A model generated the notes under the pieces. That model saw only the letters and a list, made by a program, of their open reading frames with translations. It was not told where the DNA came from and made no database searches. DNA of 64,000 bases from Oscillatoria sp. FACHB-1407 (GTDB lineage: Bacteria; Cyanobacteriota; Cyanobacteriia; Elainellales; Elainellaceae): NCBI RefSeq assembly GCF_014697545.1, contig NZ_JACJSA010000010.1, positions 62,001 to 126,000 of the forward strand, written 5' to 3'. Positions within the stretch are counted from its first letter, which is position 1. Each line of letters opens with the position of its first letter. Below are positions 1 to 64,000 of the stretch, piece by piece. The position numbers and the translations under genes were made by a program.

Positions 1-303
1 AGCTTCTATCGGGTTTATCACTCCAGTCGTTATGTCGGCGATCGATTAGTGATTCGCCTCAACTTTGAGTTATCTGATGAGGACGTTGAGGATCTCAATC
101 AGAACTTTAGCGATATTTTGATCAAAGGGCGCATTGAGAAAAGTCCGGCATTACCGCAGGAGCAGGAATCTGAAATTGCTACACTCCCCCGGTTGGTGAT
201 GCATTTCAACCAACGCGACCTGGGACGGTTATATCAGATGATTCGGCTGATCAACCAATTCGGTGCAGGCGCACCAGAGGCAACTCATCCAGAGCAGAAA
301 TAA
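1..303 (+). CDS. LOG family protein, C-terminal part (partial)
   Basis: The frame is open from base 1, so this is the last 100 residues of a gene that begins outside the window; the GTG at 49 is internal. The visible part has the shape of the C-terminal extension of long cyanobacterial LOG-family (SLOG superfamily, lysine-decarboxylase-like Rossmann) proteins: an FYRVYHSSRYVGDRLVIRL strand region near the left edge, an ILIKGRIEKSPALPQE segment, then LPRLVMHFNQRDLGRLYQMI near the end. The catalytic PGGxGT region would lie upstream and cannot be seen. LOG proteins release cytokinin-type bases or cleave nucleoside monophosphates. The assignment rests on recalled similarity of the tail only. Confidence 0.55.
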   Translation, partial: SFYRVYHSSRYVGDRLVIRLNFELSDEDVEDLNQNFSDILIKGRIEKSPALPQEQESEIATLPRLVMHFNQRDLGRLYQMIRLINQFGAGAPEATHPEQK

Positions 304-470
304 GGATTGAGCGTCAGTTCATATTTACAAATTGAGTGAGAAGCGGATATTGGAGCAAAGTCTGGCTAAACAGGCTCAAACCAAAGGCTTACCAAACCAT
401 CTAAAGTCCTTATCTCGAACTCAGGTTACGGCAGATCAGGGGCATTCCACCCCAAACAGGCTACTGTGTA

Positions 471-569
471 ATCCCAATTTGAATTGGCTTCGCTGCACAT
501 GATTCCGTAAGGGCGTTTCGCGAAACGCCCCTACCCACCGATCTGCCACAATCAAACATTAAATCGGTA
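471..569 (-). repeat. Repeat family G, copy 1
   Basis: About 95 bases match the reverse complement of 48610-48711, including ACATGATTCCGTAAGGGCG, the palindromic core CGTTTCGCGAAACG and ATCTGCCACAATCAAACATT. It sits directly against repeat A copy 1 and inside repeat B copy 1. The strong central palindrome suggests a hairpin in RNA or single-stranded DNA. Confidence 0.65.
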
Positions 570-734
570 TAACGTCAATTCGGGTTAAACACCTGGCAAA
601 TCAATTCGCGGCTATGGGAGCGAAGTCCGCCTGCGCGGACTACAGAAAATTAAGGTTTGCCGAACCGACACAGGTCGGTTTTGCTCTTGTAACGGCGGTT
701 TTAACCGCCAAGATCCTTATCCCAAACTCAGGTT
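570..734 (+). repeat. MITE-like repeat family A, copy 1
   Basis: This roughly 165-bp element begins TAACGTCAATTCGGG. It contains an ordered series of small hairpins: GTCCGCctgcGCGGAC, CCGACACAGGTCGG, and GGCGGTTTTAACCGCC, then ATCCTTATCCCAAACTCAGG at the right end. The same order occurs at 32038-32205 and, inverted, at 41298-41463. The better preserved copies end in CACGTTA, so the termini are inverted repeats of about 14 bases (TAACGTsArTTCGG). Confidence 0.7.
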
Positions 735-1201
735 GTGTACATAGATCTCGGCTTGCTTCCAAATGAGGGGCATAGTTGTTGCAAGCGTTTGAGAACCAGG
801 CATTGGGGGAGTCTCCCCAAACTTCCATTAGAGGACGCCACTGCCCCCACTGGGTTGAGCCTGGCGCAGCCAAAGCCCCTGAAGGTGTTTTGATTCACCC
901 AAAAACGCGCTTCGCATCGGTTCCAAGTACGGGTGTTTCTGGTTGGGTTAAGCCCCTTGGCAAAGGCTTATAGTCTCCAAAGTTAAGGCTGAGAGAACTT
1001 GTGCACACAGTAGCCCGACGCCGGAGAGAAGGTGTCTGTTGATTTCTAGAGTGGAGTGGGTAATCTTTGTAGAAATATCTTGAGATTATATTTAAGTTTG
1101 CCCTTGAGTCATTTTACTGGGTGCATCGTGCAGATAGCTCTAAGCAATACTTGAGCAATAAAACAGCATAATAAGGCAACTCAGTCAGGACTAATGAGAG
1201 T

Positions 1202-3799
1202 ATGGGTGAGCTGATTATTGTTTGTGTTGACGCTGAATTTGCTGTACTGAACAGCCTGCAAGAGGACTTAAACCCAAATGAAGGCTGTATTGTGGCGATC
1301 GCCTCTGGTTTAGACCAAGCACTCACGTTACTGCAAGCCTCCCTGACTCCAACTACCCCTGTGGCATTGGTTACGGCACAGCAGATTGACCTGAATCAGG
1401 ATATTGCTCATGTCTCGGAGTATCTGCAACAACTGCCGTGGCAACCCAATCTGCTGCTGATTCGGCACACCTGCATTGATGCCATGGCAAGAACCATGAG
1501 TTCATTGGGGCATCACACTGTCGCAGTTCAATCAGCCTCAGATTGGCAAGGCACACTTGCCATAACTCTGTTTCAGCAATTGCGCTGCCGTCCAATCAGA
1601 TCATTCTATCCATTACGCCATCACAGCACGCCCCTGGCTGAACTCGATCCTACTGTGCTGGTTCAGACGGATGATGTGCGGCAGTTTCCCTCACCAGATC
1701 ATCACCTCTCGGTGCAAGACCTTGAGATCCTTAACCGCGATCGCGTAGACATGCTAATGAAGCACCATTTAGCGGAGTTGATTGCATGGCAAAGTCGATA
1801 TGAAGCAGCCGGTCAAGCCAGTGGGCAGATTCTCTATGAGTGGAATGGAGAAACGGATCAAAACACCTGGGGACCGAATACTGAACAGATTTTGGGCTAT
1901 ACCGCGAATGAAATGCCAATTACCTTAAAGGATTGGTTGGCGTTGATGCACCCCAGCGATCGCCCCATCGTTGCCTCAAAAATCGAATCCACCATTGCCG
2001 CAAGAGCCTCTTTTAAGGCGGAATATCGGTTGCAACACAAAGATGGAGGATACATCTGGGTGGAAGATCGCAGCCAATTTTTACCGAGTTGTGCAGGCGA
2101 TCAAATGCGGGCTGTCGGCTTTATTGCCGATATCAGCAGTCGCAAGCAGGCAGCGGCAGCGTTGCAAGCCAGCGAGGCACAGTTTCGCAAGCTGGTTGAA
2201 AACCTGCAAGTGGGCGTGTTGTTACAGGGACCCCAGGCTGAAATTTTGATTTGCAACTCAAAAGCCCTCGATTTGTTGGGTTTGACTGAGGATCAACTGC
2301 TGGGAAGAACATCCTTTGATCCCGATTGGAATGTGATTCATGAGGATGGCTCACCCTTTCCCGGTTCCGATCACCCCGTACCACAAGCGATCGCCACTCG
2401 TCAGCCCATTCGCAATGTGGTGATGGGGGTTTATCGACCCAATCAGGGCGATCGCATCTGGTTGTTGGTCAATGCTGATCCCCAAATCGACCCCGACGGC
2501 AATGTGTATCAGGTGTTGTGTACGTTTAGTGACATTAGCGATCGCAAACGTATTGAGTCAGAACTGCAACAGGCTAAAGAAGCCGCAGAGGCTGCAAACC
2601 TGGCAAAGGGTGCCTTTTTAACCAACATGAGCCACGAGTTGCGAACACCGCTCAACGCCGTTTTAGGATTCACCCAACTGTTAGACTCTGACCCTAGCCT
2701 CAATGCTCAACAGCGTGAGTATTTAGGCATCATCCTACGCAGTGGTGAGCATCTCCTGAAGCTGATTAATGATGTGCTGGAGATGTCGAAGATTGACGCC
2801 GGTCGCATCACCCTGGAAGAGAGCGAGTTTGATTTATCAAGCCTGTTGACCAGCCTGGTGGAAATGTTGCAACTTAAAGCCGCTTCCAAGAGTTTGCAAC
2901 TGAATCTTGAGCTTGCCGCGACCATTCCCCGGTACATCCGAACCGACGAAAAGAAACTGCGCCAGATTCTCGTCAACCTTTTGAGCAATGCTATCAAATT
3001 CACCGATGTTGGATCTGTGACGTTGCGTGTCAGAGGACGAACAACCCCATCGATTCAGAATGAGACGATTCAAAATGGGGCGATCGCCTATCCATCCCCT
3101 AATCCGATCTATGAAATTGAGTTTGAGGTCGAAGACACAGGTCCAGGTATTGCAACAACAGATATGCCCCACCTGTTCGATGCTTTTGTGCAGACGTCAG
3201 TTGGTCAGCAATCTGGGCAGGGCACAGGTTTAGGGCTAACCATTAGCCGCCGCTTTGTCGAACTGATGGGTGGAGAAATCACAGTCGAAAGCCAAGTACA
3301 GCAGGGGGCTCTGTTTCGGTTTTACATCCCGGTTCAAGTCAATCAACCGCCGCCTCTTCAAGCTCAACCAGAGACAGGGCATATCGTAGGGTTACAACCC
3401 GGCGAACCCATCTGTCGAATTTTGGTGGTTGAAGATCAAGTTACGAATCGCATGTTGGTCACTCGCCTCCTGTCCAAAATCGGCTTTGAAGTAGAAGAAG
3501 CAACCAACGGAGAAGAAGCGATCGCCCAGTATCAACGCTGGCTACCACACCTGATTTTGATGGATATGCAAATGCCTGTGATGGATGGCTACGAGGCAAC
3601 TCGCATCATTCATCAGTGGTGTGCAGAGGTGAACCAACCCAGCCCAAAGATTGTGGCATTGACCGCAAGCGTCTTTGAAGAACAGCGATCGCCCATTTTG
3701 GAAGCAGGATGTGATGATGTTGTCTCCAAGCCCTTTCGAGTCAAGAACTTGTTGCTGACCATTGGAAAACACTTGGGAGTTCACTACATCTACGGTTAA
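1202..3799 (+). CDS. Hybrid histidine kinase (pseudo-receiver, PAS-PAS, HisKA, HATPase, REC)
   Basis: A cytoplasmic two-component sensor of 865 residues with no membrane segment. Residues 1-130 resemble a receiver domain (VCVDAEFAVLNSL at the N-terminus) but lack an obvious phosphoacceptor Asp. Two PAS folds follow (about 210-315, with a PAC-like HKDGGYIWVEDRSQF stretch, and about 325-440). The dimerisation helix holds the phosphoacceptor His478 in NMSHELRTPLN. The ATP-binding domain spans about 575-725 with an N box (LVNLLSNAIKF), VEDTGPGI and GTGLGLTISRR. The C-terminal receiver (738-860) has Asp788 in LILMDMQMPVMDG and the conserved Lys in VSKPFR. Start ATG follows a GAGAG sequence. It faces the TIR-WD40 gene tail to tail, 5 bases apart. 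The stimulus is unknown; no cognate response regulator lies nearby. Confidence 0.9.
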   Translation: MGELIIVCVDAEFAVLNSLQEDLNPNEGCIVAIASGLDQALTLLQASLTPTTPVALVTAQQIDLNQDIAHVSEYLQQLPWQPNLLLIRHTCIDAMARTMSSLGHHTVAVQSASDWQGTLAITLFQQLRCRPIRSFYPLRHHSTPLAELDPTVLVQTDDVRQFPSPDHHLSVQDLEILNRDRVDMLMKHHLAELIAWQSRYEAAGQASGQILYEWNGETDQNTWGPNTEQILGYTANEMPITLKDWLALMHPSDRPIVASKIESTIAARASFKAEYRLQHKDGGYIWVEDRSQFLPSCAGDQMRAVGFIADISSRKQAAAALQASEAQFRKLVENLQVGVLLQGPQAEILICNSKALDLLGLTEDQLLGRTSFDPDWNVIHEDGSPFPGSDHPVPQAIATRQPIRNVVMGVYRPNQGDRIWLLVNADPQIDPDGNVYQVLCTFSDISDRKRIESELQQAKEAAEAANLAKGAFLTNMSHELRTPLNAVLGFTQLLDSDPSLNAQQREYLGIILRSGEHLLKLINDVLEMSKIDAGRITLEESEFDLSSLLTSLVEMLQLKAASKSLQLNLELAATIPRYIRTDEKKLRQILVNLLSNAIKFTDVGSVTLRVRGRTTPSIQNETIQNGAIAYPSPNPIYEIEFEVEDTGPGIATTDMPHLFDAFVQTSVGQQSGQGTGLGLTISRRFVELMGGEITVESQVQQGALFRFYIPVQVNQPPPLQAQPETGHIVGLQPGEPICRILVVEDQVTNRMLVTRLLSKIGFEVEEATNGEEAIAQYQRWLPHLILMDMQMPVMDGYEATRIIHQWCAEVNQPSPKIVALTASVFEEQRSPILEAGCDDVVSKPFRVKNLLLTIGKHLGVHYIYG

Positions 3800-3804
3800 C
3801 GCTT

Positions 3805-6576
3805 TTAAGGACATAGAGTGCGATCGCGCTCTTCAACATTGGGGTTTGTACGAAGGTAATCTCGCAACCAATTACAACCCTGTGTCACTAAGTTCTCAAG
3901 GGACAGATCTTGCACATTCCATAGAATTACGGTCTGATCATCGCTGGTAGAGATCAGAGTTTGCCCATCCGGACTGAAGTTGACACTGGTTACGCCTTCC
4001 TGGTGACCCTTAAGGACGGTGATCAGAGAACCATCCCGTCGCCACACTCGAATCGTTTGATCATCACTGGCAGAGGCAATCATTTGTCCATCCGGGCTAA
4101 TACCAATCTCGTTAATTACCTTTGTATGTCCTTCAAGGACTGCGATCGGAGTGCCATCTAGATTCCAAAGGCGTAAGGTTTGATCATTGCCCGCAGAGAC
4201 GATGTATTGTCCATCGGGGCTAAATCTGGCACTGTAAACACTGCCCTCATGCCCTCGAAAAGAGCTAACTGGCGTACCATCTGTGTTCCACAGGTAAACC
4301 TGACCATCATCACTGGCAGTGACGATCAGTTCTCCATTGGGGTTAAAGTCAACGGTAAAAACACTACCTTCATGTTGCAGAATAGTTCCCTGATCTCCAT
4401 CTCGGTTCCACAAGCGAACGGTCTTGTCGTTGCTGGCAGAGGCGATCAAATTGCCATCTGGGCTAAAGCGGACATCATTAATCCAACTGGTATGTCCTCG
4501 AAATGTCCGAAACTCTTCCCCTTCTGGGTGACGCACCTCCACCAATCCCCCTTCTGAAGTACTGTCATCCCGGGAAATCACAAATACTGGGTTGGTCGGG
4601 CTAAAGTCAATCGCGCGAATTCCATTGATTTGCAGCGTCTTTAACAAGGCTCCATCTATCCGCCAAAACTGGATCGTGCCATCCTCGCTGAACGAGCCAA
4701 ACGATTCATCGCTTGGATTCATTCGGACTTGCTTGACTGCATCGGGGTGCCCTTCCAGCACCCTGCCCAAAGGATTATTAAGTTGCCAGAGCCGAATTGT
4801 ATCATCGTCACTGGCAGAAAGGAGGATTTCACCATTGGAGCTAAAGCTGAGACTTCTGACAGGAGCGGTATGCCCAAACAAGGTTGTTATGAGCGTGCCA
4901 TCGCGTCGCCACAGTTTAATCGTTTGATCTGTACTGGCTGTCGCGATCGCCTCTCCATTCGGGCTAAAGCGCACACTACGAATTGACTCTTCATGGGCTG
5001 CAAACGTAAACAGCGGAGTGCCATCGCGCCGCCATAGTTTGACCTCACCCTCAAAGTTAGCAGAGACGATGGTTTGTCCATCGGGGCTAAAGTTTACACT
5101 CCCAACTCTGGCTGTGTCTTGAAGCGTGCGAATCGCGGTGCCGTCGCGCTGCCACAGCTTAATCGTCGTGTCATCACTGGCGGAGGCTAAGACCTGTCCA
5201 TCGGGGCTGAAGCTGACCTCCCGAATTTGATCTTGATGGGCTGCTATGGGGGCGATCGCCGTGCCATCCACCCGCCACAACTGCATCGTGCCGTCATTTC
5301 TACCAGATGCAAAGATTTCACCATTGGGGCTAAAGCTGACCGAGCGGATTGTCTCGCCATTTCCTTCTAAGGTTGTGATTGGGGTTCCATCTCGTCGCCA
5401 AAGCTTGATCGTTCCCTCCAGGTCGCTAGAGGCGAGAATCTGCCCATCCGAACTGAAATCAACACTCAAGACACCATCCCTGTGTCCTTCTAAAGTTTTT
5501 ACCCAGGTTCCATCAGGTTGCCAAATGATAATGGTGCGATCGCCACTAGCAGAGGCAATGATTTGTCCATCTGGGCTAAAGCTCACACTGTTGACCCAGT
5601 CAGTGTGCTTTTCTAAGCGATTGCGCTCTTCAACCAGATAAAGTGCCTGCGTCAAATTCGCTAATGCTTGTAGTCGGGTGTCTCCTTGAACCCAGTCTGC
5701 GTCCAATAACATGGTGGCTGCTTTGAGGCTATCTATCAGAGCCTCAAAGTTTTGATCCACAACAAACTGGGCATTCGAGGAGGCACTGAGGGCTTTAATT
5801 TGACCCGCGATCGCCTCACGACGGTTTGCCTCTGCTTTTTGATATTGCGAGAGTGTGATTAATCCCAGGATTGTAGAAATCATCAACCCTAATGAAACGC
5901 TGACTAAAGCAATTCGTTGTCGCCTTCTTTCTCGTCTTTGATATGTATTTTCTGCTGATCGACTGGCAGCTAAGTAATCTCGTTGGAGTTCATTCGGTTG
6001 AGGGTTCTTATTAATCCCTTCCGCAGCCCATTGTTCCAATAGCTCCAGATCATTACCGCGTAGTAAGCAACTTTCGTCTTTTGCTTTTTGCTGCCATTCT
6101 TCAGCTTTTACCAACAGTCGAGTATGGGTTCTGACATGATCTAAGTCAGTATCAATAGCTTGTAATAAGGTCTGAAAGGACGTATCGAAATCATTGCTTT
6201 CTTCAAAGAAAATCCAATTTAATGCTGACAACGCTGGATGTACTTTATCAGCTTCAACATTGTGATACACAATTGGTACCAACCGTTTGTTGAGCTTGAT
6301 TGCGTGCTCAATTTCAACCTTACATTCATAGGAAGCAACTGAATCAGGGCTAATAATAAATAAAAATGCATTTGCTTCTACGATGCCATCGTAAATCTCT
6401 TGTCGCCAATTTGCGAGCGGTGGAATATCCTCCCAATCAACCCAAACGGAACGATTACTCTCTCTTAAAGCGGCGCATAACTTTTGCACAAAACTCTTAT
6501 CTCGCCGAGAGTAGGAGATAAAGACTTCGAGCATTGCTCCCGCTGAACTTGGTTTAAGGGTAGATGAATCAGTCAC
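3805..6576 (-). CDS. TIR domain / transmembrane / 14-blade WD40 protein
   Basis: Residues 15-135 form a TIR domain (VFISYSRRDKSFVQKL, VWVDWEDIPP, FLFIISPDSVASYECKVE). Glu88, in the helix matching the catalytic Glu of NAD-cleaving TIRs such as SARM1, is a candidate active-site residue. Residues 145-215 are a linker shared with the other TIR protein here (HTRLLVKAEEW, LLRGNDL, PQPNELQRDYLAASR). One hydrophobic helix at about 221-245 should span the membrane. From about 320 to 890 come 14 WD40 blades, several nearly identical (FSPDGQ, ASASDD, TIKLW), consistent with two seven-blade propellers. The tail reads CNWLRDYL, as in the paralog. There is no NB-ARC or NACHT ATPase. It is last in a three-gene minus-strand cluster, 50 bases after the protease gene. 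The function is inferred to be signalling or defence. Confidence 0.88.
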   Translation of the reverse strand: MTDSSTLKPSSAGAMLEVFISYSRRDKSFVQKLCAALRESNRSVWVDWEDIPPLANWRQEIYDGIVEANAFLFIISPDSVASYECKVEIEHAIKLNKRLVPIVYHNVEADKVHPALSALNWIFFEESNDFDTSFQTLLQAIDTDLDHVRTHTRLLVKAEEWQQKAKDESCLLRGNDLELLEQWAAEGINKNPQPNELQRDYLAASRSAENTYQRRERRRQRIALVSVSLGLMISTILGLITLSQYQKAEANRREAIAGQIKALSASSNAQFVVDQNFEALIDSLKAATMLLDADWVQGDTRLQALANLTQALYLVEERNRLEKHTDWVNSVSFSPDGQIIASASGDRTIIIWQPDGTWVKTLEGHRDGVLSVDFSSDGQILASSDLEGTIKLWRRDGTPITTLEGNGETIRSVSFSPNGEIFASGRNDGTMQLWRVDGTAIAPIAAHQDQIREVSFSPDGQVLASASDDTTIKLWQRDGTAIRTLQDTARVGSVNFSPDGQTIVSANFEGEVKLWRRDGTPLFTFAAHEESIRSVRFSPNGEAIATASTDQTIKLWRRDGTLITTLFGHTAPVRSLSFSSNGEILLSASDDDTIRLWQLNNPLGRVLEGHPDAVKQVRMNPSDESFGSFSEDGTIQFWRIDGALLKTLQINGIRAIDFSPTNPVFVISRDDSTSEGGLVEVRHPEGEEFRTFRGHTSWINDVRFSPDGNLIASASNDKTVRLWNRDGDQGTILQHEGSVFTVDFNPNGELIVTASDDGQVYLWNTDGTPVSSFRGHEGSVYSARFSPDGQYIVSAGNDQTLRLWNLDGTPIAVLEGHTKVINEIGISPDGQMIASASDDQTIRVWRRDGSLITVLKGHQEGVTSVNFSPDGQTLISTSDDQTVILWNVQDLSLENLVTQGCNWLRDYLRTNPNVEERDRTLCP

Positions 6577-6626
6577 CAGAACTTATCTCTCAAACTTATT
6601 TCTTGAATAGTTTTCAGCAGATTAAA

Positions 6627-9600
6627 TTAATCATTCCTTCCTATTTTCTCGCCCAAGTCAGTCATCCAATAAAAACTGGAACCCAAACCAAAATTGCCTG
6701 TTTCAGTCCATTCTGCCTTAATAAGTGACCACCAATCACGAGCTAAACCATTCAATACATAATCGTAGGGCAACCATCCATACCCTTTATTACCCCATTT
6801 AATTCCCCAAGAGTTTTTAACAAGAAATGCGCCTGAAGATGGAGCATTTTTAATATGTTTATAGTCGTCATATCCAACGGCAACAACCGCATGTCCACCT
6901 TCTCGTTTGTCTCGTAATCCTGGGAAGGGAATATGACCTGGCAAGTTAGAGCTGTCATGAATGGAATCATACAATGTGAAACCAAACATACACGGAAAAC
7001 CAGCGACTAAAACCGTTTTAATCTGAGCTAAAAGTTCTTCTGGAGAGATGCCGGGATCATCTAATCGAAAATAGGTAATGGCTTGATAGTTTTGGGCAAA
7101 GGCATAACAGAATGAAGATGGATCCTCATCAAAGTTATCTTCTGTATAGGGACAATATTCTTCAGGAGGAACACCAAACAACACCATCGCTTTCATCGTT
7201 TCTCGTACTGATGCTCCACTATCACCCTGGCGATGCATCAGGTTGCGAGTCACTTGATATAGAAACCGTCGCGAGGCATCTATAGCCGTCCCAAAACTGC
7301 GTTTCTCAAAATATTCAATTAAAGCGACTCCAGCATGAGCCGTACAGGAATTGATGGAGCCCTGATCTTCAATGGGGCTACACCAAATACTTAGGTCAAC
7401 GAATTGGGGTAAGGCGACATAAACATTGCTCTTTTTAAGATTACTCAAAATCTGTTTATGAAGGTTGCCACTGACTGGAATTTGTAATCGACAATCGGGA
7501 GATGGTGAAGTAACATCTCGAACATTGATAAAGGTGCGATCGCTCGCAGCTTGTTTCAATAAATGAACGTGAGATTGATCCAGTTTAATCAGATTATCAA
7601 CTTTAATTGAGTCAATAATAAAGTTAACTATTGACTGCGTGACTGATGTAACTATCTGGTTATCCTTCAACTCATGTTGGAAATCCTCTAGATCACTCAA
7701 TAGATCTTTGTAAACTTCTTGAATAACAACTTCAAGCACCTTCAACGTAATTCTTTGATGAATTGCAGAGCAATTAGTTCTGGAAAGACGACTCTTAAAG
7801 GTATCAACCAATGTTAAAATAACAGGCTTAAACTCATCCACTAAAGCTGTATTAGTCAGAGTAACGGCTGTTGCAGTGACTCGATTATTTCGCATGAAGA
7901 TTTGAAATCTTCGATACCAACTCTCCAAGTTTTCGGTTGAATATGAACTGTTATTTTTAATCTGCTCTAGTGCTTGTTCAAGTTTGATCACCTGAGCAAT
8001 GACTATAAAGGTATTGAAACCTGCGATCGCCGCTTTTTCTAATTCGGTATGACTCCCAATGGGTGAAATGATTTGGGCAATCACTGTGATAATAGGCTTT
8101 AATTCCTGTTCCAATCGCTTTGGAGGATACTCTGAAAGCGATCGCACCAACGCTTCATTAGTCTGTTTTCCAGCAATTCCATCTACCTTCAAACCTTGAC
8201 TCGACTGAAATCGTTTAACAGCTGCCTCTGTCGTTGAACAGAACGTTCCAGTGATGTTCTCCTGGTTCAAAAAATCGAGAAGACAGAGAGCCTTCTGTAG
8301 AGTTTCGACATGTGAATGAATATCTCCCTGATCGCAATATCCAAATTCAAAAGTATCTTCTATGAGTTCTAAATCACAGACGTTCAGCTTTTTAATCACC
8401 GCTTGAGTAATTTCATCAGGGATAGATGTCTCTAGAAATTCAAATGAATCGTCAACGATTTTCGTTAAAGCGTTGATTGTGTCTGGTCCTACTGAACTGT
8501 CTGCAACTAAATTGCGGCTCTTTTGAAATTTTTTGACTGCCTCCTCCGTTGTGTTTTCAAAATAGCCCACTGCTGGACCGTGATAAAAACCTAGAGCTTT
8601 TAGACGATATTGCAAAAAGATAACAGCTGGCTCGGAATTGCCTTTGTTGTAAATTTTATGACGCTGTAAAACCCGGCTAGAGACATAGCCTTTACCATTC
8701 TCAAGATAATCACTCATGCCTTTGAGTCTGGCTGTTTCTTCAAAATTAGGAATGATTTCAGCAGGGATTTGATTCAAGGTTTTATAAGCTTTTATCAAAT
8801 CGGATTCAGCATCAAATTGCCCTCCCAAAATGTCAGTCATACGAACGATCACTTCTACGAGTGGAGCAATTCTTTCCTTGAGAACTCTGCACTTTTCGTC
8901 ATCACTTGACTTTTCATTGAAATGAGTTCTTCCCAGGTATTTTTGGATGTCAACAAAACCTCCAAATTCTTCTATAAGACAATCATTTCCCCGATCGCCC
9001 TTCAAAACATCCAATATCAACCCCGTACATTTTTCAAACAATTGAAGTCGAATCGGTGAAGCGTGAAATTGAGGGGAGATATTCTGCTCATTTTTAAGTT
9101 TTTCGGTTAAAGTAGAGCGAGTTTTAGGACCAATTTTACCAAGCCCCAAGCTCAGATCTTGGTTCAATTCTTGGTGCTGAAAAGCCTTAACAGCTTGCTC
9201 AGTTAAATCATCAAATTTTCCGGTTACTGCAACCTCATATCCCAAAGTCTGTAATTGCAGTTGGGTGTAAAGAATTCCTGGGCCCCAGTCTCCTTTAACA
9301 TAGCTATCTCGATTTAAAATTCGTTCGCCAATACTGGAAAGTGCAGCAAGTTCTGCACGAGTCACTGAATTTAAAATTCCATTCGGCAATAATTTTTGTT
9401 GCTTCTGGAATTCCTGAACACTCTGTTCAGTGAAATGGTCAAAATAGCCTGTCGGTTCCGAGGAGTAGTACCCTAATCTCCTCAAATTCTTCTGTAAAAC
9501 TCTAACGTCTTCTCCCTGGTTGCCAAGCATTAAAATCTTTTCATCAATTGCTGCTGGCAAGAAATTGATTTTATGAATCGCTTCATTCTGAATTTCATGA

Positions 9601-9821
9601 TCAAGCGTCTCCAGTAAGGATGCACTGTCACCAGTTTGATTCTGCAACAGAGGAGCTAATTCTTTAAGAATTGCTGTCAATTTCTCGATTCTGCTGTTAG
9701 TGCGATCGCCCGTATCTAGCCCTTGAATCTTCTGCTGATTTTTTTGAATGCGGTCACTAGACAGTCTGCAATCTCGAATATCAGGATAATCGGGAACCCA
9801 TCCCATTCCTTTAGTTGCCAT
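6627..9821 (-). CDS. Papain-like (C1) peptidase with four peptidoglycan-binding-like domains
   Basis: A protein of 1064 residues. It opens with GWVPDYPDIRD, the usual start of bacterial C1 peptidases of this type. Four PG_binding_1-like modules lie at about 96-160, 170-240, 388-455 and 493-560, each with a LQxxLxxLGY-type helix and a TExAVxxFQ motif. A long helical region follows to about 780. The catalytic domain (about 795-1050) has the oxyanion Gln and Cys826 in EDQGSINSCTAHAG, His977 in GGHAVVAVGYDDY, and Asn1003 in FLVKNSWGIKWGNKGYGW, so it looks active. No signal peptide or membrane helix is seen, so the peptidoglycan-type modules may serve as pro-region or scaffold. Its place between two TIR-WD40 genes suggests a shared pathway. 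Its substrate is unknown. Confidence 0.85.
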   Translation of the reverse strand: MATKGMGWVPDYPDIRDCRLSSDRIQKNQQKIQGLDTGDRTNSRIEKLTAILKELAPLLQNQTGDSASLLETLDHEIQNEAIHKINFLPAAIDEKILMLGNQGEDVRVLQKNLRRLGYYSSEPTGYFDHFTEQSVQEFQKQQKLLPNGILNSVTRAELAALSSIGERILNRDSYVKGDWGPGILYTQLQLQTLGYEVAVTGKFDDLTEQAVKAFQHQELNQDLSLGLGKIGPKTRSTLTEKLKNEQNISPQFHASPIRLQLFEKCTGLILDVLKGDRGNDCLIEEFGGFVDIQKYLGRTHFNEKSSDDEKCRVLKERIAPLVEVIVRMTDILGGQFDAESDLIKAYKTLNQIPAEIIPNFEETARLKGMSDYLENGKGYVSSRVLQRHKIYNKGNSEPAVIFLQYRLKALGFYHGPAVGYFENTTEEAVKKFQKSRNLVADSSVGPDTINALTKIVDDSFEFLETSIPDEITQAVIKKLNVCDLELIEDTFEFGYCDQGDIHSHVETLQKALCLLDFLNQENITGTFCSTTEAAVKRFQSSQGLKVDGIAGKQTNEALVRSLSEYPPKRLEQELKPIITVIAQIISPIGSHTELEKAAIAGFNTFIVIAQVIKLEQALEQIKNNSSYSTENLESWYRRFQIFMRNNRVTATAVTLTNTALVDEFKPVILTLVDTFKSRLSRTNCSAIHQRITLKVLEVVIQEVYKDLLSDLEDFQHELKDNQIVTSVTQSIVNFIIDSIKVDNLIKLDQSHVHLLKQAASDRTFINVRDVTSPSPDCRLQIPVSGNLHKQILSNLKKSNVYVALPQFVDLSIWCSPIEDQGSINSCTAHAGVALIEYFEKRSFGTAIDASRRFLYQVTRNLMHRQGDSGASVRETMKAMVLFGVPPEEYCPYTEDNFDEDPSSFCYAFAQNYQAITYFRLDDPGISPEELLAQIKTVLVAGFPCMFGFTLYDSIHDSSNLPGHIPFPGLRDKREGGHAVVAVGYDDYKHIKNAPSSGAFLVKNSWGIKWGNKGYGWLPYDYVLNGLARDWWSLIKAEWTETGNFGLGSSFYWMTDLGEKIGRND

Positions 9822-9956
9822 AACTGCTACGGGGCTATAAATTAACGGATTACTGCTATTAAAACTGGCATTTTCACAACTGATGCAACATGTTTTTAAT
9901 TCTTCAGGAACCCTGCCACAGGCTTAAGACAGGTTGACTCTTCACGTTTTTAAGGA

Positions 9957-12900
9957 CTACGGTGTGGAACGGTCGGCACAGGCTTCTCGCACATCGACCT
10001 CAACCGTGGGATTGTTGCGTAGATAATCACCGAGCCAATCGCAACTGAGTTGCATCAGTTGATCCACATTTTGAACCGGATCGAGATGCCACACGATCAA
10101 GGTGCGATCGTCACTGGCACTGACGAGATAGTAGTCTTGCGAGCTAAAGTCAACACTGTTAATCGCTCCTGTTTGCCCTTGCAGCGTGGTTAACAACATG
10201 CCACTACGCCGCCAGAGTTTCACGGTGTTGTCAAAACTGGCAGTAGCGATCGTCTGCCCATCCGGGCTAAAGCTGACATCCACGACTCCGTCGGTGTGTC
10301 CCTGCAACGTACTAATGGGAGTACCATCCCGTTCCCACAATTTGACGGTGTTGTCGAAACTAGCAGAGGCGATCGTCTGTCCATCGGGGCTAAAGCTGAC
10401 GTTGTAGACCCAGCCACTATGCCCGGTAAGGGTGTCTTGTAGGGTGCCGTCTAGGCTCCAGAGTCGAATTGTATTGTCCCAACTGCCACTGGCAATGGTT
10501 TGTCCATCGGGGCTGAAGTTAAGACTGAGAATGCCGCTGGAATGTCCTGTAAAGGTTCTGACTAATGTGCCATCTCGTCGCCAGAGGCGAATTGTTTTGT
10601 CTTCACTAGCAGAGGCGATCAGCTGACCATCGGGGCTAAAGGCAGCATCCCGAACGGGGGCGGTGTGCCCTACGAAGGTTTGCAACAAATTGCCATTGCG
10701 ATCCCATAATTTCACGGTGCGATCGCTGCTAGCAGAGACAAAGGTCTGTCCGTCGCGGCTATAGTTGACATTCCAGACGGGTCCCTCATGCCCGGTGAGG
10801 GTTCTCAACAAAGTGCCATCTCGATTCCACAATTTGATCGTGCGATCGGCACTGGCAGACGCGATTTGTGCTCCATCCGGCGAGAAGGTTGCGTCATAGA
10901 CCTGGGCACGGTGTCCTTGCAAGATGCTGATGTGTTTGCGGTTGAGTTCCCACAGACGGACGGTGCGATCGCCACTCGCGGAGATGAGCCATTGCCCATC
11001 GGGGGTAAAGCTCAAGCCCCGCACTTGAGAACTGTGTCCCTGGAGGGTATTGACCAACGATCCATTCACGTTCCATAGACGGATCGTTTTGTCGAGACTG
11101 GCAGTGGCAAAGGTGCGCCCATCGGGGCTAAAGCTGACATCAAAGACAGGCGCATTGTGAGCAGGAATCATCCGAATCAGGCTCCCATCCCGTTGCCACA
11201 GACGGACGGTGTAGTCCCAACTACCCGTCACGATGGTTTGACCATCGGGGCTAAAGCTGACGCTAGAGAGGCGAGCGGTGTGTCCCCGCAGAGTTGTTAC
11301 CAGGCCTCCGTCGAATCGCCAAAGTTTTGCGGTGCTGTCGTCGCCTGCGGTGACGATTAACGCCCCATCTGGGCTGAAGTGAACCTCCCAAATGGTGGCT
11401 CGATGTGCTTGAATCGTGCGAATCAAGCGACCATCCAGTTCCCACAGCCGAATGGTGCCGTCTTCGCCAACTGTGGCGATCGCATCTCCAGTTGGGTTAA
11501 AGGCAATACTATTGACCGACCCACGATGCCCGGTGAGGGTCGTTACAAGACTGCCATCTAAACGCCAGATCTTGGCTGTGCCATCCTCGCTGGCAGAGGC
11601 AATCAGGTTGCTATTGGGGGAAAAGGCAACAGAGAAAATTTGGGCTTTGTGCCCAGTCAGAATATCAAGGGACTTGCCATCGGGTTGCCACAAGCGCACC
11701 GTGCGATCGGCACTGACCGAGGCAATGTATTGACCATTAGGGCTGACACTGACATCCCACACAATGCCGTTATGCCCAACAAAGCGGTTGCGCTCCTGCA
11801 CCCAAAAAACAGCTTCTTGCAGAGCCGTCAACGCCTGAACTTCCAGAACTTGACGGGTCGTTGCTTCGGGAGGGTGTTCCTTGAGCAGATGTTGCAAAAC
11901 CGAAACAGCACGAACGGCTTCCAGCAGCGCATCAAACTCCCGATTGGTTAAAAACAGAGCTTCAGACGCTTTACTCAGGGCTGCGATCTGCTTTTGCTCT
12001 GCCAAAATTTGTTGTTCCTGCGCTTCTTGACGGCTCGCCTGGGCACTGCGATAGAGCACAAACGACCAGACTCCCAAAATGAGGGCAAGCCCGGACATAA
12101 TAGCCACGACGATTAGCAGGGCCTGTTGCAGCTTCAGTTGCGATCGCTGCCGATTGATCTCAGATTCTTGTCGTTTGGTTTCCGCATCGCGAGACGCCCA
12201 GATGTAATCCCGCTGGATTTGCATCGGTTGCGGGCTCTTGTCAACGCTATTGGTCAGCCATTCCTGCGCCTGTTGTAGGTCACTACCACGCAACAAAAAG
12301 CTGTCATCCTGAAGTTTGTCATGCCACTCATTGGCACGCACCAAAAGCCGTGTGTGTTGCCGCACATAATCGACATCTACGTCCAGAGCGGAAAGGAGTT
12401 TGCGAAACCCACTATCAAAGTCGTCTTGCTGACGTAAAAAGATCCAGTTGAGTTTGGCTAATTCTGGATGAACGAGATAGGGATCAACCTCCTTCCAGAC
12501 CACAGGCACCAACCGTTTGTTATTTTTGATGGCACACTCAATTTCTCGCCCGCAGACCTCTGATTTTACGGATTCGGGGCTGATGACAAAGATAAAGGCA
12601 TCGGCTAACTCTATCCCAGTTTGGATTTCTTCCCACCAATCCGTCGCTGAGGGAATGCTTTCCCAGTCAACCCACACCTCACGACCCCGCTTTGCCAGGG
12701 CACTATGCAGATTTTTGACAAAGTCTTTATTGCGCCGGGAATAGGAGATAAAGACGTTGGCGGCGTCTGTCTGGCTGTTTAGCACCTTCCAGACATCTTT
12801 TGGCATCTGGCGGCTCGATTTGTGTGCCAACCGAACCCGATAGTAAACTTTGCCATCCTCCCTGATTTCTTTGGCGTAATTTTGCTGAATCAGAGATTGC

Positions 12901-13085
12901 AGATGAGTGATTGTCGTGGCTTCGTCTTGTTTGAGATAGGCAGCGGCTTCAGCCAGGGTGACTTGCTCCTGACGAATCATCCAATTCACCAGACGCGGCA
13001 AAGGCGGTGGCAGAGTCAGAATGTCTGCCATTTTTAACCCGGTCATACCGGGATCGTTTGTTTGAGGCTGGCGTGTGTCTGTCAT
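9957..13085 (-). CDS. Winged-helix / TIR / transmembrane / 14-blade WD40 protein
   Basis: A paralog of the 3805-6576 gene with an added N-terminal domain. Residues 25-95 look like a winged helix-turn-helix (VTLAEAAAYLKQDEATTITH, then DGKVYYRVRL as wing). The TIR domain is at about 110-225 (VFISYSRRNKDFVKNL, VWVDWESIPS, FVISPESVKSEVCGREIE), with candidate catalytic Glu181. The shared linker (HTRLLVRANEW, LLRGSDL, PQPMQIQRDYIWASR) precedes a membrane helix at about 321-345 and a charged coiled region. Fourteen WD40 blades fill the rest, with near-repetitive FSPDGQTIASAS and LTGHxxxV motifs, again suiting two seven-blade propellers. It is the first gene of the minus-strand cluster; 135 bases separate it from the protease gene. 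Its winged helix could bind DNA or act as a protein-binding adaptor. Confidence 0.87.
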   Translation of the reverse strand: MTDTRQPQTNDPGMTGLKMADILTLPPPLPRLVNWMIRQEQVTLAEAAAYLKQDEATTITHLQSLIQQNYAKEIREDGKVYYRVRLAHKSSRQMPKDVWKVLNSQTDAANVFISYSRRNKDFVKNLHSALAKRGREVWVDWESIPSATDWWEEIQTGIELADAFIFVISPESVKSEVCGREIECAIKNNKRLVPVVWKEVDPYLVHPELAKLNWIFLRQQDDFDSGFRKLLSALDVDVDYVRQHTRLLVRANEWHDKLQDDSFLLRGSDLQQAQEWLTNSVDKSPQPMQIQRDYIWASRDAETKRQESEINRQRSQLKLQQALLIVVAIMSGLALILGVWSFVLYRSAQASRQEAQEQQILAEQKQIAALSKASEALFLTNREFDALLEAVRAVSVLQHLLKEHPPEATTRQVLEVQALTALQEAVFWVQERNRFVGHNGIVWDVSVSPNGQYIASVSADRTVRLWQPDGKSLDILTGHKAQIFSVAFSPNSNLIASASEDGTAKIWRLDGSLVTTLTGHRGSVNSIAFNPTGDAIATVGEDGTIRLWELDGRLIRTIQAHRATIWEVHFSPDGALIVTAGDDSTAKLWRFDGGLVTTLRGHTARLSSVSFSPDGQTIVTGSWDYTVRLWQRDGSLIRMIPAHNAPVFDVSFSPDGRTFATASLDKTIRLWNVNGSLVNTLQGHSSQVRGLSFTPDGQWLISASGDRTVRLWELNRKHISILQGHRAQVYDATFSPDGAQIASASADRTIKLWNRDGTLLRTLTGHEGPVWNVNYSRDGQTFVSASSDRTVKLWDRNGNLLQTFVGHTAPVRDAAFSPDGQLIASASEDKTIRLWRRDGTLVRTFTGHSSGILSLNFSPDGQTIASGSWDNTIRLWSLDGTLQDTLTGHSGWVYNVSFSPDGQTIASASFDNTVKLWERDGTPISTLQGHTDGVVDVSFSPDGQTIATASFDNTVKLWRRSGMLLTTLQGQTGAINSVDFSSQDYYLVSASDDRTLIVWHLDPVQNVDQLMQLSCDWLGDYLRNNPTVEVDVREACADRSTP

Positions 13086-13264
13086 TGCCTAACCTCAGTC
13101 TTTGCCAGTGTCGCCAGAAACCACCATAAGATGCTGCACCCAGTTGCCACCTGTGTTGAAACCCCTATGTTAACCTCTCAGAAAGAACTAATCAGAATCT
13201 TGAGGGCTTCAGGATCAAATTTTTGATTCTTGCCTACGAATCTTAATTTTTCATCCATCCCGGT

Positions 13265-13981
13265 TTAAAGGGCATTGACCAGTCGAGTTTGAGCAACTTG
13301 AACAAAAGCATTGAAAATTCGTTGTTGGAGCGGATCGGTAGCAGCAGATAGCTCTGGATGCCACTGGAGAGCGATCGCCCAGGGGTGATCCTGATGTTCC
13401 AGTGCCTCAATCAGTCCATCGGGGGCATAGGCGGTGGCTTGCCATCCAGGAGGCACCGTGGGCACGGCCTGGTGATGCCAGGACACAACCTCCATCTCGG
13501 AAACGCCGACGATTTTGCTGATCAGGCTTTGAGGGGCGATCGCCACAGGATGCTTAGTCGGGTGCAACGGCTCTTCCCGATGCAACACATCCGTACCAAA
13601 TGTGTCGGGAACATGAGGCAGCAGCTTGCCACCACTGGCGACACTCAACACCTGCAACCCACGACAAATACCCAGGAGCGGCAAATCCGCCTGAATTGCC
13701 CGTCGTGCCAACGCCAGTTCAAAGGAGTCCCGTTCCGAATCCAAACGATAGATTTTGGGATGCAAGTCGCCATCATAGTGAGTTGGCTCAATATCCCCAC
13801 CGCCCGTAAACACCAACCCATCGACCCGCTCAATCAGGCGATCGAGATTAGGTTCCCCAGGAGGCAATAAAATCGGCACTCCTCCAGCCCGACGCACTGC
13901 ATCGACATACGCTGCATAAAGATGAAATTCGCCGAGGTCATTGCGACCGTAAGTGGTGATGCCAATCAGGGGAGAGGTCAT
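13265..13981 (-). CDS. Class I glutamine amidotransferase-like hydrolase (peptidase C26 / PuuD-like)
   Basis: A 238-residue cytoplasmic enzyme of the family that contains gamma-glutamyl-gamma-aminobutyrate hydrolase. The nucleophile is Cys106 in LLGICRGLQ and the dyad partners are His208 and Glu210 in LQWHPEL. The FTGGGDIEPTHY segment is typical of the PuuD/C26 branch. The next gene upstream on the same strand is an aldehyde dehydrogenase; in enterobacteria PuuD yields GABA, and a succinate-semialdehyde dehydrogenase acts later, so a joint role in GABA or polyamine breakdown is possible. No transaminase is present here. The sequence just before the start is pyrimidine-rich heptad repeat, and no clear Shine-Dalgarno is seen. 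Confidence 0.8.
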   Translation of the reverse strand: MTSPLIGITTYGRNDLGEFHLYAAYVDAVRRAGGVPILLPPGEPNLDRLIERVDGLVFTGGGDIEPTHYDGDLHPKIYRLDSERDSFELALARRAIQADLPLLGICRGLQVLSVASGGKLLPHVPDTFGTDVLHREEPLHPTKHPVAIAPQSLISKIVGVSEMEVVSWHHQAVPTVPPGWQATAYAPDGLIEALEHQDHPWAIALQWHPELSAATDPLQQRIFNAFVQVAQTRLVNAL

Positions 13982-13984
13982 AGG

Positions 13985-14216
13985 AAAAAAGAAAAGGGAA
14001 AAAAGAAGAGGGAAGAAGGAAAGATGAAGGATGAAGGCTAAAGGATGAGGGATGAAAGGGAAAGGATAAAGGTGATATGTAGGGTGACGTTAGCGTTAGC
14101 GTAACGCACCATTAACTTTCAAAGAGTGGCAGGTGCAAGCACACGGCACTCATCTTCGTTCTTTTTCATCCTTTTCGTTCTTCTTTTTTCCTTCTTCATC
14201 CTTCATCCTTTATCCT
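13985..14216. repeat. Heptanucleotide tandem tracts plus repeat C copy 1
   Basis: From 13985 to 14080 the plus strand is purine-rich with AAGGATGA/GGATAAA heptads. At 14080-14115 lies repeat C (TAGGGTGACGTTAGCG, then TAGCGTAACGCACCATTAA), also seen at 36123-36158 and, inverted, at 51711-51740. From 14155 to 14216 the plus strand is pyrimidine-rich (TTCATCCTTTATCC). The two heptad tracts are roughly complementary, so a minus-strand transcript joining the flanking genes could fold into a long hairpin here. Confidence 0.7.
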
Positions 14217-15590
14217 TCATCCCTCTCTAAGGTGCCACGCTTTCGGCTGCGTAAAGGTCTGGATGCCGTAGGTTGAGAGAGTTAAGCCAATACCAGAATG
14301 CCCACGCCCTGACCAGGGCAACCGGGGACTGACGCGATCGCAACAGTTCCAGTAGACGGTGCCACTATTGATCTGGCGTAACATAGCGGTTGCACGAGTT
14401 TCATTAGGGGTATACACACCCGCTGTGAGTCCATAGGGGGTGTCTTGCATCAGCCGCAGTGCCTCCGCATCATCTTTAACCGCTTGAATCCCAATGATGG
14501 GACCAAAGCTTTCATCCCGCATGACCGACATGGAGTGATCCACGTCAATCAGCACGGTCGGCGCAAAAAAGGAACCGGGACGCTCTAGCCGATCGCCCCC
14601 ACAGAGCAACTTGGCACCTTTGGCGATCGCGTCTTCGACCTGATATTTGAGGAAATCAACCTGAGCCGCACGAGCCAGGGGGCCAATATAGGTATTTTCA
14701 TCGGTTGGGTCGCCCATCTGAAAGTCGCGCACCGTCGCCATAAAGGTATCTACAAACGCTTCATAGATCTGGTCATGGACGTAGATCCGTTCCACTGCGC
14801 AGCAGCTTTGTCCAGTGTTGTAAAAGGCTCCATCAGCAACCGCAGGAGCAACTGTTGCAACATCGACATCCTCAGCGACATAAATCGGGTCTTTGCCACC
14901 CAATTCCAGTTGCACTTTCATTAAATGGGGAGCAGCAGCGATCGCAATCTTGCATCCAGTCGCATAGGAACCCGTGAAGAACACACCATTCAAGGGATGG
15001 GTCAACAACTCTGCACCTACTTGTCCGGTACCAATCACCGCTTGAAAAATGCCCTCTGGAACACCTGCCTCGGTCATCAGTTGGGCAATCGCCCGTCCTG
15101 TCAAAGCAGCAAATTCAGAGGGCTTGTACAACACCGCATTACCCGCTAATAGAGCAGGAATAAACACATTAGACCCAACAAAGAAGGGATAGTTCCACGC
15201 TGAAATATTTGCGATGACTCCCAGCGGTTCGTGGCTAATCTGTTCCTTCAAGCCCAACTGCGAATCATGCAACAGCGTTTCTGTCGCCAATACGGCTTCC
15301 ACCTGATCGAGAAAATACCCAATGCGACTGGAGGTTGTACCGACTTCGGCTCTGGCTTGCTTGATAGGTTTGCCCATCTCAGCGGTGAGTTGCTGTGCGA
15401 GCGATTCAGCGTGGTCTGCCAACAGCCCATTAAACTGGCGAATAATCTCAATTCGCTCTGCCATTGGACGCGCTGCCCAATCAGGTTGAGCCACTTTCGC
15501 TTGAGTCACTTTGTGGGCGATCGCCTCTGAATCATCAGTTGGTATCTCTTGCAACACATCACCTGTCGCCGGATTAATCACAGTCAGCAT
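14217..15590 (-). CDS. Aldehyde dehydrogenase (succinate-semialdehyde dehydrogenase-like)
   Basis: An NAD(P)-dependent aldehyde dehydrogenase of 457 residues from the preferred start MLTVINPATGDVLQEI; the frame extends 18 codons upstream but family members begin near this Met. Visible motifs are the cofactor-contact region ISAWNYPFFVGSNVFIPALL, FTGSYATGCKIA, the general-base Glu in LELGGKDPIYV, and the catalytic Cys in NTGQSCCAVERIYV. The substrate cannot be fixed from sequence; succinate semialdehyde or another short aldehyde is likely. Its stop codon TGA falls within the purine-rich heptad tract. The PuuD-like gene follows on the same strand after about 235 bases of repeats. Confidence 0.85.
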   Translation of the reverse strand: MLTVINPATGDVLQEIPTDDSEAIAHKVTQAKVAQPDWAARPMAERIEIIRQFNGLLADHAESLAQQLTAEMGKPIKQARAEVGTTSSRIGYFLDQVEAVLATETLLHDSQLGLKEQISHEPLGVIANISAWNYPFFVGSNVFIPALLAGNAVLYKPSEFAALTGRAIAQLMTEAGVPEGIFQAVIGTGQVGAELLTHPLNGVFFTGSYATGCKIAIAAAPHLMKVQLELGGKDPIYVAEDVDVATVAPAVADGAFYNTGQSCCAVERIYVHDQIYEAFVDTFMATVRDFQMGDPTDENTYIGPLARAAQVDFLKYQVEDAIAKGAKLLCGGDRLERPGSFFAPTVLIDVDHSMSVMRDESFGPIIGIQAVKDDAEALRLMQDTPYGLTAGVYTPNETRATAMLRQINSGTVYWNCCDRVSPRLPWSGRGHSGIGLTLSTYGIQTFTQPKAWHLREG

Positions 15591-15659
15591 GGCATTGTCG
15601 ATAAAATTCACCTGGATACAGATGTGATAATACCGTCCTTTCAACCTCTGGGGAGTTCA

Positions 15660-15790
15660 CCGTGATCCAAGGAGGAGGAATGAAGAGGGAAGAAAGAAGA
15701 AGGAAAAGGGAAGAAGGAAGAGAGAAGAGAGAAGAAGGAAGAGAGAAGAGAGAAGAAGGAAAAGGGAAGAAGGAAGAGGGAAAATCTAAA
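15660..15790. repeat. Purine-rich GAAGGAAGAGA tandem tract
   Basis: The plus strand carries imperfect tandem repeats of AGAGAAGAAGGAAGAG and GAAGGAAAAGG units. It lies in the divergent region between the aldehyde dehydrogenase and the NAD(P)HX repair gene. On the minus strand, the sense strand of the dehydrogenase, it is pyrimidine-rich. Confidence 0.7.
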
Positions 15791-15885
15791 ATCACCTCTA
15801 TTGTGTAGTGGCTAAATTTTGACCAGGGTGTAGCATTTGGCAATTCTACCTTTTGCTCTTTGCCGTTGCTCTTCACCTTTGTCTC

Positions 15886-17475
15886 ATGAACCCCTCTCAC
15901 AAGGCTCTTCAACGCCTCGATCGCACTCACTACATCCAATCGGTGGCAGTCACGACTCAGCAGATGATGGCAATTGAAGGGCGAGTGTTTGCCGCTGGAA
16001 TGCCCGTTGCAGCGTTGATGGAGAAAGTGGCAGGGCTAATCACCCGTCGCCTTGTGGCGTTGTATCCTCGGTTAGCGATCGCTCAGGTCGGGGTGCTCGT
16101 AGGACCGGGACACAACGGCGGCGATGCACTGGTGGTGGCGCGAGAATTGCACTTTTTGGGCTATACAGTGCTGATTTACTGCCCGTTCAACTCCCTGAAG
16201 GAACTGACTCAACAGCATGCCGATTATGCGGCTAGTTTGGGCATTCCCCAGGTGGAGTCGGTGGATGAACTGTCGGGCTGTGACCTGATTGTAGATGGGC
16301 TGTTTGGCTTTGGGTTAAGCCGCAATCTTGAGGGAACCCTGGCAGAGGCGATCGCCACTCTCAATCAACTCCCCATTCCCATCGTCAGCATTGACCTGCC
16401 CTCTGGCTTGCACACCGATACGGGGGCTGTGTTGGGCACAGCCATTCGGGCGACTCGCACATTATGTTTGGGTTTGTGGAAACTGGCATTTCTACACGAC
16501 CAGGCGTTGGAATATGTGGGCGAAGCGGAACTCATTGACTTTGATTTGCCCGTCGCAGACATTCAAGCCGTGCTGGGAGAAACACCAGACGTGCAGAGAC
16601 TTACAGCCTCTACTGCGATCGCCACCCTACCGTTGCCGCGTCACCCTACTACCCACAAATACAAACAAGGGCATCTGCTCTTGGTCTGTGGCTCTGGGCA
16701 ATACATGGGGGCTGCCATTCTGGCAGGTTTAGCGGCGCGAGCCAGTGGAGTGGGCATGTTATCAATCGCCGTTCCCGACTCCCTGAAATCACTGCTCACA
16801 GGTCAACTACCCGATGCACTGGTGATCGGTTGCCCTGAAACCAAGAGTGGCGCAATCGCCCATCTACCAGAACGAGTGGATGTCAGCCAGTATCAGGCGA
16901 TCGCCTGTGGTCCCGGTTTGACTCCCGATGCGATCGGTGTGGTGCGGCAGGTGCTAGCGGCACCCTCTCCCCTGGTGCTGGATGCGGATGGGTTGAACAT
17001 TTTGGCAACTCTGGGAACTTTGCCAACCCTGGCTCAGCGACCTACAACGACGATCCTGACTCCCCATCCCGGTGAGTTCAAACGGCTGTTTCCCGATGTA
17101 GACTTGAGCGATCGCCTCATAGCCGCCCGTTCAGCAGCCCGTCAAAGTGGGGCGATTGTTTTACTGAAGGGGGCACGATTGGCGATCGCCAATCCTCAAG
17201 GAACGCTGTGGGTTAACCCTGAAAGTACTCCGGCTCTAGCACGCGGTGGCAGCGGTGACGTCTTGACAGGATTATTGGGAGGCTTAATCGCACAAATCGT
17301 TGCAACACAGTATCCTGTTGCCAACCAATCCATTGAGAAAACTGTACAAACGGCAGTCTGGTGGCACGCTCAGGCAGCTATCTTAGCCAAACACAATCGA
17401 ACTGAGTTGGGAGTTGATGCATTCACCTTGACTCACTATTTGATTCGGGTATTGCAGCCCTATTTCCCTTCCTGA
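15886..17475 (+). CDS. nnr: Bifunctional NAD(P)H-hydrate epimerase / ADP-dependent NAD(P)H-hydrate dehydratase
   Basis: A metabolite-repair enzyme that epimerises and dehydrates damaged NADHX and NADPHX back to NAD(P)H. The N-terminal half is the YjeF_N epimerase (VLVGPGHNGGDALVVARELH, VDGLFGFGLSRNLEG, IDLPSGLHTDTG). The C-terminal half is the ribokinase-like YjeF_C dehydratase (ACGPGLTPDA, VLDADGLN, LTPHPGEFKRL, and LARGGSGDVLTGLLGGLIAQ). The length of 529 residues fits the fused bacterial form. I chose ATG at 15886; the frame is open 11 codons further back to a TTG with no better support. About 180 bases separate it from the SLOG gene, so co-transcription is possible but not shown. Confidence 0.92.
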   Translation: MNPSHKALQRLDRTHYIQSVAVTTQQMMAIEGRVFAAGMPVAALMEKVAGLITRRLVALYPRLAIAQVGVLVGPGHNGGDALVVARELHFLGYTVLIYCPFNSLKELTQQHADYAASLGIPQVESVDELSGCDLIVDGLFGFGLSRNLEGTLAEAIATLNQLPIPIVSIDLPSGLHTDTGAVLGTAIRATRTLCLGLWKLAFLHDQALEYVGEAELIDFDLPVADIQAVLGETPDVQRLTASTAIATLPLPRHPTTHKYKQGHLLLVCGSGQYMGAAILAGLAARASGVGMLSIAVPDSLKSLLTGQLPDALVIGCPETKSGAIAHLPERVDVSQYQAIACGPGLTPDAIGVVRQVLAAPSPLVLDADGLNILATLGTLPTLAQRPTTTILTPHPGEFKRLFPDVDLSDRLIAARSAARQSGAIVLLKGARLAIANPQGTLWVNPESTPALARGGSGDVLTGLLGGLIAQIVATQYPVANQSIEKTVQTAVWWHAQAAILAKHNRTELGVDAFTLTHYLIRVLQPYFPS

Positions 17476-17653
17476 TTACAAAAAACTAACGTTTCCGTGC
17501 GAAACGCGATTGCTATAGGTAGGATTCATACATTCCTTGAGATTTAGAAACGGCTGCTAACCATTTCCAGTACCCTTAATGTTTAACGGTTTAGCCTTCT
17601 TCAATTTCATTCTTCGTTTTATCCGTCACAATTTTGTTCCTCGCAACAGGTTC

Positions 17654-18397
17654 ATGGAAAAACCCTTCCAAATCACCTTCCCCAATCGTGCGATCGCCAC
17701 TGCGGTTCATCTCCAAACTCCAGCAACCCTTCCACAGACATTGCAAGAGTTGGGATTGCCCAAAAGACGGCGTGTGTTGGTGGTGATCGGGGGTGCCAGT
17801 AAGTTGAGCACAGAGGATTTCAACCGAGTCCAACTGTTGTTTCTAGAAGTGCTCGCTCCATTAGCGATGAAATGGGGAGCCTGTGTGGTGGATGGGGGCA
17901 CTGATGCCGGAGTTATGCGACTGATGGGACAAGCACGCTCAACCCTCAAAGCCTCTTTTCCTTTAGTTGGCGTGGCTCCAGTTGGGTTAGCCGTGTTGCC
18001 CGGTCAAATCGCAGCTTCACCAGACGCCGCTCCTTTAGAGGAAAATCACACCCACTTTCTTTTGATTCCAGGGTCAAATTGGGGCGATGAGTCTCCCTGG
18101 ATTGCGGATGTGGCGACGGCTCTGGCAGAAGATCAGCCGTCCGTAGCCATCTTGATCAATGGGGGTGAGGTGAGTTGGAAGGATGCATCCCAAAATGTGC
18201 AAGAGGGACGAGCAATCATCACGATCGCGGGTAGCGGGCGCACAGCCGATATCCTGGCAGCAGTGTTGCGAAGACAAGCGGATGATCAACGAGCTCAAGA
18301 AATCATAAAATCTGGACTAGTGCAGGCGATAGATTTGACTGCCGGACGTGAAGAATTGACTAAGACCATAGAAATGATTTTTGCAGGTAAGGAATAA
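17654..18397 (+). CDS. TRPM-type SLOG (LSDAT) domain protein
   Basis: A 247-residue Rossmann-like protein that I assign to the prokaryotic SLOG-in-TRPM (LSDAT) family, whose members are predicted to bind NAD/ADP-ribose-type nucleotides or related signals. Landmarks are VLVVIGGASKLS near residue 45, CVVDGGTDAGVMRLMGQA, PLVGVAPVGL, LEENHTHFLLIPGSNWGDES, AILINGGEVSWKD and IITIAGSGRTADILA. The start is taken as ATG at 17654, 25 codons inside the longest frame, because the upstream part is hydrophobic and unlike the family. The downstream gene, 62 bases away on the same strand, encodes a DUF4231/SLATT-like membrane protein; such pairings are described as nucleotide-sensor plus membrane-effector modules (Burroughs and colleagues' SLOG/SLATT work). 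Confidence 0.75.
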   Translation: MEKPFQITFPNRAIATAVHLQTPATLPQTLQELGLPKRRRVLVVIGGASKLSTEDFNRVQLLFLEVLAPLAMKWGACVVDGGTDAGVMRLMGQARSTLKASFPLVGVAPVGLAVLPGQIAASPDAAPLEENHTHFLLIPGSNWGDESPWIADVATALAEDQPSVAILINGGEVSWKDASQNVQEGRAIITIAGSGRTADILAAVLRRQADDQRAQEIIKSGLVQAIDLTAGREELTKTIEMIFAGKE

Positions 18398-18459
18398 TAC
18401 CTTACTAGGAACTGACATAGAAGCACCGATGAGCTGCGATCGCAATCAGGGAGAATTGA

Positions 18460-20220
18460 ATGACATCCGACACTCCAACGACTTCCCCTCGTAACCCCAC
18501 CCTTGAAGATGCCTGGGACCGTTACAGTCGATACGACTTCAACGCCAGCAAAGCTCAAAAGCGATTTTTTCAACAGCGCAAGCTGATTTTAATCCTGGGA
18601 GTTGCAGCGACGACTCTAGCCATTATTTACACCGTTTTAGAAACTAGAACCGCAAATGGCATTCCCTGGTTGCCTGAGTCCATCAACACATTTTTGAGTG
18701 ATCAGTTTTTGCCCGCCTTGCATGTGCTGGTTGTCCTCGTTCCCATTCTCTCGACTGCACTGATCGCCTACTCCCTGCGGTTTAACATGGGGGTTAACTG
18801 GATTTCGCTGCGGGGTAGTGCAGAGGCACTGAAAAAAGAAATCTACCTCTATCGGATGCGCGTCGGCGAATATAGCCCGACTATGCTGGGTAGTGAGTCA
18901 CGCGATGTGCATCTTGCCCGTAGGGCAAAAATCATTAACAAACGTCTGATGGAGACTCAGGTCAATCAGACGGGGTTAGAGGCATACAAAGGCAAACTGC
19001 CACCCCAATACAGCACGGCTGAGGGGGATGATGGCTTTAGCGATATGACAGCAGAGCAATACTTGCTGTGGCGCATTGAGGATCAGTTCAACTACTACCA
19101 ACGCAAGTCAGTCAAATTCACGCGCGAGTTGCAGCGGTTTCAACTGATGATCATTTTGTTGGGGGGCGTAGGTACAGCATTAGCTGCCTTCAACCTGGAG
19201 ATTTGGGTTGCTATTAGTGGAGCATTAGCAACCGCATTCGCTACCTTTTTAGAGTTTAAGGGGGTTGAAACAACCATCGTCGCCTGTAACACAGCAGCGG
19301 CAGATTTATACGATGTGCGGACGTGGTGGCGTGCCCTCTCAGACGATGCTAAACAGTTATCAAACAACGTTGAGACACTGGTTCACAGTGCAGAGGCGAT
19401 CGTCCAGAGTGAGAATGCAGGCTGGGTGCAAGAGATGCGCGATGCTCTGGCTGAGATCTACAGTGGCGACAAAGAAGAAGTCTCTAAGAAGGAAGCCTTT
19501 GCCCCGGTTCTGGGCAAGGATTATGTCCCTGAGCACGCCATCAGCAGCGAGGCAACGCAATCTGACGGGTTCCAGGATGGATCAGAGATGGCATTCAGCA
19601 CCACTGCTGATGCACCCTCTGACACGATGTCAACTGATATGCCAGTTGATGGCACAACAGACGCTTCCATAACAGACATTCCTGCTGGGGAGGTTCCTGC
19701 TGACTTCACCAGTGACGGGAGTGTTGCTGGGGATGAGATGCCTGCTGATCCACTGATGGCAGATATGTCCGTTCCTCCGGCTGACCCAGACCCGTTTGGA
19801 GAGCCTCCTGCTGAGCCTGTCGTACACGAGGAATTCATGGCAGACACTCCAGTAGATCCCTATATGGATGCCTCAGTTGACTCTTCTGACTCATCTATGG
19901 AATCAACCACTGATGCCCCTATCGATGCTGCTACGGATGATCCCTCTGTGTATGGGTCATTGGGTGTGGCTGTAGATTCTCCAGAGGATACCCTAGTGGA
20001 TGGCTCGTTCGACACCTCAGCAGATAGCTCCGTTGTGAGTCCCGTCGAGATGCCTTTGGATGCTCCGATTGAGCTAGCCCTGGAAGAACCGATTGCAACC
20101 GTGCCTCTTGCAGAAGAAACAACACCCTCCGCTGAACCAACCAGCACAGACGCTTCTGCTGACGAGCAACCCTCGGACAACCCCCAGGAAGATGAACCCT
20201 CGATGACAACCGTGATTTAG
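18460..20220 (+). CDS. DUF4231/SLATT-like membrane protein with acidic low-complexity tail
   Basis: A protein of 586 residues. Four hydrophobic segments are visible in two pairs (about 41-60 and 84-105; 227-245 and 247-265), each pair followed by a conserved helical stretch (NWISLRGSAEALKKEIYLYR; VETTIVACNTAAADLYDVRT). This is the layout of DUF4231, part of the SLATT two-TM family predicted to form membrane pores or effectors under control of a SLOG or nucleotide-cyclase partner. From about 370 to the end the chain is rich in Asp, Ser, Thr, Pro and Ala with many DAPxD-like repeats and no predicted fold. It lies between the SLOG gene and a second SLATT-like gene, all on the plus strand. Confidence 0.72.
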   Translation: MTSDTPTTSPRNPTLEDAWDRYSRYDFNASKAQKRFFQQRKLILILGVAATTLAIIYTVLETRTANGIPWLPESINTFLSDQFLPALHVLVVLVPILSTALIAYSLRFNMGVNWISLRGSAEALKKEIYLYRMRVGEYSPTMLGSESRDVHLARRAKIINKRLMETQVNQTGLEAYKGKLPPQYSTAEGDDGFSDMTAEQYLLWRIEDQFNYYQRKSVKFTRELQRFQLMIILLGGVGTALAAFNLEIWVAISGALATAFATFLEFKGVETTIVACNTAAADLYDVRTWWRALSDDAKQLSNNVETLVHSAEAIVQSENAGWVQEMRDALAEIYSGDKEEVSKKEAFAPVLGKDYVPEHAISSEATQSDGFQDGSEMAFSTTADAPSDTMSTDMPVDGTTDASITDIPAGEVPADFTSDGSVAGDEMPADPLMADMSVPPADPDPFGEPPAEPVVHEEFMADTPVDPYMDASVDSSDSSMESTTDAPIDAATDDPSVYGSLGVAVDSPEDTLVDGSFDTSADSSVVSPVEMPLDAPIELALEEPIATVPLAEETTPSAEPTSTDASADEQPSDNPQEDEPSMTTVI

Positions 20221-20237
20221 CAGAAGTGAGATCGTTT

Positions 20238-20981
20238 ATGTCAGACGACAGTCGTACTGAATCTCCGGTTGCACCCTCAATGAGTACTGCTCCTCTGGAC
20301 ACTACCTCCCTGTCTACTGATTCCATTCCGTCTGCTTCAGATCGCCCCTCTAGATCAGCACCGTCTAGTGCTCCTGAGTCGAAAGCCAATAAATCTAAGA
20401 GCTATACTGAGCAGCTCAAAGAAGATTTCGAGAAGATTTTTGATTCGCTCAACTTAGACAGTCCTGATGGCAGAAAAGCCTCACTCAATAAAGCTTTTCT
20501 AAAATCGCGCTGGCTCGATCAGATTTTATGGATGGAAGCGAAGTCAGCTCAATGTCGCAATCGCCACTTTCGGTTGCGATTGATCACAATCATCGGAGGG
20601 GTAATCGTACCCATTTTGGTGACGTTTAACGTAGACAATCAACGTCTTCAAGATGCGATCAAACAAGCCACAATCGTCATTAGTGGTGCGGTTGCTGTCA
20701 CAGCAGCGATCGAGGAGTTTTTTCAATATGGCAAACGCTGGTACAACTATCGCCGTTCAGCGGAGTCCTTAAAAGCTCAGGGTTGGCATTTTTTTCAACT
20801 GAGTGGACCCTATCGCACCTACCCCAGCCATCATGAGGCGTTTCAAGCCTTCGCTGAAAACATCGAGGAGATTATTCAGCACGATGTTGAAACCTATGTC
20901 ACACAAAATCAGCAAAACAAACAGGGACAGGGGCAGCAATCCTCTCAGGAAAACAGCGATGGCGATCAAGCTGTCATCTAA
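20238..20981 (+). CDS. SLATT/DUF4231-like two-TM membrane protein
   Basis: A 247-residue protein from ATG 20238, chosen over an in-frame GTG four codons upstream. The first 60 residues are Ser/Thr/Pro-rich. The core begins at SLNKAFLKSRWLDQILWMEA, followed by two hydrophobic helices (LITIIGGVIVPILVTFNV and ATIVISGAVAVTAAIEEFF) and the SLATT-like YGKRWYNYRRSAESLKAQGW segment, then a helical tail with YRTYPSHHEAFQAFAENIEE. The C-terminal 25 residues are Gln/Ser-rich. The gene begins 17 bases after the stop of the previous SLATT-like gene, so the two are almost certainly co-transcribed and may hetero-oligomerise. Confidence 0.75.
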   Translation: MSDDSRTESPVAPSMSTAPLDTTSLSTDSIPSASDRPSRSAPSSAPESKANKSKSYTEQLKEDFEKIFDSLNLDSPDGRKASLNKAFLKSRWLDQILWMEAKSAQCRNRHFRLRLITIIGGVIVPILVTFNVDNQRLQDAIKQATIVISGAVAVTAAIEEFFQYGKRWYNYRRSAESLKAQGWHFFQLSGPYRTYPSHHEAFQAFAENIEEIIQHDVETYVTQNQQNKQGQGQQSSQENSDGDQAVI

Positions 20982-21045
20982 TACCCATTAATATCGATTT
21001 AGACGATTCAATCCCCAACTTCTGGAGAAGATGGAGATTTGGACT

Positions 21046-21990
21046 TTAGGGGCTAAACCAAAAATAGTCGGCGATCGCCCCACTCGAAGCACTTTGCATC
21101 GCCCCTTCTGTCTCAGACTGCATCTCATCAGACGGATTCAATAACAGCAATCGCTGCCCAAACTCTTGAACTCCCTGCACCCGACGCGCCACCCGACTGG
21201 GAATGCCATAGCCATACACGATGTGACCCTGACCTGCCAGCACGACTACTTGATGGTCTGGGTTATCCCGAACAAAATTAGCAACTCCCTCCGCCATCGT
21301 TTCATCCCACAACACCTGTGCTAAGAAGAAGACTTCAAAGCTATTGCTGGAGCCTTCCATTTGATGGAAGTCGTCATACAACGGGCGCAAAAACTGACGA
21401 TAACCATCATTAATGGCGTTGCTGTCGGTGCGAATCTCGGACTCCGGAGGAATCCACTGGCGATCGCTCTGACTCAGCGCATCAAACCCCTTTTGAGCTA
21501 CCCGCCGACTCACCTCTGCTGGGGTATTCAGTGCAAGCACGGGCAGTTGGTGTTCTTTGGCATAGCGCAAAATCGGCGCATAGTTTGCCCAGGGAAAGCC
21601 CCAACGGCGATCGTATTGGGTTTGTTGTCGCAGTTCCAGTTCGCTGATCTCGCCCTGCAAGTAGCGATCGATCGCAGATTGAAACGGACGCTGAAACATC
21701 TCCAGACCAATCGCCAGACGCGGATTACGCCGATGCAATTCCTGGATGATTTGGAGTTGTGCCGCATGATCCGCTGCACTGTCATGGGTTTCCCCCAGAT
21801 AAACCACCGTTGCTGTAGCCAGATCATTGAAAACTGCTTGCACATCTTGAGCTTGGGGCGATCGCGCTGGATTGACAATCGTAGGCTGCTCAACACTGGG
21901 GCGATCAACGGGTTGAGCCAATGCAGGACAGGTCAACAGCCACATCCCCAAAAACCAGGCACAGCATTGAATTGCTTTAACAGAACCCAT
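21046..21990 (-). CDS. ChaN family (haem-binding uptake/Tiki-like fold) exported protein
   Basis: A 314-residue protein with an N-terminal signal peptide ending near LTCPALA. The domain opens with VYLGETHDSAADHAAQLQII and has LAIGLEMFQRPFQ, RRWGFPWANYAPIL and VVVLAGQGHIVYGYGIPSRV, the His and Glu landmarks of the ChaN family (Cofac_haem_bdg). It should act in the periplasm, and the biochemical role of cyanobacterial members is not settled. No lipobox Cys sits at the cleavage site, so it may be soluble. It lies 96 bases downstream of the ABC-class ATPase gene on the same strand. Confidence 0.78.
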   Translation of the reverse strand: MGSVKAIQCCAWFLGMWLLTCPALAQPVDRPSVEQPTIVNPARSPQAQDVQAVFNDLATATVVYLGETHDSAADHAAQLQIIQELHRRNPRLAIGLEMFQRPFQSAIDRYLQGEISELELRQQTQYDRRWGFPWANYAPILRYAKEHQLPVLALNTPAEVSRRVAQKGFDALSQSDRQWIPPESEIRTDSNAINDGYRQFLRPLYDDFHQMEGSSNSFEVFFLAQVLWDETMAEGVANFVRDNPDHQVVVLAGQGHIVYGYGIPSRVARRVQGVQEFGQRLLLLNPSDEMQSETEGAMQSASSGAIADYFWFSP

Positions 21991-22086
21991 GATCCATGTC
22001 CCCCTCTCTATCTAGATCTACTACGCCTGTGATGCATCGTGCCTCTTGTCTACCCTTGCACCCGTCCACCCTCCCATCTCCATTCC

Positions 22087-23847
22087 CTACTCTCTACTGA
22101 CCTTCACTCCCAGCGATCGCATCCGATTTAAAACCGCCGCCAATTCCAGGGGACGAAATGTTGCCAAATCGCCAGATGGAAAGGGGGCGACTCCTTCCCA
22201 CTGACTCACAGCAATGTCCTGCATCACGATATCGATCAGTTCAGTCAGGGAGTGACGACCATTCAGGTAATCCTGTTGCAGATAGGCGATCGCCGTCCCG
22301 ATTGCCCGCAACTGGGCAGCATCGATCAGTTGTTCAATTGCAGAGACATCAATGGCTTCTGCCCCCAATACCAACTCGTCTCCCTCACGCACCTTCAGGC
22401 GGGGGCTACGCTGAGAAGCCCTTTCTCTGGTGGAATAACCGCAATCTGAGTCATCCAAGGAACCAGTGATCGGAATGCGTGACGTTAACGCACCAAAGCG
22501 ATCGCCTCCCTCTGCCGTGCGATGGGTCACAAACTGAGCCGCGATCGCCCGTGCCTGTGCTGTCATCTCCTGCGGCTGAAACTCTGACATGGCAATCACC
22601 GTATCTGCCACATCAAAGTAGTCGCCGCTACCGCCCATCACCAAAATCGTCGATACTCCGTACTCGTGATACAACTGCCGAATTTTATCGATAAACGGTG
22701 TAATGGGTTCTCGGTCTTTGGTTATCAATGCCTGCATCCGGCGATCGCGAATCATAAAATTGGTGGCGGAGGTGTCTTCATCCACCAGCAATACCTTCGC
22801 GCCAACCTCCAGTGCCTCCATAATGTTGGCAGCTTGCGACGTGCTCCCGCTGGCATTGGCTGTCGAGAAATCTGTGGTAGAGCGTCCCTGCGGCAGATGG
22901 TTAATGAATGGGGAGATATTCACTCCTACCACCGATCGCCCATCTTCAGCCCGAATTTTGACAGCAGTGGAATTTGTCACGAGCCACTCCCGACCGTCTC
23001 CTGGAATGTGGTTGTAAACGCCCAGCGCGATCGCTCGCAGCAACGTTGATTTACCGTGATACCCCCCACCGACAATCAAGGTAATGCCAACAGGGATGCC
23101 CATGCCTGTGATCTGACCCTGGTTAGGTCGTTCAAACTGGACACGCAACGTCTCTGGAGACTGAAAGGGACTCGCATGGTGAGCTAGGGGGCGATCGTCC
23201 ACACCGCTCTGGCGTGGCAAAATTGCTCCATCCGGAATAAAAGCCACTAACCCCTGAGTTGCTAATTGCTCCCGCAGCCAGTCTGTATCCTCAACCACCT
23301 CAATGTGGTGCTGTAGCTCTGGCTGATTGAGACTGGAGTATCTCAGCGATCGCTCCACAATCTGAGGCAAGTCCTCACACAGTAGCGCTGCCGCCTCTCG
23401 CCCCAAAATTTGCCGACCACGCGCTGGTAAACCGACCACAAATCGAGCTTCTACCCAATCGGACGTCACAAAAACCGAGGTTCGCTCTAACACCTGTTGC
23501 CCTGTCGAGGCGATCGCGATCAGTCCGCTGTTACCACTTCCCCATTTCTCTCGCAGAGTTCTGGCTATCCGGTCAAACTGGCGAGTCAAGTAATCTCTAA
23601 GCGCGATCTCTCGACAGCGGGAGCTATATAGATTAGCTGGAAAACTCGCCCCAGTGGAGCCATCCCGATTACTCTGGGGCACCTGTACTCGCAACCGACT
23701 GGGAGACGCAAAGGGATCGCCTTGAACGTAATCGATGAATAAGGTGAAACCTGAAAAGTAATAGGTGCCCTGAATTTGCTTGTACGCCTTATAACCGCGC
23801 TGATCAAGCTGGATCAGTTGTTGATGTAATGCCTGGGAAGTAGTCAT
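22087..23847 (-). CDS. Predicted ABC-class ATPase (COG3044 family)
   Basis: A soluble ATPase of 586 residues unrelated to any transporter subunit nearby. It has a Walker A near residue 260 (IVGGGYHGKSTLLRAIALG), a signature-like region with SGSTSQAANIMEALE, and a Walker B near residue 350 (KVLLVDEDTSATNFMIRD). A switch segment ILVMGGSGDYFDVADTVIAM follows. This arrangement matches the uncharacterised ABC_ATPase family PF09818. Its cellular role is not known. A strong terminator lies just upstream of its start, separating it from the hps genes. Confidence 0.85.
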   Translation of the reverse strand: MTTSQALHQQLIQLDQRGYKAYKQIQGTYYFSGFTLFIDYVQGDPFASPSRLRVQVPQSNRDGSTGASFPANLYSSRCREIALRDYLTRQFDRIARTLREKWGSGNSGLIAIASTGQQVLERTSVFVTSDWVEARFVVGLPARGRQILGREAAALLCEDLPQIVERSLRYSSLNQPELQHHIEVVEDTDWLREQLATQGLVAFIPDGAILPRQSGVDDRPLAHHASPFQSPETLRVQFERPNQGQITGMGIPVGITLIVGGGYHGKSTLLRAIALGVYNHIPGDGREWLVTNSTAVKIRAEDGRSVVGVNISPFINHLPQGRSTTDFSTANASGSTSQAANIMEALEVGAKVLLVDEDTSATNFMIRDRRMQALITKDREPITPFIDKIRQLYHEYGVSTILVMGGSGDYFDVADTVIAMSEFQPQEMTAQARAIAAQFVTHRTAEGGDRFGALTSRIPITGSLDDSDCGYSTRERASQRSPRLKVREGDELVLGAEAIDVSAIEQLIDAAQLRAIGTAIAYLQQDYLNGRHSLTELIDIVMQDIAVSQWEGVAPFPSGDLATFRPLELAAVLNRMRSLGVKVSRE

Positions 23848-23867
23848 ACCGCCATCCTACAATGAAA

Positions 23868-23892
23868 CACAAAAACCCCCAGTTGGGGGTTC
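23868..23892 (-). terminator. Rho-independent terminator of the hps cluster
   Basis: On the minus strand AACCCCCA, a two-base loop and TGGGGGTT form a GC-rich stem followed by TTTTTG. It lies 40 bases after the last pseudopilin stop and 20 bases before the ABC-class ATPase start. Confidence 0.85.
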
Positions 23893-23932
23893 AACGTTGC
23901 TTACTTGTGGATTGAAGGTACTAAGCCGACAC

Positions 23933-24427
23933 TCAAGTACATCCGGGTTCACCCTGCTCAGCATTACGGGTCGCGCCCAACAAGGTTTCGATAATTAAAC
24001 AGCGCGATCGCCCCGTGTTTGCAGGTGCTTTGAAGGTAAAGACAATCGGCGGATTTGAATCCAGTGTTAAATTGCCTTCATCATCAAACGTGATTTGGTT
24101 CACTGGGGTTTGCATACTAATCATGCCAGGTCGTAATTGCCCAAATCCCAATTGCTCGGTTGATGGTCCTACTCGAACGGTAGGTGGATTGACCGCTGTG
24201 TTAAAGGTTACTGTCTGACGACGTCTGGTCCGAACTGCCTCTGTCTGAGCCAATCGAATCGCCTGTTGAACTTGCTCTCTCGCGTTGGTGACTCGCTGGC
24301 GGTTGAGGAACCCCACCCAGCTAACCCCCGCAATACTTGCCAGGATGGCAGCCATAACAATGACTACCAGGAGTTCTAGCAGTGAAAACCCGGCTGTCGA
24401 TTGCCGCTGAAGCAATTGCCTTTTCAT
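23933..24427 (-). CDS. Type IV pilin-like pseudopilin (GspH/FimT type)
   Basis: A 164-residue prepilin with a short basic leader and a class III cleavage site after Gly13 (TAGFSLLELLVVIVMAAILA); Glu18 is the conserved Glu at position 5 of the mature protein. The region QVQQAIRLAQTEAVRTRRR is typical of GspH/FimT minor pilins. It is the last gene of a four-gene minus-strand cluster with hpsA, and in filamentous cyanobacteria such minor pilins serve type IV pilus-like polysaccharide secretion and gliding. It could correspond to hpsD, but I do not assign the symbol with confidence. Confidence 0.85.
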   Translation of the reverse strand: MKRQLLQRQSTAGFSLLELLVVIVMAAILASIAGVSWVGFLNRQRVTNAREQVQQAIRLAQTEAVRTRRRQTVTFNTAVNPPTVRVGPSTEQLGFGQLRPGMISMQTPVNQITFDDEGNLTLDSNPPIVFTFKAPANTGRSRCLIIETLLGATRNAEQGEPGCT

Positions 24428-24502
24428 ACCTACCCTCCACGTTTCAACACTGCAATCGGCACAACTTGATCAAGAATAAACACCAGCAAAAGGGCAAGAG
24501 CG

Positions 24503-25576
24503 TTACTCAGCCGACGGATCGCGATCTAGAATGCCTCGCGACAATACACGAGTTTCTAAGGTCGGTAAAAACGCTCTATCCGTTGCAATTCCAGGACGAC
24601 CTCTCGCATTGCCACGAACAAACAGAATGGAATCCTGGTTCACACCCGGATCAGTATCTCGAATCGTACTAACACAGGCATAGAAGCTCGTTCTGGCATT
24701 GCCTAAACCAGCATTATTCAAAGCCGTTGTTGTGGGGCTAAGGCTGTAATCTATGCCCGGTGTAGCCGCACTATTAGGACAAACTGCATTGGTGACCAGG
24801 CTAGGAATACCGGATGCTTGTGCCCCTCTGCCATCGTCCACAAAGTCTACTAAAACGGCTGGATTCCCAGTGGGACGCTGAGCCTGCAAGTTTACGACAG
24901 TATTGTTTGCACCTCGTCCAAAAGGCCAACCCCCAAAGTTGATCGCTTGAGCAGGAGAGACATAACCCACGGTTGGTGCACCTGTTCTTTCATCAAACTG
25001 AGTTAGCGCATAACGAGTAATTCGCGCTCTCCCCTTCCACAGGTTCCCGGTGTTGGCAGTACTCAGGGAATAAACCACTAAAGCGTAAGAGTGGGTTGTC
25101 AAACACGGAACTGTTGCCAAAGCCGGATTGTTTGCTGCTCCACACTGGTTGCGTAACACAGTCGGAATTTGCTGCTGTCGCCAAAAAGCCACCACGGGAA
25201 TGCTCTCAGTACTAAGCGCAGCTGGCAAATAGGGTGTCAGACCAGGGCAGAAGGGTGGGCTATCAACCCCCAACGCTCCCTGACCCTGTAGGCATTCTCC
25301 GGTGTAAACGTAGATTGCCTCCCGCATTTCGTTGCTCATGTAGTCCATCGCTCTCTGAAGCTCTCGCTGAGTTTCGTTGCGCGATGCCTCACGCTGGTCA
25401 GATCCCATTAGCTCGATCACCATATACAGCAGACCTGTGATAATTCCAGCTGCAATAATGGTGACGATTAACAATTCAATTAAGGTGAAGCCTTGAGGGC
25501 GGTTGCGACGACTGAAATTCCAAAGCCATTTCAGTTGAAAGGTGGGAGATGTTTTAGCCATTACGGTTGACCCCAT
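24503..25576 (-). CDS. hpsC: Hormogonium polysaccharide secretion pseudopilin HpsC-like
   Basis: A 357-residue prepilin with cleavage after Gly29 (PQGFTLIELLIVTIIAAGII) and mature Glu5 (Glu34). The following helix carries RNETQRELQRAMDYMSNEMR, as in PilW/HpsC-type minor pilins. The long C-terminal part is a predicted beta-rich, Asn/Pro/Gly-rich extracellular domain with several Cys. The start could also be the Met at residue 6. It stands 30 bases after hpsB, within the hpsA-B-C-pilin order known from Nostoc punctiforme, where these genes are needed for hormogonium polysaccharide release and motility. Confidence 0.8.
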   Translation of the reverse strand: MGSTVMAKTSPTFQLKWLWNFSRRNRPQGFTLIELLIVTIIAAGIITGLLYMVIELMGSDQREASRNETQRELQRAMDYMSNEMREAIYVYTGECLQGQGALGVDSPPFCPGLTPYLPAALSTESIPVVAFWRQQQIPTVLRNQCGAANNPALATVPCLTTHSYALVVYSLSTANTGNLWKGRARITRYALTQFDERTGAPTVGYVSPAQAINFGGWPFGRGANNTVVNLQAQRPTGNPAVLVDFVDDGRGAQASGIPSLVTNAVCPNSAATPGIDYSLSPTTTALNNAGLGNARTSFYACVSTIRDTDPGVNQDSILFVRGNARGRPGIATDRAFLPTLETRVLSRGILDRDPSAE

Positions 25577-25606
25577 TCCAGTAGTTAAGGGTAGGTAATA
25601 CGCAAT

Positions 25607-26365
25607 CTATCGACAGTTAGCCTGTCCCTGGTTTCTGTGAATCTGACAAAGATTGAAGCTCTGATCGCTCCAATTCATTCGTGAGTAAAGCACAGCCAGA
25701 GGGCGACGACGTTGGCTGCCCTGACCACTGGTCAGCCGTAGAGATGCTTGTTGGGTTTCCAGAGAACCCAAGTTGTTTTGTGCCAGGAAGGAGTACACTC
25801 TCACGCCCACGACAAAGTCAGTCCGACGTTGCAGAGCCGCAGGGTTATTGGTCGGGTCTTCAGATGCCGGAAGCGATCCATCGGTACGGAACACTTGCAT
25901 CAGGAAATCAAACTGACAATCCCCATCTACGTCAACTCGCAGAGCCGATGTCGCAGGAATTTGTTCATCGTTGTAGGTGTTACAAGATGAATTAATCGAT
26001 CTGAGCTGGTTAGAAAGCCCACTTGGTGCAGCCGGATTGGTTGCTGTACCGACTGCTGCTGGAAGCCGACCGGGTGTATTTTGCCCCTGAGACACCAGGA
26101 CTCGCAGGCGATCGATCTCCCCTTGTGCGAGTTGTAGGGCTTGCTCAGCCCGACGGTTTTGTACCCGTGTCGCCGTTGCAATAAACAGCGGTGGGGTAAT
26201 TAGAGCGGCTGTTAGCATGATGACGGCGATCGCCATCAAACATTCCAGCAGACTCAACCCGTCCTCAGAAGAAGACCGTCCACGCCGTGCTGCTAGTAGT
26301 AGACCCAGGATACTCAGTGATTGGTTTGGAGAAGAACGACGTACTGCCATGATGTGCTTCCTCAT
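25607..26365 (-). CDS. hpsB: Hormogonium polysaccharide secretion pseudopilin HpsB-like
   Basis: A 252-residue prepilin with an unusually long basic leader. Cleavage is expected after Gly36 in EDGLSLLECLMAIAVIMLTA, giving mature Glu5 at residue 41; the mature protein starts with Leu rather than Phe. The helix ALQLAQGEIDRLRVLVSQG follows the hydrophobic segment. The rest is polar with an RTDFVVGVRVYS stretch. It lies 75 bases after hpsA and 30 before hpsC, so it is probably part of one transcript. Confidence 0.82.
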   Translation of the reverse strand: MRKHIMAVRRSSPNQSLSILGLLLAARRGRSSSEDGLSLLECLMAIAVIMLTAALITPPLFIATATRVQNRRAEQALQLAQGEIDRLRVLVSQGQNTPGRLPAAVGTATNPAAPSGLSNQLRSINSSCNTYNDEQIPATSALRVDVDGDCQFDFLMQVFRTDGSLPASEDPTNNPAALQRRTDFVVGVRVYSFLAQNNLGSLETQQASLRLTSGQGSQRRRPLAVLYSRMNWSDQSFNLCQIHRNQGQANCR

Positions 26366-26440
26366 CGGCTTGCCAGTTTAGTAAGGGGAGGGGTTTCCCA
26401 AACAGCAGTTAAAGGAAACCCCACTGCGTTTCATTCACGG

Positions 26441-29400
26441 TTAGGGAGGACAGTTGCCACCTGCCGCGAGACAGAGGTTGCGAATGTACGGATCATTAGC
26501 CGGAGGCTCTGTATAGAACTCATCCCGAACGGACTTCGAGGTCACAAACCGTTGGGCGATCGGACCAGCAGGAGCGTACTGCAAGCCGACATCATAACCC
26601 CAACGACGGAGAGGCGGTGAGTAGTAGGGGATAACCTCAGCCGACTGAGCAGGAGCACCGACTTCAAAGGAGTCCTGGTCAAAGGGTGCCGTTGCGTGGT
26701 TGCTGAAGTTGAGCTGTAAGAATGATCCACCAATGTAAAGGGCCTGATTTCCCCAGTTCTCGATAAATCGAGGGAAGTTGTGCAATCCACCATAGGATTG
26801 GTTGGGGCGAGAGGGGGTTAGACCACTGATAATAATGGCGTTCACACGAGTATTCGCCACCCCTGGCATTAGCGGTTTACCACTTGTCATAGCAGCATAG
26901 CCCTGAGCATAATCAACCGCTGTGTTTGGAGTTGTCATCACCATCGGGTTGTTATCGCGAGTGAGGACATAGGGAGAGGTTCCCTCTTCAATCCGGATAC
27001 GAGGGTTAGCCGTCAACGCATCCAGGCTCATACTATCAGCGGCGTTTGCTCGCAGCCAGGTCGTTCCAATGGTGTTCTGAGGAGGCAACGACAGAGGGCG
27101 GTTTTGGTTGAGATAAGACGTGAGAGTATGGCTGGAGGTACAACCATATTCCGCCATCTTGGTGGCACCAACGTTGTTATTGGTCATGGCGTTGCGATCA
27201 AAGGTGTCTTCGATACTGCCATCACAGAAGTTGTCTGAGATGATCGTAATCGCGTCTGCCAAGATCTCTGTTGGACGCCACTCATCGGTTGCTGGTCGGG
27301 AGAAAGAACCATCTAATGTGGTGCGATCGTAAAAGTTGGTGAAGTCGTCGGCAAGGGGTTGAGTAAACTCCTCGAGTCGAGCACCAGCACCATTTTGGTG
27401 CAAGTTGAAGTTGCCCTGGATATACACTGGGTTGTCCGAAACCAGCGACAGACCTCGACCTGCATCACCCGTACGCCCTAATCTCTCCCCACGCCGTAAA
27501 CGGAATCCATGCGGACGACGATCGGGATCGGCATAGTAATCAACCGGTTTGGGGCTGATGGCATTGTCAGTGCTGATAGGTGGATCTGTGGATCTATACG
27601 CAGACCGACTTGACGATACTGACCCCGTATTCATTCGACAGGATGCATCAGTTTGCAGCGTTGTGTTGTTCCGACAAGATGCCCAGGACCCACCCGTCGG
27701 TCTGACAATCTCCATTTCTGACACCGCATCCTCACGGAAGGCATAGATAATGCCAGAACGAGGCAACAGGAAGTCGCCATTGTAAGTCGCACGGCGCATC
27801 AAATCCAGGTTCATGTCAAGCGTTCTAACGCTCATCATTTCCCGTCCGTTGAACAGTGCAGAATCCTTAAACGGAACTCTCGCGAAAATGGCACTTGTTC
27901 CTTGATAAGGAGTTGGTCGAGCTGCCAGAGCCGATCCAGATGTATTACGAAGACAGGGAGTTGAACAGATCTTGATTAGTGTGTCGCGGTTGTTGCTGGG
28001 CGTATCAAACGTACTTCCAACCACTTCGTTCGTTAACACCCAGGATGCTCGCTGGCGAGGCAACACTCTCACTAACTCTGGATCAATCACTTGATAGATT
28101 CTTCCAGTGTTAGTCAGGGTGATGTATGGATCCGTACTATCTTCAGAGTCACGGCTAACCTCAACCTCTTCCCCGTGTGACTCAAACCCTGAATAATCTG
28201 GCGTGAAATCAGTTACAGGATTGCTCGTCGCAAAGGGAATCAGGTCATCCTTCGCTGGGAACAAGGAATAGAGGATGGGATAACGTGGACGACCGGAACA
28301 CAGGATTTGCAATGGTTCTGCGTTCACCGTACGGGTTGGTGTTGCACCTCCAGCCGGCAATGGCACCCCACCTCGATAGGACAAGCACCGCCCTAAAGGA
28401 GCCTGACCCACCGCAACACTGGCGGCGTTTGCTGTATTACCGGAACCAAAGAACCCAAAGCGGCGATCGCGAGCGACCTGTTCCTTCGTGATCAACAGCT
28501 GTGCCAGATAAATCTGAGCATTCAACTGGTCGATCTTGTTGAAGGGGCGGTTGTTTTGCGCCATCCAGTCTCGCCATTGCTCCAGGAAGCGGACAAAGAC
28601 CTCTGGATTTTGAATCTGGTTTGGATCGATGTAACCATTACCCGTGATATCAGCCAGGGTGTTGGTAAAGAAGCTTTGAGGCGGGTCATCTACCGTGTCT
28701 ACCCGCTGAGCACGCATGATTTGCCGAATCTTCCCACGCAAACCAACCCAATAATCAGGATCGCCTGGGTTATCACTGGGTAGAAGCGGATCACCAACCG
28801 CATAACCCAACAAGGTTTGTGGGAAATTAGGGTTACTGGCTGGATCGAGCGGATCAAAGTTTTCTAGATAATCAATGTTGAACGCCAACATCCCCATCAT
28901 GCAACCCGCCGTGTGCAACGTTGTTTTATCCGCAGGGCTGAGGCTGTCATATCCATTAGTTGACACCAGGTCTAACACCCGCCGCAACATCGAGAAGTCG
29001 CCCCACATCGACATGGATGGGTAAGGATGGACGTTCCGATCTTGCACTGGAGTAAAGGATGGCGCACCACCCAACGGATCACCTGCAAACGTTGCTAAGT
29101 TGCGCAACGCTAACATGAGTGGGCTTCCTGCATTACGAAATGCAGCTTCATCCGGTGGAGCAAACTCCCAACCGTTCGTGCCACGACCTCTAAAGAAGTC
29201 TGTTTGAATGGGTACACCGCTATAACCAGGGAGTTGGTAAGCATTAGGCGTTTGTCCCATGTACAGCAGGTTTTCAAACGTCGCACTCTTTGCCAGTGTG
29301 GTCGAGGTACCTGGATGCGTGGTCATTGCTAAACAAGCAATGGGGAAGTCACGGTTGGCAGGTCCTGCTGCGGAATGATAAATAGCAGCAGCCTGCACAG

Positions 29401-31201
29401 CAGCCAGGTTATCCCACAAGGTCTGACGTTGACGGGCTTCGTTGCATTTACCGCTATTGTTCGGAGTACATCGCTCCCAGGGACGTAATGGTTCTCTGAT
29501 GAGCGAGTTACTCTGACGCAAGCCACCCCAACCCATGGGATCACCTAGTTCCAGACGCTGTCCGACGATTACTCGCATCCCCTCACGACGAGCACGACGT
29601 TCCCAATATCCGTCTAAACCAATACTGGTATCATCCTGCCCTGCTTGCGGGTCGTTACCGATTAATTCTTGATCTCCAGCAATTTCTTCCCCGATCCGAC
29701 CGGGAATCGGGTCACCCTTATAGCGAGGTTTAGGACCGTAGCGGTTATCAGCCCGGAACGAGTCGTCCACGTAGGGAGCAGGTTGTTGGCGGTTAACCAA
29801 CCGTTCCTTCTTAACAAAATCGCGACCATCCCAGGCAGGTTCTCGATTGGCAGCAGGGTTAGCCACATTTCTTGCCGCAGAAATATCCTCGGTTTGCAAC
29901 CGCACTGGGTCTAACGCATAGTCTGCTGGACCACCCCCACCGTTAACAACCGAGTCACTCGTAGAGCGGAACTCAACGGGAGCACCTGTCCGAATTGGGC
30001 GGCGTCCCTGACCATCATACAGATGGAAACTCACTGAATCGTTAGAGAACTGGTTGTTATTCGTTCTACCACTGAGGAACTGCCCCTCAAACGCAGGGAT
30101 CTCATTGGCAGGGTCAGCACCGATTCTTGTTACGGTAATTTCCGAAGCATCTTTTGTGTAAAGACAGGACGAAGGTGAACTGATCATGTAGCCGGTGAAT
30201 CCACTACCCGCAGCCGCGATCAAGTTACCTTCTGTATGCATTGCACCGTTCCAGTTAAAAACTGGACCGGGAAAAACTTCCAGGTCATTGCGGAACCAGG
30301 CTCCCCATTTGTTTCCTCGAATGACCTGACGATCCTGGTGAAACTCCAACGTCGATGCAGTGCCATTGGGGTTGTCGGGCAACACGTAGGCGTTAACCTG
30401 AAAATTTTTCCGCAGAAGTGAGGTGTTCGCATTATCGCGGAACCAACCCTGCTCAACGGGAGGCGCAGCTTGAGTATTTTGAAGTTGACAGGCTGCGTTT
30501 GCCTGACCCGCGTTACTCAACGGCCCGTGGCGCACCATCAAGCTATTGGCACGAGCTTGAACATCAGCATCGCTGGCTCTTTCAATCTCTGCCAAGGTTG
30601 GCGGCGTGCTAAACAGGATGGAGTAGACTACTGTGGCATCTTGAACCCCATCACCATTGGTATCTGCCCGAAAACGCCAAGCATTATCAGTTGTTGTATC
30701 TCCATTGGCACTGATACGCTGTTCGTCAGGGAAGGTATAGGGGTCGTATCCATCCGGCTGATACGTTGGTACAACTACGTTACCCGGTTGAACTGTACGA
30801 CCGTCGTTGTACAACATTCCCAAGAGCTGACCTTCACTCGGAACCCCACCCGGAAAGCGAGTATCCTTCTGGCTGTCAAACAGATACTCTAACTTTGACT
30901 TAGCCCGGTCGATTGCGGGCGTCGCTGCGTTGTAGATCACCCGCTGTTGCCGCTGACCGACTGCCTGTACGGTACGAGTGTAGGTGCGATAGCCAATAGA
31001 GCCTACGGTGAGGGTAAGGACTAACAGCAACAGAACTGTCGTTGGGAGGACGAAGCCCGATTTGGTAAGGAGGGGTTGCCTACCGATTACCAGAAGGCTA
31101 CGCAACAGCCAAAGGACAACCCCTTTGCTGAGAGATTTGGTGCTTGTATTGATTTGCTGAATCAGCTCTTGGACGGCTCTAGTTAGCTTGCGGGTTGACA
31201 T
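26441..31201 (-). CDS. hpsA: Hormogonium polysaccharide biosynthesis protein HpsA
   Basis: A very large (1586-residue) protein with a pilin-like N-terminus: KSGFVLPTTVLLLLVLTLTV forms a single hydrophobic helix at about 50-70, preceded by a basic leader. The position of the pilin Glu5 is Thr54, so pilus-type assembly may differ from that of the other three pilins. The segment AATPAIDRAKSKLEYLFDSQ is characteristic of HpsA. The remainder is Asn/Asp/Pro-rich with aromatic motifs and is expected outside the plasma membrane. HpsA is required for gliding in Nostoc hormogonia. The gene leads the cluster and has over 800 bases of non-coding DNA upstream. Confident at family level; the length fits the family. 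Confidence 0.88.
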   Translation of the reverse strand: MSTRKLTRAVQELIQQINTSTKSLSKGVVLWLLRSLLVIGRQPLLTKSGFVLPTTVLLLLVLTLTVGSIGYRTYTRTVQAVGQRQQRVIYNAATPAIDRAKSKLEYLFDSQKDTRFPGGVPSEGQLLGMLYNDGRTVQPGNVVVPTYQPDGYDPYTFPDEQRISANGDTTTDNAWRFRADTNGDGVQDATVVYSILFSTPPTLAEIERASDADVQARANSLMVRHGPLSNAGQANAACQLQNTQAAPPVEQGWFRDNANTSLLRKNFQVNAYVLPDNPNGTASTLEFHQDRQVIRGNKWGAWFRNDLEVFPGPVFNWNGAMHTEGNLIAAAGSGFTGYMISSPSSCLYTKDASEITVTRIGADPANEIPAFEGQFLSGRTNNNQFSNDSVSFHLYDGQGRRPIRTGAPVEFRSTSDSVVNGGGGPADYALDPVRLQTEDISAARNVANPAANREPAWDGRDFVKKERLVNRQQPAPYVDDSFRADNRYGPKPRYKGDPIPGRIGEEIAGDQELIGNDPQAGQDDTSIGLDGYWERRARREGMRVIVGQRLELGDPMGWGGLRQSNSLIREPLRPWERCTPNNSGKCNEARQRQTLWDNLAAVQAAAIYHSAAGPANRDFPIACLAMTTHPGTSTTLAKSATFENLLYMGQTPNAYQLPGYSGVPIQTDFFRGRGTNGWEFAPPDEAAFRNAGSPLMLALRNLATFAGDPLGGAPSFTPVQDRNVHPYPSMSMWGDFSMLRRVLDLVSTNGYDSLSPADKTTLHTAGCMMGMLAFNIDYLENFDPLDPASNPNFPQTLLGYAVGDPLLPSDNPGDPDYWVGLRGKIRQIMRAQRVDTVDDPPQSFFTNTLADITGNGYIDPNQIQNPEVFVRFLEQWRDWMAQNNRPFNKIDQLNAQIYLAQLLITKEQVARDRRFGFFGSGNTANAASVAVGQAPLGRCLSYRGGVPLPAGGATPTRTVNAEPLQILCSGRPRYPILYSLFPAKDDLIPFATSNPVTDFTPDYSGFESHGEEVEVSRDSEDSTDPYITLTNTGRIYQVIDPELVRVLPRQRASWVLTNEVVGSTFDTPSNNRDTLIKICSTPCLRNTSGSALAARPTPYQGTSAIFARVPFKDSALFNGREMMSVRTLDMNLDLMRRATYNGDFLLPRSGIIYAFREDAVSEMEIVRPTGGSWASCRNNTTLQTDASCRMNTGSVSSSRSAYRSTDPPISTDNAISPKPVDYYADPDRRPHGFRLRRGERLGRTGDAGRGLSLVSDNPVYIQGNFNLHQNGAGARLEEFTQPLADDFTNFYDRTTLDGSFSRPATDEWRPTEILADAITIISDNFCDGSIEDTFDRNAMTNNNVGATKMAEYGCTSSHTLTSYLNQNRPLSLPPQNTIGTTWLRANAADSMSLDALTANPRIRIEEGTSPYVLTRDNNPMVMTTPNTAVDYAQGYAAMTSGKPLMPGVANTRVNAIIISGLTPSRPNQSYGGLHNFPRFIENWGNQALYIGGSFLQLNFSNHATAPFDQDSFEVGAPAQSAEVIPYYSPPLRRWGYDVGLQYAPAGPIAQRFVTSKSVRDEFYTEPPANDPYIRNLCLAAGGNCPP

Positions 31202-32037
31202 AGCTGCCTTCCTATCAAAGTGGGAGTTGTGTGAGTTAAAACGTTACGCTCTTGGAAAAAAGTTTGAAATGTTGAGAAAACCCAACGACTTAAGACGATA
31301 AAAGTTTTATTTTGTTCGGAAATTTTTCCGACGGTCATTTAGAGTTCAACTTAGAAGTTCATCTAAGCTTTATTTAGGGGCGAAGCACGTTCTTATTGTC
31401 TTAACAACTCAGCGATCGCTCATCAACAGGGAAATTACGATCATCTATCAAAAACCGGTTTCCGTAAAAACTGGCAGATAGGATTGGATTGGTCAGATCG
31501 TCCAATTTAACCAGACTCAAAAGAAATCGTCTAGCCACATCTCAATGATCTACACCGTCATCAAAGAATATTCCAGCTTGCTGAGTCAACTATGCAGTTA
31601 CCACAGCAAACACTAGATTCTTCAAGCAAATTTTTAGGATGAGATAGTAGATTCACTAGATGCGCCTCTGATGGAACGGTCTTTGACACACCACATCATG
31701 ACTTCAGCTTCATAATAAGTCTGAATTGTTAAGAGTCTATGATGATGTGTTGAGGCTAGGCTACCCATCCAGTCTCAAAAAACGATCAGGGAATGAATAA
31801 TTAATTAATTTTTTTTAAGAGAGTACGGGAGAAGCCAAGCATCTCATCATTCCTGGCGGATCTCACATTTCTTATCTACTCTCCTGACAAGGAGAGGGCA
31901 GAGCCACTCAATCCTATTGAAAACACTGAGTGCATATTAACGCGGAGGATGAGCGCACGTTAGCAAGTTTCGCAACCCCCACAAAATCTTCATTATTTTG
32001 TGAAGCGAGCGTAATCAAACATTCTCAAACATTAATT
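31202..32037. other. Non-coding region upstream of hpsA
   Basis: No coding frame is supported here. The stretch is AT-rich in parts (TTAATTAATTTTTTTT near 31800) and contains HIP1 sites. It is the only candidate promoter and leader for the hps cluster, but no clear sigma-factor motif can be read by eye. Confidence 0.5.
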
Positions 32038-32205
32038 TAACGTCAGTTCGGTTTAAGAGCCCGGCGAATGAATTCGCGGCTATTAAAACTAAAGCCTCCT
32101 CTGCGGACTACCAGAAATCAGAGGGTTGCCCGACCGATGCAGGTCGGTTTTTGTCTTGATAGCAGCGGTTTCAGTCGCCAAAGCCTGATCCCCGAACTCA
32201 CGTTC
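32038..32205 (+). repeat. MITE-like repeat family A, copy 2
   Basis: It begins TAACGTCAGTTCGG and ends CCCGAACTCACGTT. In between are AATGAATTCGCGGCTA, a degraded GCGGAC arm, CCGATGCAGGTCGG and GCGGTTTCAGTCGCC, in the same order as copies 1 and 3. Frames seen here are repeat shadows. Confidence 0.72.
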
Positions 32206-32416
32206 ATCAAAAATTACAGTAACTGAAGGGTCATCTGGAACGGACTGTAGGCAGGGAATTCCTGCTAGCAAAACAGCCTCCACTCCTGCTGTTCTAACCG
32301 TCTCCACAGTCATAGCTTTGCTCAAAAGCTGATGGCAGAGGCAATAGCTCAAACTCTAATTCTAGGAGAGCTTGCTGACTCGCCTTTGCCCCATCGAATA
32401 TGGCTACGGCTATACT

Positions 32417-32455
32417 AAAAAACTAAAATCCCCGAAATACAACAATTTCGGGGAT
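32417..32455 (-). terminator. Rho-independent terminator after rpmB
   Basis: On the minus strand ATCCCCGAAAT, a six-base loop and ATTTCGGGGAT form a perfect 11-bp stem followed by TTTAGTTTTTTAG. It lies 80 bases beyond the rpmB stop. Confidence 0.88.
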
Positions 32456-32535
32456 CGGATGACCCATATTAATTATGGAGTGGAAAAATATAGCTAAAAT
32501 CTAGAGAATTTAACCACCACTAGAGTTGGCTTACC

Positions 32536-32772
32536 CTAGAACTTGCTCAGATCAATGCCAGCTTCTTTTGCCATAGCTGCAAGACCTTTATGTTCCAGGG
32601 TCTTAATTGCTTTTGTAGATAACCGTAGCTTGACCCAACGCTTACCTTGTGCCCACCAAACTCGCTTTTCTTGCAGATTGGCTTCCTGAAGCTTCTTGTT
32701 ACGACGGTGAGAGTGGGAGACGGCATAGGCATTGTTTGCCTGCTTGCCTGTTAACTGACACTTACGACTCAT
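32536..32772 (-). CDS. rpmB: 50S ribosomal protein L28
   Basis: A 78-residue basic ribosomal protein of the large subunit. Landmarks are [20 protein letters not shown], the [20 protein letters not shown] core and [20 protein letters not shown] at the end. The frame is open 45 codons upstream, but the family begins at MSRKCQ, so ATG 32772 is chosen. It is monocistronic, with its own terminator at 32417-32455. Confidence 0.97.
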
Positions 32773-32916
32773 AGCAGTTCTATTAGTAGCGGTTTTACTT
32801 GGGTGGAATTCAGCAAGGCTTCCTATTATAGACCGTTTTTTGGGCAAATAACCCTTAACGTGAATTGTGTCTATCAAAAATCCTGAATTCCTGACAGGAT
32901 GTAGCATTTGGATTCG

Positions 32917-32945
32917 TGGTGGGGGCGTTTCGTGAAACGCCCCTA
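32917..32945 (+). repeat. Repeat family G core palindrome, isolated
   Basis: GGGGGCGTTTCGTGAAACGCCCC shares the family G core with one changed base. The flanks of the full repeat are absent. A related core occurs at about 58967-58985 (GGGCATTTCGCGAAACGCCC). Confidence 0.55.
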
Positions 32946-32957
32946 CGACATGAATTG

Positions 32958-34952
32958 TTAACTGGTGGTGAGGCGAGTCAAGACTTGATTTGATCGCTCC
33001 ACAAATGCCTTCATGCTCTCGGCGTCAAACCCTTTTTGCGCCATCAATGCTAAGTCGTAGACATGCTGACAAATTAGCGTTGAAAGTTCGCTAGAGGGAG
33101 ATTGCCCTTGGGGTTGGACGATACTGCCCTGGTTAAGGTTGAGCAAGTTTTGAATTAACGGATGATTGGTATTGACCACCAGTGTATGTTCTTCTGGAAA
33201 CTCAACGGATTGTTGAGTCAGGAGAGCATTCATCTCACGCATCCGGCGCAACACCTCTGGCAACAACACCATAGCTGGAGGAGCACTTTCGCCTTCCGCT
33301 TTGAGGGCTTCCGTACGAATCGTGAGCTTGGGTTTGTTGAGTGCCTGTTCAAACAGTTCCTTCACCAACTCACTGCGAGTCTTATTGGTCTTGGGGTCAA
33401 CAATTTCACTGGCTTGGTCTTTGTTGATCAGGTTTTCATCCAGTTCAGCATCGACCCGTAAGAATTTGACATCGGGATACTCGCGCTCCAAGAAGCTGAC
33501 AAAGTGACTGTCAATAAAGGAGTCCATAAACAGCACTTCTAGCCCCTGGCTCTTGTGCAGTTCTACATACGTTGCTTGTGAGGTTTCATCGGTGCAATAG
33601 AAGACCCGATTTTCGTGACGGGCTTTGTTGCGCTCCAGGTAATCCTTGAGCGTTGTGTAGCTTTTACCATCAATTGTGTTGGAGGGGGTGTTGGTGGCTA
33701 CATCTTGCCAGACATCGCTTTCTGCGGATTGCACTTGCACAGCGGGCGCGTCCGTTGCTTCACTGGAGGCAGTACTTCCTGAACCCTGCCAGGTGGTGCG
33801 ATAGATAAGGATGTCTTCGACCTGCTTCTTGAACTTGTCGTCGTTCATTGAGCCGAACTTAACGAAGTTGCCGAGATCTTGCCAACCCTGAATGTAGGTT
33901 TCCCGGTCGTCCCGATAAAGTTCTTTGAGGCGATCGCCCACTTTCTTAGCGATATAGTCGGCAATGCGGCGTACGGTGCGATCGTTCTGTAAGAAGCTCC
34001 GCGATACGTTTAGGGGAATATCGGTGCTATCGATGACACCCCGCAGCGGCATCAAAAACCGTGGGATGACCTCCTCGCAGTTGTCACTGACAAAGACCTG
34101 ATTGCAGAATAATTTGATCTGTCCCTTGGTGACATCGACATCGGGCTTGAGTTTAGGGAAATAAAGGATGCCATTCACCACAAAGGGATAGTCGGTGTTG
34201 AGGTGAACCCACAGCAGTGGGTCTTCCTGGAAAGGATGAAGGTAACGATAGAACTCTAAGTAATCTTCTTTAGAGAGAGAATTGGGTGACTCCTTCCACA
34301 ATGCTTTTTGCTTGTTGACCTGCTCGCCATCTAACTTGATGGGGAAGGGCATGAAGTCACAATATTTTTTCACCAACTGCTTAATGCGGTATGGCTCTAA
34401 ATACTCGACTTCCTCCTCTTGCAGAGTGAGCGTAACAGTTGTGCCCTGGGCGGTGCGATCGGAGTCAGTTAGCTCAAACTGGGTAGACCCATCGCAAGAC
34501 CAGTGAACGGCTTGTGCGCCTTCTTTGTAAGACTTGGTATCAATTTCTACTTTGGAAGCGACCATGAAGGAGGAGTAGAAGCCCAAACCAAAGTGACCAA
34601 TAATCTGCTGGTCAGTGCTGTTTTGATACTTCTGAACAAACTCTTCAGCACTGGAAAAAGCAACCTGGTTGATGTATTGCTTGACCTCATCAGCGGTCAT
34701 GCCAATTCCGGTGTCTGAAATCGACAATTTCTTATTGTCTTTGTCGATCGCGATCGTAATTTCTGGTTCGCCGATGTCACCGGAATATTCGCCAGAACGA
34801 GCTACCATTCTGAGTTTTTGAATGGCATCTACGGCGTTTGAGATTAACTCTCGCAGGAAGATCTCATGGTCTGAATAGAGCCATTTCTTGATAATCGGGA
34901 AAATATTCTCGGTATGAATCGTGATATTGCCCTGTTCCAAAATGGTCGTCAT
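32958..34952 (-). CDS. htpG: Molecular chaperone HtpG (Hsp90)
   Basis: An ATP-dependent cytoplasmic chaperone of 664 residues. The GHKL ATPase domain carries [17 protein letters not shown], the [17 protein letters not shown] motif and [14 protein letters not shown]. The middle domain has [20 protein letters not shown] with the catalytic-loop Arg. The C-terminal dimerisation domain follows a short acidic and Ala-rich stretch. The C-terminus lacks the eukaryotic MEEVD motif, as expected in bacteria. The length is typical for cyanobacterial HtpG. It appears monocistronic; 185 bases lie between its stop and the rpmB start. Heat or light-stress control is known for the family, but no operator was recognised here. 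Confidence 0.97.
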
Positions 34953-35096
34953 GGTTTTCTCGTTGAAGCGATTGTAGTGCTATGGGGTGTTTAATGCTCT
35001 TATGCTTGGATTTTAAGCCCAAGTTCGGGCGATCGCTTTTATTGTATCGAGTGGAAATGCCTCACCCGCGAGATCGGATTTCCCTACTTTGGCATC

Positions 35097-35200
35097 TATA
35101 GCCATAGTCACTTGGGTTAAGACGGGGTGCAGGGGTGGAACCCCTGGCCACTGCCAGTCCCCACACCTCCTCTGTCCTAAATCAAGTGGCAGTAGCTATA
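35097..35200 (+). repeat. MITE-like repeat family D, copy 1
   Basis: It starts TATAGCCATAGTCACTT and ends AAGTGGCAGTAGCTATA, which are imperfect inverted repeats. The inside holds GACGGGGTGCAGGGG and GGAACCCCTGG, a hairpin. Copies are at 41469-41574 and, inverted, at 63424-63528; a lone left end TATAGCCGTAGTCA is at 51555-51568. Confidence 0.68.
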
Positions 35201-35219
35201 AATATTCGTTTGAAAGGGC

Positions 35220-35417
35220 TTAATCATCGGGAAACTGCCAGCAAGCAATGTACTCAATGTTCGTGCTGCCACAAGTGCAGGGAACTTGAGTCGAGGCAAC
35301 CCACTCGCGATCGCATTTCCGGCAATGACAGAAGATGTTGTAGCGATCGGCTTCTGCCAGAGCCAGTTGCCATTCGCGCAGTTCCTGGGGAGTGAAGAGG
35401 GAGTTGGAGTCTGACAT
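35220..35417 (-). CDS. Small zinc-ribbon protein
   Basis: A 65-residue cytoplasmic protein. It has an N-terminal helix (FTPQELREWQLALAEADRYN) and a compact metal site formed by CHCRKC and CTCGS, spaced like a zinc ribbon. The last residues are IEYIACWQFPDD. I recognise the type as a conserved small cyanobacterial protein without assigned function. It could bind nucleic acid or a protein partner. It stands alone, divergent from the NuiA gene, with a pyrimidine-rich leader on its sense strand. Confidence 0.7.
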   Translation of the reverse strand: MSDSNSLFTPQELREWQLALAEADRYNIFCHCRKCDREWVASTQVPCTCGSTNIEYIACWQFPDD

Positions 35418-35439
35418 GGGAAAGGGATGAGTAGGGCAA

Positions 35440-35610
35440 TCGTCAGGGGTTAATGGTCAATCGTCAATGGTCAATTGTGAATCGTCATTAGTAAGCGGGT
35501 CAGTCGTCAATGGTCAATCGTCAATCGTCATTAGTGAGCAGGTTAATCGTCGGGGGGCAGGGGTCAATCGTCAATCGTCAATGGTTAATTGTGGATGGTT
35601 AACTATTAAT
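35440..35610. repeat. Heptanucleotide tandem tract (GTCAATS)
   Basis: Imperfect tandem heptamers of GTCAATG, GTCAATC and GTTAATG type run through the divergent region between the zinc-ribbon and NuiA genes. The complementary heptamer ATTGACC/ATTAACC forms the tract at 37150-37285. Confidence 0.75.
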
Positions 35611-35675
35611 CATTTAATGTTGGTTAGTGTTTATCACTTGGAAAAAACACCTTTACTTTTACAATCCTCTTTTCT

Positions 35676-36089
35676 ATGACGTGCCCTAACCCAGACTCAA
35701 CTTTGATAGACACGTTGCGGGCTACGGTGGAGGGGTTGTATTACATGAGCGAAACCGATCGCCCATTTGAAGTGTTGCAGTGGGCAGGACAGACAACTCC
35801 ACTGACCCCGGATAGGGTGCTTCAGTGGACAGGCAAGCCTCAGGATAGCCCAGTTGAAGTGCGATCGCTGGATGATTTTTTTGAACGGTTGATGCGAGAG
35901 CAAGATTGGCATAGCGACCAGGAAAGGGCGATCGCCCACCGATTTCGCACATTATTTGAACTGCTCCAGCAACACCTCAGCAATACCCAGGTTTACCGCA
36001 TTGGGGAAATTGAGATTGACATTTATATCGTGGGTGAAACGGCGTCGGGTAATTTGATTGCATTGCAGACGCAATCTGTTGAGACATAG
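35676..36089 (+). CDS. nuiA: NuiA-like inhibitor of the sugar-nonspecific nuclease NucA
   Basis: A 137-residue cytoplasmic protein that closely follows Anabaena NuiA in length and motifs: GLYYMSETDRPFEVLQW, LDDFFERLM, DW and FRTLFELLQQHLSNTQVYR, then GEIEIDIYIVGETASGNLIA and the C-terminal VET. From memory of the NucA-NuiA complex, NuiA Glu24 and the C-terminal Thr135 reach the nuclease active site; Glu26 and the terminal Thr137 occupy the same places here, so inhibition should be retained. The gene converges with a NucA-type nuclease gene whose stop is 66 bases away, a natural toxin-like enzyme and antidote pair. Start ATG is at 35676. Confidence 0.88.
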   Translation: MTCPNPDSTLIDTLRATVEGLYYMSETDRPFEVLQWAGQTTPLTPDRVLQWTGKPQDSPVEVRSLDDFFERLMREQDWHSDQERAIAHRFRTLFELLQQHLSNTQVYRIGEIEIDIYIVGETASGNLIALQTQSVET

Positions 36090-36122
36090 AGCCAGAGGCA
36101 ATGGAGAGTAGGGAATGGAGAG

Positions 36123-36158
36123 TAGGGTGCTGTTAGCAGTAGCGTAACGCACCATTAA
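36123..36158 (+). repeat. Repeat C, copy 2
   Basis: TAGGGTGCTGTTAGCAG followed by TAGCGTAACGCACCATTAA. Its ends GGTGC and GCACC can pair. The repeat occupies the space between the convergent nuclease and inhibitor genes and touches the nuclease stop codon. Confidence 0.65.
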
Positions 36159-37045
36159 TTAACGTCAATTCGAGGTTCGATCACATCCTGGACAGGTTTG
36201 GGTACGGCAGAAAGCAGGTCATAGCCTGTCAACTCTTCAACCGCATCGATCGACGTTCTAAAGTCCCGCCAATCCTGGGCCTTGATGCCCTGACGATTGG
36301 GCACAACAATTGCAATTGTTCGGGTCAGGGTAGTCACACCAGCTAGCCCCAAACCGGGGCGATCGAGCACAACAACGACTTTCCAGGTGCTAGCGGGTAC
36401 GGCAACTCGTCCCTGTGCGATCGCCGTTTGCCGACCTCGTTCCCCTATGCCACCAGAGCCAACCCCTCCTGCAATGATGTAAAGCTCCTTGCCCTGTTTC
36501 ACCAGGTCACGGCAATAGCTCTCCAGCTTTTCCCACGGTCCCCGGTTGTTATCAGGGGATTGGGGCATGATGTTAGTCATCAAAAATGCGGCTTGGCGAT
36601 CGGCTTCGGTGCGATCGCGATCCGCTGCCGGAACCAGATGCCCTCGGTCAAAGCCACTGCCTGTATAGTCATCGGGAGTGACACGATACCAGCCATCCGG
36701 CAAGGTCGTATCGGTTTCAAAAGGAACCCGGTCTAGCTCACCCAGCCAACCTTGATTGAGTTGCCAACTCACCCAATTGGGAATGCCCTTGTCGCGGTTA
36801 TAGGACAGCACATATTGGGGTCTGACCACCAAAAAATTATCGGGCTGAGCCACGCTGGTCGTTGCCCCAGTTGGATTGCCCAATAGGGCATGAGGGCTAT
36901 CTATGGCTTGTTCAGTTAGCGATGGGGCAAAGCGCAACACTGCAAACCCAATCACCAGAACGGCGATCGCCATCCAGGAAAACGAGTAGCGACGTGTCTT
37001 TCGTCGAGGTTTAGAGGGTTGTTGCGATCGAGTCCGTTTTGGCAT
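36155..37045 (-). CDS. nucA: NucA-type DNA/RNA non-specific endonuclease, membrane-anchored or exported
   Basis: A Mg-dependent sugar-nonspecific nuclease of the beta-beta-alpha-metal family. The catalytic motif is DRGHLVPAADR with His136, followed by MTNIMPQSPDNNRGPWEKLE, which supplies the metal-binding Asn, then LYIIAGGVG. A basic N-terminus (TRSQQPSKPRRKTRR) and one hydrophobic helix (FSWMAIAVLVIGFAVLRFA) suggest export with an uncleaved or late-cleaved anchor, so the domain would act outside the cytoplasm. Start ATG 37045 is preferred to a TTG three codons upstream; a GGGGAG lies about 9 bases before it. The last codons (RIDVN) are encoded by CGAATTGACGTTA, the reverse of a repeat A terminus. 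Confidence 0.88.
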   Translation of the reverse strand: MPKRTRSQQPSKPRRKTRRYSFSWMAIAVLVIGFAVLRFAPSLTEQAIDSPHALLGNPTGATTSVAQPDNFLVVRPQYVLSYNRDKGIPNWVSWQLNQGWLGELDRVPFETDTTLPDGWYRVTPDDYTGSGFDRGHLVPAADRDRTEADRQAAFLMTNIMPQSPDNNRGPWEKLESYCRDLVKQGKELYIIAGGVGSGGIGERGRQTAIAQGRVAVPASTWKVVVVLDRPGLGLAGVTTLTRTIAIVVPNRQGIKAQDWRDFRTSIDAVEELTGYDLLSAVPKPVQDVIEPRIDVN

Positions 37046-37119
37046 GGTTGACAATGCTCCCCTGGCTAACTAGCTATTGATTTAGCGTGCCCTGATTGTA
37101 GAAGCGACTTACGAGGGAG

Positions 37120-37285
37120 TGGGGAATGGGAAACAGGTAATAGAGAGTGGGCGATCGACCACTAACCACTGACCATTGACCATTGACCATTAACCACTGA
37201 CCATTAACCATTGACCATTGACCATTAACCATTGACCATTAACCATTGACCATTAACCATTGACCATTAACCATTGACCAACTAC
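37120..37285. repeat. Heptanucleotide tandem tract (ATTGACC/ATTAACC)
   Basis: More than fifteen consecutive heptamers alternating ATTGACC and ATTAACC fill 37155-37280, preceded by a purine-rich GGGAGTGGGGAATGGG stretch. The tract ends at the stop codon of the methyltransferase gene. Confidence 0.85.
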
Positions 37286-37287
37286 CC

Positions 37288-38586
37288 TCATCTCATCCCC
37301 GGCATCTGGAAGCCTTTCGGCACTGGTGTTTGGGCGTCCATACCTTTACTTTGCAGCAGCACGCCAAAATTGCCCAAACCCATTGGATTCATCAGCGAGT
37401 GGAGGGCTTCACGACGACGCAGAATGTCGTTAACAGATTGATTTTCTGTTTTTACGGGGTCAGAAAGTGCAGCGAGGCGATCGCCCAACCCCAATGCCAT
37501 CAAAAACAACCCCTGCTGCGTAAAGCCAACGGTTTGCAATCCACAGCGATCGCCCTGACGCTCTAACGCCGTGAAATCAACATGCGCTGTGATGTCTTGT
37601 CGCCCAATGTGGATGTAGGGGTCAGAGTGGTGAGTGTGTTGGTAATAGCATTGCAACGTGCCCTGCGATCGCCCCGGACTGTAATAGCGCATTGCAGGAT
37701 AGCCATAATCAATTGTCAACACGTAACCCCGATGCAACCGGTTGGCGATCGCCCCTACCCAATCGAGAGCCGCCAGATTAACCTCCGTACGATAGCCTTC
37801 AGCGTTTGGCTGAGACAACAATGGAACATCCACAAACTCAAAATACTCCGCTAGTCGGGGAGTGGATAACGCATCCACCACTTCCACAAAGCGCAGTGAT
37901 TCACTCTGAGCATCAGTTGTAACGTAAATCTCACACAGTTTTCCAGCTTGCACCACAACCTGGTGAACTGGAAATGCATCAACCAGTTCATTGGAGAAAC
38001 AACATCCCACAATCGAGTTAGATGGAATCTCATCTAGAGTGCTCCAACTCAAATTGCCATACGCCTGAACCAGCTTGTGATAACGCTGTTGTTGTTCAAC
38101 AACCAATGCAGGTGACTTTTCAACAATAATGTAGGCGATCGCATCAAAACATTCAAAGTGATGGCGATGCAAATACCGCAAGATATCCCGCACCAGTAAG
38201 CCCTGCCCTGCTCCCATCTCCAATAGCGTAAAAGGATGTGGGCGATCGAGTAGGTGCCAGAGATCAACAAACTGTTCGGCTAACAACTCACCAAAATCAA
38301 CCCCTAAATGGGGTGAGGTAAAAAAATCCCCTTCCCCACCAATATTCACCTGATTCGTCGCGTAATAGCCATATTGCGGATGGTACAACGCTAAATCCAT
38401 AAACTCCGCGAAGGGGATACGGTGTCGGGGACGTTGAGCAATGATCTCAGCAATCGCTTTGCAGAGAAGAGGATGACTCTGATCGAGTTCTGGTTGCCGC
38501 ACCACAATATTCCAATCCTTACTCTTGACTCCAGTCAGACAACCTTGGGGTTGCCCTTCTATTATCAAGGGCATTGGGTGGATCAA
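37288..38586 (-). CDS. MidA/NDUFAF7-type SAM-dependent methyltransferase
   Basis: A 432-residue class I methyltransferase of the DUF185 (NDUFAF7) family, whose mitochondrial member methylates an arginine of a complex I subunit; a link to NDH-1 in cyanobacteria is only a possibility. Landmarks are IPFAEFMDLALYHPQYGYYA, GEGDFFTSPHLG, the SAM loop LLEMGAGQGLL, YIIVEKSPAL and SNELVDAFPVHQV. The C-terminal part has LTIDYGYP and FTALERQGD. The first 45 residues before PLLCKAIAEII may be an extension, and a later start is possible. A heptad repeat tract begins right after the stop. Confidence 0.85.
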   Translation of the reverse strand: MIHPMPLIIEGQPQGCLTGVKSKDWNIVVRQPELDQSHPLLCKAIAEIIAQRPRHRIPFAEFMDLALYHPQYGYYATNQVNIGGEGDFFTSPHLGVDFGELLAEQFVDLWHLLDRPHPFTLLEMGAGQGLLVRDILRYLHRHHFECFDAIAYIIVEKSPALVVEQQQRYHKLVQAYGNLSWSTLDEIPSNSIVGCCFSNELVDAFPVHQVVVQAGKLCEIYVTTDAQSESLRFVEVVDALSTPRLAEYFEFVDVPLLSQPNAEGYRTEVNLAALDWVGAIANRLHRGYVLTIDYGYPAMRYYSPGRSQGTLQCYYQHTHHSDPYIHIGRQDITAHVDFTALERQGDRCGLQTVGFTQQGLFLMALGLGDRLAALSDPVKTENQSVNDILRRREALHSLMNPMGLGNFGVLLQSKGMDAQTPVPKGFQMPGMR

Positions 38587-38708
38587 GGATATAGCGCAAG
38601 GTGAAGGTCAAAAAGCAGATCATCTACAGACCCTCAAAACAAATGCGATCGCCCCTCAGACCCCAAACAGCCTTTAGGCGATCGCACGAATCAACATGAG
38701 GTAAACCA

Positions 38709-38748
38709 CAGAGGCACAAAAAGCTAGGTGTTTATCTTTGTGCCTCTG
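38709..38748. terminator. Long hairpin, possible terminator
   Basis: CAGAGGCACAAA and TTTGTGCCTCTG form a perfect 12-bp stem with a 16-base loop, about 100 bases past the stop of the minus-strand gene at 38850. There is no long T run, so it may instead be a dispersed palindrome. Confidence 0.5.
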
Positions 38749-38849
38749 CGGCGGTTGCGCGGAGACGAAATAATTTGAGAAATATTCAAGGCTCAAACAA
38801 CAGCACACACCACGAATAGAGCCTTTGTGAAGCTAATGCTAATCGGGCA

Positions 38850-39092
38850 CTATCTTGACACAGTAGCCGCAGTTGTGGCAGAAGTTACCTTAGCTGATGG
38901 TGCTCCCGCTGCCGAGTTGGCGATCGGGGCATCAAACGCAATGAGAAACTGAGCCGTCGAACGCATCTGCTGAACAACTTTGAGATACGCTTCCGCTTCG
39001 GTGCGACGCCGAAAGCGAGCAATAATTCGGCGGTTCAGGTTGGGTAATAGTTGATGAATTACCCAGGGATTGAGCTGGTCTTGATAAGTCAT
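38850..39092 (-). CDS. Short conserved cyanobacterial protein of unknown function
   Basis: An 80-residue protein from the internal Met of MTYQDQLNPWVIHQLLPNLN, which I prefer to the start 29 codons upstream because that extension is hydrophobic and unlike anything conserved. The core IIARFRRRTEAEAYLKVVQQ is basic and helical, then MRSTAQFLIAFDAP; the Ala/Thr-rich tail is probably disordered. I recall the MTYQDQLNPW type from other cyanobacteria, always unannotated. The gene is divergent from the DUF3370 gene, and the 710 bases between them are rich in inverted repeats. Confidence 0.65.
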   Translation of the reverse strand: MTYQDQLNPWVIHQLLPNLNRRIIARFRRRTEAEAYLKVVQQMRSTAQFLIAFDAPIANSAAGAPSAKVTSATTAATVSR

Positions 39093-39247
39093 AGTTCTAG
39101 TGTGAGGGCTAAACAACAGTGGCAACAGAACAAGATTGGACAAGCTGTAGATGCAGATACCAACGTACACGAGATACAACTGTAGGGCTAAATATGCATC
39201 TCTAAACGGTCTAAACGCTACCTATGGGACATAGCATAGCAGCTTAT

Positions 39248-39649
39248 CCACTATATGTAGTGGTCAGTTACTAAACTGCAAATCTCTATACAAAACTCAA
39301 GCTTTCTGTGTTGCCGACAGCCCTGGCTTTGACGTTTCGAGAACGTCCTGATCCCTCCCACTCAAAGCTGTATCAACAGTTAGGGTTCTGCATTATCTAA
39401 GACTTCTACATGTCTGTAGTAATTACTACAGACCATCGCTCAAATGAGCTTGAGATTATAACCCGACAAATTGGGCATTCTAATTGCAAAGTCAGTGTTT
39501 AATGATTGTCTTAATGGTATGTTAAGAGACGGCAAAACCTGGCATTAATACCAGAACAACTGGCGATCGCCCACTTATAGTGGCACTCAGTTACCCACTT
39601 GTAGTGGCACTCAGTTTGATAATTCATGGGGTTTTATCCCATGAATTAT
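39248..39649. promoter_or_regulatory. Array of inverted-repeat motifs in a divergent promoter region
   Basis: Four signals lie between divergent genes. CCACTATATGTAGTGG is at 39248-39263, followed by TCAGTTAC. CCACTTATAGTGGCACTCAG is at 39571-39590 and CCACTTGTAGTGGCACTCAG at 39595-39614, a direct repeat with 24-base spacing. A perfect 20-bp palindrome TCTGTAGTAATTACTACAGA is at 39413-39432. A hairpin with 12-bp arms ATAATTCATGGG/CCCATGAATTAT is at 39619-39649. The shared dyad CCACT-n-AGTGG suggests a dimeric regulator, or alternatively a small mobile repeat. The rest of the 39093-39803 gap shows nothing recognised. Confidence 0.55.
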
Positions 39650-39803
39650 AAATACCCCTGTTTAACACCTGTAATCTGACAGTTCATCCTGCATCAGCAA
39701 CAGGTTTTTAAGTGCCCAACTAAAATTGATTTTTTCTCGTTGAGAAAATAGGCTACTGATCTCCCAATCGTCTGTTGATCTTAATGTCCGTTGAATTTCC
39801 CTC

Positions 39804-41300
39804 ATGCTAGAGTTCTTGACACTGTTTCCCCTGGCTCAAGTTGTAACAGCAGCTCCGCCGTCGGCAACGATGCCGCAAATCTCTGAAGTAATACAACCCA
39901 ATGAGATTCGTCCATTGCCTGGGCAATTAGATGCTGTTCCAGTCTTTAACAGCAACAGTCCTGAGCTAGTGCAATCAGAAGGGATTCTGCTTTCAACCTT
40001 TCCACCAGATGGGATGGCAGCTCCCTCCGCCCACCTAAACTTTCCATTTCAGGGGCGGTTTGACTTGTTTGCTCATCACATTGCGCGTGGTGTCACCCTG
40101 GACGATGTGCGGACTCTATATCTAGGGGTGCTGATCTTCAATCCTAACGATCGCCCCGTCCGTCTAGACATCTTACAAGCTGCCACCTATCTCAGCCAGG
40201 AAGCTCCTTTCAACGACCTGCCCTCCTATGTGGCTAACCCCTTGGGCACTGTCTTTGCTGGTCCCGGTAGCCGCACCACAAATGACATTCTAAGAGGACA
40301 GCGACAACCATCCTGGCCTTCGGAGCTCGTCATTCCACCCCGCAGCCCCTATCTCTTCGTGAATGCGCCGATCCCACTCCGTAGCATGGATGCTTTGCGA
40401 AATGGTATCCCCCTGCCTCAGTTCCTAACCTCCAGCACATCGGGTAGCTCTTCCCCTAGCTCGTTAAGCAGCCTGCCACCTCGACCTCGGCGCACGACTC
40501 CCGCTACCAACGGACGCAGTCTACTCGCCTATCTGTGGAGTAGCGAACCAGTTTATGTGGCGAGTTTAGCGATGTACGCGCCGCTCAATCCCAACGGTAG
40601 TGAACGCGCTCCACTCATGTCGGAATGGGTAGACCTGTTGTTACGCGGACGATTGGCAGGACCACGAGATATTCCGCCCACTCCGCCCGATCGCAATTAC
40701 GTCTCTCGCTTCTTTTATGGTCGAGTTGCAGGAGTCGCACAAGGCTCTCAGTGGACTGCTCACTTAACGGATACCCCCAACGCTAACCATCTCAGCGTTC
40801 CGCAAGCTGGACAAGCCATCTCCTATGTGTTGAGCACTGTGGATAATGGCACATTTGGCACTGGACAAATTCAAAGTGCCCCAATGCTGGCGCGTTATTC
40901 TGATACTGCCTATCGGGCTCACGGCAACTACGGGGTGCATTACAACCTGACATTGCCGCTCGAAAACAATACCGATCGCGCCCAGACCGTCGCTATCTTG
41001 ATCCAAACTCCTTTGAAAGAGGAAGAAACGGTAGGTGCCCTGCGTTTTTTGCAACCACCCGATCGCCAGGTGTTCTTTAGAGGAACGGTGAGAATCCGCT
41101 ACAAAGATGACTTTGGAGTGACAGAGACACGCTATCTGCACATTGTGCAGCGTCGGGGACAGGAAGGTGAACCCCTGATCCGTCTGCGAATGCCACGGGG
41201 CGATCGCCGTTTGGTTCAGGTCGATTTCATCTATCCACCAGATTCAACTCCGCCCCAAGTATTGACGGTGCGTTCTTTAGACGAGGAGTTATTGCGTTAA
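39804..41300 (+). CDS. DUF3370 domain protein, probably exported
   Basis: A 498-residue protein seen across cyanobacteria and classed as DUF3370. The short N-terminus MLEFLTLFPLAQVVTAAPP may be a weak signal peptide. The body has LPGQLDAVPVFNSNSPELVQ, GILLSTFPPDG, LNFPFQGRFDLFAHHI and LYLGVLIFNPNDRPVRLDIL near the start, and KDDFGVTETRYLHIVQRRGQ near the end. It is rich in beta-strand and Pro, as for a periplasmic or cell-surface protein. The function is unknown. The stop codon TAA coincides with the first bases of repeat A copy 3. Confidence 0.8.
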   Translation: MLEFLTLFPLAQVVTAAPPSATMPQISEVIQPNEIRPLPGQLDAVPVFNSNSPELVQSEGILLSTFPPDGMAAPSAHLNFPFQGRFDLFAHHIARGVTLDDVRTLYLGVLIFNPNDRPVRLDILQAATYLSQEAPFNDLPSYVANPLGTVFAGPGSRTTNDILRGQRQPSWPSELVIPPRSPYLFVNAPIPLRSMDALRNGIPLPQFLTSSTSGSSSPSSLSSLPPRPRRTTPATNGRSLLAYLWSSEPVYVASLAMYAPLNPNGSERAPLMSEWVDLLLRGRLAGPRDIPPTPPDRNYVSRFFYGRVAGVAQGSQWTAHLTDTPNANHLSVPQAGQAISYVLSTVDNGTFGTGQIQSAPMLARYSDTAYRAHGNYGVHYNLTLPLENNTDRAQTVAILIQTPLKEEETVGALRFLQPPDRQVFFRGTVRIRYKDDFGVTETRYLHIVQRRGQEGEPLIRLRMPRGDRRLVQVDFIYPPDSTPPQVLTVRSLDEELLR

Positions 41301-41463
41301 CGTGAATTCGGGATAAGGATTTCGGCGGTTAAAACCGCCGCTATCAGAGCAAAACCGACCTGCGTCGGTTCGTCAAACCTTGATTTTCCGGAGTCCGTGT
41401 CGGCGGACTTCGCTCCAGTAGCCGCGAATTCATTCGCCGGGCTCTTAAACCGAACTGACGTTA
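41298..41463 (-). repeat. MITE-like repeat family A, copy 3 (inverted)
   Basis: The best preserved copy. Its plus-strand ends are TAACGTGAATTCGG and CCGAACTGACGTTA, inverted repeats with three mismatches. Inside, in reverse order, are GGCGGTTAAAACCGCC, CCGACCTGCGTCGG, GTCCGTGTCGGCGGAC and GCCGCGAATTCATTCGCC. The first three bases are the stop codon of the DUF3370 gene. Confidence 0.78.
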
Positions 41464-41468
41464 CGTTA

Positions 41469-41574
41469 GTCTAGCCGTAGCCACCTGGGTTAGGACGGGG
41501 TGCAGGGGTTGAACCCCTGGCTAAGGGCGTAGCCCCACATCCCCTCTGCCTCAAATGAAGTAGCGATAGCTATA
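41469..41574 (+). repeat. MITE-like repeat family D, copy 2
   Basis: CTAGCCGTAGCCACCTGGG at the left and AGTAGCGATAGCTATA at the right bracket the GACGGGGTGCAGGGGTTGAA hairpin and GGGCGTAGCCCCACA. It abuts repeat A copy 3 with only a few bases between. Confidence 0.68.
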
Positions 41575-41686
41575 GGTCTGGATGTGGCAGGAGTTTGCTA
41601 AGATCCTGTTGCATTAACCAGTTCCGGCTTGCCTTAAAGCAACCACAGTAGAATACTGATGGGTTTGCTTTAACCATTCAAACTGC

Positions 41687-42256
41687 ATGACATCTTCTGA
41701 CTCTGATAAGTCCGCTCTTACCGCCTTTGATGTCGAGATTCGAGAAATGGGCATTGATGATATAGCTCCGGTATATCATCTAGGCGAAGAATTATTTACC
41801 AGTGATCTGTATCCCTACCTGTATCGCACCTGGGACGAATGGGAAGTGATCGGGCTGTACAATACAGACCCAGAATACTGTCTGGTTGCTGAAGTTGATG
41901 AGCAACTGGCGGGATTTGTGCTGGGTACGATTATTACTAAAGCCTCGTGGGTTTATGGCTATATCATCTGGCTAGGAGTTAGCTCCCAGTTTCAACGTCG
42001 GGGGGTGGCTGACAAACTGGTAGATAAGATTGTGGAGCGCATGATTGAGGAAGGCGTGCGGTTTATGTTGGTGGATACTGATCCAGCCAATGTTCCTGCT
42101 GTCAAGTTTTTCACACGTAAGGGATTTGGCAACGCTCGCCGCCATGTTTACCTCTCAATGAATTTGAATAAACACGAATATTACGGCAAGCTGATCGCGT
42201 ATGAGCGTGATAAAGCCGAGCGCGTACGGCATAAACGCTCACGTCGTCGCCCTTAA
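41687..42256 (+). CDS. GNAT family N-acetyltransferase
   Basis: A 189-residue acetyl-CoA-dependent acyltransferase. The N-terminal VEIREMGIDDIAPVYHLGEE is the usual first strand and helix. CLVAEVDEQLAGFVLGTII leads to the acetyl-CoA loop WLGVSSQFQRRGVADKLVDK, then DPANVPAVKFFTRKGFGNAR at the C-terminal lobe. The final 20 residues are strongly basic (RDKAERVRHKRSRRRP), which may favour ribosome or nucleic-acid contact. The acceptor is unknown; a protein amine is plausible. The TraX-like gene follows 18 bases later on the same strand, so the two are probably co-transcribed. Confidence 0.85.
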   Translation: MTSSDSDKSALTAFDVEIREMGIDDIAPVYHLGEELFTSDLYPYLYRTWDEWEVIGLYNTDPEYCLVAEVDEQLAGFVLGTIITKASWVYGYIIWLGVSSQFQRRGVADKLVDKIVERMIEEGVRFMLVDTDPANVPAVKFFTRKGFGNARRHVYLSMNLNKHEYYGKLIAYERDKAERVRHKRSRRRP

Positions 42257-42274
42257 GCCACAAGCTAAACCTTC

Positions 42275-42919
42275 ATGCAGCGATCGCTGACCAACTATCA
42301 CATTAAACTCATTGCCGCTGCGACAATGTTGATCGATCACATTGGCGTGGTTTTCTTTCCACAAGAATATTTATTTCGGGCGATCGGTCGAATTAGCTTT
42401 CCATTGTTTGCGTGGTTGCTGGTGCAGGGAGAAGCGCATACCCGCAATGTTTGGGCATATGCGTTGAGGTTGCTGATATTAGCCCTCCTATCTCAACCGA
42501 TCTACATGCAGACTTTTCGAGTTGAGGATTTAAACATCCTCTTTTTGCTGCTAATTGGGTTAGGGTGTTTGCGGTTGTCGAGAGCCTTTCCTCAATACCA
42601 GTTCATTCCCTGGTTATGTGGAGGTGCGTTGGCGCAGGCTGTGCACGCTAACTATGAAGTGTATGGCATTGTCGTCGTTGGACTGCTCTGGCAGTATCGC
42701 TCTCATTCCATCTGGTGGGCGTGTTGGGTGCTGTTGCATCTGATGTTATTAGCCGCAGACCCCAGTTATGGTGCGTTTCAATTTCCGGCAATGGTAACAC
42801 CATTTTTGTTTCAGTTTACGAATGGTGAACTGGGGGCAAAAGCTCGTTGGTTTTATTTGTTTTATCCTCTACATCTAGCAGCCCTGTATGGCATTCGATT
42901 AGCAACAGCAACCGGATAA
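42275..42919 (+). CDS. TraX-like multi-pass membrane protein
   Basis: A 214-residue integral membrane protein with about seven hydrophobic segments. The first carries the family signature IKLIAAATMLIDHIGVVFFP, then RAIGRISFPLFAWLLVQG and LNILFLLLIGLGCLRLSR; the end has WFYLFYPLHLAAL. The F-plasmid TraX acetylates pilin; chromosomal relatives are acyltransferase-like proteins of unknown target. Its pairing with a GNAT gene may be chance. A bidirectional terminator follows directly. Confidence 0.8.
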   Translation: MQRSLTNYHIKLIAAATMLIDHIGVVFFPQEYLFRAIGRISFPLFAWLLVQGEAHTRNVWAYALRLLILALLSQPIYMQTFRVEDLNILFLLLIGLGCLRLSRAFPQYQFIPWLCGGALAQAVHANYEVYGIVVVGLLWQYRSHSIWWACWVLLHLMLLAADPSYGAFQFPAMVTPFLFQFTNGELGAKARWFYLFYPLHLAALYGIRLATATG

Positions 42920-42924
42920 AAACA

Positions 42925-42950
42925 CAGGGATACGACGAACCGCATCCCTG
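42925..42950. terminator. Bidirectional terminator between convergent genes
   Basis: CAGGGAT and ATCCCTG pair around a 12-base loop that can add two more pairs. AAAAACA precedes and CATTTTC follows, so it can serve both the TraX-like gene and the minus-strand gene ending at 42960. Confidence 0.75.
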
Positions 42951-42959
42951 CATTTTCAA

Positions 42960-43274
42960 CTATTTCTTAGTTTTACGGGTCTTTTTCTTGGGGGGCGATT
43001 CATCCAGGAGCACGGAGATCACATCTTTGATTTTGCGATTGAGAAACGCTTTCTTTTCAGCGATCGCTGTTGCATTGAGAGCCGCTACGATGGAAGTTTT
43101 ACCAGCCGAACGGGGTGGTTTAGCCGCATGGGCTGAGGCACGTTCCCGTTTAGCGGCGGTGGAGGAAATTGGTTTTGGTTTTGGAGGAAGCTGCTGTAAA
43201 ACCAGGGTTGCTCGTTCGATGGCAATTTTTGGAATGGTAGCTTTGGGCGATCGCCGCTTAGGGGTTGTGATCAT
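42960..43274 (-). CDS. Small basic protein of unknown function
   Basis: A 104-residue protein with a strongly basic composition: Lys/Arg clusters at both ends (TPKRRSPKATIPK; ESPPKKKTRKTKK) and an Ala-rich middle. A possible helix is FLNRKIKDVISVLLDE. I recognise no family. It may bind nucleic acid. The frame is supported by its terminator and by lack of any competing gene; translation is not certain. Confidence 0.5.
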   Translation of the reverse strand: MITTPKRRSPKATIPKIAIERATLVLQQLPPKPKPISSTAAKRERASAHAAKPPRSAGKTSIVAALNATAIAEKKAFLNRKIKDVISVLLDESPPKKKTRKTKK

Positions 43275-43356
43275 GCGTAAGATCTCTGTCTCACAGAAGG
43301 TAAGTTTTAGACAGGGCGCAATCCAGATGCTTCAGTCTAACCCAATTGATTGCAGC

Positions 43357-44268
43357 CTAGCGATAAACCATACCATCTGGCATAATTGCACCGCGCAAAT
43401 TCGCAAAACTAAATCTTACTTCACGCAGATCGATGTCTTGCAAATCGGCTTGACGCAAATTAGCTCGGCTCAGGTTTGCCCCCTGCAAATTGACATCCCT
43501 TAAATTGGCACCTTGTAAATTAGCACGACTAAGATTTGCTCCCCTCAATCCTGCGCCACTCAAATTTGCGCCACTGAAATTAGCACCACTCAGGTTTGCC
43601 CATCGCAGGTCAGCCCCCATGAGATTGGCTCCACTAAAATCAGCTTCCAGCGCATGAGCCGCACTTAAATGCACCTGACTCAAATCAGCCTGACTTAAGT
43701 TGGTTCGACACAAATAAGCACCAATTAATTCCGTTTGGTGCAAATTGGCACTGCTCAAATTGGCTTGAGACAGGTTGACTTGGCGTAAATCAGCTCCACT
43801 CAAACTGGCTCTTTCCAATTTCGCGTCACTCAAATTGGCTCCGCGTAATTTAGCATTCGTCAAGCTAGTCCCTCGCAGGTTAGTCGCTCGCAGGTTTGCC
43901 CCCCGTAAATTAATCCCCCGCAGGTCTGCCCCGATTAAATTTGCCGCTTCTAGATCAGCCCCAGATAAATTGCCATTGACCAACTGAGCTAATGTCAGAT
44001 CGGCTTCGCTCAAATTGGCTTCCGCCAGTTGAGTGCCATGCAAAATGGCATTGCTGAGATTAGCATGACTGAGATTGGCAGCTACTAAGGTGGTGTCACT
44101 AAAGTCAGAGGCTTGTAGATTGACAAAACTCAAGTCAATCTCTTCCAGATTTAAGTGGCTTAAATCAACGCCGCTCAAATCTAGCTCTACTCCTGACTGA
44201 CTGGCTCGCCATGCTTGCCACGCTGCCACTCCTGTTTGCAATCGCGCAAGATGTTCGAGATTGGCCAT
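43357..44268 (-). CDS. Pentapeptide repeat protein
   Basis: A 303-residue right-handed quadrilateral beta-helix protein. After a 25-residue helical head (NLEHLARLQTGVAAWQAWRA), nearly the whole chain consists of A(D/N)LxG-type pentapeptides, about 50 of them (ANLSGADLEAANLIGADLRG and similar). The start is ATG 44268, five bases after the ccmP stop, with AAGGAG seven bases before it; the longer frame overlapping ccmP is less likely. Molecular role unknown. It follows ccmP in the same operon-like run with the DnaJ gene. Confidence 0.9.
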   Translation of the reverse strand: MANLEHLARLQTGVAAWQAWRASQSGVELDLSGVDLSHLNLEEIDLSFVNLQASDFSDTTLVAANLSHANLSNAILHGTQLAEANLSEADLTLAQLVNGNLSGADLEAANLIGADLRGINLRGANLRATNLRGTSLTNAKLRGANLSDAKLERASLSGADLRQVNLSQANLSSANLHQTELIGAYLCRTNLSQADLSQVHLSAAHALEADFSGANLMGADLRWANLSGANFSGANLSGAGLRGANLSRANLQGANLRDVNLQGANLSRANLRQADLQDIDLREVRFSFANLRGAIMPDGMVYR

Positions 44269-44272
44269 CTCC

Positions 44273-44914
44273 TTACTCCTTGCGCCCACCTGCCGGGTTT
44301 TCCCGACCTGCGATGCTTTCGATCGCGGCTAGTGCAGCTTGCGACCCAGCTAAAATGTCTCGTTCTTCACCGCCTAAATAAAGGCGACCAAAGCTACCCA
44401 CTGACGAGATTTGCAGAATGTTAATTAGGGCTGCTTTCTCCGCTTCGTTGGCGGCCAAAGACGCATAAGCAGCAGGCTCAACTTCCAGGACATACAGTGT
44501 TTGCCCTGCAAGGATCATCTGCCCTCGACGGTTGCGGTTGATCAATTGAGTGTGATGGGGATCGATATTGCGAATAATCTGGCTAGAAATCACACGAGGT
44601 TTGAGACAATCTCGTTCCCGTACACCCAGTGCCTCTAGAATGGCGCGACCTGCGGCTTGAGTCTCTCCTTGTTTACTGGAGTGAACCTCTAACAAACCGT
44701 ATAACCGCTCAATAAAAAGCACCCCCGGACGAACCACCGCCGATTTAAGGGCGATGTCCATCAGGCGATTAATTTCAATACCAGGAGAAATTTCGACCCA
44801 GAGGGAGGCATCTCCCGGCAACGGCAAGAACCCCAAAGCCACAGTGCCCATGTAGGCAGCATGTTGGGGTTGTAGGCGATCGATATAAACGTAACTCCGA
44901 AGATCAATTCCCAA
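44273..44914 (-). CDS. ccmP: Carboxysome shell protein CcmP (tandem BMC-domain)
   Basis: A 213-residue protein that matches CcmP of beta-carboxysomes in length and motifs: [70 protein letters not shown], the repeat copy [20 protein letters not shown], and [15 protein letters not shown]. The two BMC domains form stacked pseudohexamers with a gated pore for larger metabolites such as RuBP. Homologs begin MG(I/V)xLRSY, so I choose the TTG at 44914 as start; no ATG fits, and the longest frame would add 23 unrelated residues. It is not near the main ccm operon, as is usual for ccmP. It lies 78 bases after a DnaJ-type gene and 4 before the pentapeptide gene. Confidence 0.9.
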
Positions 44915-44992
44915 AGTGTTAAGTTTGTTTATCCTGCAAAGCAAGCCTAGTATACGGTTTAGCGTGAGCCGTTGGATACTCACTGCGACAGG

Positions 44993-45985
44993 TTATAACC
45001 TAATATTTTTGAGATGGCTTCTGGGATCACTGCTACGAGCAGCACGCAGCTTTTCGTAATACTCCCGCTCAGTGGGGCTGAGATCCTTAGGCGCAACAAT
45101 TACAACCCGCACAAGTTGATCTCCCCTACCGTCTTTGGGCTTAGGCCATCCCTTGCCTCGCAAACGCAACGTTTGCCCAGAGCGGATGCCTGCTGGAATA
45201 TTCATCGTCACAGTGCCATCGGGTGTAGGCACCTCGATCGCCCCTCCTAATGCAGCTTCATCAGGGGCGATTGGAACTTCGCACACCAGATTATCCCCTT
45301 CAAATTGGAAGAAGGAGTGGGGTTGCACTTCAATTTTGAGATACAAATCGCCCCTTTGTTGGTTGTTATAGGGACTGATTTGTCCTTTTCCCTTGACTCG
45401 AATGCGGCTTCCTGGCTTCGCTCCTGCTGGAATGCGAACCGTGATAATTTCGCTGCCCACACTCAGTCGTTGCTGCACCCCATGAAATGCTTCGGGGAGA
45501 GTCAGCGTCAGGGTTGATTCTAGGTCGAGATTTCCAGCACCCGCTTGGGGATCAAAACCACCATAGTCATTAAAGCCACCAAAGCCTCCTGTACCACTGG
45601 GAGGGCGATAGTTGTAGCTGCGTCCACCCCCAGGCGCACCTGTGCTAAAGCGACCTAATAATTCATTAATAAATTCGTCGAAGCTGCCGTACTGGCTAAA
45701 GTCGAAGCCACCATAATCAGCGGTCGTAGAACCGGGCGACCAACTACCTGCCTGCTTCCAATATTGCCCAAACTGGTCATATTTCTTACGTTTGTCTGGG
45801 TCGGAGAGCACTTCGTAGGCTTCGTTGATTTCTTTGAAGCGAGCTTCCGCTACTTTATCGCCCGGATTCATATCAGGGTGATATTGTCGTGCCAGCTTAC
45901 GATAGGTTTGCTTGATTTCGTCAGCATTTGCAGTTTTGCTGACCCCTAACACGGCGTAGTAGTCTTTGAAATCCGTTGCAGCCAT
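44993..45985 (-). CDS. DnaJ-type co-chaperone without zinc finger (CbpA/DnaJ2-like)
   Basis: A 330-residue type II Hsp40. The J-domain (residues 6-72) has the HPD motif at 36-38 in ARQYHPDMNPGD. A Gly/Phe-rich linker spans about 90-150, and the C-terminal peptide-binding domains start near LDLESTLTLTLPEAFHG and include AGAKPGSRIRVKGKGQ and IPAGIRSGQTLRLRGKGWPK. The CxxCxGxG repeats of DnaJ proper are absent. It stimulates DnaK ATPase in the cytoplasm. It is first in a run with ccmP and the pentapeptide gene and divergent from an OppC-like permease. Confidence 0.93.
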   Translation of the reverse strand: MAATDFKDYYAVLGVSKTANADEIKQTYRKLARQYHPDMNPGDKVAEARFKEINEAYEVLSDPDKRKKYDQFGQYWKQAGSWSPGSTTADYGGFDFSQYGSFDEFINELLGRFSTGAPGGGRSYNYRPPSGTGGFGGFNDYGGFDPQAGAGNLDLESTLTLTLPEAFHGVQQRLSVGSEIITVRIPAGAKPGSRIRVKGKGQISPYNNQQRGDLYLKIEVQPHSFFQFEGDNLVCEVPIAPDEAALGGAIEVPTPDGTVTMNIPAGIRSGQTLRLRGKGWPKPKDGRGDQLVRVVIVAPKDLSPTEREYYEKLRAARSSDPRSHLKNIRL

Positions 45986-46084
45986 TCAGCTGTCTCCTCC
46001 ACAGGTTCTGCTTTTAACCTAACAATATTTTTGGCTAAAAGCGGTTCGGTTGCTGCTGAAAGTAAAGGCGAAATTTCCTCACCT

Positions 46085-46215
46085 GGGAAAAGGAGGAATA
46101 GGGAATAGGGAATGGGCAATGGGTTCTTACCCACACTCCCTCCCCCCTTACTCCCTTACTCCCACTCCCTCTTACTCCCCCTTACTTCCTTACTCCCTTA
46201 CTCTCTACTTCTCCA
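46085..46215. repeat. Purine then pyrimidine tandem tract in a divergent region
   Basis: 46087-46125 is purine-rich (GGGAATAGGGAATGGG) and 46133-46212 is pyrimidine-rich with CTTACTCC/CTCCCTTA units. Seen from each divergent gene the sense strand before the start is pyrimidine-rich. Confidence 0.7.
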
Positions 46216-46218
46216 TCG

Positions 46219-47163
46219 ATGACCGATCGCCCCCTTTCACACTGTAAAATTTGCCTGATACGCTTTGCATCCAAATCCATGACCCAACTCAAATTGCGAT
46301 CGCCCAAGTTATTCCGCAGCCTGGAGCGTCCCAGTCTCTCTCGACAAATGATGGCGATCGGGCTGTTGATCACACTGGTGTTTGTGACAGTGGCAATTTT
46401 TGCGCCTTTGATGCAGTCTTGGGGATGGATTCAAGACCCCATTGAATCGCTAACAAACCCGATTCATCAGCCTCCATCAGCAGAGCACTGGTTTGGCACC
46501 AGTCGTCAGGGCTACGACATCTTTTCACGCACGTTGTTTGGCACTCAAGCTGCGCTGCAAGTCGTCATTCTGGCAACGGTGTTGAGTGTGTTGGTGGGCG
46601 TTCCGTTGGGCATGGTGAGCGGCTATCTCGGTGGCAGGCTCGATCGCCTGTTGGTGTTTTTGATGGATGCGGTCTATACGCTGCCGGGATTGTTATTGTC
46701 GGTGACACTGGCGTTTGTGGTGGGTCGGGGGGTGATCAATGCGGCGATCGCTCTCAGCATTGCCTATGTGCCTCAATATTACCGGGTGGTACGAAATCAT
46801 ACGGTCAGCGTCAAGACGGAGCTATTCATCGAAGCAGCACAGGCGATGGGTGCCTCAACCTGGGTGGTATTGTCTCGCTATTTGTTTCTCAACGTGATTC
46901 AGAGTGTGCCTGTGCTGTTTACGCTGAATGCGGCGGATGCAGCCCTTACGTTGGGAAGTTTGGGTTTTTTGGGGTTAGGCTTACCGGATCAAACACCAGA
47001 ATGGGGGCAAGATCTGCGGCAGGCATTGGATGCGTTGCCAACTGGCATTTGGTGGACAGCTTTATTTCCGGGGTTAGCCCTGACCTCCCTAGTGGTGGGC
47101 TTGTCTCTGCTGGGTGAAGGGTTGAATGAGTTTGTGAATCCGCTGTTGCGGCGTGAGGAGTGA
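46219..47163 (+). CDS. OppC/DppC-like ABC transporter permease
   Basis: A 314-residue inner-membrane permease of the peptide/nickel type. After an N-terminal membrane helix (MMAIGLLITLVFVTVAIFAP) comes the conserved EHWFGTSRQGYDIFSRTLFG entry, then five further helices and the EAA cytoplasmic loop (IEAAQAMGASTWVVLSRYLF) that contacts the ATPase. LGSLGFLGLGLPDQTPEWGQ is typical of the OppC branch. The start could also be Met21. No OppB-, ATPase- or substrate-binding-protein genes are adjacent, so its partners must be elsewhere. A second OppC-like gene lies at 52353. Confidence 0.9.
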   Translation: MTDRPLSHCKICLIRFASKSMTQLKLRSPKLFRSLERPSLSRQMMAIGLLITLVFVTVAIFAPLMQSWGWIQDPIESLTNPIHQPPSAEHWFGTSRQGYDIFSRTLFGTQAALQVVILATVLSVLVGVPLGMVSGYLGGRLDRLLVFLMDAVYTLPGLLLSVTLAFVVGRGVINAAIALSIAYVPQYYRVVRNHTVSVKTELFIEAAQAMGASTWVVLSRYLFLNVIQSVPVLFTLNAADAALTLGSLGFLGLGLPDQTPEWGQDLRQALDALPTGIWWTALFPGLALTSLVVGLSLLGEGLNEFVNPLLRREE

Positions 47164-47165
47164 GA

Positions 47166-47404
47166 GAGGGGAGGAAGAAAGGATACACGATGAAGGATGA
47201 AAGATAAAAAAGATGAAGGATAAGGATAAAAGGGAAGAGGCGCGATTCGTCACGTCTATGTGAGGTCTAGGGAGTAGGGAGTGAAGGGGATTTTATCCTT
47301 CATCCTTCGGCCTTCATCCTTTATCCTTCATCCTTTATCCTTCGGCCTTCATCCTTTATCCTTCATCCTTTATCCTTCGGCCTTCATCCTTCATCCTTTA
47401 TCCT
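47166..47404. repeat. Heptanucleotide tandem tracts between convergent genes
   Basis: 47175-47245 is purine-rich (AAAGGATGAAAGATAAAAAG) and 47290-47404 is made of ATCCTTT/ATCCTTC/GGCCTTC heptamers on the plus strand. Each convergent gene thus has a purine-rich sense strand after its stop. The stop codon of the WD40 gene (TGA at 47405-47407) lies in the heptad tract. Confidence 0.82.
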
Positions 47405-48529
47405 TCATCCTTTAGCCTTGCCCCTCTTGCCCTTGTACCAAAATGCGATCGCCCCTGCGATGCCCAACATTCCTAATCCTGCGACAACCACGGTCGTTAA
47501 GGAAGTAACGTTGGTTGATGCTTCATTGAGTTGCCAGAGTTTGAGGATGCCGTCTTCTCCGGCAGAGAGTAAGTATTGGCTATCGGGGGAGAAGTCCAGG
47601 TACTCCACGCCTTCTGCATGGGCGATGATCTGCTCTTGAAGCTCAAAGCCGTCTACCCGATAAATTCTAAAACTGGTGTGCTCACTGGGGGAATTATCTT
47701 CTGGATCACCGCCTGCGGTCGCGAGGTAACGCCCATCCGGGGAGAAGGCGACTGCTTCTACATTGGTTCCATCATGGTTCAGGGTTGCGATTAACTCACC
47801 ATCTGCAAAGCGAAAAATTTTGACGGCTCCTTCAGGTCCATTTCCCGTTGCAATCCATTGACCATCTGGAGACACTCGTACGGATTTGATGGAGCCACCT
47901 TCCTCAGCTGCGTCAATCTCCCGTACTTGATCACCATCCTCAATGCGTGTGATTTTCACGGTTCGATCGCATGACCCGGTCAAAACATATTGATCGTCTG
48001 GGCTGAAGTCGATGGAGTTGACATCGCAATCATGCCGTACTCGAAAATCGTCATATCGTTCCCAATCGGCAGGGTTATAGAGCCGGAGGGTGTTTTTGTC
48101 GGGGGCTGCAAAATACTGTCCATTGTTTGAGAAGGCAATGCCGTCGGCTCCATCGCCACCCAACTCGGCTACCAATTCGCCATCACTGCCCCGGTAGATT
48201 TTGATCCCGTCTGAGTTGCCACCTGCGGCGACCCATTCTCCATCAGGAGAGAAGGCGACTGCCTCAACTTCGCCTGTTTTGCCGTCTATGGAGCCATCCC
48301 AATAGATGCTCTGCCACACGAGTTGGCGATCGCTCTGTTGCCACACATTGACTTTGCCATCGGCACTGCCAGTCACAATGAAGCGATCGCTTTTAGCAAA
48401 TTCGGCTGCCTCAATCGTGCCCTCTGTGCCGCGTGTATCGACCTCCAATTCCCAAACCAGCGTCGTGATTTGGGTTGAGCCAACAGACAACATTCCAGTC
48501 AGTAGTGCTGCAATTGCCTTTATCCGCAT
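47405..48529 (-). CDS. Exported WD40 propeller with C-terminal membrane anchor
   Basis: A 374-residue protein with an N-terminal signal peptide (MRIKAIAALLTGMLSVGS) and about seven WD40 blades (FSPDGEWVAAGG, FSPDDQYVLTGSCDRTVKI, FSPDGRYLATAGGD, FSPDSQYLLSAGEDGILKLW). The C-terminus is a Gly-rich hydrophobic helix and a basic tail (VAGLGMLGIAGAIAFWYKGK), resembling a PEP-CTERM-type sorting end without a clear PEP motif. The propeller should face the periplasm. It differs from the TIR-WD40 proteins in blade sequence and has no effector domain. The ligand is unknown. Its final codons are contributed by a heptad repeat. Confidence 0.8.
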   Translation of the reverse strand: MRIKAIAALLTGMLSVGSTQITTLVWELEVDTRGTEGTIEAAEFAKSDRFIVTGSADGKVNVWQQSDRQLVWQSIYWDGSIDGKTGEVEAVAFSPDGEWVAAGGNSDGIKIYRGSDGELVAELGGDGADGIAFSNNGQYFAAPDKNTLRLYNPADWERYDDFRVRHDCDVNSIDFSPDDQYVLTGSCDRTVKITRIEDGDQVREIDAAEEGGSIKSVRVSPDGQWIATGNGPEGAVKIFRFADGELIATLNHDGTNVEAVAFSPDGRYLATAGGDPEDNSPSEHTSFRIYRVDGFELQEQIIAHAEGVEYLDFSPDSQYLLSAGEDGILKLWQLNEASTNVTSLTTVVVAGLGMLGIAGAIAFWYKGKRGKAKG

Positions 48530-48609
48530 AGAGGTTTATTCCAAGTGACACTGATCTTTATCTCCTGATTTATAGCTTTTTTAAAAAAATCTTGTGGGAG
48601 AATAGTACT

Positions 48610-48711
48610 ACCGATTTAATCTTTGATTGTGGCAGAGCACTGGGTAGGAGCGTTTCGCGAAACGCCCTTACGGAATCATGTGCAGCGAAGCCAATTCAAA
48701 TTAAACTCGGT
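48610..48711 (+). repeat. Repeat family G, copy 2
   Basis: ACCGATTTAATCTTTGATTG at the left, the core CGTTTCGCGAAACG and TTCAAATTAAACTCGGT at the right. The ends are imperfect inverted repeats. It matches 471-569 in inverse orientation over about 95 bases. Confidence 0.68.
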
Positions 48712-48814
48712 TGCTTTAGGGTAGGGAGGAGGGTGTGGGGAATGGGGAGTCGAAAAGGAACCAGTCTGTGTTGTTCCTCTCTTGTCACGCTTTCTGCAAA
48801 CAAATTTCATCCAA

Positions 48815-48995
48815 ACCCCGTTTCCAGATTCCCGCCTGGAGATGGAGTTACAGAGGCTCTGCCCTCTGGAGCAATGGTTGGCAACAAAACGGCGTTGCTG
48901 ATCTTGGGGGTGAATGAGTTGCGAGCATCTTGCTCGCACCAGCTTAGACGATTTGCCTCAAGGGAGTGTGAGCGTCTCGCTCACGCCATGTCAGG
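48815..48995 (+). repeat. Multi-hairpin intergenic element
   Basis: Three small stems follow each other: AGAGGCTCTGCCCTCT near 48852, TGCGAGCATCTTGCTCGCA at 48920-48938 and GTGAGCGTCTCGCTCAC at 48968-48984. There is one copy in this window. No gene is seen in 48530-49140. Confidence 0.5.
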
Positions 48996-49140
48996 ACAAT
49001 CATCCCTTTATTCAGCAATGCCAACCAAACATCTACAAGTGCATTCCTGCTGACAACCAGAAATCCAAAATCCAACGTCACTGAGGGCAAGCGAGAGCGA
49101 TTGTTTCTGTAAAGTAGAAAAAATCATCTGAGTCAATGCA

Positions 49141-50733
49141 ATGGGTATAACCTCAACCAGGGGTGGGGCGATCGCTGCCGGACACCCCAATGTCGCTGAA
49201 GCAGGCAGAGCCATTCTGCAAGCGGGAGGAAATGCATTTGATGCGATTGTTGCCGCTGTTTTAACCTCCTGTGTGGCGGAGCCAACGCTAACCTCGATTG
49301 CAGGAGGAGGGTTTTTGCTGGCGCACACGCAGGACAACCGCAATATCCTGTTTGACTTTTTTACCCAGACTCCAAGGCAAAAACGCGACATCCAAAGCGT
49401 TGATTTTTATCCGGTGGATGTCAACTTCGGCAGCGTAACCCAAGAGTTTCATGTGGGGTTGGGGTCGATGGCAGTCCCCGGCAACCTTGCAGGTTTGTTT
49501 CATGTGCATCAAAAACTCGGTCGATTGCCCTTCTCAACCGTTGTAGAACCTGCCATTCACTACGCCAAAACGGGGGTTGAGATGGGTGAATTTCAAGCCT
49601 ACTGCTTCCAGATCTTGTCGCCCATCTGGTTAGCCAATCCTGAAGCTCGCCAGGTTGCTGCCCCTCAAGGAACGCTGTTGCAACCTGGAGAAACACTCTT
49701 CATGACAGAGTTAGCCAATACACTGGCCTATCTGGCGGAGGAAGGTGCAAGACCCTTTTATGAAGGGGAGATTGCTCAGCAATTCGTTAAGAACTGTCGC
49801 GATCGCGGTGGGTACATCACTCTAGATGATCTCAAGCACTATCGGGTGATTGAGCGAGAACCGTTGATGATGCACTATCGAGGCAACACGTTTGTCACCA
49901 ATCCACCCCCCAGTTCTGGAGGCACGCTAATTGCCTTTGCGCTCAAACTCCTATCACAGGTCGATCTAACTCAGATGTCATTTGGCTCAACCGAGCATCT
50001 CACCCTACTTGCACGAGTCATGCAACTGACCAATGCGGCTCGCAAGGATGGCTACGACAGCCGATTGTATGAGCCGAATGTAGCGGAACGATTTTTGGCA
50101 ACGGAGCATTTAGCGAGGTATGCCCAGGAACTGCTGCAAACTGAGGGAGTGGGTCTAGAGAATCCAACGACGCTCAACAAATGGGGTAGCACAACCCATG
50201 TGAGTGTCGTTGACAACGAGGGAAATGCTGCCAGTGCAACAACGTCTAACGGAGAGGGGTCAGCTTACGTCATCCCCGGAACTGGCGTGATGGTCAATAA
50301 CATGCTGGGAGAAGCTGACCTGCACCCTAACGGCTTCCACGCATGGCAGGAGAATGTTCGCATCTCATCGATGATGGCTCCGACGATGGTGTTGCGCCAA
50401 AACAAACCGGAAATCGTGTTAGGTTCCGGAGGCTCAAACCGAATTCGTACAGCCATTTTGCAGGTGATCTCCAACATCATCGATTTTGGTATGTCAGTGG
50501 AGACAGCGGTGAATAGCCCGCGTGTGCATTGGGAGGAGGGAGTGTTTAGTGTAGAACCGGGTTTCGAGAACTTGCAGATCGATCGCACCCAGTTTCCCTT
50601 TGATGATCAGGTGGTGTTGTGGGAACAGCAGAATATGTTTTTTGGAGGAGTCCATACGGTGTTTGAAGATGCCGCAGGGTGTATCTCAGGGGCAGGCGAT
50701 CGCCGCCGCAATGGAGCCGTTGCAACGTGTTGA
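49141..50733 (+). CDS. ggt: Gamma-glutamyltransferase / glutathione hydrolase
   Basis: A 530-residue Ntn-hydrolase that transfers or hydrolyses the gamma-glutamyl group of glutathione. The large-subunit start has AAGHPNVAEAGRAILQAGGN and GGGFLLAH. The precursor should self-cleave before Thr351 in KWGSTTHVSVVD, the nucleophile of the small subunit. SNGEGSAYVIPGTGVMVNNM and LGSGGSNRIRTAILQV complete the active site (oxyanion and glutamate-binding loops). No signal peptide is visible, unlike the periplasmic E. coli enzyme, so the site may be cytoplasmic. Its 3' end overlaps the CPBP gene by a few bases, implying translational coupling. Confidence 0.92.
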   Translation: MGITSTRGGAIAAGHPNVAEAGRAILQAGGNAFDAIVAAVLTSCVAEPTLTSIAGGGFLLAHTQDNRNILFDFFTQTPRQKRDIQSVDFYPVDVNFGSVTQEFHVGLGSMAVPGNLAGLFHVHQKLGRLPFSTVVEPAIHYAKTGVEMGEFQAYCFQILSPIWLANPEARQVAAPQGTLLQPGETLFMTELANTLAYLAEEGARPFYEGEIAQQFVKNCRDRGGYITLDDLKHYRVIEREPLMMHYRGNTFVTNPPPSSGGTLIAFALKLLSQVDLTQMSFGSTEHLTLLARVMQLTNAARKDGYDSRLYEPNVAERFLATEHLARYAQELLQTEGVGLENPTTLNKWGSTTHVSVVDNEGNAASATTSNGEGSAYVIPGTGVMVNNMLGEADLHPNGFHAWQENVRISSMMAPTMVLRQNKPEIVLGSGGSNRIRTAILQVISNIIDFGMSVETAVNSPRVHWEEGVFSVEPGFENLQIDRTQFPFDDQVVLWEQQNMFFGGVHTVFEDAAGCISGAGDRRRNGAVATC

Positions 50734-51266
50734 TTCGTGTGGTGTGCGATCGCATCTGGCTGGCTATCACAACCTTTCCCACCTGGCAGGAGTGGTTAAC
50801 GGCGGGAGGGTTGGGTTTGCTATTGGCGGTGTTGCTGATTCCGTTGGGATTGGCGATCGGGTTTCTTCAGGTTGAAGTGATTCGTTCGCCCAAAGTTATC
50901 TTGACCGTGGGGGCGATCGCTCTCTTCTCTCCCGGCATCACCGAAGAACTATTGTTTCGAGCCTTGCTCTTGCCCCATCCCAGTGAATCTGTCTCCTTCA
51001 CCAATCTCAGCATATGGTTTAGCTTCAGCCTGATTCTGTTTATTCTTTACCATCCCCTAAATGCGTTAAGCCTTTATCCTGCGGGTCGTCCTACCTTTAT
51101 GACTCCCGGTTTTTTAGTGCTGGCGGCTCTGTTGGGGGTGATTTGTGCGATCGCCTATCTGCAAACGGGGTCGCTGTGGTTGCCTGTCCTCCTGCACTGG
51201 CTGGCGGTTATGGTTTGGTTGTTATGTCTGGGGGGATATCGGCGGTTGCAGAAGAATGAGGAATGA
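50727..51266 (+). CDS. CPBP family intramembrane glutamic protease
   Basis: A membrane protein of about 180 residues with several hydrophobic helices. The motif ITEELLFRALLL holds the paired catalytic Glu and Arg, ILYHPLNAL supplies the first His, and VLLHWLAVMVWLL the second, as in CAAX/Abi proteases. The start is uncertain: GTG 50727 or TTG 50730 overlap the ggt stop, and no ATG is available near it. CPBP proteins process membrane-associated peptides or proteins; the substrate is unknown. A purine-rich heptad tract begins at the stop codon. Confidence 0.82.
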   Translation: MLIRVVCDRIWLAITTFPTWQEWLTAGGLGLLLAVLLIPLGLAIGFLQVEVIRSPKVILTVGAIALFSPGITEELLFRALLLPHPSESVSFTNLSIWFSFSLILFILYHPLNALSLYPAGRPTFMTPGFLVLAALLGVICAIAYLQTGSLWLPVLLHWLAVMVWLLCLGGYRRLQKNEE

Positions 51267-51267
51267 A

Positions 51268-51350
51268 GAGAGAAGAAAGAAGGATAAAGGATGAAGGATG
51301 AAGGATGAAGGATAAAGGATGAAGGATAAAGGATGAAGGATAAAGGATGA
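51268..51350 (+). repeat. Heptanucleotide tandem tract (GGATGAA/GGATAAA)
   Basis: About ten consecutive AAGGATGA/AAGGATAA heptamers follow the CPBP stop codon. Confidence 0.85.
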
Positions 51351-51366
51351 AAAATGAATCTCAAAC

Positions 51367-51555
51367 ATTCAAATTTGTATCCTGGATAAACAACTTTGTT
51401 ATTGGGATATTCAAATTTGTATCCTGATCATTCAAGTTTGTATGTCAGCTATTCAAATTTGTATCCTGATCATTCAAGTTTGTATGTCAGGTATTCAAGT
51501 TTGTATGTCAGCCATTCAAATTTGTATCTTGACTATTCAAATTTGTATTCCCGAT
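51367..51555 (+). repeat. 21-bp tandem array
   Basis: Seven contiguous 21-bp units run from 51409 to 51555, with a further unit at 51367-51387. Two unit types alternate: ATTCAAATTTGTATCCTGATC and ATTCAAGTTTGTATGTCAGC. The period is three heptads, so one frame would give a heptapeptide repeat (YSNLYPD/HSSLYVS) but has no good start or codon support. No CRISPR-like spacer structure is present. Confidence 0.85.
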
Positions 51556-51579
51556 ATAGCCGTAGTCATCTCAATTTAA

Positions 51580-51690
51580 TTCTCGTTCCCAGCTAGAAGC
51601 TGGGAATTCCCCTACAAGTGGCTCTGTCACTGATTTTAAGGAGGCAGAGCCTCCCCTACGACATGCCAAGGCAGAGCCTTGGAACGAGAT
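51580..51690 (+). repeat. MITE-like repeat family F
   Basis: The ends TTCTCGTTCC and GGAACGAGAT are inverted repeats. Inside are hairpins CCCAGCTAGAAGCTGGG, GGAGGCAGAGCCTCC and CCAAGGCAGAGCCTTGG. A lone repeat D left end (51555-51568) and repeat C copy 3 flank it. Confidence 0.6.
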
Positions 51691-51710
51691 AAACACTACC
51701 ATCCTTTGTC

Positions 51711-51740
51711 TGGTGCGTTACGCTGTCGCTAACAGCATCC
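51711..51740 (-). repeat. Repeat C, copy 3 (inverted)
   Basis: GGTGCGTTACGCTGTCGCTAA followed by CAGCATCCC is the reverse complement of the copies at 14080 and 36123. Confidence 0.62.
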
Positions 51741-51766
51741 CACACGGTTGCCTTTTATCCTTTATC

Positions 51767-51875
51767 GGTGGTGTTCCAAACCTGTTGATAACCTCTGTAA
51801 GACCCCCTGTAGTCCCCCTTGGTAAGGGGGACGGCGACAGCCGGGGGTTAGTAGCAACAGATCTGAAACACTACC
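51767..51875 (+). repeat. MITE-like repeat family E, copy 1
   Basis: A 109-bp element nearly identical to 63292-63400. Its ends GGTGGTGTTCCAAACCTGTT and AACAGATCTGAAACACTACC are imperfect inverted repeats. The centre is a hairpin CCCCCTTGGTAAGGGGG whose inner bases are inverted relative to the other copy. It interrupts a pyrimidine heptad tract (CCTTTATCC on both sides) that ends at the DUF1823 start. Confidence 0.85.
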
Positions 51876-51951
51876 CCTTTATCCTTTATCCTTTATCCTT
51901 AATTTCACGTTTCTTTCTTCTTTTTTCCTTCTTCCCTCTTCTCTCCTTCCC

Positions 51952-52308
51952 ATGCTTCTCACCACCGACACCATCTGGGCAATTCTCAAAGACACTATCG
52001 ACGATACAACCGCAAATCGACTCGTTTGGGAGTGTTTGGGCTATCGCTATGATGAAGCGACGGGCAAGTGGGATTCCAGTCAGGTCGCAGCGGAGTGGCG
52101 CGAGGAGTATCCTGAACCGCCTGACTTTATTGCCAGTCGTCCGGCAACGGTGAAGTTGACACGCTCCATTCCCAAAGAAAACAAACAATTGTTAAAAGAA
52201 GAATTGGGCTTTGAGGGTTACAAAGTGGGAGAATTAGTACCTCGGTTGACCCGACGAGCGACGATCGCCAACTGGTTGTTGAGCCACAGAAAAGAGCAGG
52301 GGTTGTAA
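51952..52308 (+). CDS. DUF1823 family protein
   Basis: A 118-residue soluble protein restricted, as far as I recall, to cyanobacteria and plastids. Landmarks are TDTIWAILKDTIDDTTANRL, VWECLGYRYDEATGKWD, WREEYPEPPDFIASRPATVK and LTRSIPKENKQLLKEELGF. No catalytic motif is evident and the function is unknown. The 70 bases before the ATG are a pyrimidine-rich tract (TTTATCC, then CTTCCCTCTTCTC), so no Shine-Dalgarno is seen. The ABC permease starts 44 bases downstream on the same strand. Confidence 0.88.
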   Translation: MLLTTDTIWAILKDTIDDTTANRLVWECLGYRYDEATGKWDSSQVAAEWREEYPEPPDFIASRPATVKLTRSIPKENKQLLKEELGFEGYKVGELVPRLTRRATIANWLLSHRKEQGL

Positions 52309-52352
52309 ACTATCAGAATCTCCAGTCCAACATCTAAAATCCCAAATCGGTT

Positions 52353-53492
52353 ATGACGTGGTGGCAGAAGTTTAGAAAAAATTCCCTCGCTCAACTCGGC
52401 GCAATTATTCTGTTGATTTTTTATTTAACGGTCATTGCTGCGGAGTTTTTTGCTCCCTATGATCCCTATGCCTCGCAGGTGGATGGGTCACTGCTGCCAC
52501 CCACTGAGGTTTATTGGCGCAATCAGGAAACGGGGCAGTTCATTGGTCCTCACGTCTACCCCACTACACAAGGCCCAGTTGATTTGGAGACGGGCGATCG
52601 CCTGGTGTCAGTTGATTTCAGTAGACCGTCTCCGATTCGGTTGTTTGTTCAGGGAGATGAGTATCGGTTTCTAGAGATAAAGCTGCCTCTGCCAACACGT
52701 TTGTCGTTGAGTGAGCCACAGTTTGAAGAAATCACTGTGTTTCCCGGTATTCCCGGCAATCTTCACCTATTTGGAACGGCGGGAGATGGCAGGATCAACG
52801 TTTTGGGAACGGATGAGCAGGCACGCGATCAGTTCAGTCGTCTGATCTATGGGGGACGGGTCAGCCTCAGCATTGGCCTGGTAGGGATTATCATTTCCTT
52901 CCCGTTGGGAATGCTGGTAGGAGGCATTTCTGGCTACTTTGGTGGGGTGGTAGATGCATCCCTGATGCGAATTGTCGAAGTGTTGATGACAATTCCCAGT
53001 ATTTATTTGTTGGTGGCATTAGCAGCGGTCTTGCCTGCGGGGTTAACCAGTTCACAACGGTTTTTGTTGATTGTTCTGATTACCTCATTCGTCAGTTGGG
53101 CAGGTCTGGCACGGGTGATTCGGGGGCAGGTGCTCTCGATTAAAGAAAGGGAGTTTGTACAAGCGGCACGAGCCATGGGGGGGCGATCGCTCTACATCAT
53201 CACGCGCCACGTATTACCGCAGACTGCAACCTATATCATCATTTCAGCCACCCTTTCGATTCCCAGCTTCATTGTTGCTGAAGCCGTTCTTAGCCTGATC
53301 GGACTGGGCATTCAACAACCCGACCCCTCCTGGGGCAATATGTTGTCTCTTGCCACCAATGCCTCATTCCTCGTGTTGCAACCGTGGCTAATCTGGTCAC
53401 CTGCCATCCTCATTGTTGTCACCGTGTTGGCATTCAACTTGTTAGGCGATGGCTTGCGTGATGCCCTTGATCCACGTGGTTTGCAGCGGTGA
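52353..53492 (+). CDS. OppC/DppC-like ABC transporter permease with long periplasmic insert
   Basis: A 379-residue permease of the peptide/nickel class. After the first helix (AQLGAIILLIFYLTVIAAEF) there is a periplasmic segment of about 120 residues (APYDPYASQVDGSLLPPTEV onward), longer than usual, before LGTDEQARDQFSRLIYGGRV. Five more helices and the EAA loop (VQAARAMGGRSLYIITRHVL) follow, and SLIGLGIQQPDPSWGNML is typical of OppC. The partner OppB, ATPases and binding protein are not adjacent. The sulfotransferase gene starts 6 bases after the stop, an unexpected operon partner. Confidence 0.92.
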   Translation: MTWWQKFRKNSLAQLGAIILLIFYLTVIAAEFFAPYDPYASQVDGSLLPPTEVYWRNQETGQFIGPHVYPTTQGPVDLETGDRLVSVDFSRPSPIRLFVQGDEYRFLEIKLPLPTRLSLSEPQFEEITVFPGIPGNLHLFGTAGDGRINVLGTDEQARDQFSRLIYGGRVSLSIGLVGIIISFPLGMLVGGISGYFGGVVDASLMRIVEVLMTIPSIYLLVALAAVLPAGLTSSQRFLLIVLITSFVSWAGLARVIRGQVLSIKEREFVQAARAMGGRSLYIITRHVLPQTATYIIISATLSIPSFIVAEAVLSLIGLGIQQPDPSWGNMLSLATNASFLVLQPWLIWSPAILIVVTVLAFNLLGDGLRDALDPRGLQR

Positions 53493-53498
53493 TCTGGT

Positions 53499-54338
53499 TT
53501 GGCTCGTCAGAATCAAAAAGTTTGTTTTATTGCAGGAACGGGTCACTCCGGTTCCACTCTCTTGGGGTTGATTCTAGGCAGTCACTCCCAGGTGTTTTAT
53601 GCCGGAGAAGCCGCAAAAACTCGGTTTTTGCAAAATGAAACGAAAAAATTAGCAAAACGAGTCTGCAAAATTTGTGGCGAACATTGCCCTGTGTGGGAAG
53701 ACTTTCAGATTAGTCAAACCCCCGATTTGTATGAACAAATCAGTATCAAAGTGAATCAACCCGTCGTGGTTGATTCTACTAAGAATGTGGATTGGATTCG
53801 ACAGCAACTCATCTCATTGAAATCGACTTCTACGGAGCCGTTTCTGATTTTTTTGCAACGGGATGGACGGGCCGTAATCAACTCTCGGATTCGTAAATAT
53901 CCGACTCAATCGCCTCATGCATTAATTGCAGATTGGCAAACTCAAATTCAAAAAACGAATCAGTTGTTTGAAGAATTTTCTTACGCCAAAATGAAAGTTC
54001 GTTATGAGCAATTGGCGACCGATCCAACAGAAGTTATGCAACAAATTTGTAATCTGTTAGATCTTGAATATCAACCTGAAATGTTGAATTATGCTAATCA
54101 TGAGCATCATGTCTTGGGAGGCAATGACGGAACTCAATTCCTCGTTGCTCAAGCTCAACGCGATCGCATCCAAACCCCTTTTGTCCAATTATCAGAGCGC
54201 AATCGATACTATTACGAAAATCATAGTTCACACATTACGTTAGACCTGCGATGGCAACATGAACTTGATCCAGCGATCGCCCAATTGTTTGAAGACATGG
54301 CAGGTCAAGACAATCAAGAATTGCAGTGGGATACGTAG
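53499..54338 (+). CDS. PAPS-dependent sulfotransferase
   Basis: A 279-residue soluble sulfotransferase. The PAPS 5'-phosphosulfate loop is FIAGTGHSGSTLLGLILGSH near the N-terminus; the 3'-phosphate site is in FLQRDGRAVINSRI; RYEQLATDP is the usual third landmark. A Cys cluster (CKICGEHC) between them may bind metal or be structural. The start is the TTG at 53499: an in-frame stop lies just upstream, and no ATG precedes the PAPS loop. It probably sulfates a carbohydrate or lipid made with the adjoining fusion enzyme. The next gene starts 2 bases later. Confidence 0.83.
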   Translation: MARQNQKVCFIAGTGHSGSTLLGLILGSHSQVFYAGEAAKTRFLQNETKKLAKRVCKICGEHCPVWEDFQISQTPDLYEQISIKVNQPVVVDSTKNVDWIRQQLISLKSTSTEPFLIFLQRDGRAVINSRIRKYPTQSPHALIADWQTQIQKTNQLFEEFSYAKMKVRYEQLATDPTEVMQQICNLLDLEYQPEMLNYANHEHHVLGGNDGTQFLVAQAQRDRIQTPFVQLSERNRYYYENHSSHITLDLRWQHELDPAIAQLFEDMAGQDNQELQWDT

Positions 54339-54340
54339 GG

Positions 54341-55783
54341 ATGACGCAAAAAATTGATCTGGTGTTTAGAACGATTGGGGAACGAACTTCGGCGATCGCT
54401 CTAGAGTTAGCTATTCAAAATATTCAACCGCATCAAGTTCACATTATTGAAAACATTAAACCGTTTTCTGCCGCAGTCAATCACATGTTGACAATTAATT
54501 ATGACTGCGATTTTGTTGTGTTTATGGATGCCGATTGTTTGATTTTGGAAGACATGGCTCACTTCCTGCAAAATAATCAGTATCCCTACGTAGATTGCTA
54601 CGTACTCGACAAATTTAGAGGACATATTCATCAAGGGGTTCACATTACGCGCATTGATTTAGTGCAACACATGAAACAGGTCAAAGTCCCCGAATATGAC
54701 CTGAAATATGTCTTGCGACCAGAGTCGAGAGTTCGGGCGATCGCTCTGGCAGAACTGAAATTGAGCAAGCAATTTAAGCCCTTCAGAATCTTCCACGATT
54801 TCTTTCAGTCCTACACCGACATCTTTGCCAAGATGGCACTGCGCGAACTGCGGAGCCGCACCCATCACACCAAAATTCAACTGACAGCCGCACAACGCTA
54901 TTGGCAGGAACGAGCCGACGATCTTGATTTTGTTGTTGCTCACCATGCCGTGAAATACACCCATGCGGCGATCGCACCGGATGCTGCTCCAGAGGAGATA
55001 GCTGCTTTTATTGCTGAGTTGCCGAACATAGCGGCTATAGAGGTGCCTAAACTCAACTTGCCAGCACAACCTGCACTAACCATGGTAGAGATTGAGGCAA
55101 AAGCCAGAAGCCAATGGAATTGGCAGTTATCACGAACCTCCCAAACCAGCCCATCAGAGGTGAATGTCAGACGCGATCGCAAGGTATTTGGCATTGGTTT
55201 GAGCCGCACCGGAACTAAAAGCCTGACGGCTGCCCTCTATACGTTAGGGCTTCGCACGATTCACTATCCCGATGATGAAACGACGCTGCGAGAACTGAGC
55301 GAGGGCAACTGCAATTTTTCAGTGCTGCAACACTACGACGGCATCACCGATATCACTACCATTCCCTATTACATGCAACTCGATAAGCTGTTTCCTGGAA
55401 GCCAGTTCATCTTAACGGTGCGTGACAAACAAGCATGGCTCGACTCCATGGAACGCCATTGGTCGGGTAGACCTGCCTTTGGTGATGAGGATGAAAATCA
55501 ACTCAACATTGACAAAGAAGTTCACTTGAAGATCCGCCGATTTCTACGCGCAGCGGTTTACGGCTGTTATGAATTCAACGCCGATCGCCTGTCCTACGTC
55601 TACGACCTGCACCACAAATTGGTATTGGACTACTTTCGCGATCGCCCAGAGTCCTTATTGGTGCTCAACATCTGCGGAGGACAAGGCTGGGAAGACTTGT
55701 GTCAGTTTTTGGGAACCCCCGTGATTGATCAGCCGTTTCCCTACACCAAAAAGCAATCGGCATTGATGGCGTTGATGAGTTAA
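54341..55783 (+). CDS. Glycosyltransferase-like / sulfotransferase fusion protein
   Basis: A 480-residue two-domain protein. The N-terminal half (1-240) looks like a GT-A glycosyltransferase: IDLVFRTIGERTSAIALELA, then FVVFMDADCLILEDM with a DxD motif for metal and sugar nucleotide. The C-terminal half (about 280-480) is a second sulfotransferase of the type with FGIGLSRTGTKSLTAALYTL as PAPS loop, followed by FILTVRDKQAWLDSM and a conserved tryptophan-rich end. I choose ATG 54341; an in-frame ATG five codons upstream overlaps the preceding gene. The fusion implies that a sugar is added and the product sulfated by one polypeptide. The acceptor is unknown. Confidence 0.75.
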   Translation: MTQKIDLVFRTIGERTSAIALELAIQNIQPHQVHIIENIKPFSAAVNHMLTINYDCDFVVFMDADCLILEDMAHFLQNNQYPYVDCYVLDKFRGHIHQGVHITRIDLVQHMKQVKVPEYDLKYVLRPESRVRAIALAELKLSKQFKPFRIFHDFFQSYTDIFAKMALRELRSRTHHTKIQLTAAQRYWQERADDLDFVVAHHAVKYTHAAIAPDAAPEEIAAFIAELPNIAAIEVPKLNLPAQPALTMVEIEAKARSQWNWQLSRTSQTSPSEVNVRRDRKVFGIGLSRTGTKSLTAALYTLGLRTIHYPDDETTLRELSEGNCNFSVLQHYDGITDITTIPYYMQLDKLFPGSQFILTVRDKQAWLDSMERHWSGRPAFGDEDENQLNIDKEVHLKIRRFLRAAVYGCYEFNADRLSYVYDLHHKLVLDYFRDRPESLLVLNICGGQGWEDLCQFLGTPVIDQPFPYTKKQSALMALMS

Positions 55784-55905
55784 TCGGCTCTGGCTCCCTT
55801 CTCCAACGTTGAGAAAAGGGTTGGGGATGAAGGCAATGTAGGATTTATAGGCTTTCTTTGCAATTTTGCGCGATTCTAGTAGATGCTCCTATTTTGGCAA
55901 GGGCT

Positions 55906-56586
55906 ATGAACCCCAACACCGTGACCCCAGACGAAACCCTGGATGCTTCTGAAAGCACCACATCACTAACTGCTGAACAGCATCGCCTCAAAATGCAGCG
56001 TCGCAAGGAGGTGCAGGAAAAGCGACTGGCAGAACGCAACCTGGAAAAGGGACTCGTGATCGTTCACACTGGAAACGGCAAGGGCAAAACCACGGCCGCC
56101 CTGGGAATGGTGTTGCGATCGCTCGGTCATGGCTATCGGGTGGCGATCGTCCAGTTCATTAAAGGTGCGTGGGAACCTGCCGAAAAAGCCGCACTGAGCC
56201 ACTGGACGGTGAGCCAAAACGGCGCACCCCCGCAGCTAGAGTTTCATGCGATGGGGGAGGGCTTTACCTGGGAGACACAAGATCGCGATCGCGATATTGC
56301 CGTAGCTCAAGCCGCATGGCAAAAAGCGTTGACTTATATCAGCAATCCTGAGTTTAAATTGGTTCTGCTTGATGAAATTAATGTTGCTCTCAAGTTGGGT
56401 TATTTGCCCGTTGAACAAATCGTGTCAGGTTTAGCCAACAAACCTGCCGATTCTCACGTCATCCTCACAGGCAGAGGTGCCCCGAATGAGTTAATTGAAG
56501 TCGCTGATTTGGTCACCGAAATGTCATTGGTGAAGCATCCCTTTCGAGAGCAGGGTGTTAAAGCTCAAGCAGGAATTGAGTTTTAA
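55906..56586 (+). CDS. cobO: Cob(I)yrinic acid a,c-diamide adenosyltransferase
   Basis: A 226-residue enzyme of the BtuR/CobO/CobP family that attaches the adenosyl group to cobalt in corrinoid synthesis. The P-loop is VIVHTGNGKGKTTAALGM. QFIKGAWEPAEKAAL, LEFHAMGEGFTWETQ and KLVLLDEINVALKLGYL are standard landmarks, and HVILTGRGAPNELIEVADLV closes the domain. ATG 55906 is chosen; the frame is open 16 codons upstream to a TTG. The gene converges with the PRK-like gene, the two ends overlapping by four bases. Confidence 0.93.
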   Translation: MNPNTVTPDETLDASESTTSLTAEQHRLKMQRRKEVQEKRLAERNLEKGLVIVHTGNGKGKTTAALGMVLRSLGHGYRVAIVQFIKGAWEPAEKAALSHWTVSQNGAPPQLEFHAMGEGFTWETQDRDRDIAVAQAAWQKALTYISNPEFKLVLLDEINVALKLGYLPVEQIVSGLANKPADSHVILTGRGAPNELIEVADLVTEMSLVKHPFREQGVKAQAGIEF

Positions 56587-57521
56587 GGATGAAAATTGGC
56601 GGCTTTGAGCATGTGATAAGTAATCAACAACTGCGTCAACGCTAGAGGGTAGCTTTGCAGCATCTCTCCAGTGGTTCCGACCACCTTACCAATAGTGGGG
56701 TTACCTTGAAGATTGCAGAATTTGCCCAAATAGGGCACTTCGTTACACAGCACACGTTCCAACTCGATGACCTGCTCCACCGTCGCATGACCATCAATTT
56801 GCAGAACATCGACGGGTTTACCCATATCGCGATCGAGTTCTAACCGAATCGCAGACCCTAAATGGTTGCCATCAGCACCGAGAATCGTGCTGAGATCTGG
56901 GTGAGGAATCGTCGGTCGCAAAATCAGGCTCGCATTCAGCAACAAATCATTCTGTCCATCATTCTCAGATGGGTAAAAAGTGACAATCACATCTGCCCAT
57001 TGCCGTTGCGGACGAATGTAAGCTTCCGAGTCGGGTTCCCGCTGACGGAGTTGGTCAAGTACCTGCTCCCGGTTGTAGCCTCGCTTACTCGTGTCACGCT
57101 TGATTTTCCAACCTGTCCGCAACTCTTCAGGCGGAGCCAGATACACCTTGACATCATAGCTGTCACGCATCCCACGAGTAGAGTAGCCCAATAGCCCCTC
57201 CACGATGACGTATTGGTTCGGTTTGATGTATTCGGGTGGGTCAAACTTGCCTGTGCTGTGGTTATAGATGGGTTTCAGGATGGGTTGCCCAGTTCGCAAC
57301 AAGCCGAGGTGTTGCTGAATGATGTCGAGATAGTTGCAGTCGGGATGCAGGGCTGAAATGCCTAACTCTGCCCGTTGTTGGCGATCGTAGCGGTGGTAGT
57401 CATCGGTACAGATAACAGTCACGTTCTCCTCGCCCAAGACTTGAGCAATTCCTCTGGTGAGTGTCGTTTTTCCAGCGGCACTGTCACCAACAATCCCCAG
57501 GATAATTGGGCGATGAACCAT
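56583..57521 (-). CDS. Phosphoribulokinase-family paralog
   Basis: A 312-residue P-loop kinase of the phosphoribulokinase/uridine kinase family. The Walker A is ILGIVGDSAAGKTTLTRGIA, followed by VICTDDYHRYDRQQRAELGI, ILKPIYNHSTGKFDPPEYI and VIVEGLLGYSTRGMRDSYDV, the same order as in plant-type PRK. The Cys found in the P-loop of Calvin-cycle PRK (the regulatory disulfide partner) is Ala here, while the Cys of VICxDDYH is kept, so thioredoxin/CP12 control is unlikely. The C-terminal half is also divergent (LQIDGHATVEQVIELERVL). I therefore read it as a second, non-Calvin paralog whose substrate is not known. Confidence 0.78.
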   Translation of the reverse strand: MVHRPIILGIVGDSAAGKTTLTRGIAQVLGEENVTVICTDDYHRYDRQQRAELGISALHPDCNYLDIIQQHLGLLRTGQPILKPIYNHSTGKFDPPEYIKPNQYVIVEGLLGYSTRGMRDSYDVKVYLAPPEELRTGWKIKRDTSKRGYNREQVLDQLRQREPDSEAYIRPQRQWADVIVTFYPSENDGQNDLLLNASLILRPTIPHPDLSTILGADGNHLGSAIRLELDRDMGKPVDVLQIDGHATVEQVIELERVLCNEVPYLGKFCNLQGNPTIGKVVGTTGEMLQSYPLALTQLLITYHMLKAANFHP

Positions 57522-57564
57522 GAAGCCTCCTCGATCAAACGGGCATCAGCATAAGAGTGAATAG

Positions 57565-57622
57565 CCCCAATTATTAGAGGCAATGAGTCGCATTGCAAGG
57601 ACTTTGCCTCTAATCATTGGGG
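57565..57622. terminator. Long hairpin, possible terminator
   Basis: CCCCAATTATTAGAGGCAA and TTGCCTCTAATCATTGGGG pair over 19 positions with one mismatch around a 20-base loop. It lies between the small minus-strand gene ending at 57669 and the PRK-like start. No T run follows closely on the minus strand. Confidence 0.5.
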
Positions 57623-57668
57623 TTCTGCAATTTTTAGTAATACTTCGATAGATTTAGTAATGTTTGTT

Positions 57669-58016
57669 TTACGAATCGCTAAACAAAGACTCAAATTCTG
57701 TCTTGAGAGCATTGAGATCCGCAAGTCGAGCAACTAGCAGATTTTCTGCACCTGCATCTTCGAGTCGTCGCTTCCAATGACACACCTGGTCAGCATTGTT
57801 AAGCCAGAAATGAATCACGGTATCCACAACTTCATCTAACTGCCAACCTCGGCGGCTTGGAACTGTCTCTACAGACTCAATAAATGCATCTAGCGTGCAT
57901 TGATAAGCACCCAGATATTGAGCACCCGCATGAGACTTTTGCTGTTGTCTCTCCTGTTCATAGCTGAAAAAGGATAAGACGGGTGAAACTCCCACCAGAT
58001 CGAAGGTGTATTTCAT
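57669..58016 (-). CDS. Conserved hypothetical protein
   Basis: A 115-residue soluble protein. It begins MKYTFDLVGVSPVLSFFSYE, contains QYLGAYQCTLDAFIESVETV and WQLDEVVDTVIHFWLNNADQ, and ends in an acidic helix (ADLNALKTEFESLFSD). The pattern looks familiar from other filamentous cyanobacteria, but no function or named domain is known to me. It stands alone on the minus strand with an AT-rich upstream region (58017-58260). The Trp/Phe spacing suggests a compact helical fold. Confidence 0.65.
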   Translation of the reverse strand: MKYTFDLVGVSPVLSFFSYEQERQQQKSHAGAQYLGAYQCTLDAFIESVETVPSRRGWQLDEVVDTVIHFWLNNADQVCHWKRRLEDAGAENLLVARLADLNALKTEFESLFSDS

Positions 58017-58494
58017 GGCTGTCTCCTAAAATTACTTAAATTTACGGAGTAGATCTCCTGAATAAACTGTTTTTGAATTGCATAAATTGTTGCGTAATTT
58101 AACACACAGCCATTTACGCAAAAAGTGTAGTGAATGATGCACTTTAGAGAGTTAAGCGATCGCCAAATTGTTTTCCTATTGAGTAAAGAATTGTACTCTT
58201 GTAACTCAAAAAATCAAGAATCAAAACAAACAAATTACATAAAATCTACACAAATCTATCTTGAGATAAAGGGTGAATAAGAGGGGGGAATGGGGAGTAG
58301 GGAGTGGGCGAAGTAATAGTGTTTCTAAGGCGATGTGCTACTGAAGAGGGTATGTAAATTAAAGCGTGCCTGTTATCGTTGCCATCTACTCACGCATCAA
58401 TGGTGGACTACCTTTCAGGTTCACTAAAATGGACTGATACCAATTTGATTTGAAAACACGACACATGCGACCCCTCCCAACCTTTCCTTAGTAA

Positions 58495-58759
58495 GGCTAC
58501 TGTGTATACAGATCTCTGCTCTTTTCCAAATAATTGGAGAACCAGGCATTGGGGGAGTTTCCCCCAAACCCCCATTGGGGGACGCCACTGCCTCCCCCAA
58601 ACCCCCTAGCAGAAGGTGTTTGAGTTAATCCAAGGACGCGCTTCGCATCGGTTCCAAGTCCGGGTGCTGCTGGTCGGGTCAAGCGGTTTGACGAGGGCTC
58701 AAAGCCCCCAGGATTGGGGGATTTAGGGGGCTGAGAGGACTTGTGTGTACACGGTAGCC
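58495..58759 (+). repeat. MITE-like repeat family B, copy 2 (complete)
   Basis: A 265-bp element with terminal inverted repeats GGCTACTGTGTATACA and TGTGTACACGGTAGCC, differing at two of 16 positions. The inside has a G/C hairpin GGGGGAGTTTCCCCC, ACCCCCATTGGGGGACGCCA and the CGCGCTTCGCATCGGTTCCA tract. Short frames across it are repeat shadows. Bases 58017-58494 hold no recognised gene. Confidence 0.78.
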
Positions 58760-59053
58760 TGAGTAAGGGTAGGTGCCGTAGGCGGTAGGATTCTGTGTAA
58801 CCATCACAGGCTAAATCAGTATGAGAACCTTTCCTAGTCTGCTAAAGCAGACTTCATCCCATAAGCCCGCACTTTAGTCGCGGGTGGGAGTAGCACGAAG
58901 GCAGCGTGGATTTTGAGCGTTGCTGAATGCGGGTACGATTCTCAAAAACTGACCACCGTTGTAAGGGCATTTCGCGAAACGCCCCTACACTCGTAATTGC
59001 GACCTCGCTTTCTTCCCTACTCCCCACCCCCTACTCCCTACTCCCTATTCCCC
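58760..59053. other. Intergenic hairpins and tandem tract
   Basis: GTCTGCTAAAGCAGAC near 58846 and GCCCGCactttagtCGCGGG near 58884 are successive hairpins of another dispersed type. GGGCATTTCGCGAAACGCCC at about 58966-58985 is a lone family G core. From 59013 to 59050 CTACTCC heptamers run up to the antiporter stop. No gene is seen. Confidence 0.55.
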
Positions 59054-60964
59054 TTATTGAACTTCTTGCAATGGTGGTTCGACGACTGGCACTGGGATTT
59101 CCTCCACTTCCGGCAGTTTTTCAGGGGAGAGTTTCACAGGGGCATTGCTACCGCCCAATCGTTTGAGGAGTTGGGGTTTGGGGTCATGTAAGAGATAGAT
59201 GATGCGATCGCCCGCTTCCCAGGTTTCTAAAGCAGACATTACCTGACACTGACCTTCACGCTCTAACAGCAGGGGTAAAAGATCGCCCGCTTCAATCAGC
59301 GACTTCAGGTGTGCCTGCTGTTGCTCTAGTTCTCCTTCTCGCAGCAACGTTTCGCCGAGCTTAACCGCATTATCGGTCAGGTAGCGATTCCACATCTTTA
59401 ACTGCATCTGCGGCATGAAGGCGGGCTGCACCTTGCTAGCAGCAGCAGGCTGCCCATCACTGGGAAATAGGGCAACCACTCGTGGCGGTTGAAATTCCTC
59501 TGAGGCTCGTTGCGCCAAAACCCGATTGACTTCCCCATTGCTGGTCATCGCCAAAAACGTTCCAACACTGGCAAGCCCCGCTCCCTCCAAAACTTCCATA
59601 TCCAGGGCACTGCTGGCAACAACTCGCATATCTCCCAGCGTTTCTCTGGCAGTGCGACAGGCATCCTGATCGGTGTCGATCAGGACAACCGTTTCGTTGC
59701 GATCGCGAAACAGGCGAGCAATCAGCAAACTCAGGGGATTGCAACCGACGATTACCGCTCCGGTAGCTTGCGTAGAGGTGATCCGCAGCAGTTGAGCCAC
59801 CCAACGCGCTGTCAATCCTTGCAAAAATACCGTGGAGAGAATAGTGAGAAATACCAGGGCTTTGATCGAGTCGCCCCCGTTAATGCCCCGTTGCGTCAAC
59901 AAAATGGCAAAGAGAGAAGCAACCGAGGCAGACACAATCCCTTTGGGAGCAACCCAGGCAACGAACAGCTTTTGCCGCCAGGTCATGCCACTATTGAGGG
60001 TACATAGCCCGATGTTGATGGGGCGGACAACGAACATCAACACGGCTACGGTGAGAACGGCTCCCTGCCCCAGGGCAAACACACTGGCGATCGACAAATC
60101 TGCCGCCAGGAGGATAAACAGCACCGACACCGCTAGAATCGTCAACTGGCTTTTGAAGCGTCGCAGAAGCCGTTCTTCTGGCAGAGATGCGGTACGTAAT
60201 ACAATCCCCGCAACGACCGTGGTCATCAATCCGGCTTCACTCCGGATGGACTGGGCAATGCCAAACAGACCCCAGATTCCCGCCAGTACCACTAGATTTT
60301 TCAAATCCTCCGAGAGAAATTTGGCGTGCTTGAGAAATAACCCCAGTAGCCATCCTCCCAAAGCTCCGATACTCGCACCAATTCCCAATCGCAGGGTTAG
60401 ACCTGTCACAACAGACACCGGATCAGCACCGCCATTGAGAATGATATCCAACACAACCACTGCCAGAATCGCCCCCACTGGGTCGATCAACACCCCTTCG
60501 CCTTCTAGCAGGGTCGCCACCGATCGCTCCACCTTCACCTGCTTCAGCAAGGGACTAATCACCGTTGGTCCCGTGACCACGACCAGCGAGGCATAAAGAA
60601 AGGCGATCGCCCAGGGAAACTCACCCAACCAGTGCGCTGCCATGCCACCCCCGACGAGGGTGATCAGCGTCCCAATCGTGACCAAATTTCGCAAACTGCC
60701 GGATACACGGCTCAAATCGCGCAATTGCAGATTTAGCCCACCCTCAAACAGAATCAGCGCAACGGACAGTGCCACCATCACCTCAAGCCCGGTGCCCAAA
60801 CGTTGGGGATGCAGCACGCCAAATCCATCTGACCCCAGCAAAATGCCAAACAGGAGCAGAAAGACGATGCTCGGAACTTTTAGATAATCTGCCACCACCT
60901 GAGCACTGATGCCCGCGATCACGGTGATCACCATTTGCAGCGTTATCTCAAGGGATGCATCCAT
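59054..60964 (-). CDS. Na+/H+ (cation/proton) antiporter with RCK domain
   Basis: A 636-residue CPA1-type antiporter. About 12 membrane helices fill residues 1-400; LILFEGGLNLQLRDL, TGPTVISPLLKQ and LEGEGVLIDPVGAILAVVVL include the ion-binding region with its conserved Asp. A TrkA-N (RCK) Rossmann domain follows (VIVGCNPLSLLIARLFRDRN, VVLIDTDQDACRTA), as in cyanobacterial NhaS-like proteins, then a TrkA-C-like part and a Pro/Glu/Val-rich tail. The RCK domain suggests control by NAD(H) or another nucleotide. It exchanges Na+ or K+ for H+ across the plasma or thylakoid membrane. It is monocistronic. The region 60965-61359 upstream shows only HIP1 sites and a short hairpin (GCGCGATAAATCGCGC). 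Confidence 0.92.
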   Translation of the reverse strand: MDASLEITLQMVITVIAGISAQVVADYLKVPSIVFLLLFGILLGSDGFGVLHPQRLGTGLEVMVALSVALILFEGGLNLQLRDLSRVSGSLRNLVTIGTLITLVGGGMAAHWLGEFPWAIAFLYASLVVVTGPTVISPLLKQVKVERSVATLLEGEGVLIDPVGAILAVVVLDIILNGGADPVSVVTGLTLRLGIGASIGALGGWLLGLFLKHAKFLSEDLKNLVVLAGIWGLFGIAQSIRSEAGLMTTVVAGIVLRTASLPEERLLRRFKSQLTILAVSVLFILLAADLSIASVFALGQGAVLTVAVLMFVVRPINIGLCTLNSGMTWRQKLFVAWVAPKGIVSASVASLFAILLTQRGINGGDSIKALVFLTILSTVFLQGLTARWVAQLLRITSTQATGAVIVGCNPLSLLIARLFRDRNETVVLIDTDQDACRTARETLGDMRVVASSALDMEVLEGAGLASVGTFLAMTSNGEVNRVLAQRASEEFQPPRVVALFPSDGQPAAASKVQPAFMPQMQLKMWNRYLTDNAVKLGETLLREGELEQQQAHLKSLIEAGDLLPLLLEREGQCQVMSALETWEAGDRIIYLLHDPKPQLLKRLGGSNAPVKLSPEKLPEVEEIPVPVVEPPLQEVQ

Positions 60965-61359
60965 AGGGTTCGCTGGACAACTGGCTCAGTTGGAGTTCTT
61001 AGAAATCAAAGGTTATGGCAATGAGGGGCGATCGCTTTTACAAGTGCGAAAACAGTCCATCAAAAGCAGTCGATATTGCGTCAAGCATACCACTCCCATT
61101 CAAGCTTCTCTTCATATATATGTCGCACTCATGGGAAGATATGCTCCCCAAAGGTTAGCGATCGCTCCTTGGGGGGAATTGCTTCGCACCGCCCCTTTTC
61201 CTATCCGCCTTAATCTACCGCTCGTCCGTTTGCAAATACAGCGCGATAAATCGCGCCACAACAGGTTCATCCTTTGCCAGTCTCTCTCAGCCACCAAATC
61301 AACCCGTCGCGATTTTGGATTTTAGATTTGCGATTTTGGATTTCCCCTTCTCCCTCCAC

Positions 61360-61634
61360 GCTACCGTATACACACAAATCCTCTTAGCCCCTAAATTTCC
61401 TAGCTTTGGGGAACTTTGAACCTTTGTCAAAGGTCTTGACTCAACCAAAAACACCCGTACTTGGAAGCGATGCGAAGCGTGCCTTTGGGTTAACCGAAAC
61501 ACCTTCTGCTAGGGAGTTTGGGGGAGGCAGTGGCGTCCCCCAATGGGGGTTTGGGGGAGAATCCCCCATTGCCTGGTTTTCACAATTATTGAAGTAACCA
61601 TGCACCTAATTCGGAAGGAAGCAGAGATCTGTAA
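61360..61634 (-). repeat. MITE-like repeat family B, copy 3 (inverted, one end truncated)
   Basis: It starts with GCTACCGTATACACACAAATCC and runs in inverse orientation through TGGAAGCGATGCGAAGCGTG and GGCAGTGGCGTCCCCC to GCAGAGATCTGTA, after which similarity stops. The distal terminal repeat is missing. Confidence 0.72.
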
Positions 61635-61678
61635 TTTGGGTAAGGGTTTGGCAATGCCAAACCCCAACAAAGAACTCC

Positions 61679-63181
61679 CTAAGCGGAAGGTAACGAGGCT
61701 TGCGTCGGAGCATCCGGCATCAACCGACCAATCCCTTGCTTCACCAGGGTTTGCAAGAAAGCAGTGCGCTGATTGTCCTGGAAGACCGCTTTTAGCTTTT
61801 GCGTCAGGCGATCGAGTTGGAAGGCGGGTTCTGCTCCTGCTTCAATCAACAAACTCTGCTCCTCAAAATAGGTGATGAGGCTAAGTCCGGCAATCCGGGT
61901 GAGGTAGGCAGCACTGATGCCTTGCATTAACCCTCCAGCCACATAGGTGAGGACGTGGCTCTTGAGTAGAGGGGCGATCGCCTGGCTCGACAACTCCACT
62001 AAGCCCAGCTTCACCATCAATTCCGCCATATTGCCTGCGACGGTTTTTGCCTGCTCCAGCGAGAAAGGCTGCTGGTAAATCGCGCCCAGATCCATCACGA
62101 GTTGGGTATTGATAGCAGCGGTTGCTAATAAATCTAAACTAGGAACCGGGTTGGCAAAGGCAGTAGCGGCGGCGATCCACTGGGATTGCTCGATCAATGG
62201 CAGGGCGCGATCGCGACGAATCTGGTTCAGTTCGGTTTGGATAGTGGCTTTCAACGCTTTGGCTTGCCGCATCACGGTTGCCAACACGAGGCGTTGTCCC
62301 TCCTGTTGAAGAATTGTGGCGACTCGCTCAGTTAAGCCAGTGAGGTCAGGAGTCGATTGCTCTACCGATTCCTGGAGGCTGCCGTCGGCGGCATAGCGGC
62401 GCACTTTGATAGGAGCAGGTTGTGCGGCGATCGCGATGATGTCCTCTGTCGCCATCTGGTTTTGCAGGCGATCGCGCAGGGATTGCAACACTTGCACCCG
62501 CTCATCCGGCAGGTATTGGTCTTGCTTGTTAAACACCATCAACACGCGCTGTTGACGGTTAAGCAACTGACTCACCGCTTGAAACTCAGGGTCAGTCAGG
62601 TCACCCGCCGTGACAAACAACACTAGATCCACTTTGGAAACTTCGGCAATATCGGTTGCGCCCAAACCCACACTCGATTCTGCTGGAGAAGGGGTAGCGT
62701 CCGATGCGGGAGCCTGAGCCATCAGGCGAGCGGCTAATTGATGCGTCAGAGTAGTTTTGCCAACTCCTCTGCCTCCCATAATTGCCAGTCGAGCCTGTTT
62801 GCGGTCGAGATTAGCGGTGAGATGGGCAAGTTGTTGGCGCAACCCTGCGATCAGGGCTGTACTATCCGTTCTAGAGTCAGGCAGTTCGGTTTGCAACAGT
62901 TGAATTCGCTGTTCAACGCTGGCTAGCTCTTTTTCAACCGAGGGGCGATCGACGGGCAGTGGAGCTACATCCGGCTTAGAAGGTAGCAGTTGTTGCTTAA
63001 ACCACCAAAAGCCAGAACCCAGGGCGATCGCTGCCCACACAATGCTACCTCCCAGATGGGTTGTACTGGGATGCAAGCTCTCTAAAAGCCACAAACTAAA
63101 GGTCAAACCTAAACCGCCAACGAGGATTGGTCGCCGTGTTGCAAACGCCATGAATCGAGCCATCAAAGAACGATACTTCAA
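61679..63181 (-). CDS. Membrane-associated GTPase with DUF697 domain
   Basis: A 500-residue protein. Two N-terminal hydrophobic helices (PILVGGLGLTFSLWLLESLH and GSIVWAAIALGSGFWWF) anchor it. A short coiled stretch (VEKELASVEQRIQLLQTELP) precedes a P-loop GTPase domain with RLAIMGGRGVGKTTLTHQLA, VDLVLFVTAGDLTD and the specificity motif VLMVFNKQDQYL. The C-terminal DUF697 region has several amphipathic or hydrophobic helices (LLKSHVLTYVAGGLMQGISA). Related proteins are known across cyanobacteria with no settled function; membrane remodelling or stress roles are conceivable. The start could also be Met8. It stands alone on the minus strand. Confidence 0.82.
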   Translation of the reverse strand: MKYRSLMARFMAFATRRPILVGGLGLTFSLWLLESLHPSTTHLGGSIVWAAIALGSGFWWFKQQLLPSKPDVAPLPVDRPSVEKELASVEQRIQLLQTELPDSRTDSTALIAGLRQQLAHLTANLDRKQARLAIMGGRGVGKTTLTHQLAARLMAQAPASDATPSPAESSVGLGATDIAEVSKVDLVLFVTAGDLTDPEFQAVSQLLNRQQRVLMVFNKQDQYLPDERVQVLQSLRDRLQNQMATEDIIAIAAQPAPIKVRRYAADGSLQESVEQSTPDLTGLTERVATILQQEGQRLVLATVMRQAKALKATIQTELNQIRRDRALPLIEQSQWIAAATAFANPVPSLDLLATAAINTQLVMDLGAIYQQPFSLEQAKTVAGNMAELMVKLGLVELSSQAIAPLLKSHVLTYVAGGLMQGISAAYLTRIAGLSLITYFEEQSLLIEAGAEPAFQLDRLTQKLKAVFQDNQRTAFLQTLVKQGIGRLMPDAPTQASLPSA

Positions 63182-63291
63182 TTCTCAACTGTAAAGTGGC
63201 GATCTGACCCGGTAAGATGTCAATTTTTGAGAAATTTATAGTACAAGGCAGTGAAAGGATAAAGGAGCAGTGAAAGGATAAAGGAGCGGTG

Positions 63292-63400
63292 GGTGGTGTT
63301 CCAAACCTGTTGATAACCTCTGTAAGACCCCCTGTAGTCCCCCTTACCAAGGGGGACGGCGACAGCCGGGGGTTAGTAGCAACAGATCTGAAACACTACC
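63292..63400 (+). repeat. MITE-like repeat family E, copy 2
   Basis: 109 bp nearly identical to 51767-51875, with the same ends. The central hairpin here reads CCCCCTTACCAAGGGGG. It is preceded by AAAGGATAAAGGAGC heptad sequence, as copy 1 also sits beside a heptad tract. Confidence 0.85.
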
Positions 63401-63423
63401 TTCATTTTTTATTTCTTCCTATT

Positions 63424-63528
63424 CATAGCCCTACACATAGGCATTAGGACATAAGGGGGTGTGGGGCTGCGCCCCCAGCCAGGGGTTCCACCCCTGACCC
63501 CGTCCTAACCTTAGTGAGTACTGCTATA
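63424..63528 (-). repeat. MITE-like repeat family D, copy 3 (inverted)
   Basis: The centre GGGGTGTGGGGCTGCGCCCC followed by AGGGGTTCCACCCCTG matches the reverse complement of copies 1 and 2. Its ends, ATAGCCCTACACA and GTACTGCTATA, keep only part of the terminal inverted repeat. Confidence 0.65.
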
Positions 63529-63577
63529 TCCTTCATCCTTCATCCTTTATCCTTTCCCCCTACTCCCTAAAACAAAA

Positions 63578-63603
63578 GCTCCAAGTTCAAATGAACTTGG
63601 AGC
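63578..63603 (-). terminator. Terminator after the initiator tRNA gene
   Basis: On the minus strand GCTCCAAGTTCA and TGAACTTGGAGC form a perfect 12-bp palindrome, followed by TTTTGTTTTA. It lies just beyond the tRNA 3' end. Confidence 0.85.
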
Positions 63604-63612
63604 CTTTTAACT

Positions 63613-63689
<77 letters not shown>

Positions 63690-63767
63690 TCGCCTCATCT
63701 AGTATAGCGAGAGATGTCTAGAAACGACAATCTTTTTTAGAAATCTCTCAAGATTTGGTTGAAATGC

Positions 63768-64000
63768 TTACAGCAGCGAGAGTTCACCCACGACATCCAG
63801 GCGTTTGAACTTACCCAGGGTCATGTAAGTCTCTGCCAAGGTTTCTGCGATCGCCGGAGTAATCCAACCCATCTGCTTCAGCAAGTGAATCGCCACCGCA
63901 TGTTTTGCTCGTTTTGCGCCATCGGTAACTTTGATAGCTAAGCCTAACCCCTCCCCGACACGGGCAACACACTGTACCCCCTCGGCTCCGGACTTACTAA
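63768..64000 (-). CDS. Asparaginase II-like protein, C-terminal part (partial)
   Basis: The frame is open to the right edge; only the last 77 residues are visible. They read KSGAEGVQCVARVGEGLGLA, then IKVTDGAKRAKHAVAIHLLK and YMTLGKFKRLDVVGELSLL. The GAEGV...GLGLAIKVxDGAxRA pattern is characteristic of the asparaginase II family (COG4448, PF06089), which is distinct from classical L-asparaginases. The stop TAA is at 63768-63770. The catalytic part lies outside the window, so activity cannot be judged. Confidence 0.78.
   Translation of the reverse strand, partial: SKSGAEGVQCVARVGEGLGLAIKVTDGAKRAKHAVAIHLLKQMGWITPAIAETLAETYMTLGKFKRLDVVGELSLL

Follow-up and report, generated by a model that had tools for sequence, protein, structure and literature searches.

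The window analyzed here is a stretch of 64,000 nucleotides from the cyanobacterium Oscillatoria sp. FACHB-1407 (contig NZ_JACJSA010000010.1), in which three large genes on the minus strand, P0001, P0002 and P0003, encode two TIR proteins with membrane helix (TM) and WD40 repeats on either side of a papain-type protease. The ORF calls leave gaps of 50 bases between P0001 and P0002 and of 135 bases between P0002 and P0003, and confirm the three genes at the coordinates given by the original prediction, which had been made from the sequence alone. The features are as follows (window positions; residues are those of the protein named).

3805-6576, minus strand: P0001, 923 aa, GTG start; TIR, helical linker, TM, WD40 array (plausibly about 14 blades), tail with Cys pair
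6163-6525, minus strand: TIR_2 of P0001, aa 18-138, with Glu88 (Pfam E 3.1e-28)
5857-5913, minus strand: TM helix of P0001, aa 222-240 (hydropathy)
3862-5619, minus strand: WD40 array of P0001, aa 320-905 (Pfam)
6627-9821, minus strand: P0002, 1064 aa; long-insert xylellain-type C1 peptidase
9762-9803, minus strand: prosegment motif region GWVPDYPDIRDCRL of P0002, aa 7-20 (motif invariant in 15 long types)
8136-9560, minus strand: first insert part of P0002, about aa 88-562, with four PG_binding_1-like stretches (Pfam)
6630-7424, minus strand: C1 catalytic domain of P0002, aa 800-1064, with Gln820/Cys826/His977/Asn1003 (Pfam Peptidase_C1)
9957-13085, minus strand: P0003, 1042 aa; winged-helix-like region, TIR, helical linker, TM, WD40 array (plausibly about 14 blades), tail with Cys pair
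12834-13001, minus strand: winged-helix-like region of P0003, aa 29-84 (AlphaFold secondary structure)
12393-12755, minus strand: TIR_2 of P0003, aa 111-231, with Glu181 (Pfam E 1.5e-29)
12066-12122, minus strand: TM helix of P0003, aa 322-340 (hydropathy)
10086-11765, minus strand: WD40 array of P0003, aa 441-1000 (Pfam)

The residues proposed for mutation (Glu88, Glu181 and Cys826) were found at their positions, and Pfam recovered both the C1 peptidase and the four peptidoglycan-binding-like modules predicted for P0002. The two TM helices reach 19-residue Kyte-Doolittle means of 2.38 (P0001) and 2.63 (P0003) and are each followed by a WD40 array, as predicted; the repeat counts depend on the method (Pfam stretches, 12 in P0001 and 14 in P0003; motif counts, 12 each with a strict pattern, rising to 14 and 15 when it is loosened), so that 14 blades per receptor are plausible rather than proven. 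The propeller of P0001 has a single Cys (aa 901), which already belongs to the tail pair with aa 922; the array of P0003 is Cys-free, and its tail carries Cys at aa 1015 and aa 1036. The TIR of P0003 had Foldseek matches to SPARTA TIR-APAZ, SARM1 and AbTir, and the TIR Glu is invariant in 11 aligned sequences; the TIR fold with catalytic Glu of TIR NADases is present, and the domain may cleave NAD or make a signal. The winged helix assigned to P0003 is consistent with the AlphaFold model of aa 29-84 (three helices and two strands, pLDDT block means 66-86), while Pfam gave no match there. Promoter-like sites (8, shuffle mean 12.8) and terminator-like sites (10, shuffle mean 9.0) at the cluster did not stand above shuffled sequences, so it is only the spacing that suggests one transcript for the three genes.

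The catalytic domain of P0002 matches PDB 3ois (E 1.8e-33), and Q820, C826, H977 and N1003 are invariant in an alignment of 15 long types, which places P0002 by its catalytic Gln/Cys/His/Asn in the papain family, among the xylellain-type C1A peptidases. As far as the latter are described (PDB 3ois; short bacterial C1A peptidases, PMC10380794), catalytic Cys/His/Asn are common to both and the prosegment is weakly similar. A G(W/Y)-PD-D-RD prosegment lies at aa 7-17 of P0002, with G7, W8, P10, D11, P13 and D17 invariant in the 15 long types; of the 46 unsplit long genes, 37 match the motif in a looser form and some of the remaining 9 show close variants, and the similar stretch in 3ois is a weak match of 1.6 bits. 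What separates the P0002 group from the other xylellain-type C1A peptidases is a constant WD40 neighbor and an insert of 205-1023 residues between prosegment and catalytic domain, which defines the long-insert group, whereas ordinary members of the alignment have the prosegment close to the catalytic domain. PG_binding modules were dropped as a defining feature, since their number varies (four in P0002, two in L066, one in L068). No export signal was detected in the protease, a hydrophobic start is absent from all 46 unsplit long genes, and Cys content in the long proteases is 1.07 per 100 aa; the long-insert protease is very probably cytosolic.

Relatives for the named set below were collected by a contig scan with four C1 domains; the same kind of scan with full-length P0002 as query returned none. 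Five long genes were split over two or three ORFs, whose lengths were added up. In the C1 tree the long types form one side of a branch with support 85, not starred; the tree is a quick build that leaves 34 of its 100 inner branches open and carries long-branch warnings, including those for L302, L303, L305 and L306.

The 94 C1 genes comprised 51 long-insert genes, 32 others, three at contig ends (L238, L261, L279) and eight whose E values were weaker than 1e-40; neither of these final two classes enters the following counts. The neighborhoods covered 10 of the 17 matches of the order. In this cyanobacterial sample, a same-strand WD40 gene adjoins 50 of the 51 long-insert genes (the remaining one, L270, is at a contig end), upstream in 44 and downstream in 8, with two loci in both counts, versus none of the 32 other C1 genes (Fisher p 1.7e-23, leaving out L270 and ignoring relatedness). 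Gaps range from -47 to 325 bases with a median of 71 (47 neighbors less than 500 bases from the C1 ORF). Twelve of the 32 others stand tail-to-tail with WD40 genes, which are caspase-nSTAND1-WD40 genes where whole. The named set, whose species overlap with the sample, gave a WD40 neighbor for 16 of 16 long versus 0 of 57 short types, one of its 80 matches being at a contig end and two having no C1 ORF from the ORF caller. The window itself has the whole combination: at least 200 residues before the catalytic domain, a same-strand WD40 gene, a Cys-poor propeller and a tail Cys pair. Chance neighborhood in a genome rich in WD40 genes might be suspected, as the genome of the window has at least 33 WD40 ORFs among the matches listed and 13 further, unpartnered TIR+linker genes in the receptor tree; in view of the difference between the long and the other C1 genes, the common strand, the mostly short gaps and the spread over several genera, such an explanation is extremely improbable. 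Gene order thus establishes the long-insert protease and a WD40 receptor as a recurring unit, seemingly a hitherto undescribed circuit for alarm or immunity in bacteria.

The constant part of the partner is the TM helix with the propeller, and the module before it may be a TIR, three TIRs, TIR-nSTAND1, nSTAND1 or AAA_35, with six module changes on the C1 tree (the assignments come from single-query phmmer searches, and Pfam confirmed one or two examples per kind). A TIR was present in 23 of the 46 partners whose module was seen, including contig-end L279, and the remainder carried nSTAND1 or AAA_35; TIR is therefore one option and not the rule, and was dropped as the defining feature of the system. 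Of the proposed TIR-WD40 and protease system, the protease with its WD40 receptor recurs and the TIR does not always do so. The proposal was to fall if protease homologs usually lacked TIR genes nearby, and on this point the C1 genes divide: those outside the long-insert group lack a same-strand WD40 neighbor, and nearly all long-insert genes have one. The use of nSTAND1 or AAA_35 elsewhere also makes a TIR product unlikely as a general trigger of the protease. The absence of an NB-ARC or NACHT switch holds for P0001 and P0003, in whose N-terminal parts Pfam found no STAND NTPase, but does not extend to relatives such as L045 and L046, where Pfam detects nSTAND1. The gene order did prove unusual, since a TIR receptor on both sides of the protease occurs only in the window among the 51 long loci. 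P0001 resembles the partners of Stenomitos in the receptor tree, and P0003 is probably, with moderate support, a second receptor recruited later. In each of three Nostoc-like genomes, the sole TIR+linker match at E <= 1e-30 is located beside the protease. The receptor does not need the protease, since TM-WD40 genes, those with a TIR included, are also found where it is absent, a point against the main reading below.

With regard to topology, the loci encode 58 WD40 proteins longer than 850 aa, and in 56 of them a hydrophobic helix (mean > 1.5, hydropathy only) precedes the propeller, an assessment that leaves out L244, L267, L277, L282 and L285 (WD40 gene cut by the contig end) and L259 (a 468-aa piece). 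In these 56 receptors, Cys per 100 aa amounts to 0.045 in the propeller and to 0.93 N-terminally. All but one (55) carry a Cys pair in their last 55 residues, and in 49 the N side of the helix is the more positively charged one, with equal charge on both sides in 5. As a control in the window's own genome, none of 16 WD40 proteins whose helix adjoins the propeller has more than one propeller Cys, and 15 without a helix have a mean of 1.8 Cys per 100 aa (both among the matches listed); L349_1 and L350_2, which are labeled TM and have many Cys and a helix far from the propeller, were kept in the test (p 2e-5) and left out of the 16. There were exceptions, as two helix-less proteins are Cys-poor too (1 and 2 propeller Cys), four of the 16 with helix lack the tail pair, and four of the 15 without have two tail Cys. 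The low Cys content could partly come from copying among repeats. Taken together, Cys-poor propellers, the tail Cys pair and the charges around the helix argue strongly for a propeller outside the cytoplasm and a TIR module inside.

Our main reading, to which we give a probability of roughly 45%, is an outside-in alarm circuit of two components, in which a receptor senses, and its cytosolic module and the C1 protease respond. The receptor would cross the membrane once. Its TIR, replaced in relatives by the STAND-type or AAA_35 module, would lie on the cytoplasmic side, and its double WD40 propeller, which a tail disulfide would close, would sit in the periplasm or the thylakoid lumen. When the propellers sense a ligand or a disturbance of the envelope, the cytosolic module would cluster and either act itself (for TIR, by NAD cleavage or a signal) or switch on the protease, or both. 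The long, fast-evolving insert that parts the prosegment from the catalytic domain is probably a docking and control part, so that contact with the clustered module might release the prosegment, and the freed protease may then cleave proteins of the cell or the invader, leading to growth stop or cell death; in the window, a second TIR receptor would have joined the pair. Activation by contact, the effector role and defence are the parts that we only infer, and poor conservation of the insert as well as the mean pLDDT of 52 of the P0002 model count against the docking and release steps. The broader proposal of a new immunity or cell-death pathway, in which a receptor resembling Toll-like receptors, with periplasmic WD40 propellers and exchangeable TIR or STAND modules, notices infection at the envelope and a papain-type protease is the executioner, is tentative and on the whole unlikely.

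The order of events may also be reversed, with the protease cutting the receptor near the membrane to free its TIR or STAND effector and serving as trigger or brake. Such regulated proteolysis, which we rate as clearly less likely than the main reading, would fit a partner conserved in TM and propeller and not in its N-terminal module, and a peptidase freeing effector domains has been proposed for VMAP systems in the available text of PMC10907252; the many TM-WD40 receptors without a protease speak against it. Slightly less probable again is a pathway for envelope stress or development outside defence, in which the propellers would monitor periplasmic conditions and the protease would eliminate a regulator. 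The probably periplasmic propeller would suit it, as would the patchy presence of C1 matches, whatever their type, among large genomes (43 of 217 and 36 of 387) and the neighbors in the window, most of which belong to ordinary, non-defence families (Pfam scan of 29 of the 51 window ORFs, at least 130 aa). On the other hand, modules such as TIR, nSTAND1 and caspase, and swaps among them, typically belong to conflict systems, as described in parts of PMC8195603 and PMC7159879. Mean identity among ten Nostoc-like receptors is 73% in the propeller versus 85% in the TIR (lower in 42 of 45 pairs), and among the ten loci 51% in the protease insert versus 85% in the catalytic domain, the pairs not being independent in either case; the faster change of propeller and insert suits conflict, though not conflict alone.

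Several known systems are related to the alarm circuit in part. The nSTAND1/EAD conflict systems of multicellular bacteria have exchangeable TIR, STAND and peptidase modules (PMC8195603, PMC7159879), a likeness that extends to the nSTAND1 in receptors of relatives; there is no STAND in the window receptors, and the accessible parts of these accounts do not mention a long-insert C1 pairing or a membrane-crossing propeller. Cyanobacterial metacaspase-WD40 proteins join a protease to as many as 15 WD40 repeats within a single chain (PMC2853523), and the caspase-nSTAND1-WD40 neighbors of the other C1 group belong to this kind, whereas the window has a papain-type protease in a gene of its own; propeller topology does not come up in the available text of PMC2853523. 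For NucA/trypsin systems, an EAD1-linked papain-like peptidoglycan peptidase has been proposed as effector (PMC7159879), which differs in its EAD adaptor and proposed peptidoglycan target, with no WD40 receptor in that part of the account. P0001 narrowly passes the Pfam ThsB_TIR cut-off (23.8 versus 21.2 bits) and reaches up to 34 bits with PADLOC ThsB models; Thoeris was rejected, as the 29 window ORFs scanned with Pfam contain no SIR2/Macro family protein and hence no nearby ThsA beside a ThsB-type TIR. The MoxR-vWA (VMAP) ternary system was rejected likewise, with neither a MoxR ATPase nor a vWA protein in these 29 ORFs, and PADLOC had no match to P0002 at E 0.01.

Prokaryotic TIR and STAND immunity is mostly regarded as cytoplasmic sensing, and Toll-like receptors join an outside sensor to an inside TIR by one membrane helix. 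A family with a sensor seemingly outside and a linked protease would be a bacterial outside-in pathway of similar layout; the likeness is drawn as an analogy, without claiming common descent of the whole, as the window receptor has the reverse chain order, WD40 in place of leucine-rich repeats and a bacterial host. The natural module swaps would offer a ready test of what turns the protease on. All 16 long types among the best 80 matches of the named set are cyanobacterial, and viral contigs yielded 31 C1 relatives.

The three minus-strand genes of the original prediction across 3805-13085 were borne out by the ORF positions, and the residues named in it (Glu88, Glu181 and Cys826) proved correct on checking. 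In the genome (8.13 Mb, 66 contigs), window coordinates correspond to C10:62001-126000, and the genes are:

P0001, 3805-6576, minus strand: 923 aa, the layout of P0003 without the winged helix
P0002, 6627-9821, minus strand: 1064 aa, a C1 peptidase that also carries four PG_binding_1 stretches
P0003, 9957-13085, minus strand: 1042 aa; a winged-helix-like N-terminus precedes TIR_2, the helical linker, a single hydrophobic helix and the WD40 array

In a structural model of P0003 (residues 1-440), the TIR domain matched structures of SPARTA TIR-APAZ, SARM1 and AbTir. The best solved-structure match of the protease was the bacterial cysteine protease 3ois (E 1.8e-33), and its closest named relatives were from Stenomitos (73 and 75% identity across the C1 part), which points to a cyanobacterial genome.

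The C1 part was searched in four overlapping genome sets with unequal thresholds: the order (36 genomes), the phylum (386), one family (217) and the class (387). Neighbourhoods were built for all matches listed in the phylum, family and class sets, for 10 of 17 in the order set and for the window, and the ORFs called in them were scanned using sequences of the window and of related loci as queries. Long-type C1 genes, in which 200 or more residues precede the catalytic domain, numbered 51, and a same-strand WD40 gene adjoined 50 of them, the exception (L270) starting near a contig end, whereas none of the 32 other C1 genes (E below 1e-40) had such a neighbour, which upholds the earlier proposal that the genes of the cluster belong together. 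Twelve of these 32 lay tail-to-tail with a WD40 ORF, belonging to a whole caspase-nSTAND1-WD40 gene in nine cases and to a piece in three, and 20 had no WD40 neighbour. A scan of named genomes, whose species overlap with the neighbourhood set, covered the best 80 of 261 relatives: all 16 long types were cyanobacterial (Stenomitos, Nostoc, Desmonostoc, Nodosilinea, Symploca, Scytonema, Rhizonema and Pseudanabaenales) and had a WD40 neighbour, as did four mid types, while the 57 short types had none within three genes on each side; one further relative was at a contig end and two were uncalled. In a quick tree built from 103 C1 domains, a single branch (support 85, not starred) set apart the 53 rows made up of the long types and the contig-end loci L238, L261, L270 and L279, and another branch (support 37) set apart the tail-to-tail group. 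This second group (L052-L054, L262, L264-L266, L268, L269, L273, L276 and L300), whose WD40 neighbours are whole caspase-nSTAND1-TM-WD40 genes in nine of 12 loci, represents another association of a protease with a membrane receptor.

Two features, TIR and the three-gene order, were wrongly regarded earlier as the essence of the system. The N-terminal module of the partner was TIR in 19 cases (including the contig-end L279), nSTAND1 in 14, AAA_35 in nine, triple TIR in three and TIR-nSTAND1 in one, a tally that leaves out six long loci where this part was not seen. Six module changes were required on the C1 tree for 45 of the partners with the module seen; the constant companion of the protease is therefore the membrane-propeller part and not TIR. 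The receptor gene lay upstream of the long C1 gene in 44 cases and downstream in eight, and just two loci, the window and L290, had WD40 genes on both sides; the downstream WD40 protein of L290 has 15 propeller cysteines and lacks a helix above threshold. The unit consists of a long-insert C1 protease plus a membrane-spanning WD40 receptor with an exchangeable cytosolic module. No description of a C1 protease paired with TM-WD40 receptors was found among the matches listed in searches of the openly accessible literature or in passages of PMC8195603, PMC7159879, PMC10907252, PMC2853523 and PMC10380794, although it may be in print elsewhere. Several consecutive TIR domains ahead of the membrane helix were observed in the receptors of L278 (three by Pfam), L298 and L301.

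In the TIR plus linker tree, P0001 grouped with receptors that have a protease partner, their genomes being Stenomitos-like or other, plus a few unpartnered ones (those lacking an adjacent C1 gene at the thresholds used), and P0003 was nearest by path to unpartnered receptors; neither was inside any starred set. From these sequence relationships, the window may be read as a P0002-P0001 pair joined by a recruited second receptor, P0003. TIR-linker matches at E 1e-30 or better numbered one in each of three Nostoc-like genomes, this being the protease partner, and 10 and 9 in two Stenomitos-like genomes; 13 unpartnered genes of the window's own genome entered the tree. This genome also carries three TIR-TM-WD40 genes in tandem (L308, C21:7000-19500), whose products extend more than 200 residues past the WD40 array and lack the tail Cys pair.

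The neighbourhoods encode 58 WD40 proteins longer than 850 residues. In 56 of them a hydrophobic helix (19-residue hydropathy mean above 1.5) preceded the propeller; these 56 comprise 46 long-C1 partners (including L279), nine caspase-type neighbours and one protein in L050 unrelated to the pairing. In these 56 proteins, cysteines numbered 0.045 per 100 residues in the propeller versus 0.93 in the N-terminal part, a Cys pair lay within the last 55 residues in 55, and net charge was higher on the N side of the helix than on the other side in 49, equal in five and lower in two. Among the matches listed in the own genome, 16 WD40 proteins with a helix beside the propeller had 0 or 1 propeller Cys each (12 with two Cys within the last 60 residues), compared with 0.34-3.16 Cys per 100 residues (mean 1.8) in 15 without a helix (Mann-Whitney p 2e-5, two far-helix proteins being left in the TM set). 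The simple reading would place TIR in the cytoplasm and the propeller, with a single disulfide, on the other side of the membrane. A TIR-WD40 protein without a membrane helix (L312), with 14 propeller Cys and two tail Cys, offers a natural topology control. The protease is placed in the cytosol because none of 46 unsplit long genes encodes a hydrophobic start and Cys content in long genes is 1.07 per 100 residues.

The GW-PD-D-RD prosegment sits close ahead of the catalytic domain in short alignment members and at the extreme N-terminus in most proteases of the window's long-insert group, which have 205-1023 residues ahead of that domain; the intervening insert is poorly conserved in long types, and PG_binding-like stretches number four in the window, two in L066 and one in L068. 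Most likely, the propellers would sense something in the envelope, leading to clustering of the cytosolic module, whose contact with the insert would free the prosegment and switch on the protease, with TIR acting in parallel. Across ten Nostoc-like loci, where pairs are not independent, mean identity was 73% for the propeller versus 85% for TIR, and 51% for the insert (unsplit-gene pairs) versus 85% for the catalytic domain; such lower conservation would suit sensing and docking roles, but other roles too.

At five loci the long C1 gene is broken into two or three ORFs and adjoins a WD40 ORF. This WD40 ORF is of full size in none but L044, L246 and L252, where it is long; L259 has a 468-aa fragment, and in L267 the contig end truncates it. 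The own genome also has a short C1 gene without a WD40 neighbour (L036, G000:C2:624931-625668; 63% identity to the window's catalytic domain), and the short C1 gene of L049, perhaps for a leader peptidase, lies 61 bases downstream of a DUF4135 plus LANC_like gene with LanM lanthionine synthetase-like domains. The structure of xylellain was reportedly described by Leite and others in 2013. Relatives of the C1 domain are encoded on 31 viral contigs (L146-L176), and PMC10380794 mentions phage peptidases of the xylellain type.

Elsewhere in the window, a conflict-type set lies about 4.5 kb from the cluster (17579-20981), with an LSDAT_prok (SLOG) gene followed by SLATT_1/DUF4231 and DUF4231/SLATT_3 genes. 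At 24503-34952, three genes that matched no Pfam family (1586, 252 and 357 aa) stand behind a same-strand HSP90-like ATPase gene, possibly forming an unknown system.
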